Assembly: GCF_029227915.1 (NCBI RefSeq)
Contig: NC_079879.1
Location: 30,322,501 to 30,386,500, forward strand
Origin: Hydractinia symbiolongicarpus
Taxonomy: Eukaryota; Cnidaria; Hydrozoa; Anthoathecata; Hydractiniidae
DNA length: 64,000 nt
Direction of reading: 5' to 3'
In this document: piece by piece, positions 1 through 64,000 of the stretch
Layout of the letters: each line of letters begins with the position of its first letter
Position numbering within the stretch: the stretch's first letter is position 1
Notes under the pieces: generated by a model
Told to the model about the DNA's origin: nothing
The model's database searches: none
What the model saw: the letters and a program-made list of their open reading frames with translations, nothing else
Translations under genes and position numbers: made by a program

Positions 1-720
1 TTGCCGTTCTTCGTTCTTAAATTTTTAAAATGCAATCTATCGAAGCTTTTCTATCGCCGTTCTTCGTTCTTAAACTTTTAAAACGTGATCTAAAACAGCA
101 TTTCTATCGCCGGTTTTCGTTTATAAACTTTTAAAATGTGATCTTAAAAAACATTTCTATTGCCGCATTTCGTTTATAAACTTTTTAACTTCGATCTAAA
201 AAAGCATTAATATCACCGCATTTCGTTCTTAAACTGTTAAAATTCGATCTAAAACAGCATATTTATCGCCGCTTTTCGTTTATAAACTTTTAAAATGCGA
301 TCTTAAAAAACATGTCTATTGCCGCATTTCGTTTATAAACTTTTTAACTTCGATCTAAAAAAGCATTTCTATCACCGCATTTCGTTCTTAAACTTTTAAA
401 ATTCAATCTAAAAAAACATTTCTATCGGCGCTTTTCGGTTATAAAAACTTTTAAAATGCGATCTTAGAAAACATTTCTATCGCCGCACTTCGTTTATAAA
501 CTTTTTAACTTCAATCTAAAAAAGCATTTCTATCGCCGCATTTCGTTCTTAAACTTTTAAAATTCGATCTAAAAAACATTTCTATTGTCACTTTTTGTTT
601 ATAAAAACTTTTAAAATTCATCTAAAAAAACATTTCTATCGCCGTTCTTCGTTCTTAAATTTTAAAATGCGATCTAACGAAGCTTTTCTATCGCCGTTCT
701 TCGTTCTTAAATTTTTAAAA
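1..720. repeat. 53-bp satellite array with 160-bp higher-order period
   Basis: Tandem AT-rich units of about 53 bp run from the window edge to about 720. Each carries a core like TCTATCGCCGCATTTCG, then TAAACTTTTAAAA and CGATCTAAAA. Three unit variants alternate, so the same variant (GCCGCATTTCGTTTATAAAC followed by TTTTTAACTTCGATC) recurs near 161, 321 and 482, a 160-bp higher-order repeat. The array is cut by the left edge, so its length is unknown. Short frames inside it are repeat artefacts. Confidence 0.9.
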
Positions 721-3700
721 AGTAAAAAAGAAAGATTAACGCTAGCTGTATACCTTAGATTGTTATGCATAAAGCTGTATACCTTAGATTGTTATGCATA
801 AGTTAAAAAAATATAACACAAAGGAAGTATAATTATATTTAAACATCCGCGATCATTGTTGAATACACTCTTATTTTTAAAATAGTTCTATCATGAAAAA
901 GTGTTAATGGCCTTAATAGCTTCGAGAATGACATAGAGACGGATGCATCGCGAAGCCCTCTTGATACAATTTGAAAGTAAAAATACGTCTATTGCGGATC
1001 GAGAATACCGTCACGATATGTGAAGCGTTATGTTAAACATCATAGCCATGCAACATAGCAATACAAAGTGGGGGCGCTGTTCTGCCTGGATAATAAACGC
1101 TGCCCTGATTAAGTACGGCGGCTTGCCTCGGTTAAGAACAGGGCAGAAAATACATAATCAGGGCAACATAATCAGGACGGGCCAGCTTATTACTCAAAAA
1201 ATATTATTTGGCACTTATAAAAGGAACATAATCAGGGCAGGCCAGTTTATATACGACAGTCTAATATTATTTCTCACTTATTATAGAACGCACATAATCG
1301 GGGAAGGCCGGCTTATGTATGACAGTCAAATATTTGAGACTTCCAGAACAAATATAATCGTGAATCAAATCTGTCCACTTTGCAGATAATTTTGACCAAT
1401 TATCGTCTTATTTGCATCGCACATTAGTAACTTATGGCCCAAACCTCGTGTGGCACTATTTGTTGTTTTAAATAATGGATTACAGCCATTTACGCCACAA
1501 GGAAAAAATAAATATGGCGAACGAAAATGTCACCTAAATAGGCGACACTTAACCTAATTAGGTTATATATTTCATTTTAACATAATTCTTAGTTGCGCGA
1601 ACATATCGAGGCAAGAGTGACAATTTTGGAATCATGGTCGCGTGTAGAACTATCCATTCTGAATAAAGATTTTTTGCAATTTTTTCTTAGGAATGTGTGA
1701 AAAGCCATTAAATATTGTAATGTCTTAACTAGGTTACATATGGCCTAACTAGGCTACAATGAGTCGCCTGGATAGGTGGTATGCCCTAATTAAGCCTACC
1801 GTCGCCTAATTAAGTGTTTACCCTGACTGGAAAATGGAAGCAAGATATGCGAAGACAAAAAACTAGATGCAATGATATGCAAAATAGAAAAAGAAAAAAA
1901 GTAACTTGATAAAAACTTAAGCTTGTGCCTCTTGAAATAGACACAATCAAGACTTACATAAGTCCCTATCTTTCTTTACTTACTGGCTTGCTTGCCCGCC
2001 ATGATGAAAAATAACAACGTTGCCGGTTTCTACATATTACTTTTAGTCCCGTAACCCAGTTCTAGCAAAGGTGAAGTTTCCTTCTTTTAAGGCAGCCGTA
2101 GTTTATTAACAGTTGTCGCATCTGCTTTCAGGTACTGTTAAGTCATAGCTAATAACATCTGCCATTAATTTGTAAGTATAGTTACTTATTTTCAGCTTTT
2201 ATTTGCATTATTTGTCTTTCTTTCTTTACCCAGTTTTCTGAATTTGATTACAGTAAATATATTAAATTGTCTGACCTGAACTAAACAAATGCTAAAGCAC
2301 GACTTCACTCTTCTACAGTACATTTTAACCTACTCTTAAAACAACTAGACAAAAATGCCAGTATGGCAAAAAAGTTCAAGTATAGCTAGATAGATAAAAA
2401 AAGATGTGCAAATTTTACATGGCTAGTCTCGCAATTATACCATGTCTATTATTTCTAGGAGGGATTATAGCATTTTAGAAGTAGATGGGAAGTCCCATAG
2501 TAGTTTTAGGAGCTGTCAACAAACAGTTTTTGTCTCTGTTAGTGGTAAATTGGCCGTTAGGGGGGGGGGGGGGGGGGGGGGAGGGGGTAATGCATTGTCT
2601 GTTAAAAATATAAAAATGGAGACGAATTTCACTTTCTCACCTTTGTTTCTTTTAGGGAAAATGAAAAAAATTCATCAAATTAGAAAATGTTTCCACAGTA
2701 AAAATCCGCCATAATCTAGAATTGGTTATTAAAAAAATGTATATATCTCGTGTTTGTATAAGTCTCCACAAAGATTGTTCCGTAAAGCTAAATTTTAAGC
2801 TAAACCACACCCAACAAGCGATTTCGGAATTAGGATACCTTCTTTAATTTTTTATAAATAAAGTGCTAAACGGAAGAGGCTACTTTTAGAGATTTATCAC
2901 TTATCTTGGCACGTTTTTGTTTACATTTAACATTTAAATCAATTTAAATCACATTTAAATCCTAGACCCCTGGACCTCGAATTACGTTCCGATTCACGAA
3001 ATTCAATTCCAAGTCGCTTTGGATTTGACATGTTTTAAAACTTCATATAATTTTGCTACAAAACAACAGGGAGCCTTAAACTATGATGTTGACACACACA
3101 TAAAATTTTAAAAATCTTAAGAAAAGTTGCAAAACTCTCAAATGAGCCTCTTCTGTTTAGCAATTTTTATAGGCTTCGCTACTGAAAACTTTTCTTTCTC
3201 ATCAACTTTGTGTTCATTTGAAGTTCTGCACCTCATTTTGAAATTGTATTTCAAAATCTGATTTGTTGATGAATTTGCTGTGGTAGTTGAACTTATTCCA
3301 ACTACTGCATCGAATGCCGGCAAATGAGAGAAAATTACATATATATTATGCTAAAAATAAATATTGCACATGCATGTGCAGATTCATGGTTGCTTATTCG
3401 TTTGACTACGGCAAGTGAAGTGTGAACCCAGCTTTACGACAGTGTTGTTCCTAAAGGATGGTAGCCACACGTATAGTGCAAACAATCTTTCAAGCTATAA
3501 AGGTTTGACTGTACATTGCATGTGACTTATTGAAACTCCTACATAGCTGTAGCCACATTTCCATGTTATATGATCATTTTAAAGACAACTTCGTAAGGAG
3601 AAAATTTGACATACAGTACAGTCTGAATGTAATCTACTGTGTACACGCTAATATCACACCTTTAGGACGGCAGTCGCTTGTCTTTTGTTATAATTAAATC

Positions 3701-4083
3701 CCTTAATGGTTTTGCGAGTTTATATTTGCGTGTTAAAAAACAATGCGCTCGCGAAGAAATATCGGAACAATTATATTTCTTGTAATAGCAAGATGCATTG
3801 TGTAAATGTATTGATAAGCTATTTCCTTAAGTATTAGCATGAAGTAATTTGATAATAAAAATCTTTCGCAAAGTTTTATAATATATTGCGCAAGAATGTA
3901 TTGTTGATTTAATTACTCAAAAAGATTCCAGCGCGTTTAATTATATGAGAAGCATTGTTCACAACTATTAAATGGTGTACATTATGAAATAAATACAATA
4001 TCTACATTTCTTGATGAAAACATTTCCTTCTTAACAAACAACGTAAAATAATCCTTCCGCATACTTTTTTATTGAAACAAATG

Positions 4084-4136
4084 AAAACATTTCTATCGCC
4101 GCTTTTCGTTTTTAAACTTTTAAAATGCAATCTAAA
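4084..4136 (+). repeat. isolated copy of the 53-bp satellite unit
   Basis: One unit matching the 1-720 array (ACATTTCTATCGCCGCTTTT, then AAACTTTTAAAATGCAATCT) stands alone 3.4 kb from the array with no tandem neighbours. Confidence 0.8.
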
Positions 4137-6693
4137 CTTTTATATTTAATTACTGCAATTAAAAATTTCAAAAGAGTTTGCGCAAAATAGATTACTAAAA
4201 TTGATCTTGCAACTTATTCTGATTAAACAATCGATCGCGTGGGGTCATTGTTCATCAGTGAGGCAATTATTTTCTCTAAAAAACAAAAGCTATCGCAATG
4301 TTATTGTTCTGTGTAACTGTTCATGCAAGTTTTGCGTCCACGGTAGATTACATTCAGACTGTACTGTAAGAACCTTTGCAAGCAGAAGCCTTTTTTCAAG
4401 TTGTGTGCATGTAAAATTACTGCTAATAGAAACCATTCAGTTTGAATATAATGGGCGGTTTACATCTGCAAAACTCAGCAGCAAATGAGGGCCCATAAAT
4501 ATTATTACACTACCCCAAACACTACCCCAACTGGGGTACTCCATGTTTTAATTTTTTTCCTTACAGTATAATGAATTTCCCATTGAAGAAGGCAAACCAA
4601 GATCATAATGTGTATCCCTGTATGCAAGGTAATATGAGAATGCTTTAACCGGACACAGGTAACCCCCAATTTAATTTTTTCCCACAAGACATCTTAGAAC
4701 TTATGATTGTCATGTAAAGTGTACATGGTGAGAAACAAAACTCTAATAGAGATCAGTGAGTATTGGGAACAAAAACTGTTTTTGGTGGGAAAACATACTC
4801 TGGTGCTCTAAAATGACCAAAGAAGGCAAACAATACTAGACATTTCCACATTTATCAGGTATGTGTGTAGCTGGATTTGTTAGGAAACCTTAACATTTGT
4901 CGTCTGATAGTGTTTACAGTCTATCAAAATTTTCTCATCACATACATAAAGCAATTTGCACATATCAGATATTTTCTCAGGGAATTCAGAGGCTAAGCTT
5001 TGGTATTGTATTCTGCATAAGTAACCTTTAGTGGTGAATTAATTGACCCAGGAAGACACACGCAATTGATGCCAGAAAATTTGGTAGGATTTAGGTCCTG
5101 AATGGTATCGGTTATAGTCTGGTATTTTTTAAAAGGACAGCTTTAAAGAAACAATTCATGGTCACTCTAAGTAATCTAGTGAAATAGGGGTGAGGCGCTG
5201 CTTGGCATATGGGCACTGCTCCTTAAGACGATGGGCCTGTAAATGGGAGAGTAAATTAGCATAAGTATACGAGGTACTGAAAATGTGTTGCATTGAAATA
5301 TTGACATGGTGGTTGGTAAAAAGAAAAACAACTTTTGAGTATCAGGCCACTGGTCACCCCAAGTATTTACTGCTATTACTACTGCAAAGAATTTTAGGAA
5401 GGTAATACTGTAGTTATTTGAGTTGGAGAAATCGATTGAGAATAATTGTCCATTATAGAAACCACCCAAGCCACATAAGCATCAGAATATATGTTCGGAC
5501 TTTCATATGTAGACTATTGTAAATAATTACTGATCTACCATTTCAAGTATAGGTAGAAACTGTAACCATTACTGAACATCAGTCTGAGATACAAATGTCA
5601 TGGAGATGTGATGGTAAAGACTACTAGCTGGTGTGAAGGTCAATCAACCTACACAAAAGACAACAACCACACTTAACCACCCTAAATGTCAAAGACAACA
5701 AACAAATAAGAAAAAGAAGTGCCTTTATAATGCTTTTTACCCTCTAAACTCTCCAAACAGACTAAATAGCCTGAAATTTGTCCCTTGGTAATCAGATCAC
5801 AAATTGGGTAGTATAAATTTTAATGCCTAAATAAGAAGCACCTGTGACTATCTTGTTTGGGGCCAATGGCAGCCCTAAGTCCTGAAAAACCTGCTTATAA
5901 TTAACAAATGATATCTCTGCAACTGCTTCGAAATGCCAAATAGCAGCTAAGGCCACTTGCAGTTAATTCTTTGTTTATGGTAATTTGTTGCGGTAAAACT
6001 AAAATGCGCAATATTATTATTCATTGTTTTCAAAAAAATTACATTATTATTTATTTAAAAAAAATGAGAAAACAGTAAACTTCTCCATATGCAAATATTT
6101 CGTATTACTAAAAATAAAACGCTAAAAAATATTTGAAGCTTACCAACTGAAGTTAATTCTCCATTTTTTTCATAGCATTTGTCAATAAATGGTCTCAAGT
6201 AAGTTTTCTTCTTTGACCACTTTTTTGATCGTTTTGGAGCTAACGATTTCCTTTTGTGAAACCTTAGAACAATTTTTATATTGTTTGCCGTGAAATCTTT
6301 TTACCATCTTCCTCTTCAATAATTTTGCTAATTTGAGTATATGTTATTCCTTTTTGTTTAAGATTTATTATTCGCTATTTGAAATATTTTGGAAGCACCA
6401 TATCTTGATTTGTAAATTGTATAAATGGTTTCACCAAACAGAACATCAATATTTAACTTTTTTTTAAAGAGAAACTAATTGCTCAGTCAACTTTTTAAAA
6501 CTCCGATAAAATAAGAGAAATATATATACATCAGCAAAATTGATAAAGAAATAAAAGGAAAAACTAATTGATGACAAAATACGCTTTTGAAATCTACTTT
6601 AATTTTCCTACTGTTGAATATTTTGGATATATTTTCAGTTCAACGTTTTTTGTTGAACATAATTCTTTTTGTTGAAAACAAAAAATCAGCAAG

Positions 6694-6735
6694 ACGGCTG
6701 TTTCATAAACAACGAGATGTTTATGAAACAGCCGT
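6694..6735. repeat. perfect 17-bp inverted repeat, 8-base loop
   Basis: Left arm ACGGCTGTTTCATAAAC (6,694-6,710) and its exact reverse complement (6,719-6,735) flank AACGAGAT. No gene adjoins it. It may be a MITE core or a fold-back remnant. Confidence 0.8.
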
Positions 6736-7810
6736 ATAGTTATTAAAGTTTTAAAAACTAAAATTAAATTATGGTCAGACAAATTTAAATTTTTAAGACA
6801 AAATGGCATTTCGTACAAAAAATACAATCGCATCCATGAAAAAAAGTATAACCAAGTAGGAGCTAAAATTATGCTTCGTTAAACTCAATAAAACCTGAAA
6901 CAAACAAATTTACTTTAATGGTAGACACTTTTTTTGAAAAGAAAAAAAATAATTACGCTGGCTATAGAAATGGTGGATCTCCCGAAAATAATCGTGTGAC
7001 ACACACACATAATAATATTAGTAACTGAAAATCCATATTGAAACAAAAGATCTTATACTATTAGCATAGAACCATTATTTTAAGGTGCTAGTTCCAATGG
7101 GGAGCAATACAAATTGAAAAGAGGAGGGTTGTCAAAGGTATACCTACTGTATGGCCCTAGTTTATTTTTATTAAAACAAAATTAAAACACTCAAAAAAGG
7201 ATTTGTTATTTGTTGTTGCTGACACAAGCTTTCCCTGCTGGTACCCCGGTTTGAAGCCATAAGTAAAACTAGAAAAAATTAATTGGGTGTTATACTACTA
7301 GTAATTTGCCCAATTTTCTGCAGAATGTAGCAAGATAGTCTAGCATATGATTTCAGTTTCTCATGACAAACTTTTTGTGATTCTTAAATAGAGTTAAGAG
7401 AATTGTAGTATTTTTAAAAACTTATGCAGATTCTGCTGAAAATATTGTTTCATAGTGCAGTTTTGGTTAAATGCTGCAAAAAATTTATAACTTACAATCC
7501 ACCTAGCTAATATGAGGTGTTTTTTGTGTAATTTAAAAACTAGGTTTTTTATTATCACACCTTTAGTCATATAGTTATAACCCTGTCTAAGTAAATTATA
7601 TTTCTTTATGCTAACAGACAGGCAAGAATGCACAGAACAGTAATGCAGGAAGTAGGATTTTTCACAGGCTAACAACTAGTATTATTTAAACGACAATGTC
7701 TATAGTTGTGTAGAGCTGTAGGTTTACGAAATGGCTGCTCAACTGCAGGTGTGTTCAGTCATTCATGGTGTGTATTAACATATATCTTTTTTAAAGGAAT
7801 ATTTTGTGCA

Positions 7811-10800
7811 ATGGAAGCCCTACAAGCTGTGGAAAAAGAGGAGAATCGACTTTCCAACAAATATTCAAATTACAGAAAGAACTTGACAAAAAACCTTGAT
7901 GACTTGATCGAGCATGTCAGAAGTGTGAAAGAAGGCTTATGTCAAGGTATGTAGAAGTAATTTATTTGGCCTTTTTGAATCAAGATTTTGTGTTGGCCAA
8001 CAATTCCTAATACAATTGCCCACACCAACATATACATACTAGTTAGTTTCCAACAAGGAAAACAATTATAATGTACAAAAAGCAACTTGCAAGGCCAATG
8101 CAACATGTTTTGATTCCACAAACTGTAAAACAGAGAGAAATTAAGTAAATTTTTGTGAGAATGTGCTACTGTTAAAATTCAGAGCACCTGTGTGATGTTG
8201 TGCTTTACACATTTTTAAGAAACGTTCATTTCACATGAAAATTAATCGAAAAAGTGACAAAACGGTAATATGTATTTAGTAATTTGTTTCTGTTCAAACC
8301 AAAGTTGTTTTTCCCACAATAAAGAAAAGGGAAATTATATTTGAAAAAGCTTGAAAAGTTTTCTAGGAACTCTTATATCGTTTTGACACATTTTGATTGG
8401 TTCTTAAGATTTTGGACTTAAAAGTTCCCCTAATTATGCATTAGATCATGAACTAGCTCTGATGAATAGGCATTATGAACATTATGCATAATGCTTTATA
8501 CCAACAATTATTTGGATTTCATAATTTTACATATAGCCCTATGCAATTTGTTAAGAAAGTTGAGTATTGCCTTGTTTAGATTGCAATGAAGAAGATGTCC
8601 TCACTCCGCTTCAGCTCCATGTTGTGTCAGTGTGTTCAAAGAAGATCAAAGATTGTACCAACAAAGTAGCACTGGAACACAAAGAGCTGCATACTTATGT
8701 ATCAAAGATTGGAAAAGCTATTGATAGGGTTCGTATCATTTTTAATACAAGGGTACAACTTGAAGAAAATTAAAAATATGACCCTCAGTGAAAGAAATCT
8801 TTCTTAAAACAGCATCTGATAATTTTTATATGAAAGACAGGCTTAATTTTTTTTATTTCCTCGGTTGTTATGTTTAAGTTATTATTATGATCCTGTAAAA
8901 GTTACTGTTTTTATTGAATTTATTTAATCATTTCATTGTTTGCAAGACCCTTTAAAACCATTAAATTTAGCCCTTAAAGGATCATAAATGGTTTTCCTTT
9001 TTGCTGTAAAACGTTTATCTAATTTATTGCTATTCACCTTAGAACTTTACAACAGATTTTTCTGGCATGACACAAGAAAACTTGTTTACTGGAGAGTCTA
9101 GCGAGTTATTAAATAAAGCAATCTCAGAGCACTTTCTTCGTCAGGGTCAAGTGGATGTTGCTGAAAAATTAATACGTGTAAGTGAAGACCATAGTTATTG
9201 GCATTAGGGTGTTATTGGTGTTAGGGTGTTATTGGCGTTAGGGTGTTATTGGCATTAGGGTGTTATTGGTGTTAGGGTATTATTGGCGTTAGGGTGTTAT
9301 TGGAGTTAGGGTATTATTTGCGTTAGGGTGTTATTGGCATTAGGGTGTTATTGGAATTAGGGTGTTATTGGCGTTAGGGTGTTATTTGCGTTAGGGTGTT
9401 ATTGCCGTTAGGGTGTTATTGGAATTAGGTTGTTATTGGCGTTAGGGTATTATTGGCGTTAGGGTATTATTGGCGTTAGGGTGTTATTGGTGTTAGGGTA
9501 TTATTTGCGTTAGGGTGTTATTGGCATTAGGGTGTTATTGGAGTTAGGGTGTTATTGAAATCAGGGAGTCAGTTTGAATTAGTATTTAATAACATGTCCA
9601 TGTAATCAAGGTCAACATCTTCCATTTCACATGACCATTGTGTACATTTAGTTCATGTTTCATTTTATATTTAGGAAGCTGGTCTAACATTTGATCATGA
9701 ACACAAGGAACCGTTTATGGAACTAAATTACATCTTGAATGAATGTAAAGAGAAAAATTTGGAACCTGCATTAAAGTATGAATGATTTTTCTTTTGCTGA
9801 CTTCCTTATAAGTGGCATAAAGATATGAGCACAAAATTAAAGACAAATTCCATTTTGTGTATTTGCGTTGTATTTATACACTTGTAAATTATTGTATTAG
9901 CTTATTGTTGCAAATAATCTTTTTAGGTTTCTCATGATTTCGAAGTGAATTTTTATTACACTCCTTTTTTAGGTGGGCTATAAGTCATCATTCAGAACTG
10001 CTAGCAAAAGGAAGTAGTTTGGAATTCAAGTTACACAAACTAAAGTTTATTGATTACTTAAGCAACAAAAGATACAAAGAAGCTTTGGAATATAGCAAGA
10101 TATTTCAAACGTTTCCTTCCCACAGCGTAGGTGAGATGAATATATACTTCAGTTGAAAAAAGTACTTATCAAATCTTTTGTTCTGCAAAATATACCATGT
10201 TTGCTCTCTTGTAGAAATCCAACGACTTATGTGTTGTTTTGCCTTTATCAAGCATGGTTTGGAAAAATCGCCTTATGCTGATTTAATGGATCCAGTGAAT
10301 TGGCTGGAGATTACAGAACATCTAGCTAAAGATGCTTGCATGTTGTTGGGATTATCAAAAAATAGTCCATTGGAAGTCAGTGTGACTGCTGGGTGTATTG
10401 CGATACCAACATTGTTACAATTAAGGCAAGTTATGCAGCAACGACAGGTGGAAGGGATGTGGAATTCGAAAGAAGAGCTTCCAGTACGTATAACAATATA
10501 ACTGAAACATGCAACGCGCATGCACACAAAAAATTATGATTTAAGTTTAATTTCACGTCTATAAACTGTCTCTATTAGCTCTGCGTCTCTAAGTGGAAAG
10601 TTTTAAATACCAAAACCTTGAAAATCTTAAAATATGAATTTTCCATAAATATTAATTTCTCTCTAGGTGCACGTGTTTACACTTTCATAGTAAACCTTCT
10701 ATATATTCAGAAATTTCATTTTAAAGAGTATTTTCTACATTTCTTTTTTGTGTACCTAGATATGTCTGTGTGCTTCCAAACCTTAAAATATCGCATGAAA

Positions 10801-13335
10801 TTACAACAAGAAAACGTTGGAAAACAGCTTGAAAAGCTTGAAATTCTCAAAAAACTTTTGTTTCAGAATTTATTTAAAAATTATCGGGCCATTCTGATTG
10901 TGGAGATGGCGTCACAGGGAGGGAGTCGTTTATGCTTAAAATAGCACCTAGAAGTACCTACAATTGTGGGTATAATGTTTGTGGAAATGGCTGCTTTCAT
11001 GGCTATTTCTTGAAATAACATCACTTGCTAGTACTCTACAATCGGTAAACTGCAAAAGTTTTATTTTGACAGGGATGGGTGTAGGTCAAGTAAATAACGT
11101 CAAAAATGGCTCAATTGCACTTTTCACAATGTCCGTATTATGGGGCAATCCAATTCTAGATCTGGAAATGTCCGAAAATAACGGAATTGAGGCATGCTGA
11201 CTTCAGTAGAAATTACTACCGTGTAAGATTTTGATCTATCCAAATATCCTAAGTCGACTTTGAACATTGGCAAGTGAATGTTCACAAGTTTAAAGTGCGT
11301 GTTAATTAGATCGAAACGACATTGGTTGTGGTTACTATCTTTGAAATTCCGCCCGCTGTTCCACTAATTTTTGTCCAGAGTTGAAGGCAGCTCAAGTGGT
11401 AAAACTTGACTTTGTGTAATTTACTGACCAAAGCTTGCTTTTTAAAAACTAATTTAACCACTTATTTGTAATAGGGGTATGGAGTCAGTAAAAGATATTG
11501 TTAACATGTGACGAATGCCTGTCATCAATCAAAAAAAATAATGTGTACTTTCCAGATTAGAATAATAAATATCTGTTCTACAGAGTAGATTTTTAGCCAC
11601 AAGACTTCGGTATTTATTCCTTGCATTCAATTTTGATTAAGAACTTGTGCATGTAAAATAGACTTACAAGTGAAGAAATAGGCATTATCAGTAAATTACC
11701 GATCGGTCATAAAATAATGCAATATCTTAAATTTCATGTACGTGCATGCGCCTTCTAATGATGCATTTATCTTGGCTAACTGATTTTCCCACCAATCATT
11801 AATTATATTATTTTATATTGTTTTAGGTTGAAATCGATCTTGGTCGAGAGTTTCAGTATCATTCTATTTTTGCATGCCCAATTTTACGCCAATCATGTGG
11901 CAGAAGCAACCCACCAATGAGATTAGTATGTGGTCACGTGATTTCAAAAGATGCCCTTCAACGCCTCTCCCATGGAAATAAGTGAGTAATTGATTCTTTT
12001 ACGGATTAATTTTTTTCTCTTCAAAGAATGTTAAACAGTTGTTGCCACTACAAATTATTATGTGAAAAATTGTTTTCATTTTATCAATGAAAACGTTCAC
12101 AAAGAAATTAAAATCATTCAAAGTCTCAACATATTTGAAGAAAATATTTGGGTGGATGTATTTAATCTGTTGACCACTGTCCCAACCCATTTTCCATTCT
12201 CAGTTAATCTGCTCGATGTTTTGATAGCACTGATATGAACGAAGCCATGTTAATAACGTCCGCTCTGCCATTCATTACAAGGTGTAAACAACCGTGCAAT
12301 AATGCTTTTCAAAATAACACACAGTCTCGCATCAAAACTATTTCTTTCTCAACATGTTTCAATATTTGCGCATATGTTATTTTTAGTTTGTTGTTCGTTT
12401 ACTTTTAATTGACACATTGCGGAAGTGGACAGTGTCATGGTTTAATGAGATTGTGAAGTTTTACATGCGTAATGTGTACATTATGTAGAAGCTCAACTGT
12501 GACACTTTATAATATGCCATAAAATTTCAAAGTAGATTTTCCCACCCCTTAAGGTGGTGGTGATCCGTGACTTTTAGAAGCAGATTACAGTGATTTCGCC
12601 TCCTCCTTGAGTATTTGTGGTTTGGCTACAAGTTCTGGTTGTACATGTCTCCATGCCAACCAACGTAGCCTTGTTGTTTTACACAACACTTCATGTCTAA
12701 GCAGGTTATCAAATTAATAGAACAATGAAAACACTTCATTGCCTTCACGTCACGAAAATTTCACTCGAAAGTGATTTCAACATATGCTGGGAAGGTGTGA
12801 TCTACAGGGTGTTTTTCTTTGCTACTTCTCATGAGAAAAATTGGATGGAAATTTTTGCGAGGGTGTTTTGTATATTATATCTCAAGTTACGCGTTTATTT
12901 TTATGTGCAAAAATCTGAATAAATGAATTTATGCATTCACAAAAAAGAGTCTCGTAACTGATTCTGGTCACAACTTTGTGTGCGGTCTATGTCGTCAATA
13001 AATTTACGTAGACAACCCAACTATTTTTAATGATGTAAGATTTGAAATATAGACAATTACTGTTTCAGTTGTTCGAATTTTAGCTGTGGTGTCCCCTATA
13101 GTAGCGATAGAAAAATTGTTACAAATCTGCTCATTGCTTAAAAATAATGTTTAATGGAGTACGGTACTCTTTTTTTATGCTTGTAATGATCTCTAGCTAT
13201 ATTTTGTATAAAAAGTTTTATACATGCTTAAATATTGTAAAATGCTAAGTCATCAGTTTTTATTTTTGCAGGCTAAAGTGCCCCTATTGTCCCATGGAGA
13301 TGGATCCAAGAGAAGCTAAAAGAATTTTCTTTTAA
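7811..13335 (+). CDS. RMND5A: RMND5 homologue, RING-like subunit of the GID/CTLH E3 ubiquitin ligase (8 exons)
   Basis: RMND5 pairs with MAEA as the RING-type catalytic module of the GID/CTLH ubiquitin ligase. Exons that splice with consistent phases are 7811-7946, 8580-8728, 9043-9177, 9675-9775, 9973-10130, 10215-10483, 11827-11981 and 13272-13335, giving 388 aa (the human protein is about 391). The N-terminus ([14 protein letters not shown]) is followed by LisH (about 115-147, around [16 protein letters not shown]), CTLH/CRA helices, and a C-terminal degenerate RING with C333, C340, C351-G-H353 and C371-PY-C374, ending in the family-typical AKRIFF. The start was chosen because the family begins there; the in-frame extension upstream looks like 5' sequence. 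Intron 3 carries a 17-bp minisatellite. A possible polyadenylation signal, AATAAA, lies at 13,823. All splice sites are GT/AG. RMND5A versus RMND5B cannot be resolved, since an invertebrate gene probably predates that split. Confidence 0.93.
9200..9556 (+). repeat. 17-bp minisatellite in RMND5 intron 3
   Basis: About 21 tandem copies of TTAGGGTGTTATTGGCG, varying mainly at the last bases (GCG, GCA, GTG, GAG) and sometimes GGTA for GGTG. It lies wholly within intron 3 (9,178-9,674). Each unit holds TTAGGG, but the rest of the unit makes this a minisatellite rather than interstitial telomere sequence. Confidence 0.95.
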
Positions 13336-16300
13336 GTCTAAAGTGTATTTTATGGTGTTGGCGGTGCAAACTCGCTCTCATACTCCCTCGAAATTATCGT
13401 GGAGACAAACGTCACGTGGCGTCACATGTAATTGGTTGAGAAAACACCGTGTTACGTCAGATCTCGTTAGGTTGAGAAAACGTCGTACAGCTTTGAAAAA
13501 ATTTTGTTGTTGAGAAAACGTATTATGTCAGATGTCGTTTGGTTGAGAAAACGTCGTATAGAGTTTGTTTAGAAGAACGTATTGCAAGATTTCCGGACAA
13601 ATTTTTTTAACGCCTTTTCAGAATTTTTGCCTTTTTGAAATTTTAAGCTTTTCCCATGTGGATGTTGCGAAGATAAACATTTTTATTTATTTTACTATAT
13701 TTTTATTTGTAAATAATTTTTTAGCAATATAATGTTGCATTGTTCGCCACTGTCGTGTCATATATGACGGTATATATATATTTCTTGCCGCTTGTTGTTT
13801 TGCTTTTGTCGTTTGATTGCAAAATAAAACTTGTTCCATAAACTCCCTTTTATATAACCAATATTTGAGAGTGGACTTCCACCTTTTCGATAACTTACCA
13901 ACACAAACTTTTCTTCAGTCAAAATTTTATCACTTAAGTCTGGCGAAAAGCATAGGCAAACGAATAACTTGGGCTATTTTCATTTTTTTGTTGTTGATTT
14001 GGAAAAGACATTTTTCGAAAATTTCATAATGGCCTAAATTGTTCTTTGGGCCTAATTTTGTCGCTAAACATTTAGACCAATAAGGTACTAACGGTTTGAC
14101 TATTGCTTATAATGCATTTTTAATTCCAGTGTATTTTTCATTCGGATTAGCTCACGGAATAAGATATTGTAAATCTTAGTTTCTTCCGCTTTTGTTTTCT
14201 CTGAAGGTGATGTAATCCTCATATATGTATATTGGTATACGTACATTAATTAAAAAATTACTAATGTTTTATCCTCTCCCCCTCCAGTAAAGTACTCTGT
14301 CTGCTAGTTATGAGAAAGTTGGGACGTTTTTTGAATGGAAGTTGCTAATGAAGATCCTTCCCGTGAAAATGTAAAACTGTGCTTATGTTACTGCGGCTGT
14401 TTTTTGCTTCTGCGTAGCATTTGTAATGATCAACAGGATTTTAAAACACTGGAAAACTTTTTAGAACCCGACTTTTACTAAGTTTCTCTTTCATAGCAGT
14501 GTATTTTAAAAACACTTAATTTTAATACACTTTTAAAATGAGTCAACTTATTTGAGATCTTCAAGTTTAAAAACCATCAGAGTTAAAAATAAACAGTTTC
14601 TATGTTTACTCGTTTAGCGCATGCGCAATGTATTTGTTACAAATGTTTAGTTGATCTGTTAAGCTTGATTACGTTTTAGTTGCTCCTCCCAGAGACAACT
14701 TCGTTATTAAAAAAAGTACAGCCGCAATTGTCTCGTATAGTCAGGAGTTTAAAAGAACATTTCCTAGAGCTCTTTAAGAGGAAAAAGATTTTACTAAAAC
14801 GTTGAAATATGGAGAAGAATTTTAGCATAAAACCTTGAATGAAGTGAAATAAAAATGGCAGTCCTCTGATAAAACTGAAGAGGAAAATTTGAAAAAGAGC
14901 TTTTGCTACTTCCTGCATTTTAATATTTTCCACATTCACTTAAAAAGTGCGCGAAACTTAGTACAGAAATTACGCACACAAAAAATGTGGAGAGCGGAAT
15001 ACGATACGCCTAAAAAATATCATATTTCTCGCGCAAAAAGGCTTTTTTTCGTGATTATTTCACGGCAACAGTTATAAACAGGATAGTTCTTCAGTTTACA
15101 TAAAAGAAGCGAATCTATGTTTTGTGTAAAAGCCGGTTTTTACCATATTTTGTTGTATTTATAAAATTGGTACAAATAAGTTATTTCTAAGACTTTTTAT
15201 CGCGAACAATGCCTGTGATACGAGTATGGACTCTTGTAAACTCAAAATAATAAGTCCACTCTTTCATTTATTTACAGAATTTATCAAAATTCTTTTATCC
15301 TTGCTTTACTCACAAAGTAAACGCCTTTGTTCTTGAATTTATGAGGAAATTTGCACCCTTGTCTAATATCTGGGCGTTAATAAAACGCCACACAACTAGT
15401 TGCAAAACGTACATAATTTTGCTGCACCAAAAGATCATGAAAAAACTTACAACACAAGAAATTTGACACTTTTCACAGTAATTATTTCAGCTTTTTTCAT
15501 AAATAAATTCTGAATTAAAACTTTTTCCAAGTCACGTATGCAATTAATATAATGGTCAAACACGTTTCCAGAGCTTTTTGTCTCTTTTTTAAACCAGGAT
15601 TGCGCGACAAAAGAAACCTAAATCCGTCCCGTCATCTTCGTATAAAAAAAGACAAAGAATCCTGGTAACGAGGTTGCATGATTGTATCCTACTTCCCTGC
15701 ATATAAACTCACCCTTTTTAAAAGTCCATAGGCTTGTACCCGGGTTTCCATAAAATTAGTTAAACAATTTTTTTCTCTTTTTACAAATTTTTTCATTACA
15801 TACCTAGTTTTTTTGAGATAATGTTTTTGTCCTTTATTACCATTTTGACACGGAACCTCCAACTATTTCCTCTTTTGTTTTGACTTTTTTCACAAACAAT
15901 AGTTCTCATCCCCCCTTAAGTTTGATATACAGAAGCAAAAACGCGCAACTTCCTTCGGAACATGACTATGGGCCTTTATTCAAGAGCGTTTTCAAATTTA
16001 AAGTTTTAAAATCGACAAAAATTCAGATTAAAACACATAACCTTCTATAAGTGGGAATAGGTGCAAGAAAAACTATAGCGCTTCTTTCGATTTTCTTTCT
16101 TATCCGTTTCGTATAGAAAATATCTTATGTAAAATATATAATAAAGTTATTACCTTTTTAAACTAAGTTGAAAATGCATTTAAAATGTACACCGACCTGC
16201 TATATACATTATGTTTTCGTGTATCTATGACATGAAATATATATACAAATATGTCTGGACGTAAAAACATAAGAAAAACGTCTGTTTAGAACATACAATC

Positions 16301-16763
16301 GTACGTACGGATACCACCTCAGTGTTGCATGAAAATAAACCGACATGGTTTCTTCACCTTTCTTCCCGACATGCATTTGTGCGTTTTTTTGTGGTTTTTT
16401 TGTGCGTGCATGTGGCGGCTTAACAGCTAAGACGTTCCAAAAATAAAATAAAAACAAAATCTCAAATGACGGATTGGCTGCTTGAAATTTGAATTCACCA
16501 ATAAGAACTCGTTGTGCTAGATGTTATGAAAACAAGTTTAAAAACGAATTTAAAGCCTTATATTAGAAAAAGAAGTCTTCCGAGTCCTCTGAATAAGGTT
16601 AAAAACCGAAACAAGAAACTGAAATTTCATTTCTCACATAAACCGTCATTAAAAATGATTTTGCATTCTTTCATTTTTGTTATAAAACGGCGCCCAATTC
16701 AATCTATTGCATAGTTTTGGAGACGTTATACGTCCACGAATGACACATATATTAGCTACCTGA
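13336..16763. other. intergenic region between RMND5 and the NK2 gene (tail to tail)
   Basis: The genes converge here. The first 500 bp should be the RMND5 3' UTR, with AATAAA at 13,823. Bases about 13,431-13,560 hold imperfect repeats of GGTTGAGAAAACGTCGTA. I found no coding region; frames near 14.7-15.0, 16.2 and 16.5 kb show no recognisable motif. Confidence 0.6.
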
Positions 16764-19700
16764 CTATTTATAAAATGACTGCCATGAAGTGGGGTAGCTT
16801 GATGTAGCAGAATAGTTTGTATTGTAATGTTGTGTATTGTAACTATCAGGATAAAATGCAGGATAATTCAAATCACCTGGAGACGGTGAGGGCATATATC
16901 CTGATCGATTGCCACAATAGGATAAACAGCCTGCAGTTTGACCATTGTGCACGAGAACAGGAACTTGTCGTTGATATAACCAATCGTATGGAGGTGGGCG
17001 AGCACGATTTTCAAGAGTTTGTTTTTTACATTTGTATCTTTTGTTTTGGAACCAAATTTTTACCTAAATGAAATGAATTAATGTCAAGGTATAGGACTAG
17101 AAAAGATTATTCGATTACTAGGGAAAGCATCAAAGTTTAATTTTAAAAAGATGGAAATGTATAAAGCATTTTCATTAGGTGCATGTGCAAAGAAATATAA
17201 ACAAATAAAGAGTGAGTCATACATCCTGAAAATAAAAAATATGTTTGGTTGAGTAAAAAAATTACATCAAGCGGTAATGATATCATCAGATATCGAAAGT
17301 GTTTGTTTTTTAGCCTCGATGATCCAGGTTTGTTTACCTTTAGTTATACACTTCAAAAAATTAGACAACCCACTCGAACCGCCCATCTCAGCTGTGTAGA
17401 ATGATTATATCAAACTTGTTGCAAGACAAAAAACTTAAAATGGTTTGAAGAAAACAATTTACCTGCGTTGGTGTCAAATTTAATTTGCTAGCCATTTGAT
17501 CCCTCTCAGATGCAGACAAATATTTTTGCTCTTTAAATTTTTTTTCCAACTCCATAACTTGTGATTGGGAAAATAAAATTCTAGGTTTCTTTCTTAATTT
17601 ACCGGTAGTCGGAACTTGTTGGTTCATCGTATCTGCCGTAGAATGCATATTTTCCGTTGCCGTGGTATTAAACTCAGATTTCTGTGTTGTTAATGCGCCG
17701 TTCAAAGGGTCACCTGTGAAATAAACACAACTCAAACCATCATTCTTTATATACAATACCTAACCACAAATTCGACTATGATTCACAAAAGACATTTTTC
17801 GGTGTCATGTTACACAAAATAATAATGGCAGATGCCAAAAATAATGATAAAAAATACCAGAGATGTGAAAAAATTCACCAAGAACCTCAGACAGCATTTT
17901 TGTGCTCCTTTCTCACCAGAAACTCTCACTCTTTAAAATTCTGTCCTTTTCTGTACGTCCATTTAATTGAAAACCGTGACGTCATAGAGAAATTTCTTAT
18001 TTGTTTGTATTTGTTGTTTATTTTTAAGCTTTATATTTTTTGTTTACTTAGTTGTTATTGTCTTTGTTTTCTTACTTTTTTTAGCTTTTAAATCTTTTTA
18101 TCTTATGGTGTCTCTCATTCAAGTGAAATTTTCAGTAAGATTTTGTGACGCCATCTAACCTTTTTCTTGAAAAAGATATGCACAAATTATTTTTCTAAAA
18201 AAAATTAAAATGTTGTTTGAAAGCATTGATTTAAGTTTTTTTAAAAAAATCCCGCCAAATGTAACAGCTGTGTTACTAATTCTGTATTTTAACTACCTAA
18301 GTACTGAAATTTGACGTAATATGCGTATTTCCGTCTTGTCGCGTTCATTTTAAAGTTTTTTCTAATGATGGTCCTTGATAAATTACAAGAAAACATAAAA
18401 GCGACTTCAACAATCTAATGATGATGTGGTCTCCACTTGGTCAAAACAACTTTGCAGGAAATATCAACTTAACGAAAAAAATGAATATTACAAACAACAA
18501 CAAACAATTTGTTGTCAGTCAGACAGTTATGTATATTGCTAGAAGACAGTTATGTTAGTTTCAGCGTTTGTTTATATCGAAATTTACCACAACGCTAAAA
18601 AATATGGACCTCTATAAAACAAAACAAATAAAAACTATGGAATATATAACGCAAGAACGAAAATTGCTTTACGAAATTGTAGATGTCCTTGCAGTGTCAT
18701 TTCGTGTTATATTTACATCAGTACATACTGTGATACATTTATTTCAAGAATATTTTCCAAACGAGAAGGAAATATATTTAAAGCTAAAGCTAAAAAAATT
18801 TGCTCCACGGCTTTTAATTTTTATTACTAGCGTAAGCCCGTCGAAAGATCACTCTTTGTTACTAACAGCTACCATCATTGGCTCTAGACAGATGGTTAGA
18901 AATAGTGTTGTAAATTATTTTGCTATACTCATAAAAGTTATAAAATCCAATAAAAATATGAATAAAAATCATATTTTAACCTTACCATTTTCAAATAAAT
19001 TAAAATATATGAAATTTAAATTCTGAGACGTCAATTCTGATCCATACATATCTATCATTGCTCTTTGTAAAAATACTTCTGTGGAAAAGAAAGGATTTGT
19101 TTAGCTATTGTAGTGTACTCTTCAATCTCTTGTCTAAATCCAATACGTAGAAATAAGTTTGTTTATACTGTGTTCACTGGATTCACACGTTTATGTTTGG
19201 ATTATGGCTAGCCATCAATTATGGATATAGATGGGCACAAAGGTTGAAAATTTGACTTTTCTGGGATATAGAGCACGAAAAAGTTCATGTTTTGTCTTAT
19301 TTGCTCATAAGAATTCTTTGTGTTTTGTTTATTCACTTTTCCATTGTTTAATTTTTTGCATTTTTGTGTTTTTGTAGTTTGTTCAATTTTTTTTGTATTT
19401 TTTCGCAAGCTTGACACGTTTATGAAATTGTGGTCTCCCTTTTCTCGAGATTGTTTTGTTTACGTTTTGAAGAACGGTCCGTTATTTTGCAATATATCAT
19501 GAGATATTTTTGAGTATATCTAACCAACTCAAAAACAACATTCTTGAGGTTAGTAAGGCTGCAAAATGCCTCGATTACTTAAATAGGATCAAATTTAATT
19601 CATACCTAGGGTTATTATACAATGTGGCACAAAACATGAGATCATTTCTCTAATGGAAACGTATCCTCCCAATTCCAATTTTAAAAATGACAGACCTGTT

Positions 19701-22700
19701 GTCTCTTTCTTTTCAAATCGGGTTAGGGAGTAAGTACTTCGCAAATAATTTCAAAAAACTTGAATTTTTTCTAATATTAAGGTTATTGTCATTCCTTTGA
19801 AACTTTCTTTTTAATTGTGTAAATAGATTAGAAAGGAAAATATCCTCCTGTCTTAATTCACTTGCCTTCTATATTTATTATAAATTATAAAATTAGAAAG
19901 AAATATTAAAATTACTGTTAATAGGTAATAAAAGTAAGGAACAGAAAAAGGACTTAATGATGCGATTGAAAGGGAACTCAGAACGACTCAAAAATGCATG
20001 TCTGACCAACATAAACAATATCTCAAATATTCTTGTCCTTAAGCGATGTGAAAAAACAAAAACAAAATAAAACGCTAACCAAAAACAAACAAAAAAGCTT
20101 GATCTCCACATTTTTAATCCTGGCGGCAAGTTTTTCATGAAAATAACCTCATGTTGCAAGAAAAACAAAGTTTTGCGTTATTGAGAATCTTTTATACTTA
20201 TCTGCGTGAGAATATTGACCTTCCAAAACCAAAACTGCCGCCAAAATAAAATTCGCAAAAATACCAGGCCACTTTCTTAACACAAGAGCGACATCAAGTT
20301 GTTTTTGCAACATAGGAGCTCGTCTCTGCAAAGCTCGCGTCGGCCGATGACGACGAAAGTTGATATCCCGTCACACACTGCATAAGACGTCGAATAGTCG
20401 GAAATATGACGTAATTATAAACAAAGCAAAAGAGTCACAAAATTTGGGAAGCGTACGTCAACATGAATTGTTTTGGTTCTTGCGTACTCATTAACGTCAT
20501 TTCTTATTTGGTCAGACAGTTTTTCCCACGACGTCTTTAAAATAATTTGAATAATTTTTCGTCCGACAGATGACACGGAAAAACATGTATTTTACGTAAA
20601 TGCTCTTTGTGTGGACCAACGCACTTATGTAATAGAAATATAACTATATTTAAAAATGACCTTGTATTCATAAAGAGATATTACACGTCCGCTTTCACTG
20701 TTCTTAATTCTTTATTTGTGCTTTTGTGAAACAGCAAAGATGCTTAATGATGTATTTCTAGGCATTTCTCACATTCCGTCTAAAAACTTTTATTACTTGC
20801 CAAAAGCGGGAATGGCTGAAAAAACTAATTCACCAACACCCATCCATTCTCCCCTCACCCCCCACCCCCCTCCCCTAACGACGACACCCTTGATTATACC
20901 CTTGATATAGGGTGAAGGTCTAAATTAAATTAGTCATATATTTGCAGATATTTAAATTCACAAGGTTATTTCGCAAAAGTCCTACACAAATACAAGATTT
21001 CCTTCGCTGGTATGGCCTTCTTTTAGGTACATCAAGTGAAACGAAGATGGAGAGTGGGTGGCAATACGCGAGTAGAAATTTTATGGCGAGGAACTGAAAT
21101 GTAATGGAAAAAAGCGGATGCTGGAGATTTCATGAGGGATATCTTATATTTTTTGCGCGATAAAAATGATTTTGATAAAGAAAGGAATTGTTGAACGCCT
21201 GGATATTATCAACATGGAACGAGTAATACTCGTCTACAACATTTTCAGGGGACGAATAAAAAAACCTTACGCGTACTAAGTAGAATATAACAACAAATGC
21301 GCAAATGAACGTTTAAACAGCATCTGTATTTTTGCAAGTACTTCAGCTGCTCCTGTAAGAGCATCAGCTAACGATGGCTATTAGAAAAAAATTATTGTGT
21401 TAATCCCAACGATAAATATAACATGTACCAAAAATACTCATGTGTTGAGAAAAATTGACCAAAAGCTTATGATTCTCAGGCTGGAAATCACATTGCGCAA
21501 TTTTTAGAAAAACATTGGAACCTTGGAGTTAAGCTTGGGTCATTTGTATCTTGACAGTGTTCTTTCATGGGAATATTTTGAAAAAAGAGATGTAACATTC
21601 CTTTGATACCGATCTGTCAAAAAAAAATTGGCAAAATTTCAAGCAAAATTTTATAGGGTGCGTTTGTTGTCATTAGTTTCTGACTAAATTTTGCTGCCCA
21701 GCTGTCTTCTTTTTGATTGGCTGAAAAGAATCTACTATCTTTTAATAAGTACAGTTATGACAGGGTTATAAAAACCTTTTTTATAAACTTGTGGAATTCA
21801 ATACCAAAGTATAGTTCTTTTTCCAGACATTTTCCACGAATATTTATTGCAAAATTATAAAATTGTTTACGTTGAATACGCGCCTCTTTTTAAAAAAACA
21901 CTTATTTCCTATAGGCTAAAAAATGGTGAATGCCCTCTTTAATCTATCCCCTCATAGCCTCTCCTATTACCTACAAACAATTTTTAATTGATTTTTTTTT
22001 GCTCGGTTGTAGGAGCTCGTTGGAAATTATGCAGTATTGGTAAAACAAAAGCAATTTTTTGAAGTCTGGTTAAGAAGAATAATTCAATTTCATTGCTTTT
22101 TTCTTTTGGACCTGCTTTTGATTAAGTTCAAAGAAAAAATCAATGTGTAAGACTTAAAAAGACTAACATAGCTAATGTATTTAAAAATAAATTGTCGTTA
22201 ATTTATTTAATGCCACCATTGGTGTTTTTTAAACAAAGGTCGGTCCCCAAATTAGACCAAAATAAAATGGGAAAATTTAAATTAAAAGGAAAAAGTGGAA
22301 CTCTTCGTACTTCTTCGTGAAAAACGTATAGATAAATTAGAAGAGACACAACCTAAGAGAAGAAGAAATATCGGCATCATTAGTTAAATTTTTAACCATG
22401 TATCAGCAATTTCAAAATAACAAGTTTATTACAACTATCGATAATTTTCAGCTGAGTCATGGTTAGGTATTAAATTCTTAAGCTGAAATATTACCTAATA
22501 TTAATGACACATCTTCTCAGAACTCTCACTAACATTGTAATTTTCTAAACCATCTTCGCATTCACACACAATACTTGAATTTGATTTTTTGGTAAATTTT
22601 AGAAGATGCATGTGATCTTACAAGTGACAAGCCAACAGGTACACTCTCTTCAAAATATAACATACCAATTGTACTACAAATGTTTTGTTGAAAAGAAGCT

Positions 22701-24443
22701 ATTTTCTAGAAGTATAATAATTAACTTTTCTGCAACTTTAAAAAATAATACGTAACTCAAAAAACTAAAATTTTGGATAGAAGTTAGAAAAATCTTTCAC
22801 GACGTTTCTTACATAATAAAATGTGTACTGATTCGAAGTCTTTTCTTGTTATTTTTTTGGAAATATAGCAAAATCTGAAAAGCAACTATCGATCTGTATT
22901 TTATTTAACTGCCAGAGGCTTGGGGATGAGCATAAAATTTGGTATTCGAATCGCCACACCCATATAAAATAAAGGAAACATGCACCTTCTTTTCAAGTGT
23001 TTTTATCAACGTTACGTGAGTCATGCAGTAAAAATTATCTTGTTGGCTGGAAGATATAGAAGCATCACGAGAACTTTGTGGTCCATACACAAGCAAGTAA
23101 ATTGTGACTAAATGATCAAGAAATTGTTTGAAACCTAATTTGACAGCATTTATATGTCGGTCTCGTAATTTTTTTTTATTTCGGAAAATATTTTGCATCA
23201 ATTTATTTTTTCGTGCAGAATGAATTTTAACAATCACGATTAAAACAGAACGCAATTTAAAATGAATCTTTCACGCCCAGTTTTATATGACTTTTGAAAC
23301 GAGAGTTCACCGAGAAGAGAATTCATAGACACGTTATGAGAACGATTTCTTTTCAACTGTATAGTTTATTTCTCTCAGCATGGTTATTGGGATGTCATAA
23401 AAAAGTTGTCATTTCTTGAAAATTATTTCACACATTCTTAACAACATTCCTAAACTTTTTTCCCGCCAGTACAATGTTTTTTATTTTAAAAAAAACTTCA
23501 CCAAGGACCAGAAGAAGAAAATTAAATGTTTCATAGCTAAATATTGAACAAGATTGCTGACAAATGGAAATATAATAACGCACATTTTAACTATAACGTG
23601 GATGGCTATCATATATTTGTGCAGTTGACGAAAAGCATGCGAAGTAAAATAAATAATTTGTTCTTTAAAACCAACAGTTCAGTAAAGTAAACAAGAAATT
23701 AGAAGAAGAAATGATTCATGCAAGAAAAAATGATACGTTTTCAACAATTGACCATTTCCGCCCTGTTAAAATTTTGCGTGATGATAATTGACAGAACAAC
23801 AACATTGTAAAAAACAAACAACAAACAACAACAACAAACAACAAAAATATCAAACACATAACTCAAAGCATTTAGATATTTGCCAAGCAGCGCAGAAATA
23901 ACACTCTATGTAACATATTGATTTTATTTGATTGGTTGGTTGGTTGACCAATGCGCACGCGCCAAAACTGGAACAAGAAAACTAACACCTATTCAAAACA
24001 ATACAGTCGAGACGAAGTAAAGAAATCTTACTGGTTTCGTTTGGTTGGACGAAAACATGCCTCGCATTTTCCGCTTTACGTTCTGCCTCAGCTACCATAC
24101 AACTTAACTCTTCATACCCTCTACTAGTGACGTCTGCATGTGATAAATCTTTGATCTCAAAATTAAAACTTGCTTCCCTATTGTCGTAATGGCTCGCTCT
24201 ATGCCGACTTAAATGTTCGTCGTGCAAGCGAGTCTCGTATTCTTTTGTCGTTCGCCTGTCGCCATAGCTGTACATTGGTGCTGAGGCACAAAAGTTGAGG
24301 CCTTGTGTACTAAAACTAACTGTCACCGCGATACGATTTTCGTAGGAAACGTCGGTGTTTTCTTCACGTCTATTTAAAATATCGTCGACAAGAAACGACG
24401 ACGTAACAACTGCCATGCTATCTAATGAATTTCTTGGATCCAT
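16764..24443 (-). CDS. NK2-class homeobox transcription factor (3 exons)
   Basis: A nuclear DNA-binding regulator of the NK2 family. Exons on the minus strand are 24443-24032, 17713-17463 and 17063-16764, with phases 1 and 0, giving 320 aa. Residues about 15-28 ([14 protein letters not shown]) match the TN/EH1-like repressor motif. The homeodomain spans about 178-237: exon 2 encodes helices 1-2 ([18 protein letters not shown]) and exon 3 encodes helix 3, [14 protein letters not shown], with Tyr54 of the homeodomain, the NK2 hallmark that prefers CAAG-type sites. After it, [14 protein letters not shown] (250-263) resembles the NK2-specific domain. The tail is rich in Tyr, Ser and Pro. An intron splits the homeodomain between residues 44 and 45. 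Intron 1 is 6.3 kb and probably carries regulatory sequence. The orthology group (Nkx2.1/2.4 or Nkx2.2-like) cannot be settled by eye. Confidence 0.95.
17714..24031 (-). other. 6.3-kb first intron of the NK2 gene
   Basis: It runs from donor GTAAGA at 24,031 to the acceptor at 17,714. I found no other gene in it; the longer frames (18.57-19.03 kb on + and 22.91-23.26 kb on -) have AT-rich composition and no motif. Homeobox introns of this size often hold enhancers, but I see no specific element that I can name. Confidence 0.75.
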
Positions 24444-27400
24444 ATTATTCCTTTATATTTTTAATTGAAATACTTCGAAGTCGTTTTAGTCAAATTTTAA
24501 CAGAGAAAAGAAAGAACTAATTTTCAAAGATTTTTAACCCTAGAAAGAAAACAACACCAGTTTTACCATCACTTCAATAAAAGTGAGTCTTGAGAGAACA
24601 CTGTTGTTAATTTAAACTGAAAAGTACATTTAAACTTGGAATTTTGTTAATTAGTAAATATTTTTCCAGAAAGTGATTGGTAGACAAGCTAGCATCAAAA
24701 CATTACCAGTTCTTACAACACGTGTTTCAAATCATCGGAGTACTTGTAAAAGAGAACTATAAAATTCTTTGTTTATAGTAAAACCTTGAACTTTTAATAT
24801 CATAACACAACAACACCAAATAAACAAACTTCACTCAATGCTTGCTCTTAACAGACGACTCTCAAGGAGAGGTCAGCAATTTCGCGCATATATATACCAT
24901 GCCTTCATTAGCCAAACTATATACAGTTTCGCTTGCAATTATATTGGTCTTGATTATTCAGAATTCTTTCACGTAATAAAAGTGTGTTTAGAAGTAGCTA
25001 TACATATATACATGCAATCTGAGCGTCAGAAAGAATTTTTGACCGCAAGAAGAAGTCCCTGCTTTTTTCACACAGAAGAAAAGATGAGAAACATTTCAAC
25101 TATTTCAATATTCAAAATTCTCAACAATCAAAATTTCCAAACCAACGTCTGAAATTTTAGGATTAATTTGATGAGCAGTGCTTACGTCAGCACTTTTATA
25201 AAAAGTATCAATGAAGTAATTTTTAATTGTTTTTAACAGTTATAAGTGATCCACTTCGTTCCAGTCCTCGTTAATTACATCTCGTTAATAAATTTATTAA
25301 TAGTGTATTGACAAAATTGAGGTATTTGTTCAGTCACAACTTTGGAACACCATGTGACTGACTGCGTATCACGCGCTTTTAATTGCTTAGTTTAATTAGA
25401 ATGTACTTTTCATACGCTGCGTAATTGGAATAATTACTGGCTTTCCGAAACTGTTGCAGATCACACAATTATAGGCGTACACTATTACTACATATGGTGA
25501 ACAATCTGTGACATCAGATCTGAATGAGCGAGTATCACTTGAATCTCAAGACTCTTTTCCTTCACGCCTAGTGAAACCGGGCAAAAACATAAATATGAAA
25601 CTAGATAAGCATAAAATCTAAAAAAAGGCTAGGAAAGCCTGAATTGGAAATTTTTGGTTTGTGAGAACGTTCCCTAAATTAATGAGAAAATTCATAATGT
25701 ATGAGAGACCTTAAATTAATGAGAAAAGTTGTAATGTGTACAAAACCTTACAAGTCTCCACCTCTTCTTCAAATCAAAAGTGTTTTATTTGAAAGCTGTA
25801 GAAAACTCACTCACTTACTCAAAAGTTATGAGAAACTCACTTACTTTTTTCAAGTGTGATCGAAGAATTACTTTTTAACTTCGTTTAACATAAAGTTTCC
25901 ACAGGGTAAGAGCTTGTGATTTAAGATGGTATCATTTTTGGCCTCTGTTTGGATGAACGAGATATTCACTGAAATAATGCGTAATAAGGTTAGTAAATGA
26001 TTTTTCGATACTGTTGTCAGCATAGAAATCATTGGCGAATATTGTGGCCCAGCTTATCGACACGTTTGTAGCCAATTAAATTTCTTGTAATAATAACAAA
26101 TGTTACGGCTTTAGGTTTTGCAATGCTAGCCCAAATAACGCTTCATGGTTTAATTTTTTCATTGACTTTTTTTACCGACTAAACACTTTTACCAACTTTT
26201 ACTCAACTAAGTTTTTTTACCAATTCTTAGTTTTCACTTTCATAGAAACCAAAATACTTATACAAAAATTAAATATTTTCGAATTACCACTTTAGTTGAA
26301 ATTGTTATACGAATATCGTAATTTGTTAAATTCCCTTGTACATAATTTATGTTTTATATCTTACAAATTCAGCAAGTATTTTCAAGTCGGTAAAAAGTGA
26401 CTAAATTTCATACAAGTGACTAATATTTTTTTTTTTTAAAGAAATGCTTCACGGAAAAAGTATTCTCTTTTGAAAAGTATTTTGAAAATGAAAATTACCC
26501 CAACGTCAATAACTAAAATGGCAAAATGTTACGATATACCATCGGAGTATTTGTGCCAGACACTCTTCTGAGCCTCAATGTTCGAAATTTCTTTAACTAT
26601 AAAATTACGAGTCGTTACAATGTAAAAAAAGTAAAAATACAAAAAAACTGACAGTGACAGACACATTTTGTCCGACGAAATATGTCTTTCCAACAAAGCT
26701 GAAATATTTTTTTTCAATTTTTAACATTTTACGCACTTTTTGCGCAGCTACTTAATACGACACGATACGAGAAAAATGCTTGAGGATACTTTATCGATCG
26801 TACAGGGTGGTGGACCGCGAAACTTATATTAGTTGTCACTCACTGGCATTTAGTGTCTCCATAAAAGCTTTTTGTTGTCTATTGTAGCATTATGCACAAT
26901 GATCCCGCTTTTAAATCTCCTTGAGTTTAACTTTGATCTAGGGATGACAATGTTTAGCATTTTGCTGACAGCTTTTGTAACGAACTCCCTTGGTTACACG
27001 TTTTACAGCATTTAAAGTAGCACTTTTTCATTGAACAATGGGCCTCGTACAGAAATAGAAAAAATCAGAGAACTAATCCATTGTCGTCTATTTTGGTGCT
27101 AAATTGCGATGTTAAATCGATTGCATTCCTATTTTAAAATGTGTTTTATTAAAAAATAAAGAAAAAAATGTTGACGAAGTGACAAAATTGATGATAAATG
27201 ACAGGGAAAAATATTGCATACATGCATGACGCCGGTAAGTAATTTACAAAACAAATAAACCAATACGAATAAAACAAAGACATGAGTCTGTATTTGCTCA
27301 GGGGTGGTATAGAAAACACGAAGGTTAATACAGCTATGCAAATTCTCTTTTTCTCCAGCTCACAACATATTCGGTTGGTATAAATGTTTCAAATTTCTTT

Positions 27401-30116
27401 TGACGAAGCATAAAGAAAATATGAAGTCAAGTTATGAATGACATGGCGCCTAATCAATTAGTCAATACAATGAAGTGCTACTTAAACAAAACATTAAAAA
27501 AGCAAATGAATGAATGTATTTTATATGTTTTATATCTTGTACAAAATATACCAGAAAAATAATTTTACTTGTATATTTCATTAAAATTTTTTTGGTAACA
27601 CAACACTTCCGCTTCTGTATTGCACGGTAATTTCGCCAAATTCTTTTTTTAGCAAAAGCTTTTTTTATTGCAAAATGCATGGCCTAACTCAAGTTAAAAC
27701 ATGATGTTGAGAACTAGAATGTTTTCATGTCATCGTTTCAAGAGTGTGCGGACAGGTTTGCCTACTTCAATTCTAAAATTAAAACTTTGTTATTAGCTCC
27801 TTTTTAACAGTAAATATTTTAAAATTAAGTTTATGTGGTTTAAAATTGAAAGTCAGAAATAAATATTAAAAGTTAATAACAAAAGCTAATTTTTTACCTT
27901 TTAAGAAGGTCTCTACTTTTCCCATTTCTTCCAAAAGATGCATAAATATATTCTGCGTGCTCATAGTGGACTTTCCAGTTAAAATAATATCTACTTTGCA
28001 GGTAAATACGTGTTTTTAAGTTATGACCAACTTTAATTAGACAGCAAAGTCTATTTAGCTAAAGTGTCTCATTGATAAACAAAATCTTTTCAACCGAAAG
28101 ATTTCAAAACGTCAAACCACACTGTCTCAAATTCTTCACTCTCTTAATCTGTATCAAAAATAAATATAAGAATAAATAAATAAATAATAAAAATAGTCGC
28201 TTTGTATTGAAAGGAAGTTCCAGGCAACAACAAAGATGTGAACTGTCCATCAAACTCGCAGTGAGTTGAATTCATAAAAACGTTTTGAAAATGTTGTAGA
28301 GGAGACAAGGGGGAGGGGAGTTTAAAGCTTAAGCAAATCTACTGTGTACATAGATATCTTGTTTTAACAAAAGTAGTACAAACTTTATTCAGTAAAACAA
28401 ATGTATTTATTTAATACCATCACAAAAAACACACAAGGAGGAGACTCATCATTATCACTTTCCTCCCTTTCAAATAAGATTCTATTTCTTTAAATAGATT
28501 TTTCTAATTTAATTTTTATGATTTTAATTTTGTATGCAAATATTGGCGTGGTCTTAGTAGGGTGATGTTTAAGTAATAAATTAAACAACTCTTGACCCCT
28601 CTTTTTTGAATAGCGTTTCTTGCTCTCTACAAACATTGATTTGTTGTGGGAATATCAATTAATTTAAGGATGGATTTGTCCGCAAATCATATTTTAAACA
28701 AATTTATTGGAAATACTTTGTTTACTTTTATTTTTCTACAAGCGAATGGTTTGTTTGTTTGTTTGTTTTAATTTCTGTTGTTTCATGAAAGATTCATTTG
28801 TTTATTGTTGTCGTTGGTTTACTTTGTCAACGAATATAATGCAAGTCGTGACGTAATAGAAACAAAGACGACGAAATCTAAACAACGGAAATGGTGAGGT
28901 AAATAAATCAATAAAAACAAGAAGAAGAGAGTTTCGATGGAGAATTAATTAACCTAACAATTAAATATTTGACCTCGAAACTTTTTTTATTGTTTTTCAC
29001 CCTTGCATCACAGAACAAGGGTGTTCTAAGCAAACTTTAACAATTAGTAACAATTCAATTTTTTTAAATTAGGTAAATGTAAATCAGTTCTCTTAAATGT
29101 ACCTCCTTGATTTTTATAAGAAGATAGTTTAAGAAACCCTAAGGCTCAATTTCATTCAAGAATTCAGAAACTCTTATAACACAATAAGAACAGTTTTTGC
29201 GACATTTGAGGTTGTATTGGAGTAGAAAATTTAGACTCACAACAATTTGAATGGTCATTTTTATAGTGCTAAATTTTAACCTGTGTTAATTGATTAATCG
29301 ATAAGTCGATAAGTTGAAGATCTAAAAAACCAAAAAACTAAAATTATGTGATAATTATTTGGATAATTGCATCTTGGGATACCAACTTCTGTTTATTCTT
29401 ACTTCAAGGGCATTTTCGGCCAAATGTTTAGGCCATTGGAAATTATATGACGCAAATTTGTTATCCCAAGTCAAAAAACGCAGAAGTCTCGAAATTAGTG
29501 ATTTATACTACAATTTGCATATACATGCATACGACGAGGTTCTCGTAGCTATTGTAAACAGATATATATATCCAAGATTTTAAAATTGTTTATGATTTTT
29601 TCTAGGATTGAGTTTTATTTAAATCATTGCAGTGTAGTGTTGGGTAGTCCCTGATACTATTTGTCATGCTCTAGCTTATTAGATGTGATGGCTACTTTCA
29701 TATGTTTTGCTTTCTTTTGAGTTATTTTTCGAACTTTTTTTTCGTTCCGAGTGGCTCATTTTACATTGTTTTCTTCTTATACATATCTGGTTTTAAGTGT
29801 TTTCAGTTTAAATAGTGTTTTTAACCTGCCTTTTTAAAAATTATATATACATTAACTAACTTTTGACGATCTTCTAACTTATTTATTTAAACTACAATAA
29901 CATTTGGTGTTTTCGTTCTTCTTAGGTGTACCATGAAGGTAGAAAAATTTCTACCATCATGGGTGTACGAACAGTTTTTGGATATCCTGATTTCTTGAAG
30001 CAGTAATGGAAGAAGATTTTTTTGATTACTAATAATAAGAGAAAGAAAAAGAGAATTGAGAAGAGGAAGATTTTTTCTAGCAAATAAACTGATTTTGGAT
30101 TTTCGCGAAAGTTTTT
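24444..30116. other. intergenic region upstream of the NK2 gene
   Basis: No coding region supported. The part next to 24,443 should hold the NK2 promoter, but no clear core promoter element stands out. A hairpin (arms like GGTAGAAA and TTTCTACC) lies at about 29,926-29,968, just before the LINE remnant. Confidence 0.6.
29926..29968. repeat. imperfect hairpin upstream of the LINE remnant
   Basis: GTGTACCATGAAGGTAGAAA and TTTCTACCATCATGGGTGTAC are near reverse complements separated by two bases. The pairing suggests a small fold-back repeat. Confidence 0.6.
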
Positions 30117-32456
30117 TTATGCGAAATTTACAATTACACTTTAATTGACCACGTGTTATCTAATATAAATCTAGATGATAAAACAAGTGCAGGTATCATA
30201 AAGACTGATATCTCGGACCATTTTCCAATTTTTGTGATCACGCGATCTCAGCAAGTGAACCGTAAATCAGACTCGCAAATAATATATAAAAGAAATATAA
30301 ATGACAAACAATTGCAATTTTCAAAGAAAAATTAAGTAACGTAGATTGGTCCTATATCAAAAACATAAGTGGTGCAAACATAGCCTACAACGAATTTTTT
30401 TAAATTATTTCTCTCATTATATGATAAAACATTTCCAATAAAAGAAATAAAAGCAAAATCTAAATCTTTACTAAGTCCGTGGATGACAAGAGGGCTCATA
30501 AAGCCGTCAAAGCAGAAACAAAAATTATACGATAAATTCCTTAAAAAGAGAACTATGTTGAACGAGGATAATTATAAAGCATATAAAACCTTATTTGAAT
30601 CTATTAAACTAAAATCACAAAAACAACACTATGCAAATCGACTAAAACACTATCAGTTTGACATTAAAAAAACATGGCAAATTATTAAAGAAGTTATTGG
30701 GAATAAAAAGACAGTAAGTTCATTCCCAAAGAGACTGATTTCAAAAGGTGAAGAAATAACAGACGCTAAAACAATAGCTGAAATTTTCAATAAATTCTTC
30801 GTTAATGTCGGACCTAAACTTGCATCAGCAATTCCTAACACTCAGCGAAAATTTGACGCGTATATAAACAGAAATCAAGAAAACATGAAGCAAGAAACAT
30901 TGACTGATAAAGAAATAACTGATGCTTTCCTCTCTCTTAAAATTAACAAAAGTCCAGGATATGACGATATCGGTTCGAATGTAGTTAAGAACTGTCAAGA
31001 TCAACTATTTGAACCACTAAAACACATTTTTTCGATATCTCTAAAAGAAGGTATTTTTCCCGAGCAACTAAAAATAGCACGAGTATCTCCAATTTTTAAA
31101 ACTGGAGACGACTCGTTACCAACAAACTTTAGACCAATATCCGTACTGCCTTGTTTCTCAAAATTACTTGAACGAATCATGTACAATAGATTATATAAAT
31201 TTCTTTTAGAGCATAACATTTTATATGAAAAACAGTTTGGATTTCAACATGCACATGCTACTGAACATGCAATTGTCCAACTTGTTGACCAAATACTCCA
31301 GTCATTTAATGAAAATAAATATACAATAGGTGTATTCATAGATTTATCAAAAGCCTTTGACACCGTAGATCACGAAATTCTAATAAAAAAACTCGAATTT
31401 TATGGTATCAGAAACATATCACTCAATTGGTTTCGTAGCTATCTCTCTCAAAGAAAACAGTTTATAAGCTATGAAAAAGGTAAAACTGACTATGAACACA
31501 TACTTTGTGGAGTACCTCAAGGCTCGATATTAGGTCCACTTTTATTTTTAATATACGTAAACGATTTGAAACGAGCTACAAAATTGCTCGATCCAATAAT
31601 GTTTGCAGATGACACAAATTTATTTTACTCTCATAGCAACATAAAGGATTTGTTCGATTCTGTAAATACGGAACTTATCGATATAAATGAGTGGTTCCGT
31701 GCAAACAAATTGTCTTTAAATATAAAAAAAACGAAATATACTTTTTTTCACAAATTTAGTAGAAGAGATCACATTCCTTTAAAACTACCAAAATTAGCAA
31801 TAAACAATATAGAAATTGAAAGGGAAACAGAAAGTAAGTTCCTTGAAGTAATCCTAGATCATAATATTACTTGGAATAAACATATTGAATTGGTAGAAAA
31901 CAAAATCTCGAAAAATATTGGTATTCTTTGTAGAGCTAAATCTATTTTGAACCAGATGTGTTTAAAAAACATATACTTCTCACTAATTCACTCGTACATA
32001 AACTATGCAAACATTGCATGGGCAAGTACACACAGGACCAAATTAAAACCAATTCTGAGCAAACAAAAACAAGCAACTAGGATAATTTAACACCAGGATC
32101 ATGGCACTCACTCAAGGCATTTAATGAAAGATTTAAAGGCGCTTAACGTTTATCAAATAAATATCTATCAACACTTAATCTTCATGTTTAAAGTTAAAAA
32201 TAAGTTAGCACCACAAACATTCCACAATAGTTTTGAGCTAATAAATCACAATTTTCCGACTAGATTTCGTGAAAATAATCTAAGGCAGCCAAAAATTGTT
32301 ACGCAGCGAACTAGTTTTGCTATATCTAAAAGAGGACCACGTCTATGGAATAACTTTTTAGACAGAGATTTAAAAAAGTTAACATCATTATGTGTTTTTA
32401 AGCAGTGTGGGAAAAATTTTATTGCGAAATTTGAAAACGAAGTTACTTTCTTTTAA
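30117..32456 (+). mobile_element. 5'-truncated non-LTR retrotransposon (LINE)
   Basis: The remnant starts inside the end of an APE-type endonuclease domain: a frame beginning with TLIDHVLSNI leads to the signature SDHFPIF at about 30,205. A full reverse transcriptase follows, then a C-terminal tail (32,124-32,456) with the GPRLWN motif often seen at the end of CR1/Jockey-like ORF2 proteins. All of the 5' half, including ORF1 and most of the endonuclease, is missing, as usual for LINE insertions. No clear target duplication or 3' tail was found. The clade is called CR1/Jockey-like by general appearance only. Confidence 0.85.
30483..32090 (+). pseudogene. reverse transcriptase domain of the LINE (disabled)
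   Basis: A 535-codon frame holds the reverse transcriptase that would copy the LINE's own RNA at a nicked target. Visible motifs include NKSPGYDDI (RT2 region), FRPISVLPCFSKLLER, VFIDLSKAFDTVDH (motif A, catalytic Asp), GVPQGSILGPLLFLIYVNDL (motif B region) and MFADDTNLF (motif C, the catalytic FADD box). It is separated from the endonuclease tail upstream (30,117-30,335) by a frame change between 30,335 and 30,483, and from the C-terminal tail by a stop at 32,088 with a frame change to the segment at 32,124. Three breaks plus truncation make it inactive. Confidence 0.9.
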
Positions 32457-34621
32457 ACAACAAAAAGGAATAATAACTCTCTACTCTAACGAAACTTAAG
32501 GGGGGGGCTTGGTGATAAGGCAAAATTGCTTTCTGCAAGCTCCAGTCAGTCTTTTAAACTTCATCGTATGGTTTGAGATCTTTATTTTACTAGCTGATGT
32601 ATGTATATATTTTCTATTTACTTTTAAACGATACGAACTTGTATATATAAACGAACTTGTAACTCTCTTTGACGAAAAAAAAAATACACACACACATACA
32701 CAGGTTACAATTCGCGAAAGTTTCTGCCCCTAAAGTAATACAAAATCCTTGTGAGGATTTTAAGGAAAGGCGTATTTAATAACAATGCGAGGGGTTTCAG
32801 CTGCACTGAAAACTTTGTGATAAGACACAGTCTACTTTACAGTTTGATGAAAAAAAAATAATATGTTGGCAGGGTAGGTTGAACATGACGAATTCTTAGG
32901 TGGATGTATATTACCGGTCAATAACACCAGTATAAGTGTGTGTAGTATCAGACACTTGCTGAAAGGTAAAAAAGCGAACATACACCCACACGAATGTAGC
33001 ACAAACTTTTCGGTATCGTTCTAGATTTATGAAATTAATTTATGAAATACAATGTTAGTGCTAGAATCAGAAGTAACATTTCCGTAAACTGTGGAAAAAA
33101 AGATTTTGTTTTCATTTTTACCGTTCCCTTACTTCTACTATCAGTGGCGCTACTTAAAATTAGAGATTAAACCTTAACTCTTCTTCGTTGATGATGGCTG
33201 GTCGTTGATTTCAATAAAAAATTTTCTAAATAAGGTAATGGATACGATTATGTTTCACAGCTAATCAAATTGATGCATTTTTATCACCTCACTGTTCAAG
33301 TGTGGAAGCTTCTGGAAGAATTTGACTGATGATATTTCTTACCTGAAATTGTACTCTCCATCCTCCGAAAAAGTTCTGGATATAAACAAACAAAACAATT
33401 TATCTAACAACCCCGTTCCCAGCGCCTGTTTTACTTTTCTATAATCGAACGTTCGTATCGCCGTTATGATGTCAGAAAAGATGTTACAACTGATGGGTAC
33501 ACTAAAGGCGAGAAGAAAGGTGCGTTAGACCAAGGAAAGTTGTTTTTTTTGTGTGTTACTATTATATATTACCATTTACCATCGAATAAAAAATTTGAAA
33601 ACCATAGTGGTTGCTGTTAAGGGCTATTTTGTTGTTAAGGGCTATTTTTTGTGAATTCCTTATTTCTAAAAAAAGTATGATGTTAATTTAGCGCGTCTTT
33701 TATTGCTCATATGTTCCTTTTTTTCCACTTGGTAAAAGAAAGAAACGGTAAGATGTGATCCATTTTTTTCTTAGCCACTAAGATTTTGTCAAAATTTTGT
33801 ACCGAGTAAAGTTTTTTTCTGACTTTATTTTAGTTTCTTTAGTCTTTTTGCCGATTTTTGCTTTTTCCTCTTTTTAGCAGGAACCAATACTTTATAAACT
33901 GAATAGGTATTCGAAATATTAGTGGGCAAAAAGTGACCATTTAGTCGGCAAAAGTAGGAAACTTTAGTGCAGGTGACTGATAATTTAATTGACCAAAAAA
34001 TTTTTTCCGATCTTTTTTCCGACATACTTATTGCCAGTAACTTTGCGTATTAAGTTTTCCAGGCTGTCACGAAAAACAGAAACTTCTGCATTTTTTAACA
34101 TTCTGTGCAAATCTAGAGTAGATTGTTCATTTACGTACAAACCTCTTAAATGAGTTTTCTACATTTTTCACGACAAGGACAGAATTGTGTTCTATATGTT
34201 GTAACATTACTTTATAAATTATTTGACAGAATTTTCAGGTCAGAGTTCTCGCTCATAATATTGAACTAAATCGAGGTGTGATGAAATATAACGTTTGACG
34301 TGGTTTGTTTTTCTTTAGTATTCGAAACATAGATAAAGATTAGCCAGACTCAAAGCGTTTTAATATAAACAATATTGAAACCATTGGCGAAATTTTTAGT
34401 TCCGATGCGTCTGCCCAAGAATTATGCAACACGGATAAAATTAACTTTGTTTCCAGGACCTTTTATTGCTTTTTTGATTTCAAAGACGGTGTGTGGAAAT
34501 CTTCAAAAAAGCGAAAAAACAATGGAAATAAGGTTTGGATGGAACATTGTATCTCCATGCACAAAAAAAATTCTGCTAAAATTTTCTTAATCGTCATGTT
34601 TATATTCGTGACACCAAATGA

Positions 34622-34716
34622 CAACTTTAATCCCAGGGCCTGTAGTATTTTTTTATTATAAGGATAAGCGTTTCATCCTCGTATCAAAAACGCTACAGAC
34701 CCTGGGATCGAGGTTG
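34622..34716. repeat. imperfect 24-bp inverted repeat, 47-base loop
   Basis: The left arm (34,622-34,645) has the core ATCCCAGGGCCTGTAG; the right arm (34,693-34,716) has CTACAGACCCTGGGAT. There are four mismatches. The size and structure suggest a small MITE or fold-back element. Confidence 0.65.
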
Positions 34717-36153
34717 ACTAGATGACGATTTTCGCAGGGCTGAACTTAAGAAGGATAGAAATAAGTTGGATGTCTTAAGATAAGTCTAGGAAATATTTTA
34801 TTTGTTTTTTCAAGTTGATAGCTAATATCCCTTGTTAAAGATTAAGAAAAAATGCAAATGATGTCATATTGTAGCATAGTTAAAAGGGTCAATCAAGGAC
34901 ACTAAAAATTAAAAATCATAATGTATCATTTTTTTATTTACTTAAGGAAACTATAACTACTTATCATTCGTTTATTCTTTCCCTTCCTCGTTATCCGTCT
35001 TTCTGTAACTGTATCTCTAACCACTTAATTTTTTGTAATAAATAGATTGTTTTCGCATCTGTTCTCGTCCTAAAACTCTTTGAGAAAGCCTCGAAAGTGT
35101 CGAGACTTATTTCGAAACTTTTCAATAGTTATTTTTACCCCCTTTCTCGATTGTTTTTGTACCTTAAAATTAACTAGGAAGTGATAAATCTTGATTATCC
35201 GGTCAACAAGTAGATTAAAATCGCTAAAGTAATTGGAAAGTTAAAGACAAATGAGCCTCTTAAAACGTTCATTAATAAATTATAACAAGTTTCACGTTCG
35301 CAATTATTTCAAAAAACTGGCAACATTTACCAACGGAATGCAATGACGTCATCAAGGTATCAAATTTCCCACAGCTCCAACATTTTACTTTACCGAAGTC
35401 ACCCAACATCACGTAGGAACTGACGACAAGCCGGATGAACAGTGTCGTATAATATGCTGCATGTTTCCTTCCAAACGTCACATAAAATTGATCTCCAAAT
35501 AAAAATTTGTCTACATGTCTGATTTTATTGAACCTTATCATCAACATTGCCACTCTTTTACAGCTCCAACAATTAATAAAATTGCCAGCTGACTGGAAAT
35601 TAGAAAAATTAAGGGAACATGAAATATGTTTCAGAAACCAGTCTAGTTTACTATTTATGGATGGATATAATTTAATTTATGTTTCTCACATTTGATTAAA
35701 CTTTAAATGCATATCCACAACTACAGTTTTTGTTTTGCCTGCTTGAATTTAAAATTAAAGTCGGAGCCGCCATCACGCTAAAAGGGCGTCAATTAATTGA
35801 TACAGGAAAAGGCACTTGAAAGGGATACTGAAATGATTAATTGGAGCGTAAAAATACAATACCCTTATTGCTGAAACCGAGCAACGGTAGATGTAATATG
35901 GTTTGTTTAGCAGTGGTGCGCGCTTCGTAGAAAAACAAAAGTATAGGCATTATTATAAAAAGCTCTGATAAGAACTAAAAACATCACTCAGTGCGATTTT
36001 TTCTCACGTAAAGCCACACACATCTAAATCGAAAGTGGGCTTAAGTGATGACATTTGCAAGTAGAAAGCTAACCCTTACGTTTTACATCTTTACATACGA
36101 GATGTCTGTCTCTGAGAGGGGGAAATAAGCTATAAAACTTTAAGTTATTTTCT

Positions 36154-36190
36154 GAGTCTGCCAAGTAACAAGGTGTTACTTGGCAGACTC
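36154..36190. repeat. perfect 17-bp inverted repeat, 3-base loop
   Basis: GAGTCTGCCAAGTAACA (36,154-36,170), AGG, then the exact reverse complement (36,174-36,190). It would form a very stable hairpin. No gene is adjacent. Confidence 0.9.
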
Positions 36191-36619
36191 ATTTGCTTGA
36201 CCTGTCCTAATTATTTGTGTTGCCTAAATTTGCCTGAAGAAAATTAAAAGATCTATTTTTTTTAAAATAAAAAAGACAATCTTGGAGGTAATTAGTCTCT
36301 CTGAAAGTCAAGGAGCTGAGAGATATAAATCGCTCTGTTCTAAATGTGTTTGCCATTCTAAAATTGTTTGTAGATGTGTATTTTAAGGACCAGAATAATA
36401 ATTTGTTACTTCATGTACTCCGTACAAGTGAAATTCTGGAAGTCATATATTAAATATATAGTAACTTAAATTCTAAAAAACGACCTAAGTTTAACGTGTT
36501 TATGTTTACGTTGTCAGTTGTGGATTGTACTGAGTTTTAGTTGTCTTCTTTGCAGCTTAACATTGCTCCAGACTTTTGATAATTTCTGTTACTTTGTCTT
36601 CCAATTGAAAAGCTTCCAG

Positions 36620-38112
36620 TTACTGTTACCGTTTTTTAAGCAATTCGTTCGATTATCTACTACTTTCTCCTCACTAATAGAATTTTTCCGTATTAATACC
36701 ATCTGCATCACCTATATCTTCACTGTCGTTGTTTACTTCTTCGGTATCATTTTTTTTAGCAACAGAATCTCTGTTTGCATTTCTTCCAGCACTTATTCAT
36801 ATAACGTACATTAAGAATTAAAATTTTTGGCGGAAAAACTTTTGTTATTTCAGCGCAAAAATTTTAGGACAAGTTTATAAAGTCAAAAAATGTTTGGGTA
36901 AGTCTTTTGAACGAATTTTAACCAAATTTCAAAAGTATTGATTACGGGAAATGACACAAAAAGAAGGCTAGAAGCATTTATAGTGTACATATATTCAATC
37001 AAGATCTAAAAAAGGGTCTTTAGGATCCAACTTTAAAGATAGAGCCTCAGACAAATGTGAAAATAACGAAAGTAAGAAGTTCAAAAACTGCAGTTTTTTA
37101 TTGATTTTTTAATCACCCTATATATATTTCTATGCACTGGTCCCTTTTTAAAAAAATTAAAAAAAACGCAAATTTTCGGACCAAAAAACTTTCGGCAGAA
37201 ACAAAACCCGAAAGTTTTTCCGTCCGAAAATTTTCGTTTCTAATGTATGATTCAGCATAATCATCTTGTTCTTTACATTTCAATACACTATCTTGTTTTG
37301 CAATTTTATTGTAGGAATCACCACCTTCGTCCTCAAGGATTTTTGCCATTTCGATATGAGGAGGGTAACCTGCATATTCCTTCTTGTTTTGCTCGTATAC
37401 CTGTGTTGTAATCCTATTTCGCAAGTAATTTATTACTTGGTTACAATTTAAATTATATATTTTCTTCTAACATCATGACAGCATTGATAACCCCTTTTCC
37501 ATTTCAAAAAGTTTCTCTTCTTATCTCGTTCTTGACCCTAGTGAGATAAGCAACAATGCTTGTTTTGTAAAGTAACAGAAGCTCTTCCTCTTTAATGTTC
37601 GATAATATTGTTGATTAAAAAGATACAATGCTCAGAATTGCTTTTTTGGTCTCACAACCTCTCAATTTCGCGTTGTAACGATTTAATTTGATATGTCAAT
37701 ATTCTTCAATTTTGATCTTCAAGGTGTTTTTTTTTTTTAAAAAAAACTGTTTTCCTTTAATTTTTGTCCTAATTTTCTAATCGTTTCAGCCAATTTTGTA
37801 TTTTGTAGATAAAATGCATTGTCTATCTTCAGAACCTCATTTTTCTTTGGTATGTTCTTATTTTCTTCGACCTGGACAAACTTTTGAATAGGAGTCTTCA
37901 TTCTCCTTGTTTTGTTTTCCAATTGCATGATATTTAAAACGCAGTGCTTGATTTTTCGATTTGTCCTTATATTTTTTGTTACTCCATGCTAATCGTCCTT
38001 TTGCATCTTCTATTGCTAACTCTTCAAACGTCCCGAATAATTGATTCTGGAACTCCTGTAGTCTAGTAAGTAGGATGTTAACAGATAGGACAAGGGGCGG
38101 GCAGACTTTCAC
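36620..38112 (-). pseudogene. possible decayed gene fragments (unrecognised)
   Basis: Several minus-strand segments have coding-like composition, rich in Glu, Lys, Asp and Asn: 38112-37858 (contains LFGTFEELAIEDAKGRLAW), 37928-37737 (LAETIRKLGQKLKE), 37424-about 37220 (AGYPPHIEMAKILEDEGG) and about 36,790-36,680 (KKNDTEEVNNDSEDIGDADG). They lie in order on one strand but in different frames without convincing splice sites. I do not recognise a family. They may be exons of an unrecognised gene, a dead gene, or chance. Confidence 0.25.
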
Positions 38113-39034
38113 GCATTATCACTACCAAATAAGCTTGGGCGTCAAAACCTCTTTCTCGTTGCTCATGTCTTTTCTGAGTTGTTGCAAAATTTTCTACTTT
38201 TTAAAAATCTTTTTATCCATCAAACGCTCGCATTTCTACGTAAATGTGTTCACTATGATACTCCTACCTATTCACAATTGATTTTTATTTTAGGAAAAAA
38301 TAATTAGGAAAAAAAAAAGTTTTGTTTTCATCCACAACAATACACCTTTCCCGAATTTCATAAATTATAATAATTATGACGTCATTCAAAATTTTATAAT
38401 GGTTCTGTGCTCAAATAAGGATATTCAGATTGAATACTAAATTATTATGACAAAAATGAAGTTTTTAGGGCAATATAATATTCTGGTTGAATTTAATTTG
38501 GAAAACGAGGCTATTCTTAGGAAGCTCGGCTATATGAAGGGTTTGACCGTAACGTTTAGTTGGAATTGAGGCACTTAACGAACAGAAATATTTACGAAAT
38601 TAGGTAATTTGTTATACTTTTTGCTAAGGAACTTAGGGATAAAAATCATTTTTAGTATCGACCTCTTCAATTGAGTATGGCATAATTAGGAAATTTGCGA
38701 AAGGTCTATTAACAACTGATTTAAGTAATTTTCTTTTTTCGGATAACAGATCTGAAGTGCAAGAATAAAAACTGCTACATCTGCGAAACATTTTATCAAA
38801 GAATGAAGTAACAAGGGGCGTGAACGACCGAAATATACATTTGATGATTCGTTCATTAGTTGTCTTTTCTTTTCATCTTTATTCTTTTTATATACTGCAG
38901 GAATGGTTTGATTTCTGTGACGTTAATAAACTCCATTTGTTCTTGAATCTCGAAGTTTTTTGCTGCCAAATCTGATCAATTTATCTCCAGTTGAATCGAT
39001 TGTTTCGTAAACTTTTCTCCAGATAATTGTTGCA

Positions 39035-39041
39035 CTGATGA
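39035..39041. repeat. left target-site duplication of the Polinton (CTGATGA)
   Basis: CTGATGA directly precedes the left terminal repeat and recurs at 55,174-55,180 directly after the right one. Polintons normally duplicate 6 bp; the seventh shared base is ambiguous with the element end. Confidence 0.85.
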
Positions 39042-39303
39042 AGAGATAGAGAAATATTCCTTCTGGCATAGTCGACGTCGACCAAAGGGAAATTCCCTAA
39101 AATGTTAGTAACCAACACAAAATAATATTAAATAATATTAATTATAATAATATTTCATGTAAGATACATGACGTCATCTACCAACACATAATAATATGAA
39201 ATGATAGATACATTAAATACTAACACAAAATCATATTAATGAATCATATGACGTCATGCGCAATAGCATATATGCTATTATACAGAATATGAGTAAAAAT
39301 TAT
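39042..39303 (+). repeat. Polinton left terminal inverted repeat
   Basis: It pairs with 54,891-55,173. The outer 70 bp are almost identical (start AGAGATAGAG; core TCGACGTCGACC and GGGAAATTCCC). The inner part diverges, with indels, up to GTAAAAATTAT. It holds two TGACGTCA palindromes (39,169 and 39,249). Confidence 0.92.
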
Positions 39304-39907
39304 CATGACCGTGCTAGAAATTTTGCTGATTGAAAAAAATATATACAAGAAGCCCTGGGGGCTCTAAGAATTTCCGCTTGCTACCAAAATATTTGATGAA
39401 AACCTGCTAATTCGTTGTGTTATTGTGCTAAACATTCGAGGAGGTTTGGTGCATGAACCTCTGAAGATAAAGCACACAAGTGACATTATATCTTACAACA
39501 AACGCAAACAAAACGAAACGTGTCATAATAAACTCACATTTTAAAATAAATTGCTAACAAAAAATACAGCCTATCATTCATGGTTGAAAGTCTTGCGATT
39601 GAAACGTTTATGGTCTAAAACGGCATTTAGTTGACAAAAAATCAAAATTTCGATGTCACCATTATGTTCAGCATACTTTTTTTGTTAACTTTGCCAATTT
39701 TTGTTAAAAATGAAGTAGTTTTAATTTTTGGACCAATTTTGTCCTAAAATAACATTTAAGGTGGCAAAAAATCAAAATTATTATGTCACCATTATGTTCA
39801 GCATACTTTTTTTGTTAACTGTGCCAAATTTTGTCAAAAACAAATACTAATTTTGTCCTGAAACGTCATTTAAATGAGTTCCCAGTAGTTAGGGAGCTTG
39901 GGACTAT
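39304..39907. other. Polinton left non-coding region with a 130-bp direct repeat
   Basis: No gene. A segment containing ATGTCACCATTATGTTCAGC then TTTTTTTGTTAACT occurs twice, starting at 39,653 and 39,783 (130-bp period, imperfect). It lies between the terminal repeat and the polymerase gene, where an origin or promoter could be. Confidence 0.7.
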
Positions 39908-42900
39908 GTGCCAGAGTCTATAAAGAAGGGTGTCAATAGCGTATATAACACGTTCAAAAACAATGTGATGAAACTCAGCAACAGGGTCATGGGTGCAACG
40001 CTTCATGACGAGGTTGAGCAAGAGGCAAGGGAAGATCATAATTCAGAGCAATCGAATCAAGATTTCACGCCACAGGAGTATAAACATGCGATTCATAAGA
40101 CTTTTAGAAATTATCGTATAGCTGGTATAGGTAGAACAGACATTAATGGGTACTTAGGTATGGTTCGATCAAATGTAAAAACACTTATTGAAAACCAAGT
40201 GGAAGAAATGGGCTCTGCGAAAATCCAATGTCACTCTGAATCAAGTGGAGGAAACCCATCGATGGTACTAACGAGTTTATAGAAGTAGACAAGGTTTTTC
40301 ATAGCAACATGGCATCTGTATTCCAGGGCACCATTGTGGATGAAGTGATGGATACAATGTTTGCTCAAATTAGAACGCATGTGGAAAATCCCGCTTTACC
40401 GAAAAGTGGTTTTAGTATCGGTAGAATCAATAACATGGATATAGACTTTCATAAATTGAAGTTAACGAGAGGCTCTTCATACATTGAAACACCCAGATGG
40501 ATCTTGATGAAAAAAGCTATCATAAATCCTATAAATAATGACGAGGAGTGTTTCAAATATGCGATTATCGCCGCCATACATCATGAAGAGATTTGTACAA
40601 ACCATCAGAGAATCAGCAAGCTGCGATCTTATATGGATCGATACAACTGGCAGGGCATCGAGTTTCCAACAAGCATCAAGGATATCACCAAATTCGAGAA
40701 GAACAACCCAGAGATCGCGGTGAATGTCCTGTATGCAAGAGGTAAGACTTTTAATATCCTCCGTCGATCAATATTAAACGAAAGAGAGAAACGGGTTAAT
40801 TTGCTACTCCTCACGGATTACAAAAAGAGCCACTATGTGGCCATCAAAAATTATCAAGACTATTAGGGCGTGAAATATCGAAGAACCATGGAAAAATGAG
40901 TTTTGTCTGAATTGCCTACAAGGGTTTCAAACAATAGAATCCCGCGATAAACACTATGCATATTGCAAAGATAATGAAGCTGTAAAGATCACGATGCCCA
41001 GCGAGAAGTAAAAGTGGCTTTACTATCAAGATGACCAATGCCAGTTCATGGTTCCGTTTGTGATATACGCAGATTTCGAATCTCTACTTATTCCGATGAA
41101 AGAGAATGCTCGCGATACCAAAACTAAGACGCTGAATAAGCATGTACCATGCGGGTGGGCCACATATTCCACCTTTGCCTACGGGTCCTTGCCATATCCA
41201 CTGAAAGTATACAGGGGTGAAGATTGTGTAAAGAAGTTCATCGATCATCTAGAGAACGAGGTAAAGCGACTCTACAGCACCTACCCTCAACAGAACATGT
41301 TACCACTAACGGAGGTAATAGAGAGGGAGTACGTCATCTGCATGAAACCCTTTGACAAAGACGAATATAGCCTTAAAGTTCGAGACCACCGTCACTACAC
41401 GGGGCTATGTAGAGGCGCAGCGCACGCAATTTGCAATCTCAGATATAAGATACCTAATCACGTACCTGTGATATTTCACAATTTAAGTGGCTATGATGCC
41501 CACTTATTCATACGTGAACTAGGTGAAATATATGACACCTAGGATATCGGATGCATCGCGGAAAGTACCGAAAAATATATATCGTTTAATGTAAAGATCA
41601 ATATCCCAATCGCGGGTATGGGGTATGGCGATGGTGAATTTTATAAGAGGATCGAGATCAGATTTATAGACAGCTGTTGATTCATGGCATCAAGCTTGGA
41701 AAAATTGGCAAGCAACCTCGATGATGAACAATGCAAAAATCTCCGTTGGTATTTCACTGAGGATGACACCTTTAAACTCATGCGTAGAAAAGGTGTATAT
41801 CCTTATGAATATATGAATGCCTCGCAACGATTTAAATAGACTGGGCTACCTACAAAGGAGGCTTTCTATAGCAAGTTGAACATGAATGGGATTAGCGATG
41901 AAGAATACGAACACGCTCAAAAAGTGTGGAACAATCTAAAGGGTGATGAGACTACCATGGGTGACTACCACGATGCATATTTAATAACGGATGTACTGCT
42001 ATTGACCGATATCTTTCAGAACTTTCGCAGCACTAGCCACGCGAACTACAAACTAGATCCTGCTCATTTCTACAGCGCTCCAGGCTTAGCTTGGAAGGCA
42101 GCCTTGAAATATACGGGTGTAAGGCTCGAGCTTTTAACAGACCCCGATATGTTATTGATGTTTGAAAAGGGTATTCGAGGTGGTATCACGCAAAGTGTTC
42201 ACAGGTACGCGAGGGCCAACAACAAATATATGGGTAATCGATACAATCCTAATGAAGAATCGTTGTATCTGCAGTACCTAGACGCCAACAACCTGTACGG
42301 ATGGGCAATGCAACAGCTTTTGCCTACTCATGGCTTCAAATGGATATCAAATGTAGAGGTAATAGATGAAAAGAAGATCGAGAAATTGGTATATGATAAT
42401 AAATATGGTTACTTGCTGGAGGTTGACGTCGATTATCCGAAGGATTTAAACAACAAACACAACGACCTCCCCCTCCTACCAGAGCGCAAGTTTGTACATA
42501 GAGTAGAGGAGCTAATACCAAATCTCGAACATAAACGGAAATATGTTGTACACATAGGGGCTCTTCATCAAGCCTTGAAACACGGGCTCGAGCTTAAAAA
42601 GGTGCATCGCGCTATCCAGTTTAACCAAAAGCCATAGCTGCGTGATTATATCGATCACAACACGAGGCCAAGAACTGCCGCCAAGAACGAGTTCGAGAAA
42701 GATTTCTATAAATTGATGAATTTGAGCGTGTTTGGGAAAAATATTGAGAGTATCCGCAATCATCGCAATGTCAAGCTAGTCACGAACGAAGCCGCATATT
42801 CAAAGCTGACCATGCAACCAAATTTCAAGAGCGGCACTTGTTTTGGTAAGAATCTCATGGGTATTGAAATAGGTAGAACGGGTATTAAGATGAATAAGCC

Positions 42901-43500
42901 GATATATGTAGGTCAGGCTATTCTTGACAAATCCAAGATGTTAATGTATGAGTTCCACTATGATTTTATGCAGCCAAAGTATGGTAGTAAAATACAACTG
43001 TGTTATATGGATACGGATTCGTTTGTATATCACATCAAAAGGAGGATTTTTATCGTGATATTGCCGATGATGTGGAGGCACGTTTTGACACGAGTGATTA
43101 TGACAAGAATGACAACAGACCTCTCCCGATTGGTAAAAATAAGAAGGTGATACGCTTGATAAAAGACGAATTAGGGGGTAAAATTATGACGCATTTCATC
43201 ACATTGAGACCGAAAGCCTACGCATACAAAAGCCTCACGAAAGAAGGCGGCGATAAAAAGGCCAAAGGAGTGAAGAGAACTGTCACCAAAAAATGTATCA
43301 CCTTTGAGGACTATGAGCAATGTCTGATGGAAGGCATTGATGTAAACAAAACTTGGCGTTGTATTAATAACAAAGGTCACAATATATACACGCAGGAATT
43401 CACAAAGATTGCCCTGAATAGAGCTGACGATAAGCGGATTGTACAAGTTAATCAAATAAAAACGCCTGCTCGAAGCCATTACCGGTTGAAAGAGAAATAA
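39908..43500 (+). pseudogene. Polinton DNA polymerase B (pPolB), broken
   Basis: It would replicate the element from its ends by protein priming. Motifs seen: an N-terminal region typical of Polinton polymerases (DEECFKYAIIAAIHH, about 40,535), 3'-5' exonuclease motifs FVIYADFESL (ExoI, about 41,055), NLSGYDAHLFIREL (ExoII) and YHDAYLITDVLLLTDIF (ExoIII), palm motif A YLDANNLYGWAMQQ (about 42,277), motif B region LMNLSVFGK (about 42,715) and motif C YMDTDSF (about 43,005). The C-terminus ends at 43,500. Breaks: frame changes near 40,255, 40,857 and 43,040, and stops at 41,009 (TAA), 41,540 (TAG), 41,678 (TGA), 41,837 (TAG) and 42,635 (TAG). Catalytic residues survive, but no continuous protein can be made. 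The start at 39,908 is uncertain (GTG, with no obvious family start). Confidence 0.93.
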
Positions 43501-43502
43501 AA

Positions 43503-44521
43503 ATGGAGGATGTATTGATATTTATCGCTATATTGCTCCCATATATTTTAATCATCCTCGGTTATTTGAAATATAGACGGGTAATAATAAACATGTCAAA
43601 TCTCGTTGATATATTCGATACGCCAGCAGAAGCGCTTGAGCAACCTGTAGATAAACGTTAAATCCTGAAAGATATAAGAAAGACCAACCCACATTTACTG
43701 CCTAAAAAATGTAGCAATAGCTTCATTGATAAGGCATCAGATGAAATAGTCGAAAAAATATACGCAGAGGTAGTTGAAAAGGAACTCCAGGAAAAGGGGG
43801 AAACCACAGCGAGAGCCATCAGCAATCATGCGTTTGGACTATATAGCAAAACCATCAGCAATTTTGTACCCATCGATGATGTAGAGGCTCTCCGTAAGGG
43901 TCTCGACAAAAAACGCCAACCCCTGTTGGAATTGGCTATTAGCGGGAGGCATAGGAAGCACAGTCTCTGGCTGATAACGCAGTCTTATACCGCAATTCCC
44001 AAAAATCTCCACCGGCAGAAAAAGCAGTTGTTTTGCTGGTATCCGCACGAGAGAAGTGATCTTGTTTTGCTGGATCAAGAGACGAACATTATTGATGATT
44101 GGGAGCCAATCAAAAACCAACTCAAAAAGTCCAAGCACGCGTGCCTATATATTCATCTCGAGCACCCTAGAAATTGGAGCATATTGGAATAAATAAATAT
44201 GTTATATGAATTGATGAAAGAACAGTTGAAAGCCTGCCACGAGGAGATGGACAGAATACCCTATCTTGAATCTCATTTAGAGGCTCTTGATGAAGAGCTT
44301 CGTGATGTTCTGGAGAGAGAAAGAATCCATAGGAGGGTCTGGAAAATGATTTGATCATCCGCGAATCTATGACCGAGCTTGGAATCCTTGCTTATACAGC
44401 GTTCGGAAAATTTTTAGCGCCTTTGTTGGTAGCCGCTCATACAATTAATCATACAAAATTGTCTAAACAGGGTTCTCCCGAATCGGAGGAACCGATGAAT
44501 GATACAAGCTCTCCATCATAA
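43503..44521 (+). pseudogene. unknown Polinton protein interrupted by a 431-bp internal copy
   Basis: It starts 2 bases after the polymerase stop, with AAATAAAA just before the ATG. Residues 5-25 are a strong membrane segment (LIFIAILLPYILIILGYL). The next part is charged and helical, with a TAA at 43,659 in frame. At 43,904 the gene is cut by a copy of ATPase-region DNA ending at 44,334. The flanking sequence on both sides carries GGGTCT. If the insert and one GGGTCT are ignored, the frame runs on to the stop at 44,519-44,521, through MTELGILAYTAFGKFLAPLL and a Ser/Pro/Glu-rich tail. Family unknown; probably a membrane or virion accessory protein. A second ATG at 43,593 (MSNLVDIFDTPAEAL) could be the real start, with the upstream TM part not translated. 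Confidence 0.75.
43904..44334 (+). repeat. 431-bp displaced copy of 45,525-45,955
   Basis: Nearly identical to 45,525-45,955 (about six base differences seen, offset 1,621). It holds the C-terminal half of the ATPase (no Walker A or B) plus most of the next gene. It is flanked by GGGTCT at 43,898-43,903 and 44,335-44,340. Confidence 0.93.
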
Positions 44522-44528
44522 AAGAAGA

Positions 44529-44554
44529 TTTTATAAGCCCTGTGGCTTATAAAA
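44529..44554 (+). terminator. gene-end hairpin, 11-bp perfect stem
   Basis: TTTTATAAGCC, loop CTGT, GGCTTATAAAA. It lies 8 bases after the stop of the preceding gene and directly before the ATG at 44,556. A role in 3'-end formation is inferred. Confidence 0.5.
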
Positions 44555-44555
44555 A

Positions 44556-44912
44556 ATGAGCAACGAACAACCACAAGAAGAAAGGGTAATAACAAAACCA
44601 GTGAAGCATCCTGGTAGAGTAGCCCAAGGCCACAAGTTGGCCGCACTTATGAAGAAGAGGAAGGAAGAAGTAAGGCAACAAGAGGGTGTTGTACAACCGC
44701 CAGTCAAAACCTCTTCTGGAGTGAGTTCTGTACAGTCAGGAAGTGGAATATACATTGGTAGAAGCCTACTCGCGATCGTATGTATTGGAGGTGCCTACTA
44801 TTTTATCCGTAAGAGATCCGCGAGTACCATAATGCTCCCTGTTGCAGTGGCTCAGCAACCAAGCGTGAGGCAGGAGCCTAAGGCAGAGATTGACATTTTT
44901 CACATGCGATGA
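44556..44912 (+). CDS. small single-pass membrane protein of the Polinton
   Basis: 118 aa, function unknown. The first 60 residues are basic and glutamine-rich (GHKLAALMKKRKEEVRQQ). A membrane segment spans about 72-84 (SLLAIVCIGGAYYFI), followed by Arg-Lys-Arg and a short tail ending DIFHMR. The topology suggests a basic N-terminal domain anchored to a membrane, possibly a virion membrane. It sits between a hairpin and another small gene in a compact + strand cluster leading to the ATPase. ATAAAAA precedes the start. Intact. Confidence 0.75.
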   Translation: MSNEQPQEERVITKPVKHPGRVAQGHKLAALMKKRKEEVRQQEGVVQPPVKTSSGVSSVQSGSGIYIGRSLLAIVCIGGAYYFIRKRSASTIMLPVAVAQQPSVRQEPKAEIDIFHMR

Positions 44913-44927
44913 TCCCTATAATAAAGC

Positions 44928-45209
44928 ATGAGCAGCAAAGAATATCAGAAAGAGGTTGTTGATAGTCTATGGGAGAGTGTAAGGCTAGTATCATATACCA
45001 TCGTAATAGCATTAGGTGCCAAAAAGGCGCTAGGTATTTCTAGACCAGGTTCAAAAATGGACATGGAGGATGGATTAAAGCTCGCCGGATATATGACGGG
45101 GGCTATCTTATTTGATGATTATGCGATAAAACAGGGTTGGTACAAGCGTTCGATGATGCCAACTAAGAAAGCACATGCAAATTTCATGTATACCATGTGG
45201 TATACATGA
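44928..45209 (+). CDS. small Polinton accessory protein, ATPase-adjacent
   Basis: 93 aa, intact, unrecognised. A hydrophobic stretch at about 19-31 (RLVSYTIVIALGAKKAL) and a second weak one (LKLAGYMTGAILFDDYAI) suggest membrane association. The C-terminus ends FMYTMWYT. It lies 15 bases after its neighbour and 7 bases before the ATPase, with AATAAAGC before its ATG. Its last codons and stop fall inside a 24-base palindrome. By position it is probably expressed with the ATPase and acts in morphogenesis (inference). Confidence 0.7.
   Translation: MSSKEYQKEVVDSLWESVRLVSYTIVIALGAKKALGISRPGSKMDMEDGLKLAGYMTGAILFDDYAIKQGWYKRSMMPTKKAHANFMYTMWYT
45185..45208 (+). terminator. gene-end hairpin, 11-bp perfect stem
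   Basis: CATGTATACCA, then TG, then TGGTATACATG, a perfect inverted repeat overlapping the last codons and stop of the 44,928-45,209 gene, just before the ATPase ATG. Confidence 0.5.
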
Positions 45210-45216
45210 AGAATAA

Positions 45217-45813
45217 ATGCTAGATATTGTCAAGGTATCTCATACGGCTATATTTACGGGCCCTACAAGTTGTGGAAAGACGCAGCGCGTGCTCGACCTC
45301 CTGGAAAATGAATACAGGGGTCACTTTCAAAATATAGTGATACTCTGTCCCACGATACGTTTCAATAGAACTTCCTTGGAGAGATCCTCGCTTTGGAAGG
45401 ATGATTATGTGTTCCTTATTGACCCAGGTGATAATTTGTTCGATTGGATTCAGCGATTATCGAATATCCTCGCCGGTGAAAGTACTCTCTTCATGGTTGA
45501 TGATATTATAGCCAATGAAAATCTCGACAAAAAACGCCAACCCCTGTTGGAATTGGCTATTAGCGGGAGGCATAGGAAGCACAGTCTCTGGCTGATAACG
45601 CAGTCTTATACCGCAATTCCCAAAAATCTCCACCGGCAGAAAAAGCAGTTGTTTTGCTGGTATCCGCACGAGAGAAGTGATCTTGTTTTGCTGGATCAAG
45701 AGACGAACATTATTGATGATTGGGAGCCAATCAAAAACCAACTCAAAAAGTCCAAGCACGCGTGCCTATATATTTATCTCGAGCACCCTAGAAATTGGAG
45801 CATATTGGAATAA
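45217..45813 (+). CDS. Polinton packaging ATPase (FtsK/HerA, A32-like)
   Basis: 198 aa, intact. The family pumps genomic DNA into preformed capsids using ATP. Walker A is GPTSCGKT (residues 15-22). Walker B is LFMVDD (91-96) after a hydrophobic strand. A conserved strand WLITQS (about 127-132) corresponds to the sensor motif. Size fits the Polinton/adintovirus/virophage ATPase group (about 200 aa). The start is preceded by GAATAAATG, with AATAAA overlapping the ATG. The C-terminal half and the next gene were copied to 43,904-44,334. That this gene stays open while capsid and polymerase genes are broken argues for recent death of the element. Confidence 0.93.
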   Translation: MLDIVKVSHTAIFTGPTSCGKTQRVLDLLENEYRGHFQNIVILCPTIRFNRTSLERSSLWKDDYVFLIDPGDNLFDWIQRLSNILAGESTLFMVDDIIANENLDKKRQPLLELAISGRHRKHSLWLITQSYTAIPKNLHRQKKQLFCWYPHERSDLVLLDQETNIIDDWEPIKNQLKKSKHACLYIYLEHPRNWSILE

Positions 45814-45819
45814 ATAAAT

Positions 45820-46017
45820 ATGTTATATGGATTGATAAAAGAACAGTTGAAAGCCTGCCACGAGGAGATGGACAGAATACCCTATCTTGAATCTCATTTA
45901 GAGGCTCTTGATGAAGAGCTTCGTGATGTTCTGGAGAGAGAAAGAATCTATAGGAACACCATGTATTTTTTCGGATGCATGTCTGTCCTAATGATCACCC
46001 TGGTTGGAGTAATGTAA
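45820..46017 (+). CDS. 65-aa coiled-coil plus membrane-anchor protein
   Basis: Residues 1-45 are helical and charged with heptad-like spacing (LKACHEEMDRIPYLESHL, LDEELRDVLERER). Residues about 48-64 are a membrane segment (YFFGCMSVLMITLVGVM). It starts 6 bases after the ATPase stop. A partial second copy, with its TM segment cut off, lies at the end of the displaced duplication (44,200-44,334). The form, a tail-anchored coiled coil, suggests a membrane or virion accessory protein; function unknown. Confidence 0.65.
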   Translation: MLYGLIKEQLKACHEEMDRIPYLESHLEALDEELRDVLERERIYRNTMYFFGCMSVLMITLVGVM

Positions 46018-46025
46018 ATAATAAA

Positions 46026-46832
46026 ATGTCACTTACCTTAAACATATTGCCTACCATTGAGATATTGGTAAACAATCAAGGCCAACCAATGTTTAAACGT
46101 GCAGATCTGGAAAGATTTTTAGGTATTACTGATATTTGAACATCCTGTAGAGCGCTTAATATAGCGGAGAAATCGCGCATAGAGCTAAATGCTTAGGACC
46201 CGGCATACCATGCCGGGCTAAAGGAAACTAAAAATGCTCACGATATGTTCATCTCTTTGGATGATGCTTTAAAGATTTGTATACATTCAAAAAAAGCAAA
46301 GGCTCTTGAAATTATGAGAATGCTGGCGTCGAAAGGGATTGAAAAATTACAAGAAACCATGGAAGAGCATCACCAAGCTCTAGCAATACTCAACGATGAC
46401 TTGAAGGACAGGGACATAACTATAGCAAACCTCCAGGAGGATCTTCACGAAAGAGAGAACCAGCTTGATCTCCGAATATTGGAGATTGCAGGACTACGTC
46501 AGAGATAGGTGCCACATGCTAATGATGCGGGCAAGGATAATGTAATTATGATTTTTTGTAAACATACTGCATCTGAAGACGATAAATACCACCATCTTCC
46601 ATATTACTGCGCCCGCGTACAAAGACGTGGTATTTTAAAGAAAAGGAGGTGGGTAAGGATTCAATTTCCAAATTCGGAAGAAATCGTTTTCATCGATAAC
46701 GCCAATGGCATACATGCGTTTAATAGGTTCGAAGAAGAAGGACATATGGAGCGATACATTTGCCATTTCAGACTTATTGATCTTACCCGCGATGATTTGT
46801 ATGATTTGAGTGATACAACACTAGAAGATTAG
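46026..46832 (+). pseudogene. MSV199-like viral protein with three in-frame stops
   Basis: One frame of 269 codons without a frameshift, interrupted by TGA at 46,137, TAG at 46,194 and TAG at 46,506. The first 37 residues (LPTIEILVNNQGQPMFKR, then a short helix) and the segment around FISLDDALKICIHSKKAKAL resemble the N-terminal MSV199 domain of large DNA virus proteins. A coiled coil follows (about 46,330-46,500). The last 100 residues (CKHTASEDDKYHHLPYYC to YDLSDT) resemble the DUF3627-type end domain that often follows MSV199. Domain assignment is from memory of the fold pattern and is moderate. The breaks are all single stops, so decay by point mutation is likely; readthrough is an alternative that three different stops make unlikely. 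Confidence 0.65.
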
Positions 46833-46840
46833 GTATAAGT

Positions 46841-46866
46841 TTTTGTAGCTCTTATGAACTACAAAA
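46841..46866. terminator. hairpin between convergent genes, 8-bp stem
   Basis: TTTTGTAG, 10-base loop, CTACAAAA. It sits between the + gene ending at 46,832 and the integrase stop at 46,878, so it could serve both strands. Confidence 0.45.
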
Positions 46867-46877
46867 TCGAGAATTTC

Positions 46878-47882
46878 TCACCAATTTTTCACTTGCTCCG
46901 GAGGTAGAAATACATCCTCGGGTACTAGCATGAACTCCTCTGATACGAAAGATCGATCAGGACCTCCATCAAGATAATATAGGAGACGGGTACCTGTCAC
47001 TATATGGTCGAGCCTGTACGTCTTTTTGCTCCAATAGGCATCCATCGCACGTCTCCTTGCATCTCCCTGTTCCTCACCAGGTTGCAAGAGGTAGAGGTAG
47101 AGCCCGTCGTCGGGTAACGGCTTTTCATCGGGATATTCCTCGCTTTTCGCGAGTGGGACTTCATCGAGTTTAATGGCCTTGCTAGGCTTCATGCTGATCA
47201 TAGCCGTCTTGGTGTTGTTCATGCCTTTCACGATAGTATATAGGTGTTTAACCCATGTGGTACTCTGTTCGTCACTGACCAGCTCCTGCGCATCTTGAGG
47301 CTTGAACAATCTCTCGGCGAGCAACTTGTTATAGGATTCCACGAACGCCGTGAAAGTATGATGGTATTTGGTAGTTGCCCTTTTGATCTCGACATTTTTG
47401 CTCTCCAACAACTTTGTCACGTCCGATTTGAATTCTGAGCCGTTATCACATTGGAATATGCTCGGATAACGCAAAGGTCCTGCTTTATAAATATCCTTGA
47501 GCATCTCGGCGACTTCACTAGCTTTCTTGCTACATATCGGCCGAGCCACCTTGTATCGTGAAGCTATGTCAATGCCCGTCAAAATGTACTTATAGATGTT
47601 GCCATACACTTTATCATGTGGCATATAGAGCAAGTCAAATTGATGGATCTCATTAGGTTTTGTAACAGTGAAATGCGGGTAATTGATCTTTTTCGGACCC
47701 TTGATATGCCTGAGCCGCAGGAGTTGACGAGATAGCCAGTGAATAATTTTCTTCTTTGATAGACCACTATGCTCGTTGAGCAATTTGATAGCTTTTCTCC
47801 CGGTCCAGAGATGTTCGGGCTGATAGTAGATTTGACTCAGCTTTTCAGCTTCTTCGGCTGTAACAATATGTGATTTTGACAT
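46878..47882 (-). CDS. Polinton integrase (retroviral-like, DD35E)
   Basis: 334 aa, intact. It inserts the element's ends into target DNA and creates the 6-bp duplication. The rve catalytic core has D83 (HQFDLLYM), D146 (FQCDNGSEF) and E182 (FVESYNK); the last two are 35 residues apart, the retroviral D,D-35-E spacing. A helical N-terminal region without an obvious HHCC zinc finger precedes it. The C-terminus (YRLDHIVTGTRLLYYL, then EEFMLVPEDVF) looks like the SH3/chromodomain-like end seen in Polinton integrases. The start lies in a hairpin (47,874-47,898) and is preceded by TAATAA. All three catalytic residues survive, so this copy might still supply integrase in trans (inference). Confidence 0.95.
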   Translation of the reverse strand: MSKSHIVTAEEAEKLSQIYYQPEHLWTGRKAIKLLNEHSGLSKKKIIHWLSRQLLRLRHIKGPKKINYPHFTVTKPNEIHQFDLLYMPHDKVYGNIYKYILTGIDIASRYKVARPICSKKASEVAEMLKDIYKAGPLRYPSIFQCDNGSEFKSDVTKLLESKNVEIKRATTKYHHTFTAFVESYNKLLAERLFKPQDAQELVSDEQSTTWVKHLYTIVKGMNNTKTAMISMKPSKAIKLDEVPLAKSEEYPDEKPLPDDGLYLYLLQPGEEQGDARRRAMDAYWSKKTYRLDHIVTGTRLLYYLDGGPDRSFVSEEFMLVPEDVFLPPEQVKNW

Positions 47883-47898
47883 TTATTAGATGTCAAAA
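47874..47898 (-). terminator. hairpin covering the integrase start, 9-bp perfect stem
   Basis: On the minus strand TTTTGACAT, loop CTAATAA, ATGTCAAAA; the right-hand arm contains the integrase ATG. It lies between the end of the upstream gene (47,977) and the integrase. Confidence 0.45.
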
Positions 47899-47976
47899 AT
47901 GTTCTTACATATACTTGTACACTACAAAGCCGAGGAGGGCCAAGGAGCCAAGAATGAACGTCAGTTCACCGTCTTG

Positions 47977-48303
47977 TTACTGTTTGCTTGAGGTATAGAA
48001 GTCGGAGAGCTTTGGGGCTTTCTCTATGGTTGCAATGAAATATTCCCTCATTCCCTCATCGAGTTCTTTAAGAGATTGTCCTGCCTCCCTTTGTTCCTCC
48101 CACCGTCGGTTGTACCAGTCAATTTTTGCTTGTCTTTGCCTTACCCAGGCAGCTTGGGCTGCTTGTAATTTTTCAAGAGCCTGGTCATGACACTTCCTTT
48201 CCGCTTTCCCGTGGTTACTTAATTTTGAGAATAGATAGTTACTACCACTAAAAGCCAGAGCATTGATCAATGTTCCTCCAGCCATAATCGCGAGACTTGC
48301 CAT
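47977..48303 (-). CDS. 108-aa membrane/helical Polinton protein
   Basis: Function unknown. It starts with a hydrophobic segment (MASLAIMAGGTLINALAF) and continues as a charged amphipathic helix rich in Gln, Trp, Arg and Glu (AAQAAWVRQRQAKIDWYNRR). The start at 48,303 was chosen over an in-frame ATG-like codon 18 bases upstream because it follows AAAATAAAC, the motif used by the SAP and capsid genes. It lies between the integrase and the major capsid gene, so a role in virion assembly is plausible. Intact. Confidence 0.7.
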   Translation of the reverse strand: MASLAIMAGGTLINALAFSGSNYLFSKLSNHGKAERKCHDQALEKLQAAQAAWVRQRQAKIDWYNRRWEEQREAGQSLKELDEGMREYFIATIEKAPKLSDFYTSSKQ

Positions 48304-48308
48304 GTTTA

Positions 48309-48333
48309 TTTTGTAGACCAAAGGCCTACAAAA
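48309..48333 (-). terminator. hairpin between capsid gene end and next start, 11-bp stem
   Basis: Plus-strand TTTTGTAGACC, AAA, GGCCTACAAAA with one G/A mismatch. It lies 17 bases past the major capsid stop and just before the 48,303 start. Confidence 0.5.
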
Positions 48334-48349
48334 ACAATTTTTAATGCTC

Positions 48350-49627
48350 TTAATGTTCTACTGAATGAAAACGACCATCCAAAATATTTAATTGTGCATC
48401 CATCAGCAAGTACACGTAGCATCTAATATCACCCGTGCCGTCGGCCCTTTTTGTCATGTGAAGTGTGATTCCGTCTGACAGCTTCTGAAGCGGTCTTCCG
48501 GACCCGTGTAAGGTGGGGTCCGGACTTGTTCTGAAACCGAGGAGAAGCCCATATCTCTCCGTAAAGAACTGGCCAATCGTTATTATAGAATAATGGTATC
48601 CAAAGAACCCCGCTACTTGTTCCATATGATCCTTTGGCATCATCGCATGGCTATGCAATTCATTAGGTGAACATTCAATAGTAATAGAGATTTTCTCGAT
48701 CTTAGGGTTGTAAAATCTTTCGTTATTACCAGAGTAAGCCTTGACAACGGTAGGATCCTGAAATAAGAGTAACACGCCGCCTAGCCTCTTGGCTGGAGTA
48801 TCAATTTGCAAATTATAATTCGTATCAGATTTTTTTCATAGTCACCGCTTTGCTCCTTAGTATACGTTCGTATGGTAGAGCAAGCCTGGAATACCTTGAC
48901 ATCATTGCACTTGCCAGATCCTCATTTACAACCTTGTCAAATTCTAGGCATATATTGCTGATCTTGTAGGAGAAATCGGCTGCTTTGGCTGCCGTGCTGC
49001 CAGACGCTGGGGTTCCGGCATCCTTTATAACGTCACCGTATGGCGAGAAATGCAGGATAAACTGCAGTCTATCGTGAAGCCCCGCTTGGTAAAACGGGAG
49101 AACCCTCGTCAATGAGAACATCTCCCCAAGGGGAATACAGAACGTGTTGCCATATGCCTCGGCTATGGCCTTCTCCTCCTTGTTCCCGACGTGATCACTG
49201 GCCTTGACCTGGATGCTCCGAATCGTTCCATCGTTCGGATTGATACCCTGAAGGATCATGTTATTGTCCCTATCAAATTTTGAAATCCAAAGATCACGGT
49301 ATACTGCAAGCACGTTGTAATCTTGTATGTTTTGTATTTCATTACCATTCAGCGTAACTCGTAAGCTCTGTACCAATGCTTTGCCGATATTTGATACGAT
49401 CGTACGCTTGGTGTTTGTACCTGCAGCTTAAGGTCGAACAGCAAGTTTATTGAGCCGGGGAAAATTACATCATTCTATCCAAGGTTGGGGACGTCCACGT
49501 ACAAATCTTCATTCTGGTTAATTGTGCTGGGTATGTGACTTATCTTCACCCTTTGCCTCTTTCCTTTCATGCCGAGCATAATCTTGATTTCCTTGTATGG
49601 ATTTAGCTTTCCGAATATGTTAGACAT
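48350..49627 (-). pseudogene. Polinton major capsid protein (double jelly roll), broken
   Basis: It would form the pseudo-hexagonal capsomers of an icosahedral particle. The 5' end reads MSNIFGKLNPYKEIKIMLG. The best-preserved block (49,376-48,825) starts LVQSLRVTLNGNEIQ and holds YRDLWISKFDR and FCIPLGEMFSL, matching the conserved N-terminal jelly-roll region of Polinton capsid proteins; the last part (48,811-48,350) carries ECSPNELHSHAM and YVYLLMDAQL. Breaks: TAG at 49,475-49,477, a frame change near 49,420, and a frame change at a T run (48,830-48,836, an A run in the gene). Without breaks it would be about 425 residues. The start is preceded by TATAAATAAAC and shares a 34-bp divergent spacer with the next gene. 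Confidence 0.88.
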
Positions 49628-49661
49628 GTTTATTTATAGTAGTTTGGAGCTGAAATAAACT
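49628..49661. promoter_or_regulatory. 34-bp divergent spacer with mirrored AAATAAAC
   Basis: The major capsid gene leaves leftward and the 49,662 gene rightward. GTTTATTT at the left edge is the exact reverse complement of AAATAAAC at the right edge, so each start has the same motif 0-1 base away. A promoter or translation-start signal is inferred. Confidence 0.55.
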
Positions 49662-50907
49662 ATGGATAAGCCAGGATATGACTTCACAGAAGAAATAGAT
49701 ATTCAAGACGAAGCCGAGGAGTTCAGCAGTGAGAGCGAGATCCTTCGACCGGGGGATATTCCTGATACAAGCACTACGTCCGCAATACGATGTGACTTCA
49801 CTGACACCGCGACTGCAAGGCATGAATTATTAACATCAAAAGTTGATAGCCTCTACGAAGCTCTTAGTGGGGAGCTCGGTCAACCACTCGCTAGACATTA
49901 TGATGATTTTGAAATGGATGGAAACCACCTTCTCTATGATGGGATAGAACTTACAAAAGGAAATGGTGAGAGCCATGGGAGCGATAAAAAAAGCCTTGTG
50001 CGCTGGTAGGTTGCGAGCCATGGGATTCGATCAATATTCAACACTCAACATGGGTAGTAGGAAGATGGCGCAGGGACTACTTAACGATATCGTTCACGTT
50101 GAAGAGAAGGCTGATGACATCGAGATGCTGCCATTGCTCGAGAATGTTCTCGATGACACAAAGAGCCTGATGGAGGATACTTCCTTTACCGAAGCCTTTG
50201 ATGAACGTGAAAGGCGGAGGCTTCATTTCTATGTTAGAACGCTCAAGGACGACTTGAATAATGTGAAAATTAAGATGATCTACTACGATGGTGAGCTTTC
50301 CAATGCAGATGACAAGATCAAGAGGCTTGAGGCGAAAAAGGCTGGGTCCGACGTATCGGAGGAACAAGAAAAAATTTGGGATGCGGACCTCGATAAGGCC
50401 AAGAAAGATCGTGAAAAGCTAAAGGATGATCGAAAGGCGATAATAGAAGAACATGGTCTCTCAAAGATCCATAGTCAGCTGAAGATGATTAAGGAGACAC
50501 TTATGAAGATAGCTGGAGATGACACATCCCTGCGAGAAAAATTAACCATTTTGTTTAAAGAGCAGGGGATCACTATTGCTAGTATCGTATCAGCCGTGGG
50601 CTTACTTATATCCACCTTGGTCCTGGCGCTCACAGGAGGTAGTGGGGCAGCAGCAGGTGCTGGAGGAAGTGGTGGTAGAAAAAGGTTTGTTCAAAAGCAG
50701 CTGGAGAGATTGGGAAAATTCCTGAAGTATCTAGCAGGCAAAGAGGGAGCTGCTCTGCCAGGCATTATTGGCACTGTTGTGTCGTTCTTCTTCAGAGTTG
50801 CAGCGACGGTTGTCGAATATGTAGCGAAGCACCTCTATTTAGCGATTGCGGGAGCCGTGGGTATTGTTGTTGCGTATGTAGGTAACAGGAGGAGTAAGAA
50901 TCGATGA
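49662..50907 (+). pseudogene. large Polinton membrane protein, frameshifted
   Basis: Two overlapping frames. The first, 49,662-50,009, encodes an acidic N-terminus (EEIDIQDEAEEFSSESEI) and LARHYDDFEMDGNHLLYDG. The second, from about 49,963 to 50,907 in the +1 frame, encodes a long charged helix (RERRRLHFYVRTLKDDLN, later KDREKLKDDRKAIIEEHG), a hydrophobic pair (ASIVSAVGLLISTLVLAL), a Gly/Ala/Ser-rich linker, and a second hydrophobic region (HLYLAIAGAVGIVVAYVG) with a basic end. Combined length is about 415 residues. A one-base indel near 49,965 is the simple reading; programmed frameshifting is possible but I see no classical slippery site. Function unknown. It is typical of cnidarian-type Polintons and probably a virion membrane or internal protein. 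Confidence 0.75.
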
Positions 50908-50910
50908 AGT

Positions 50911-50938
50911 GTCTAGTATGTTGTTCAACACATTAGAC
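50911..50938. terminator. hairpin between convergent genes, 13-bp stem
   Basis: GTCTAGTATGTTG, TT, CAACACATTAGAC, with two mismatched pairs. It lies between the + gene ending at 50,907 and the - gene ending at 50,951. Confidence 0.5.
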
Positions 50939-50950
50939 CTATTTCTTCAT

Positions 50951-52024
50951 TCATATATATGCGAGGATAAGTCCTACTCCGACCGTAACCAGCGTCGCTT
51001 TGGTATCCTCGTGAACAGCAGCTTCCTTGATATCAGGCGTGGTTTTCCTTATATGTTGCCTCGGAGTTGTGGTGAAGGCTGCCTTATATTTGACCATGGT
51101 ATTCAGATTTAGCTCTACACCTACACCTATGTTGGAAGGTGCTATTAAAACGTTGTTGTTATACCCCACAATCTTTCCAATGCGCAGGTTCATGTCGGAA
51201 GGGAGCATGTAGACGCTGGGCATGACGGCAAAATTGACTGGAGTCCGTGCATACTGGAGCACCTTTTGAAACTCGATAATGTCTTGACCTACGTTTTCCT
51301 TACGTTGAGCCATATTCTCGAATTTCTGCAATAATATTTGCCTCGCTGTATAGTTATCAGCATTAGAGCCTAGGATTGATGCCTTTGCACTCGCTTGGGA
51401 TCCTAGTAGCAAGATTACGTAAACGCGTATACTTTCACTTAGCTTGGTCAGCCCCTCCGATGTCAGACCCTGGGAGGTTGGTATAATGAATTTGGCCCAA
51501 TCCCCATTAACCTGCGGCCACCATCTACTACTCGTCAACGATGACGTTAGGGCTTTGAACTTGTACAAAGCGTTGGGATCTGCACCGTATTCGCGACATA
51601 CCTGGGCATGTCCTGAGCTCGAGTATGGGTTATCGTACTGAGAAAAGCCTCCTTCGTATGGCATGGGTAGCTTCATTCTCGCTAGGATACGATGCATATG
51701 GTAGTATACATGGAATTTAAAGATCGATTTGACGATGGGTATATGCTTGGCAGAAATGCCTAATGCAGTGGTTGCGCAATGAGCGGCGAAATTGACCTGG
51801 ATGTTCCAATAATTCAAGGCTTGCCCCTTCCAATTTACACTCACGGGATAATTTAACAGGTTAGTGGGAACTTTGATACGATATTTGGTGAACTGTGGGA
51901 ACGCCACGGAAATGTGCTGAGTAGTAGACACGTAGAGGTCCTGATGCTTCAAGTTATTTACGCCGAGAGGCCACTCGCTGTTGGATTTGTATTTTGCTGA
52001 TGGATTATACGAATAGATATTCAT
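50951..52024 (-). CDS. 357-aa Polinton protein, unrecognised, C-terminal membrane segment
   Basis: Intact, with no family I can name. The N-terminal third is rich in Tyr, Asn and Ser (YSYNPSAKYKSNSEW). The middle has SIFKFHVYYHMHRILARM and a Gly/Tyr-rich loop (YEGGFSQYDNPYSSSGHAQ). The end has VATLV-like strands closing with a hydrophobic segment (TLVTVGVGLILAYI). Its size and place between the two capsid genes suggest a structural virion component. Its ATG and that of the minor capsid gene face away from each other across only 24 bases. It is one of the longest open frames in a decaying element. Confidence 0.7.
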   Translation of the reverse strand: MNIYSYNPSAKYKSNSEWPLGVNNLKHQDLYVSTTQHISVAFPQFTKYRIKVPTNLLNYPVSVNWKGQALNYWNIQVNFAAHCATTALGISAKHIPIVKSIFKFHVYYHMHRILARMKLPMPYEGGFSQYDNPYSSSGHAQVCREYGADPNALYKFKALTSSLTSSRWWPQVNGDWAKFIIPTSQGLTSEGLTKLSESIRVYVILLLGSQASAKASILGSNADNYTARQILLQKFENMAQRKENVGQDIIEFQKVLQYARTPVNFAVMPSVYMLPSDMNLRIGKIVGYNNNVLIAPSNIGVGVELNLNTMVKYKAAFTTTPRQHIRKTTPDIKEAAVHEDTKATLVTVGVGLILAYI

Positions 52025-52048
52025 GTTTCTTTAAAGAAAGAAAGAAAG
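52025..52048. promoter_or_regulatory. 24-bp divergent spacer with a 14-bp palindrome
   Basis: It separates two opposed start codons. TTTCTTTAAAGAAA (52,026-52,039) is a perfect palindrome, followed by GAAAG repeats. It lacks the AATAAA motif of the other starts, so it may belong to another expression class (inference). Confidence 0.5.
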
Positions 52049-52717
52049 ATGAAGCAGCTTTACATAACTACTATTGATAAACCAATAGTCTTCGATGAAT
52101 ATCTGAGTGAAGGCACCAGAATAGCTCTTAAGTCGATCAGCATTCGACCCACGAGGCAAAATTTTTATAGTAATAATGATTTTACAATACGTAGGGTAGG
52201 ACCTGCTCAGACAGTTACTCGAATCGAAATCATGAACGGTTTGTACAAAATTGAAGATACAGCAGCCATTCTCAATACACAGGCACAGGGTAAAGTACAG
52301 CTTTTTGTATTGAAAAATGGCATATGCAGGATCCGCGTTCATGAGGGGTATACGTTAGTGTTCGGTGAAGCACTCCACAAGCTATTAGGGTTCACATTCG
52401 ACCCCCAAGAGAAATATTATATGAAAGGTGAATATGATGCAGTCTATGCTACGGACGTAAATTAGCGATTAAGACTCACATGTCACCAATTAGATGAAAA
52501 CCATGCCCTATTGGACGGGAAGAAATCGAAAACCCTGGCCATACTACCGACGAAGGAAAACACCTGGGGCGATATGCTCGCGTGGACTTTTGATAACGTC
52601 GTATCTATACCCTTGAAAGGATCCACCGATCGTCTGGAGTTGATGTTGACGGACGAGCATCACCATGATAAGAACGTTTCGTTCGTTGGAATTACCATCC
52701 ACTTGCTCATAGAATAA
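52049..52717 (+). pseudogene. Polinton minor capsid (penton) protein, one in-frame stop
   Basis: A 222-residue frame that would form the single-jelly-roll pentons at capsid vertices. It starts MKQLYITTIDKPIVFDEY. Strand-rich blocks include LSEGTRIALKSISIRPTR, LHKLLGFTFDPQEKYYM and DMLAWTFDNVVSIPLKGS, and it closes with VSFVGITIHLLIE; length and pattern fit the Polinton minor capsid family. The frame is interrupted once, by TAG at 52,463-52,465, with no frameshift. A single C-to-T change of a CAG codon would explain it. The next gene starts in the bases directly after its stop. Confidence 0.82.
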
Positions 52718-53368
52718 ATGAATAATGATGAAGTCATGAAACTATATCCGAGCCTACCGTCGAGTGCGCCTGATCAAGAAAATAACGAAAGTCAGGTCTA
52801 TCGCCTCAAAAAGATCGAGGAGATCGAGATATACCTAAGAAATGAAATTAAACAGCGTGAAAAACTCGCTAAAAAATTTGGTATGCATGGACTGTGGGTA
52901 AACTACATGGATCACGGGCTATTAGCAATAAGTGTTATAACATCAGGTGTTGGAATTGTTAGTATGCTCTCGGGAATCGGTGTTCCTCTGGCAGTGGCAA
53001 TGGGTGAAATAGCCATCGCCGTGGGATTGAGACAAACAGCTCTAAAACAGGGTGGTAAGAAATTGAACTATAAACGTAAGAAACATGACTCAATAAGACT
53101 TCTTGCAGAGACTAAGCTGAATTCAATAGTTGATTTGATATCAAGGGCGATTAAAAATGGAGTGATAAGTGATTATAAATTTTCACTAATAAACCAAGAG
53201 AAGCAAAAATATATGCTGCTAAAGGAGCAGATTTGTCAGCGCATGAAAAAAATAGTGGAGACGATCAATGAATAAGAGAGACAGGCACTTGTCGACAAAG
53301 GTCGCAATGAGGCAAGAGTAGAAATCTTAAAAAACTTGCAGTCTGCTCAATATGTCAGCGGTACTTAG
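52718..53368 (+). pseudogene. two-TM Polinton membrane protein with an in-frame stop near its end
   Basis: Residues 1-30 are Pro/Ser/Glu-rich (LYPSLPSSAPDQE), then a charged helix, two membrane segments (GLLAISVITSGVGIVSML and GVPLAVAMGEIAIAVGL, about 66-107), and a basic C-terminal helix. A TAA at 53,273-53,275 stops translation after 185 residues, but the frame stays open for 30 more codons to a TAG at 53,366, with similar helical composition, so the TAA is probably a mutation. The protein may still work in the shorter form. It begins directly after the penton stop (AATAAATG). Family unnamed; similar two-TM proteins are usual in cnidarian-type Polintons. Confidence 0.65.
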
Positions 53369-53386
53369 ACGAACCGCCAGCGTATT

Positions 53387-53414
53387 TATAATGTATTGTT
53401 AACAATACATTATA
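53387..53414. terminator. perfect 28-base palindrome between convergent genes
   Basis: Arms TATAATGTATTGTT and AACAATACATTATA with no loop. It lies between the + gene (stop 53,368) and the SAP gene's stop at 53,410, whose last codons it overlaps. Confidence 0.5.
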
Positions 53415-53685
53415 CAACGCCAACCACTTCACCGGTATCTTTATCGATCATAAAATCACCGTCGTATATGACACTTCTTTTTTGTTTTGCCTCGAGACCC
53501 TTTATATACTCATCCAATATTTTCATAGCTGTGATTTCTAGACATGGCTTGCAATGAGGCCCAAGTGTTTGCGTTGCGGTATCCTTATATTTTACCTTAT
53601 GAATCGCGGCTATAATTTCAGTTTTTTTCATAGTCGAATAACCACGTATCCCTAATTTTCTCGCTTCCCTTTTTAACTCGTTCAT
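53410..53685 (-). CDS. SAP-domain protein of the Polinton
   Basis: 91 aa, intact. Residues 1-35 (MNELKREARKLGIRGYST, then MKKTEIIAAI) have the helix-turn-helix pattern of a SAP or Rho-N type DNA-binding domain: LKREARKLGIRGYS followed by KKTEII. The rest contains CKPC and ends in an acidic segment (YDGDFMIDKDTGEV). It probably binds DNA or RNA during replication or packaging (inference). The start at 53,685 was chosen over an upstream in-frame codon because of AAAATAAAC just before it and because SAP begins there. Confidence 0.75.
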   Translation of the reverse strand: MNELKREARKLGIRGYSTMKKTEIIAAIHKVKYKDTATQTLGPHCKPCLEITAMKILDEYIKGLEAKQKRSVIYDGDFMIDKDTGEVVGVV

Positions 53686-53690
53686 GTTTA

Positions 53691-53717
53691 TTTTGTATAC
53701 AACATTAATATACAAAA
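53691..53717 (-). terminator. gene-end hairpin, 9-bp perfect stem
   Basis: TTTTGTATA, 9-base loop, TATACAAAA. It starts 1 base after the stop of the 54,333-53,719 gene and ends just before the SAP start. The stem resembles those at 46,841 and 48,309 (TTTTGTA). Confidence 0.5.
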
Positions 53718-53718
53718 A

Positions 53719-54333
53719 CTAGACCACAACGAATGGTTCCTCATCATCATCTGAATCGATAAGATGTCTGGTCCTGGATTGTTGCACAGACTTATATTTG
53801 CACTCTTCAAACAAGACCTGCAGATAGTGCTTGGATCCCTGTCGATAAATGCTGGATAGCTTGATGATAGCCGTACATTCACAAGGTTGATTTTCAGGTA
53901 CTCGGGCGTCGTAAAAATCAGTTGTTATTTTGCTATCCCATGCCTTGACTTTTGCATTCATATATCGATCATTCTTTACTGGCGAGGCTGTGAATTCATT
54001 ACCATATAGTTTCTCGATCCTGGCTAGGATGATCTGATATTTCTCCAACCATTCTGGATGTTGATGTAAATCGAATGACATGGTAAGAGAGCAGCCTTCA
54101 TCGTAACGCGAGGTACCATTGGAATAGAGCTTTTTAGGTGTTTTGATCAATAGAGGTGATAGCTTGTTGTGACTATTTTTATAGCCAATAATGAAGCGTT
54201 CATCTTTACCCTTGTTTACTGGGATAGCATCGCCCATCACGATATTTTCAATGTTTACATCTTCGATATTTAGTGGAATCGCTTTGGCATAAAAGTCTCT
54301 TGAATTAACATTCTCGTTACCGAATTTGAACAT
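53719..54333 (-). CDS. probable ssDNA-binding protein of the Polinton
   Basis: 204 aa, intact. It starts MFKFGNENVNSRDFYAKAI and has beta-rich blocks (ENIVMGDAIPVNK, RFIIGYKNSHNKLSPLLI, QPCECTAIIKLSSIYRQG) consistent with an OB-like fold. It ends in a strongly acidic tail, SDDDEEPFVVV, as in many single-stranded DNA-binding proteins, where the tail recruits partners. Proteins of this kind sit at the replication end of cnidarian-type Polintons. The assignment rests on fold impression and tail, not on a catalytic motif. TTAAATAAAAGG precedes the start. Confidence 0.6.
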   Translation of the reverse strand: MFKFGNENVNSRDFYAKAIPLNIEDVNIENIVMGDAIPVNKGKDERFIIGYKNSHNKLSPLLIKTPKKLYSNGTSRYDEGCSLTMSFDLHQHPEWLEKYQIILARIEKLYGNEFTASPVKNDRYMNAKVKAWDSKITTDFYDARVPENQPCECTAIIKLSSIYRQGSKHYLQVLFEECKYKSVQQSRTRHLIDSDDDEEPFVVV

Positions 54334-54335
54334 CC

Positions 54336-54355
54336 TTTTATTTAAGGAAATAAAA
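54336..54355 (-). terminator. hairpin before the ssDNA-binding gene, 8-bp perfect stem
   Basis: Plus-strand TTTTATTT, AAGG, AAATAAAA. It lies 7 bases past the Cys-rich gene's stop and immediately before the 54,333 start; one arm is the AAATAAAA motif itself. Confidence 0.45.
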
Positions 54356-54361
54356 CTTCAA

Positions 54362-54520
54362 CTAGGGTTTGTTACAGGTACAGCTACCACCATTATACGT
54401 AATATACTCATACCAGCAGTACCAGCAAAGCAGTTTACCTTTTATGAGGAATCTCCGTCCACGGGAGCATCTATCATATCCATCGAGCACGCTTTCACAT
54501 TCATCACAATACTGAGTCAT
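54362..54520 (-). CDS. 52-aa cysteine-rich (zinc-ribbon-like) mini-protein
   Basis: It starts MTQYCDECESVLDGYDRC and ends SCTCNKP. Cys pairs CDEC, CWYC and CTC, plus a single Cys, suggest one zinc site. The ATG overlaps the stop of the upstream gene in an ATGA, a coupling seen in compact viral genomes. Basic residues (SRGRRFLIKGK) would fit nucleic-acid binding. It is too short for most gene finders; support comes from the overlap, the AAATAA before the start and the Cys pattern. Function unknown. Confidence 0.6.
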   Translation of the reverse strand: MTQYCDECESVLDGYDRCSRGRRFLIKGKLLCWYCWYEYITYNGGSCTCNKP

Positions 54521-54837
54521 TTATTTGAGAGGGCTCTGAAACGATCTGGAACATATTCGAGGAGCACTGGATTGTCACGTACTGCCTCATCACATAGTTC
54601 CTGTGTTTTTAAATGATCGGGTACATATCTGAACATCAGGCTCTCCCTTCCGAATGCATCATTACACATTTCTTGTGTCTTTAAATGATCGGGTACTAAC
54701 ATTAGTGTCCAGGGATGTTCACGAACTACGGCAGTACACATTTCCTGCGTTTTGAAATGATCTGGTACGAACATTAGTGTCCATGAATTAGCACGGACTA
54801 TTCGATCAGGCATTATGAGATGATCATTAATGGACAT
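54517..54837 (-). CDS. KTQEMC-repeat protein (DUF4116-like)
   Basis: 106 aa from the ATG at 54,837 (a codon at 54,864 would add nine). It consists of about three 32-residue repeats with the core VPDHxKTQEMC followed by AVRExP or similar, then a degenerate fourth. Such short helical repeats recur in cnidarian-type Polintons and in some large DNA viruses and resemble DUF4116-type repeats. Probably a protein-binding scaffold; role unknown. It is the outermost gene, next to the right terminal repeat. TATAATAAAG precedes the start. Confidence 0.7.
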   Translation of the reverse strand: MSINDHLIMPDRIVRANSWTLMFVPDHFKTQEMCTAVVREHPWTLMLVPDHLKTQEMCNDAFGRESLMFRYVPDHLKTQELCDEAVRDNPVLLEYVPDRFRALSNK

Positions 54838-54890
54838 CTTTATTATATAATTTTTTGATTCCAACTAACAATTTTTCTAGGACAGTTGAA

Positions 54891-55173
54891 TAATTTTTAC
54901 TTATATTCTGTATAATATGAGTATACGCTATTGCGCATGACGTCATATGATTTCGTTTATATTATTTTGTGTTAGTATTTAATGATATATATCATTAATA
55001 TTAGTTTGTGTTGGTTGTTAGCATTGTACTTCTGGTATCTTACATTTAATATTATTTTGTGTTGGTTATTGGCATTTAATATTATTTCATATTATTTTGT
55101 GTTAGTTACTAACATTTTAGGGAATTTCCCTTTGGTCGACGTCGACTGTGCCAGAAGGAATATATCTCTATCT
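54891..55173 (-). repeat. Polinton right terminal inverted repeat
   Basis: Reverse complement of 39,042-39,303 with indels. It shares TCGACGTCGACC-flanking sequence, GGGAAATTCCC and one intact TGACGTCA (54,938-54,945); the counterpart of the second left-hand copy has diverged. Confidence 0.92.
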
Positions 55174-55180
55174 CTGATGA
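55174..55180. repeat. right target-site duplication (CTGATGA)
   Basis: It matches 39,035-39,041 exactly. Confidence 0.85.
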
Positions 55181-55663
55181 TTTTGTCCTGAATTCTTGAC
55201 AGATCTCATTTAGTAGTTTTGCAGTGAAATTTCGTACCTCATTATGGTGACTAATGATGAAACCACCCTACGGACCATGTGATTGCATTTGCAACGGTGC
55301 AACGTTTAATAGTGCGCCATATACAATTGTTGTTGGAAGTTTTTGAAGAGGAAAGCCAAAAGCGAAAATATAGAGCATCCAAAAATTATTTAATTTATGT
55401 AAATCCATATTCCTTCAGCAACAATGATGTAAACCATATGGACGCACCGTTTCAAGTGAATGCTTTTAATTTCTGAAGCGAAGATATTGATTCTTATAAT
55501 AATCTATACATCTTCTTTGTATTCCTTGTGCTAACTTGGTGTTGTTTTTCACCGTATGCAATTTAAAATTACATTCAAAGCTAGAATTTTAAATGTTGAT
55601 GATTGTAGATTTAGTAACACTTCAATAATATGTATATCTATTGTCTAATGTTTTAGGCGGGAT

Positions 55664-55957
55664 CATAGTACCAAGTCCTTACGCCATATTTTCGTGATAG
55701 GGGATGTCTATATTGTTTATGCCAGACTTAAAAACCTCAAAGCAGACAGGCTCTGAATATTAAATCATGTAATCCGGTATTATGTCTTGATGGGAGAGAT
55801 AAATGATCATCATAGTACCAAGTCCTTACGCCATATTTTCGTGATAGGGGATGTCTATATTGTTTATGCCAGACTTAAAAACCTCAAAGCAGACAGGCTC
55901 TGAATATTAAATCATGTAATCCGGTATTATGTCTTGATGGGAGAGATAAATGATCAT
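55664..55957. repeat. exact 147-bp tandem duplication
   Basis: Two copies, 55,664-55,810 and 55,811-55,957, both beginning CATAGTACCAAGTCC. I see no difference between them, so the duplication is recent or an assembly artefact. Confidence 0.92.
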
Positions 55958-56440
55958 CAAAACGAAATGCATGAGGGAATCTTTTTATTTATAAAATATT
56001 TCCTCATCAATTCCGGATTGAGCCTCTTTAAGTACTTAAATACTTTAGTCATGAGAAGACAGGTTTTTCTGATTGATTACTAACAATTAGAAGATCCTCA
56101 TAAGTCGCTGAAAATTTCATGTAGACAGCCAAACTCTAACCTCTGCTACAAAACATCCAAATTTACTGGGCAGTAGTTAAAGCATGAAACAATATAAGAA
56201 TTGTAAATCAATTCAGCTTTAGCTAAATCAAGATACGGTCGTATTCGTAAAGCGCTTAAATCTTGTTATTTGCCCTCTAACAAATATCGTGTACTTAAGG
56301 TTGGAAAGTCAACTTTTTATCAATACTCACACCTAGCAGACAGTGGCAGAGCTAAAAATAGAAACATTATCTACAAATATATTTTGACTATCTCTAATCC
56401 CCCAAAACATTACCTGAAGTTTATCAGGTTATACAACCAT

Positions 56441-56493
56441 CTTGTGTTATGAGTTGGTTTTAGAAATGATTCTAAACCAGCTCATAACACAAG
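56441..56493. repeat. 24-bp inverted repeat with 4-base loop
   Basis: CTTGTGTTATGAGTTGGTTT plus AGAA pairs with TTCTAAACCAGCTCATAACA plus CAAG, with one mismatch and one bulge. No gene adjacent. Confidence 0.75.
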
Positions 56494-57049
56494 AAATGTC
56501 AGAATTTAGCTAAAGAAGAACGTTTTTAATGGTTGAATCGCATGCGTACAATGTGTTATCGTCCGTTGTTATCGTCTTGTTTCTTTCCTCACTGACAGGG
56601 GATTGGGAGGGTAAGATAAAGAAACTAAAATAAAGTACAAGAAATTTTATTTTCAAATAAATGATTTACAGTACTACTGTATACGTAATTTTTTTACATT
56701 TTTCATATTTTAAACTTTTTTTTATTTTTTTTATTTTTTATTTTTATCTACGTAACATATATATCGCTACAAAACACACTACACCAACAATAAATGACAA
56801 TTGCTCTACTATTTATGGCAATGGCATACTTTTTAGGCAGGAAAAACCCTTGAACATTATAACCTTCATATTTTATACTGTATTATACTGTATTAAAAAG
56901 AGACAAGATAAAAAAACAACAACTCAATCACTCAAAAAAAAAAAAGCACGGGAATCGAAAAGCACATCAATATTTAAACATTAAAAATAGTAAAACTTTT
57001 AAATAAGGCTAAATCATTGCATTTTGTTTATATTTAGCTGGCTCCGTGT

Positions 57050-59926
57050 TTACATAGATGGATTTAAAGCATCCAGAACTCTTCCGATGCTGAGATCCTT
57101 AGAAACCAACAGCTGACGTAACCATCCACCATCATTGTCAAACCCCATGGCTTCCATTTGACGAATTGCTTTTCCCAGTCGCAGTTCGTACTTTTGATTT
57201 TCTGTTAAACTTTCCTCAGCTGGCTTGTTTTCCTTAGCTGGCTTACTTTCCACGACAATAAAGTCTTCAGACTTTTGTGGTAAGGGCTGTACATAAAAAT
57301 GCAATAACTTAATTGTCAAATTTAAGCATTAAAATTAGTTACTGAAAAGTATCTATGTGTAAAAAATAGTTACACATAAAAGTATTGTAGACGCGTCTTT
57401 CTTCTACATTGTTGTGTCCCAAAATATATATTAGGCCTACTAACCATTTCCTGAGATTCGGCGTCACCACTGGCCTCCTCAGTTGTGTGTTCCACTTCCG
57501 TCTCCATCACGTCTTCATTGCCAGATGTCTCTTCTGTTTTCTTTTCTTCGCCACTATTTGTTTCTTTGTTGTCATCATTCTGTGGACATTCATTGTTTTC
57601 TTGCACTGGAAACAAATTTGACAACATTGATTGTGCTGTTTGCTTTAAAACTTCAACGTCTAATCCAAAACTTTGGGCAATGTGAGCAAGGACCTTCTCA
57701 AATTGCTGTTGAGATTCATCATTTCCTTTTTCATTGTCATGTTCCTCTTCACAGTTTTTAAAGATGGAGTTAAACTGACTGAATGCAACTTCTGGATCAA
57801 AACCAAACATGGTAGCCAAATTTTTAAGTATTTCCTCAAACTGACTTTTGCAGTCTGGTCCCCAACAAGGATTACCTTTAAATGAATCTTTATTTTCATT
57901 TGAATCAGCACCTTCAACGCAGTGCCCATCTGCACCATTACCAAACATACCCATTCCATGGCAACCCCAGTGTCCATGTCCAAACCACGGTTTTCCTTCC
58001 CCACCAAATGGTCGTTTTCCATTACAAGCTCCCCCTTGCCTGCCACATGATCCTCCACATCTGCCACTTGGCCTTCCTTGTCCGCCAAATGGCCCTTCTC
58101 GTCCACCAAATAACCCACCTCGTCCACCAAATGGCCCTCCTCGTCCACAAAATGGCCCACCTCGTCCACCAAAAGCACCTCCTCGCCCCTTGAAAGCTCC
58201 TCCTTGTTGACCAAATGGTCCTCCCCTACAGCCACCAGGTCCACCTCTGCCTCTGAATGCACCTCCTGGAAAACCAGGTCTCATAACAAAGTAGGATGAA
58301 GATGACCTTGGCTTCTTTATGCATAACAATTCGTGCTCATCAGGATGTAGACCTTTAGCTTCACAGGAAGAGCAAATGTCATAATCAAAACAAGCTAAGC
58401 ATTTGTATCTAATGCCCTTAATTTCTAAATTACATTCGTCACATACTACACCAGGGTGTTTTTCATTTATATTTGTTTTTTCTTTGTCAAGTTGCTTTAC
58501 TATAAAAGAAAAAAAATTAAATGATTAAAAAAATTAATGTAGGAAATGATTTTTACAATCACTATTTGTGTTTCTTCTTCAGAATTAAGAAAAATTTCAT
58601 TAATCTTACAAAAAGAGGGTATCATGTATATTCATTTACAATACTACTTATTGTTGGTGGCATTGAAGATATTAGAGGAAGAATGATTGTCTTATTTACT
58701 CTATGTTCCTCTCTATTACTTACTCTAAACTTGGCAACTATATGTACAAATATTTCTGCTCTGAGGTGGGAAAAAGCATTTAACCAAGAAAAATGTACGA
58801 AATATCAAGTATTTATACCTTTGACAAAGAGCTTCAGGCAAGATGCCCTTTCAGGTAGAGCATGAATGGCTTGTATTAACTCCTCATTTGAAGAAATAGA
58901 GATATAGTCTTCTTCATCATCTGAATGTATATATAATAATAAAAAATTATAAACATACAAAAAACTAAAACATAAAACAAAAAATAGGAAGTTTATTTTT
59001 GAGATTTAAATTTACAAATTGATTCCTTTACTTACTATATTACACTTAGTATATATATTGGGATGCATGAAGCACAAATTTGTGTTCTAAAAAGCATTTC
59101 CTCTTTCTCACTGTCGGAGACCCTCAGGATCCACAAACAACATTTTCAAATTGGGGTTTGGGGTAAGGTTTTGTAAAAATAAGGTTTTGTAAAAAATATG
59201 CATATTTCCAGATTGTCTAATTTTAATTAGCTTTCATTACTTTTGCAGCTAAATAACAAAATGGTATATATAATTATTTTGTGCCATTTACCGCCTTTGT
59301 GGATCAAATTGGCATGTTTTATGCATATAATAATACAGATGAGCTTTTTGCGTTAACTAGCTTTTATTCCCTATTTTTATGCTAGGTAGAGTACGGTAGA
59401 ATTTCATCACTTTTTTTTCGCTCTGGGTTAAAACGTCCTGTTGTGGCTTATTTTAAAAAATTGAATAATTGAAAAAAAATAATTAAAACCTAACATGTGT
59501 CACAAATAGCCACAACTGTTGGGGACCTGGAATGATTCACTGGTTAGGTTTTAGACTGAAAAAAAGTAGCAAAGATATGCTTAATGTAAATTAGTCCATC
59601 TATCAAAATAAAATCTGGTGAGGTTCTACTACCCTTGCGAGAAAAACAAAAATCGAGAAAACACTCGTCTGAAAAAGATATGAAGCAGCAGGTCCATTCA
59701 AATTTGCCTTGCTTATTTAAACATTCCCTCCCTCAAACAGATAGCATAACGTCTTACCTTTCCAGAATAATTCTAAGTCTTTTCTCAGTAAATCAGGAAA
59801 TACTTGTCGAATTTTTGCCATAAGATATTCAAAATTCTCATAAACGTCTCCATCAACACTGAACTTTCGAATTTCTTTCGTTGACTTATTCTCTACGTAA
59901 AAAACTTTTACAGATAAAAGAGCCAT
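57050..59926 (-). CDS. SQSTM1: p62/sequestosome-1 homologue, selective autophagy receptor (4 exons)
   Basis: p62 binds ubiquitinated cargo and links it to the autophagosome while polymerising through PB1. Exons (minus strand) 59926-59758, 58920-58819, 58499-57445 and 57286-57050 splice in phase to 520 aa. PB1 is residues 1-85: basic K7 (SVKVFY) and an acidic OPCA stretch DDEEDYISI. The ZZ zinc finger is 110-146: C110-DE-C113, C124-LA-C127, C133-SS-C136, H142-PDE-H146. Residues about 165-260 are a Gly/Arg/Phe-rich tract with repeats of GGRGGPF. An acidic segment precedes SEDFIVV (448-454), a candidate LIR (F451/V454) for Atg8 binding. UBA is 475-517 with MGF at 489-491. The Gly-rich tract is longer than I would expect for p62 and may drive phase separation (inference). 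Confidence 0.94.
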
Positions 59927-61611
59927 TTTCTTTCCTTTAATTTTTCACGTCCTCGATAAAACAAATTTGTTGAATGTTGCTACAACTGCTGCAATCTTAT
60001 ATTTAAGAGAGAAAAAATATGCTTTGTCATTAAAAGATTTTGCTGAAAAAGTTAAAATTGTGCATCAGAACATGATCCGAATTATCTAGAAGTTTGTTGT
60101 TATATTTACGGCCATGGCTTTTATTAACCGTTGTCTCTGTTACTTTTGAAAAAGCATTGTTTACAAGCACGAATATAATTACTAGGTGAGCTAATGCTAT
60201 TGTGTCGGGGAAGCATCCAGAACTACAACGTATTTCTTTATTTGTTTTACATCATCTTTTTTATATTTTGCTACGTCTGCATTTATTACTATACGATTTT
60301 GAATACTTTTGGCCATGCTTGTGAAATTTTAAAATATCAACATCGTAGAATAAGTTGCACCACCATCCGCCTACTCTTAGATACTGCAGTCTATTTTTCG
60401 GAAAAGCAAAGACGTGAACCTCGTCCCCAGAGCATATCGGGACAGCGATGTCAGAAGTCAAAAGAGATACAAGTTGCCCTGGGAAAGAGGTTGAGGAGTC
60501 TCACAGCTGTACTACGCTGAGAACAAACAGAACACTTCGAAATAATAATGGTTAGAAAAGCTATTTCGGATTCAGGACCTTAAGGCTTCCTATTTGAAAC
60601 TTTTTTTTCCTAGTTTTTTTTGAGGCAACGAACTCATTGCAGCATCTGCTGGCCAAAGAAATTTTGTGAACCGACACCTTATGAATAACATTCTTTTATA
60701 GGTGGCAGCTTTTTTACTTTCGTTTCGCAAATTCAATTTTTTCGCCTACCCCCCAATAAAAGGATGGGAAGGGTTAATTGATCGTCAAGTATTTTTTTTG
60801 CATATTTAACAAAATCAAGGCGACGGATTCTTGCCCTCCTTTGATACCGGTACTGTAATTACACCCCTCCCCCTCTTCTCTCTTTGCAGAGTTTGCCATC
60901 GCGAATAATTAGGAAAGGTTGGTTATTTTATTCAAGCGGGATAGGCGAGAATAAAATAGTCAACAATTGGCAACGGCATTTTTTCCCACGACAACAAACG
61001 AGAAAAAGGAACATCAGTTGTCGTGTATTGAATTTTATCTGTTACTACCTGAGATTGTGAAAAGAGCGTAGTTTTAGGGGAATTTGCAAAATTAAACAAT
61101 TTCGATCAAAGTGAATTAATCATTCACTCTTCAAACAAGCCGAAAAAGAAAATAAACTCAGAAGGAAGAATAGAAATTATTAATGCGCATGTTCCCAACG
61201 CTTTCTTCTCGATTTTCTTACGCTAATGTGGCATGAAATTAGCTACCATTCTCGTCTCTTGTCCTCTGAGCCGTTATTTCGGAGCGTTTAACAATGGTAT
61301 TTTCGCTGCTATCAAATCAATCAAAACGGCAAAAATTTGTGTCATTCTAGATGCAGGTAAAAGTAATTATTTTGACCGTCACGGGTAGAAAATTGAAAGA
61401 AAATAAATTATAAAAATTATAGAGCTTGAATGCGCGTTAATAAATTAACATGTGCGAATAAAAAGAATATTATGTAAAAGCAAGATACGTATAAATAAAA
61501 AGAAAAAAAAAGCTAGCTATTTCTTCTTCTTCTTTTTAATCTTCTTCTCCTGTTCCCTTTTCTTCTCTTTAATTTTAGTCTCGTATTCCTCCATAAAATT
61601 TTTTACAAGTA
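59927..61611. other. region upstream of p62
   Basis: Presumed p62 promoter next to 59,926, with no clear motif. No coding region supported; the 60,194-60,520 frame is AT-rich and unrecognised. A Lys/Glu-rich minus-strand frame lies at 61,517-61,735 (see findings). Confidence 0.55.
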
Positions 61612-62546
61612 CAGTTGAACTCCTATAATTCGAACTCATGTAATTCGAATAATCATATAAATCGAACGAGTTCTCCGGTCCCGTTCGAGTTTCCTCTAAA
61701 ATTCTCTTATAAGAAAACTCCCATTATTCGAACTCATGTAATTCGAAATATCATTTAAATGACGAGTTTTCTTGGTCCCGTGGGCAAATATTGATCACGT
61801 AATTCGAATTTTAAAAATTTTCATACGTTCAAAGTTCCAAAACTCAAATTTTTCAACAATCGACCGTTTCAATGAAATTCGAACTTTTCCAATAATCGAA
61901 CTTTCTCGTGAAATTCGAACATAGATAATTGATTAAAGGGGCTACGAACCGGTTAAAATGCTCACAATCCGTATATCCCGCTCACATATTAAAAATCCGG
62001 CAAACGCGTTTTGCGCAATGAACAGACCAGCGCATTTTGCTCGCTGGTTCAATATTTTTTTCCGAAAAATATTTTACAAAGAAATATTTCAGCAAGACTT
62101 ATTCTGGATGAAAACATGACCAAGGGCGGAGAAGATAAAAATTCTAGATAATCTATATGCGCGAGTCTGTAAATTACATACATGCCGGAAAAATAGCAAT
62201 TTTTGTTTTTCGCCGTCTGTAGCTCGACTTTCGTGTAAGTCACTAAAGTCGAAAACCAACAGCCGTTCCGTAGCCCCTTTAATAGAAAACAGAGCAAAAT
62301 CATGGACTTTATTGAGAAAAATTGATAATTAAAATTTGTAACACTTGTTTTACATGAAAATAGCAACTTATTTCTCAAATACTACGCGCCCTTTTATTCC
62401 ATAGGATGTTACAACATTGATTATTAATAGCGCCCGTTAACACTTCCCCACAAAAATTCGGCTGAAAAACTCCTATAATTCGTAACTCATGTAATTCGAA
62501 CAAATTTTGAATCCCCTTGGAGATCCGAATTACATGAGTTGAACTG
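61612..62546. mobile_element. pogo/Tigger-like MITE, 935 bp
   Basis: The left end CAGTTGAACTCCTATAATTC and the right end GAGTTGAACTG form short terminal inverted repeats, both flanked by TA (61,610-61,611 and 62,547-62,548), the usual target duplication of Tc1/mariner/pogo elements. Sub-terminal AATTCGAACTCATGTAATTC motifs repeat several times. There is no transposase frame, so it is non-autonomous. A second inverted repeat (61,933-62,282) is nested in it. Confidence 0.75.
61933..62282. mobile_element. nested inverted-repeat element, about 350 bp
   Basis: TTAAAGGGGCTACGAACCGG at the left and CCGTTCCGTAGCCCCTTTAA at the right pair with two mismatches. It lies inside the pogo-like MITE and probably inserted later into TTAA or TA. 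Confidence 0.65.
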
Positions 62547-64000
62547 TATTCCCAATTAATAGTTTTTATGTTTTTTATAGGCTGCGCATTAATCATTAGA
62601 GAGAAATAAAATACAAAAGATGTTGGACACGCGAGTAAAATTGAGAAAGATAAATTACGAATTTTTCCAAAAATGGCTCTGCGCGTAAAAATAAAACTTT
62701 TACGGCAAAACTTCGTTTCAGTATCCGCTACCTTATACGATATTTCCAAACAAGCAATATTTCGTATCAAAGTTTTTCTACGGGCATTCTTTTTGTCGTC
62801 AATAAAATTTGAAGCGATAACAGACGACTATCGTGGAAATATTTTATGGTTTAAATCCCAGTGCAGTATCTTGTTTTCTTATTCAAATTTATCTTTATTA
62901 ACACACTCACTCTTTACTGTTATGGGTTAGAGTGAGGAGAAAACAATATTTTTTTTTACAAAATGATTGGGGCATCCACCGCCTTCACCACGGTTCCTGC
63001 GGCACTACTATCTTCTTTTTTGGAGACACTCTGGAATGAATTAACATCAAGAAATGAATGCGGAATAAATGATTGTACCTTGTATCTGCAAACCTAAAGT
63101 CTTAAATTTCCGACGTTCACAATCCTATATTTTGCATTTTAATTTATGTTAATCTCGTTTTTGATTGAAATTTTCTATAAATTTAACTTCAGACATCAGA
63201 TAAAAGCAAATCAATAGCTATTTGATTTTAGTTACTAATTCGCAATCTTTAATTTTAATAAAAAATGTTTATCCGCATTTATTTCTTCACAAACCATTTC
63301 TTTCCTGAAGGTAACATTTTAAATAAAATTCTTTCGTTTAATGGCTATTAAACGAAAGAATTAAGACAAGATGTTAAAAAATCAACACTTCAACAGACTC
63401 AAAACAATACTTCATCAAAGGGCTGACTGCATGCAGTTTTTAAACATCACAAAGCATCTATTAACATCTGACCAATAACGGTTGTACATTTTGTTCATCT
63501 GAAATATCAGTGTTTTTTTATAACGTATCCATTGTTTCTTCAGCTTGCAAGTCTGGGAACAATTCTTGATATTTCGGTAATAATGATGAATTTAGAAGTC
63601 CTTCACATTTGCGCCGTAGTTGTTTGGGCGTGTGTTGATACGTGTTGCGTTTGTCTTTAGACATCGCCTGCCAAAAAAAATCACGCAAAAAAAATTAAAA
63701 GTGAAAAGCAATTGTAAACACGGATTATTAGCATAATTAATCCTTAGCAGGATTTGGAGTGAAAATAGGTGCGTCATCATATTTGACTTAGTTTCTTGTC
63801 TGCCGAGCTAATTATTCTTGAAAACAGAGCAATTTTCACTTTTAGAACAATTTTAGTTTAAAGACCGTGTTAGTTTTTACCAAAATGGAGAATATAAAGC
63901 ATCCTTAAAACCAAAAAGGGAGAGTTACATTTGATGGTATTGACACACGTCAGTGAAAAGTGAAAGTAAAATAGAATATCACATGCGCCCACTTCATCAT
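62547..64000. other. right end of window, no gene seen
   Basis: AT-rich sequence without a supported coding region. A perfect 16-bp inverted repeat with loop GGCT lies at 63,327-63,362. A minus-strand exon near 63.6 kb cannot be excluded, but nothing is recognisable. Confidence 0.5.
63327..63362. repeat. perfect 16-bp inverted repeat, 4-base loop
   Basis: AATTCTTTCGTTTAAT, GGCT, ATTAAACGAAAGAATT. No gene adjacent. Confidence 0.85.

Follow-up and report, generated by a model that had tools for sequence, protein, structure and literature searches.

Hairpins at Gene Ends of a Hydractinia Polinton Suggest Virus-Type Transcript Ends

Hairpins mark many gene ends of a Polinton in Hydractinia symbiolongicarpus and persist in diverged copies with other letters, a pattern suggesting that its transcripts are ended as in giant viruses, in place of the signal that the animal normally uses. 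We read these inverted repeats as 3'-end signals of Polinton transcripts, able to work on both strands, and give this reading a probability of about 0.72. It bears on how animal Polintons are expressed and on whether they behave like viruses.

Results

The Polinton and Its Genes

The element lies in the window, a stretch of 64,000 nucleotides from contig NC_079879.1, to whose first letter all coordinates refer. It has the DNA polymerase B (PolB), retroviral-type integrase, packaging ATPase, and terminal inverted repeats of a Polinton/Maverick:

~39.04-55.18 kb, Polinton
39042..39345, left terminal inverted repeat (blastn of one flank against the other: 335 columns, 80% identical)
54844..55175, right terminal inverted repeat (same alignment)
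40309..43500, + strand, DNA polymerase B, split into several frames; PF03175 above the Pfam cut-off on the piece 41876-42637
45217..45813, + strand, packaging ATPase, Pox_A32-like; match just under the Pfam cut-off
46878..47882, - strand, integrase (rve); PF00665 above the Pfam cut-off, E=2.1e-10

The PolB gene is broken in this copy. The - strand gene ending at 48350 is a probable capsid gene, a role assigned without a family match. Neither RNase III nor a poly(A) polymerase or RNA polymerase was recognised when 20 of the Polinton's ORFs or ORF pieces, all but a few small or broken frames, were scanned against Pfam. A search for Pox_polyA_pol across the whole genome gave no match, and its controls were equally without one. 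No relatives were found among viral contigs (queries: integrase, ATPase, PolB piece, and two protein alignments), in a scan of prokaryote genome contigs, or among phage records compared with one Polinton protein.

Hairpins in the Window

Stems were scored as +1 per pair and -2 per mismatch, and a score of at least 8 was called a strong stem. The sequence-only reading had placed nine inverted repeats at gene boundaries, and all of them are present at or very near those positions. They are listed here with a palindrome at the second divergent junction:

44529..44554, + strand, hairpin of 11 pairs with loop CTGT, 8 nt past the upstream + gene's stop; tandem
45183..45210, + strand, hairpin of 13 pairs overlapping the stop of gene 44928-45209; tandem, ahead of the ATPase
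46841..46866, unstranded, convergent junction 1; read on the - strand, the integrase sense, the hairpin has a stem of 11 pairs and an AUAA loop
47874..47898, - strand, hairpin past gene 47977-48303; an arm shares bases with the start codon of the integrase
48309..48333, - strand, hairpin past the gene ending at 48350
50911..50938, unstranded, imperfect hairpin at convergent junction 2
52020..52053, unstranded, palindrome covering the two start codons of divergent junction 2
53387..53414, unstranded, convergent junction 3; a perfect palindrome of 28 nt that overlaps the - gene's stop
53691..53717, - strand, hairpin past gene 53719-54333, tandem
54336..54355, - strand, short A/T-rich inverted repeat

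As had been proposed, a hairpin stands at each of the window's three convergent junctions, and a TTTTGTA/TACAAAA stem is common to those at 46,841, 48,309, and 53,691. Several particulars needed correction. The second repeat extends over 45,183-45,210 with 13 pairs, where 11 had been counted. The 11 pairs given for 48,309 hold on the sense (-) strand, where the single mismatch of the + strand becomes a G.U pair. At 50,911 the inverted repeat exists and scores only 7 in the window, below 8 (shuffle p=0.09). The repeat at 54,336 is present in the window and conserved in only 1/20 copies (0.96 expected); it probably falls outside the hairpin set. The palindrome at 52020..52053 belongs to gene starts and marks no gene end.

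The hairpin at 47,874 had appeared as an outlier, and it does lie at a distance from the stop at 47,977. The frame of this - strand gene, however, stays open for 23 more codons, to a TAA ending at 47,905, and in the majority of 46 homologous copies examined the frame runs on for 24 or 25 codons past the corresponding stop. Measured from this later stop, the hairpin starts about 7 nt downstream. The + gene stopping at 53,275 likewise has its frame open to 53,368.

Enrichment over Chance

The enrichment on which the earlier claim depended was found in a comparison of 15 junction windows, each of 80 nt, with 1000 dinucleotide shuffles. Stems scoring at least 8 occurred in 9/15 junction windows versus a mean of 0.39 in shuffles (maximum 4); the nine take in the divergent junction at 52,020 and leave out 50,911. 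Summed over junctions, the best stems reached 120 versus 76.1 (sd 4.1). Strong stems were present in 5/604 overlapping coding windows and in 5.5% of 2362 overlapping windows of flanking host DNA. Coding DNA was neither clearly enriched nor depleted in stems (2/162 windows, 2.5 expected).

Conservation in Diverged Copies

The prediction that related copies would share the hairpins was borne out within the same genome: they stand at the same place with other letters, 54,336 being the exception.

Convergent junction 1 (46841..46866), hairpin in 25/31 copies, 1.07 expected
Convergent junction 2 (50911..50938), score of at least 8 in 10/20 copies, 0.42 expected
Convergent junction 3 (53387..53414), hairpin in 19/20 copies, 1.29 expected
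Tandem end 44529, hairpin in 8/20 copies, 1.18 expected (261-nt slice), 7/8 near the expected place
Tandem end 45183, hairpin in 15/20 copies, 0.48 expected; 11/15 after near-duplicates were dropped
Tandem end 47874, hairpin in 24/47 copies, 1.17 expected
Tandem end 48309, hairpin in 26/49 copies, 1.17 expected
Tandem end 53691, hairpin in 12/20 copies, 0.41 expected
Start-start junction 52,020, palindrome in 16/20 copies, 0.55 expected
Divergent junction 1 (34-nt spacer between two starts), palindrome in 1/16 copies

Convergent junctions 1 and 3 are the best-kept sites. At tandem ends, the share of copies scoring under the stem threshold ranges from a quarter to three fifths. Control tight tandem junctions, which have a start and hardly any spacer, showed a hairpin in 1/20 and 0/16 copies, and coding windows of the same loci in 3/342, 3/186, and 0/88. 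Distances from the extrapolated stop were narrow: 5-14 nt for 18/25 integrase hairpins (the remaining 7 at 29-79 nt) and 11-27 nt for all 26/26 hairpins past the gene at 48,350.

These positions speak to whether the hairpins instead serve the gene that follows, as its promoter or as a regulatory stem-loop. One arm at tandem junctions does lie close to the next start and its AATAAA, and at 47,874 it overlaps that start. Hairpins also stand, however, at convergent junctions, where no gene starts, and two of these are the best kept, leaving this explanation most improbable. Promoter palindromes were rejected as a general account; conserved hairpins are tied to gene ends and not to starts at every site except one (52,020).

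Pairing Is Kept While Letters Change

Among the 25 copies with a hairpin past the integrase, 20 hairpins are distinct; two tandem sites have 17 distinct hairpins among 24 copies and 17 among 26. Several unrelated stems were found at one and the same position across copies. When arms were swapped, own arms paired better than those of other copies at 8/8 sites tried (p<=0.0006 with every copy used, <=0.0052 when the set was limited to distinct hairpins); these permutation values overstate independence because copies share ancestry.

Some hairpins are inverted in orientation between copies, and a DNA-level process therefore also acts on them. Such inversions, which require strand exchange in DNA, would be expected if the palindromes acted as DNA, as binding sites of dimeric proteins or as cruciforms (insulators, replication or packaging marks) placed in scarce non-coding DNA. 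The nearly perfect symmetry of the palindromes agrees with this, as do the palindrome at the start-start junction and the weak strand asymmetry. Selection on RNA should favour G.U over A.C. Across four tandem sites we counted 20 G.U versus 13 A.C cells, and the sense strand was more stable in 36 distinct hairpins, the antisense strand in 20; the site past 48,350 alone differed individually (p=0.017). With so weak a G.U versus A.C signal, strand asymmetry was set aside as proof of action in RNA. The letters, however, are not kept as those of a binding site would be, unrelated stems share one position, and divergent junction 1 has no palindrome between its two starts. We regard a purely DNA-level role as rather unlikely.

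The inverted copies could also arise as a mutational by-product, replication template switching making or correcting palindromes in unconstrained spacers without selection, and well-paired arms do persist in elements with broken genes. Against such an origin stand the narrow stop-to-hairpin spacing at two sites, the bare divergent junction 1, and flanking host DNA much poorer in stems; we consider it very unlikely.

AATAAA and Other Signals

The host's own polyadenylation offers another explanation, in which an AATAAA near the stop ends each gene and the hairpins are accessory or irrelevant. This hexamer lies -5 to +39 nt from the stop at 10/12 tandem gene ends of the window and is common at four tandem junctions (45/49, 39/47, 15/20, and 15/20 copies). 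It also precedes the ATG, including at divergent junction 1, and at tandem junctions it belongs to the start of the next gene. At convergent junctions, which have stops and no starts, AATAAA is depleted, with 2/142 strand-ends versus 11.3 in shuffles (range 3-22). As the motif tracks the next start and is nearly absent from convergent ends, AATAAA does not stand at every gene end as canonical host polyadenylation would have it, and it was rejected as the 3' signal. The weaker variant ATTAAA leaves the host signal some room: it is not depleted at convergent ends, where AATAAA and ATTAAA together reach 19/142 versus about 22 in shuffles, no clear depletion. Overall we judge host polyadenylation an unlikely explanation; the AATAAA depletion agrees with 3'-end formation that bypasses the host signal.

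The poxvirus T5NT was set aside as a general 3' signal, not exceeding shuffles at every junction. It was above shuffles past the integrase (both strands), past the gene at 48,350, and past gene 53719, slightly above at convergent junction 2, and not above at convergent junction 3 or past gene 44928; the motif may itself belong to the hairpin arms. On the sense strands, no five-T run directly follows the window hairpins. A known Rfam element (histone 3' stem-loop or other family) was rejected: a scan of 43400-55200 with E up to 1 gave one snoRNA-family match of 26.3 bits versus a gathering score of 48.

Discussion

Enrichment, conservation, and the link to gene ends agree with the virus-like 3'-end signal that the sequence-only reading proposed, while the unconserved repeat at 54,336, the start-start palindrome, and the weak strand asymmetry do not. 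We infer that the hairpins act in RNA and form the 3' end. RNA polymerase would pass the stop codon and the nascent RNA would fold into a hairpin of 8-14 bp, usually 5-30 nt downstream, that may halt the polymerase, be cut, or protect the end. Every mRNA, or every block of closely packed genes, would then finish at a hairpin, and at a convergent junction a single near-perfect palindrome could serve both genes. Pairing would matter and letters would not.

TAAA stands at the ATG of most starts in the window. Together with a hairpin past the stop, this initiator might make up a complete virus-type transcription punctuation in hydrozoan Polintons. Since no RNA polymerase was recognised, the machinery reading such punctuation would come from a large DNA virus infecting the same host; we hold this proposal to be doubtful, but if true, it would make hydrozoan Polintons animal virophages.

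Hairpins conserved at gene ends across many diverged copies of one genome offer a testable sign of selection for virus-type transcript ends, and their coordinates are places for checking Hydractinia RNA data.

Comparison with Known Systems

Our best reading assigns to the hairpins the formation or protection of mRNA 3' ends, a role like that in Mimiviridae, Marseilleviridae, Sputnik, and yeast virus-like elements. In the portions of PMC4402537, PMC5413956, and PMC11814242 drawn on here, Mimiviridae, Marseilleviridae, and others have intergenic palindromes tied to upstream stop codons; in Mimiviridae the hairpin structure is kept, its sequence is free, and it replaces the eukaryotic consensus. 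The Polinton resembles this NCLDV rule, as given in those portions, in concentrating palindromes past stops, with exceptions at 54,336 and the start-start 52,020, and in conserving structure but not sequence. It differs in being a Polinton element in an animal host. The rule further includes poly(A) added within the hairpin. According to the same portions, these viruses encode RNase III and Mimiviridae also a poly(A) polymerase, neither recognised among the 20 Polinton ORFs or pieces.

In the cytoplasmic pGKL elements of yeast, as presented in part of PMC6211774, stem-loops in the RNA close to stops, at a median of 26 nt, shape transcript 3' ends that carry no 3' poly(A), and a TAAAN initiator precedes 12 genes. 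The Polinton shares with them a stem-loop near the stop and TAAA at most window starts. The same part describes pGKL as encoding their own pox-like RNA polymerase, unlike the Polinton ORFs or pieces scanned, and as enriched in T at mapped RNA ends; no five-T run follows the Polinton hairpins of the window. The Sputnik virophage and transpovirons are, in the sections of PMC6723459 and PMC7031253 used, small elements with the hairpin ends and late promoters of their helper giant virus. They live in amoebae with that helper, whereas the Polinton has an animal host and no known helper.

The TAAA at Polinton starts recalls poxvirus late genes, whose TAAA initiator touches the start codon. Chloroplast genes likewise have 3' stem-loops with small loop inversions, their loops occurring in both orientations as in the Polinton hairpins; these are organelle genes, and their stem-loops protect rather than terminate. 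We found no report of such gene-end hairpins in animal Polintons in open papers. The conserved hairpins link these elements to virophages and giant viruses.

Hairpins at the Polinton Gene Junctions

The Polinton in the window is delimited as follows:

39,042-39,345 and 54,844-55,175, terminal inverted repeats flanking the Polinton

Measured in 2-kb windows between 40 and 54 kb, its G+C content (0.39-0.46) is higher than that of the flanks (0.29-0.35). Alongside genes of unknown function it carries a packaging ATPase, an rve integrase, and a PolB that is broken. One gene, ending at 48,350, is a putative capsid gene; a family search with its pieces matched no family. A segment comprising the ATPase gene's 3' part and the beginning of the gene after it is duplicated in direct orientation, with nearly identical copies at 43,903-44,330 and 45,523-45,950. 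The predicted protein at 54,517-54,864 contains a repeated VPDHLKTQEMC-like unit and matches DUF4116.

Nine inverted repeats that a sequence-only reading had placed at gene boundaries were all present, and the enrichment over shuffled controls on which that reading depended was observed. Scanning 80-nt windows on 15 junctions (stem score +1 per pair, -2 per mismatch; threshold 8) revealed scores of at least 8 at 9/15 junctions, compared with a mean of 0.39 and a maximum of 4 in 1000 dinucleotide shuffles; the summed score was 120 versus 76.1 (sd 4.1). Four of the six junctions below 8 have spacers of 15 nt or less, and the others are divergent junction 1 (a 34-nt start-start spacer) and the inverted repeat at 50,911, which scored 7. 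Apparent oddities at 47,874 and 53,387 vanish because the frames of the gene before 47,874 and of the + strand gene before 53,387 remain open beyond an in-frame stop, up to a later stop near the hairpin.

Conservation Across Genome Copies

Relatives of the Polinton genes are abundant in the same genome: at least 120 for the integrase (all 120 scored candidates matched), at least 150 for the capsid-side piece (150/150), and at least 150, 114, and 150 for three more genes (150/150, 114/114, and 150/150). Ten near-duplicates were removed from loci L001-L060, and the window's own copy, L001, is included in the counts. The 20-copy slices were unscreened beforehand; near-duplicates were identified afterwards and the counts redone (convergent 2 had none). 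As the sequence-only reading had anticipated, hairpins were found in related copies above shuffles at most sites, the 54,336 site being the exception.

Hairpins and arm-swap stems by site (copies with a score of at least 8, with counts without near-duplicates in brackets; expectation from shuffles; stem with own / swapped right arm)
Convergent 1 (stop-stop, 46,841): 25/31; 1.07; 8.52 / 5.25
Before the integrase (47,874): 24/47; 1.17; 6.71 / 5.70 (arms long enough in 45/47 copies)
Behind the gene at 48,350: 26/49; 1.17; 7.33 / 5.35 (36/49)
Convergent 2 (stop-stop, 50,911): 10/20; 0.42; 7.89 / 6.05 (19/20)
Behind gene 44928-45209: 15/20 (11/15); 0.48; 10.10 / 6.73
Behind gene 53719-54333: 12/20 (11/19); 0.41; 7.55 / 5.71
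Convergent 3 (stop-stop, 53,387): 19/20 (18/19); 1.29; 10.75 / 6.37
54,336 site: 1/20 (1/17); 0.96
44,529 site (longer slice; one of the 8 hairpins sits at another place): 8/20 (8/19); 1.18
Divergent junction 2 palindrome: arm swap 9.45 / 7.81

Coding windows from the same loci, used as controls, contained hairpins in 3/342, 3/186, and 0/88. Start-bearing junctions with almost no spacer had them in just 1/20 and 0/16 copies, and divergent junction 1 in 1/16; stops therefore account for the conserved sites, with divergent junction 2 excepted. Here a conserved palindrome (52,020-52,053) spans both start codons of the divergent gene pair in 16/20 copies (13/17 without near-duplicates), and it could arise from two facing start elements.

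Structure was conserved while sequence changed, with different stems occupying one position in different copies: 20 distinct hairpins in 25 copies behind the integrase, and 17 in 24 and 17 in 26 at two tandem sites (behind a gene and before the next on the same strand). When right arms were dealt among copies at eight sites, the stem was lower at 8/8 (p<=0.0006, values that are only indicative because the copies are related). At two sites the hairpin is present in both orientations, which suggests that inversion occurs between the arms. Relative to other copies, the hairpin or its loop is reverse-complemented, flipped between the arms, behind the integrase in L012 and L028 and behind the 48,350-site gene in L044 and L047.

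Motifs at Gene Starts

AATAAA occurs at tandem junctions in 45/49, 39/47, 15/20, and 15/20 copies (shuffles 7.4, 6.9, 4.7, and 2.1) and at convergent strand-ends in 2/142, below shuffles (11.3, range 3-22); AATAAA and ATTAAA together reach 19/142, near the shuffled 22. Frequent at tandem and rare at convergent junctions, AATAAA thus marks the start of the next gene. TAAA lies near or overlaps the ATG at 16/19 listed window starts (e.g., 44,556; 45,217; 47,882; 48,303; 49,627; 53,685), within 16 nt at 13 and as TAAATG at 3; neither form is present at the two PolB-side starts or at 52,049. As a control, TAAA accompanies 25/244 internal ATGs. Among copies, TAAA is found at the starts of the integrase (26/33), gene 47977 (30/40), gene 53719 (20/20), and gene 50951 (14/19), each count exceeding the largest shuffle, and at four additional starts, for each of which 1-4 copies were usable, in 0/1, 3/3, 4/4, and 4/4.

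RNA or DNA Action and Known Hairpin Systems

At four tandem sites, 36 distinct hairpins are stabler in sense and 20 in antisense, with 20 G.U versus 13 A.C cells; the asymmetry is significant alone at one of the four (p=0.017). Convergent junctions are uninformative here, because both strands are sense strands there, one for each gene. This sense-strand lean is too small to decide between RNA and DNA action. The hairpins are genuine, their structure is conserved, and they are linked to gene ends. A role in forming RNA 3' ends is likely, though unproven; recognition by viral machinery would be a bold and open interpretation.

The small protein at 53,410-53,685 (-) carries a Rho_N domain (PF07498, 35.3 bits, cut-off 24.9). 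This fold binds nucleic acids and takes its name from the bacterial termination factor; any part played by the protein in transcript ending would be speculative. Elsewhere in the genome, at L181:47-2276 (contig C7, near 4.35 Mb), a topoisomerase II piece adjoins a large-DNA-virus major capsid protein piece with 79% identity to Ostreococcus virus proteins. This locus is a prasinovirus-like fragment, endogenous or contaminating, and its 5-kb slice contained two hairpins, neither at a gene end.

Published reports document transcript 3' ends at hairpins in Mimiviridae, which encode RNase III and a viral poly(A) polymerase (PMC4402537), Marseilleviridae (PMC5413956), pithoviruses and Iridoviridae (PMC11814242), Sputnik (PMC6723459), and transpovirons (PMC7031253), while mRNAs of yeast virus-like elements end at stem-loops and start at TAAAN (PMC6211774). 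None of the titles and abstract openings retrieved in searches of the open-licence literature reported gene-end hairpins in animal Polintons; the full text of some paper may mention them. The TAAA at Polinton starts resembles both the vaccinia intermediate/late initiator and the initiator of the yeast virus-like elements.
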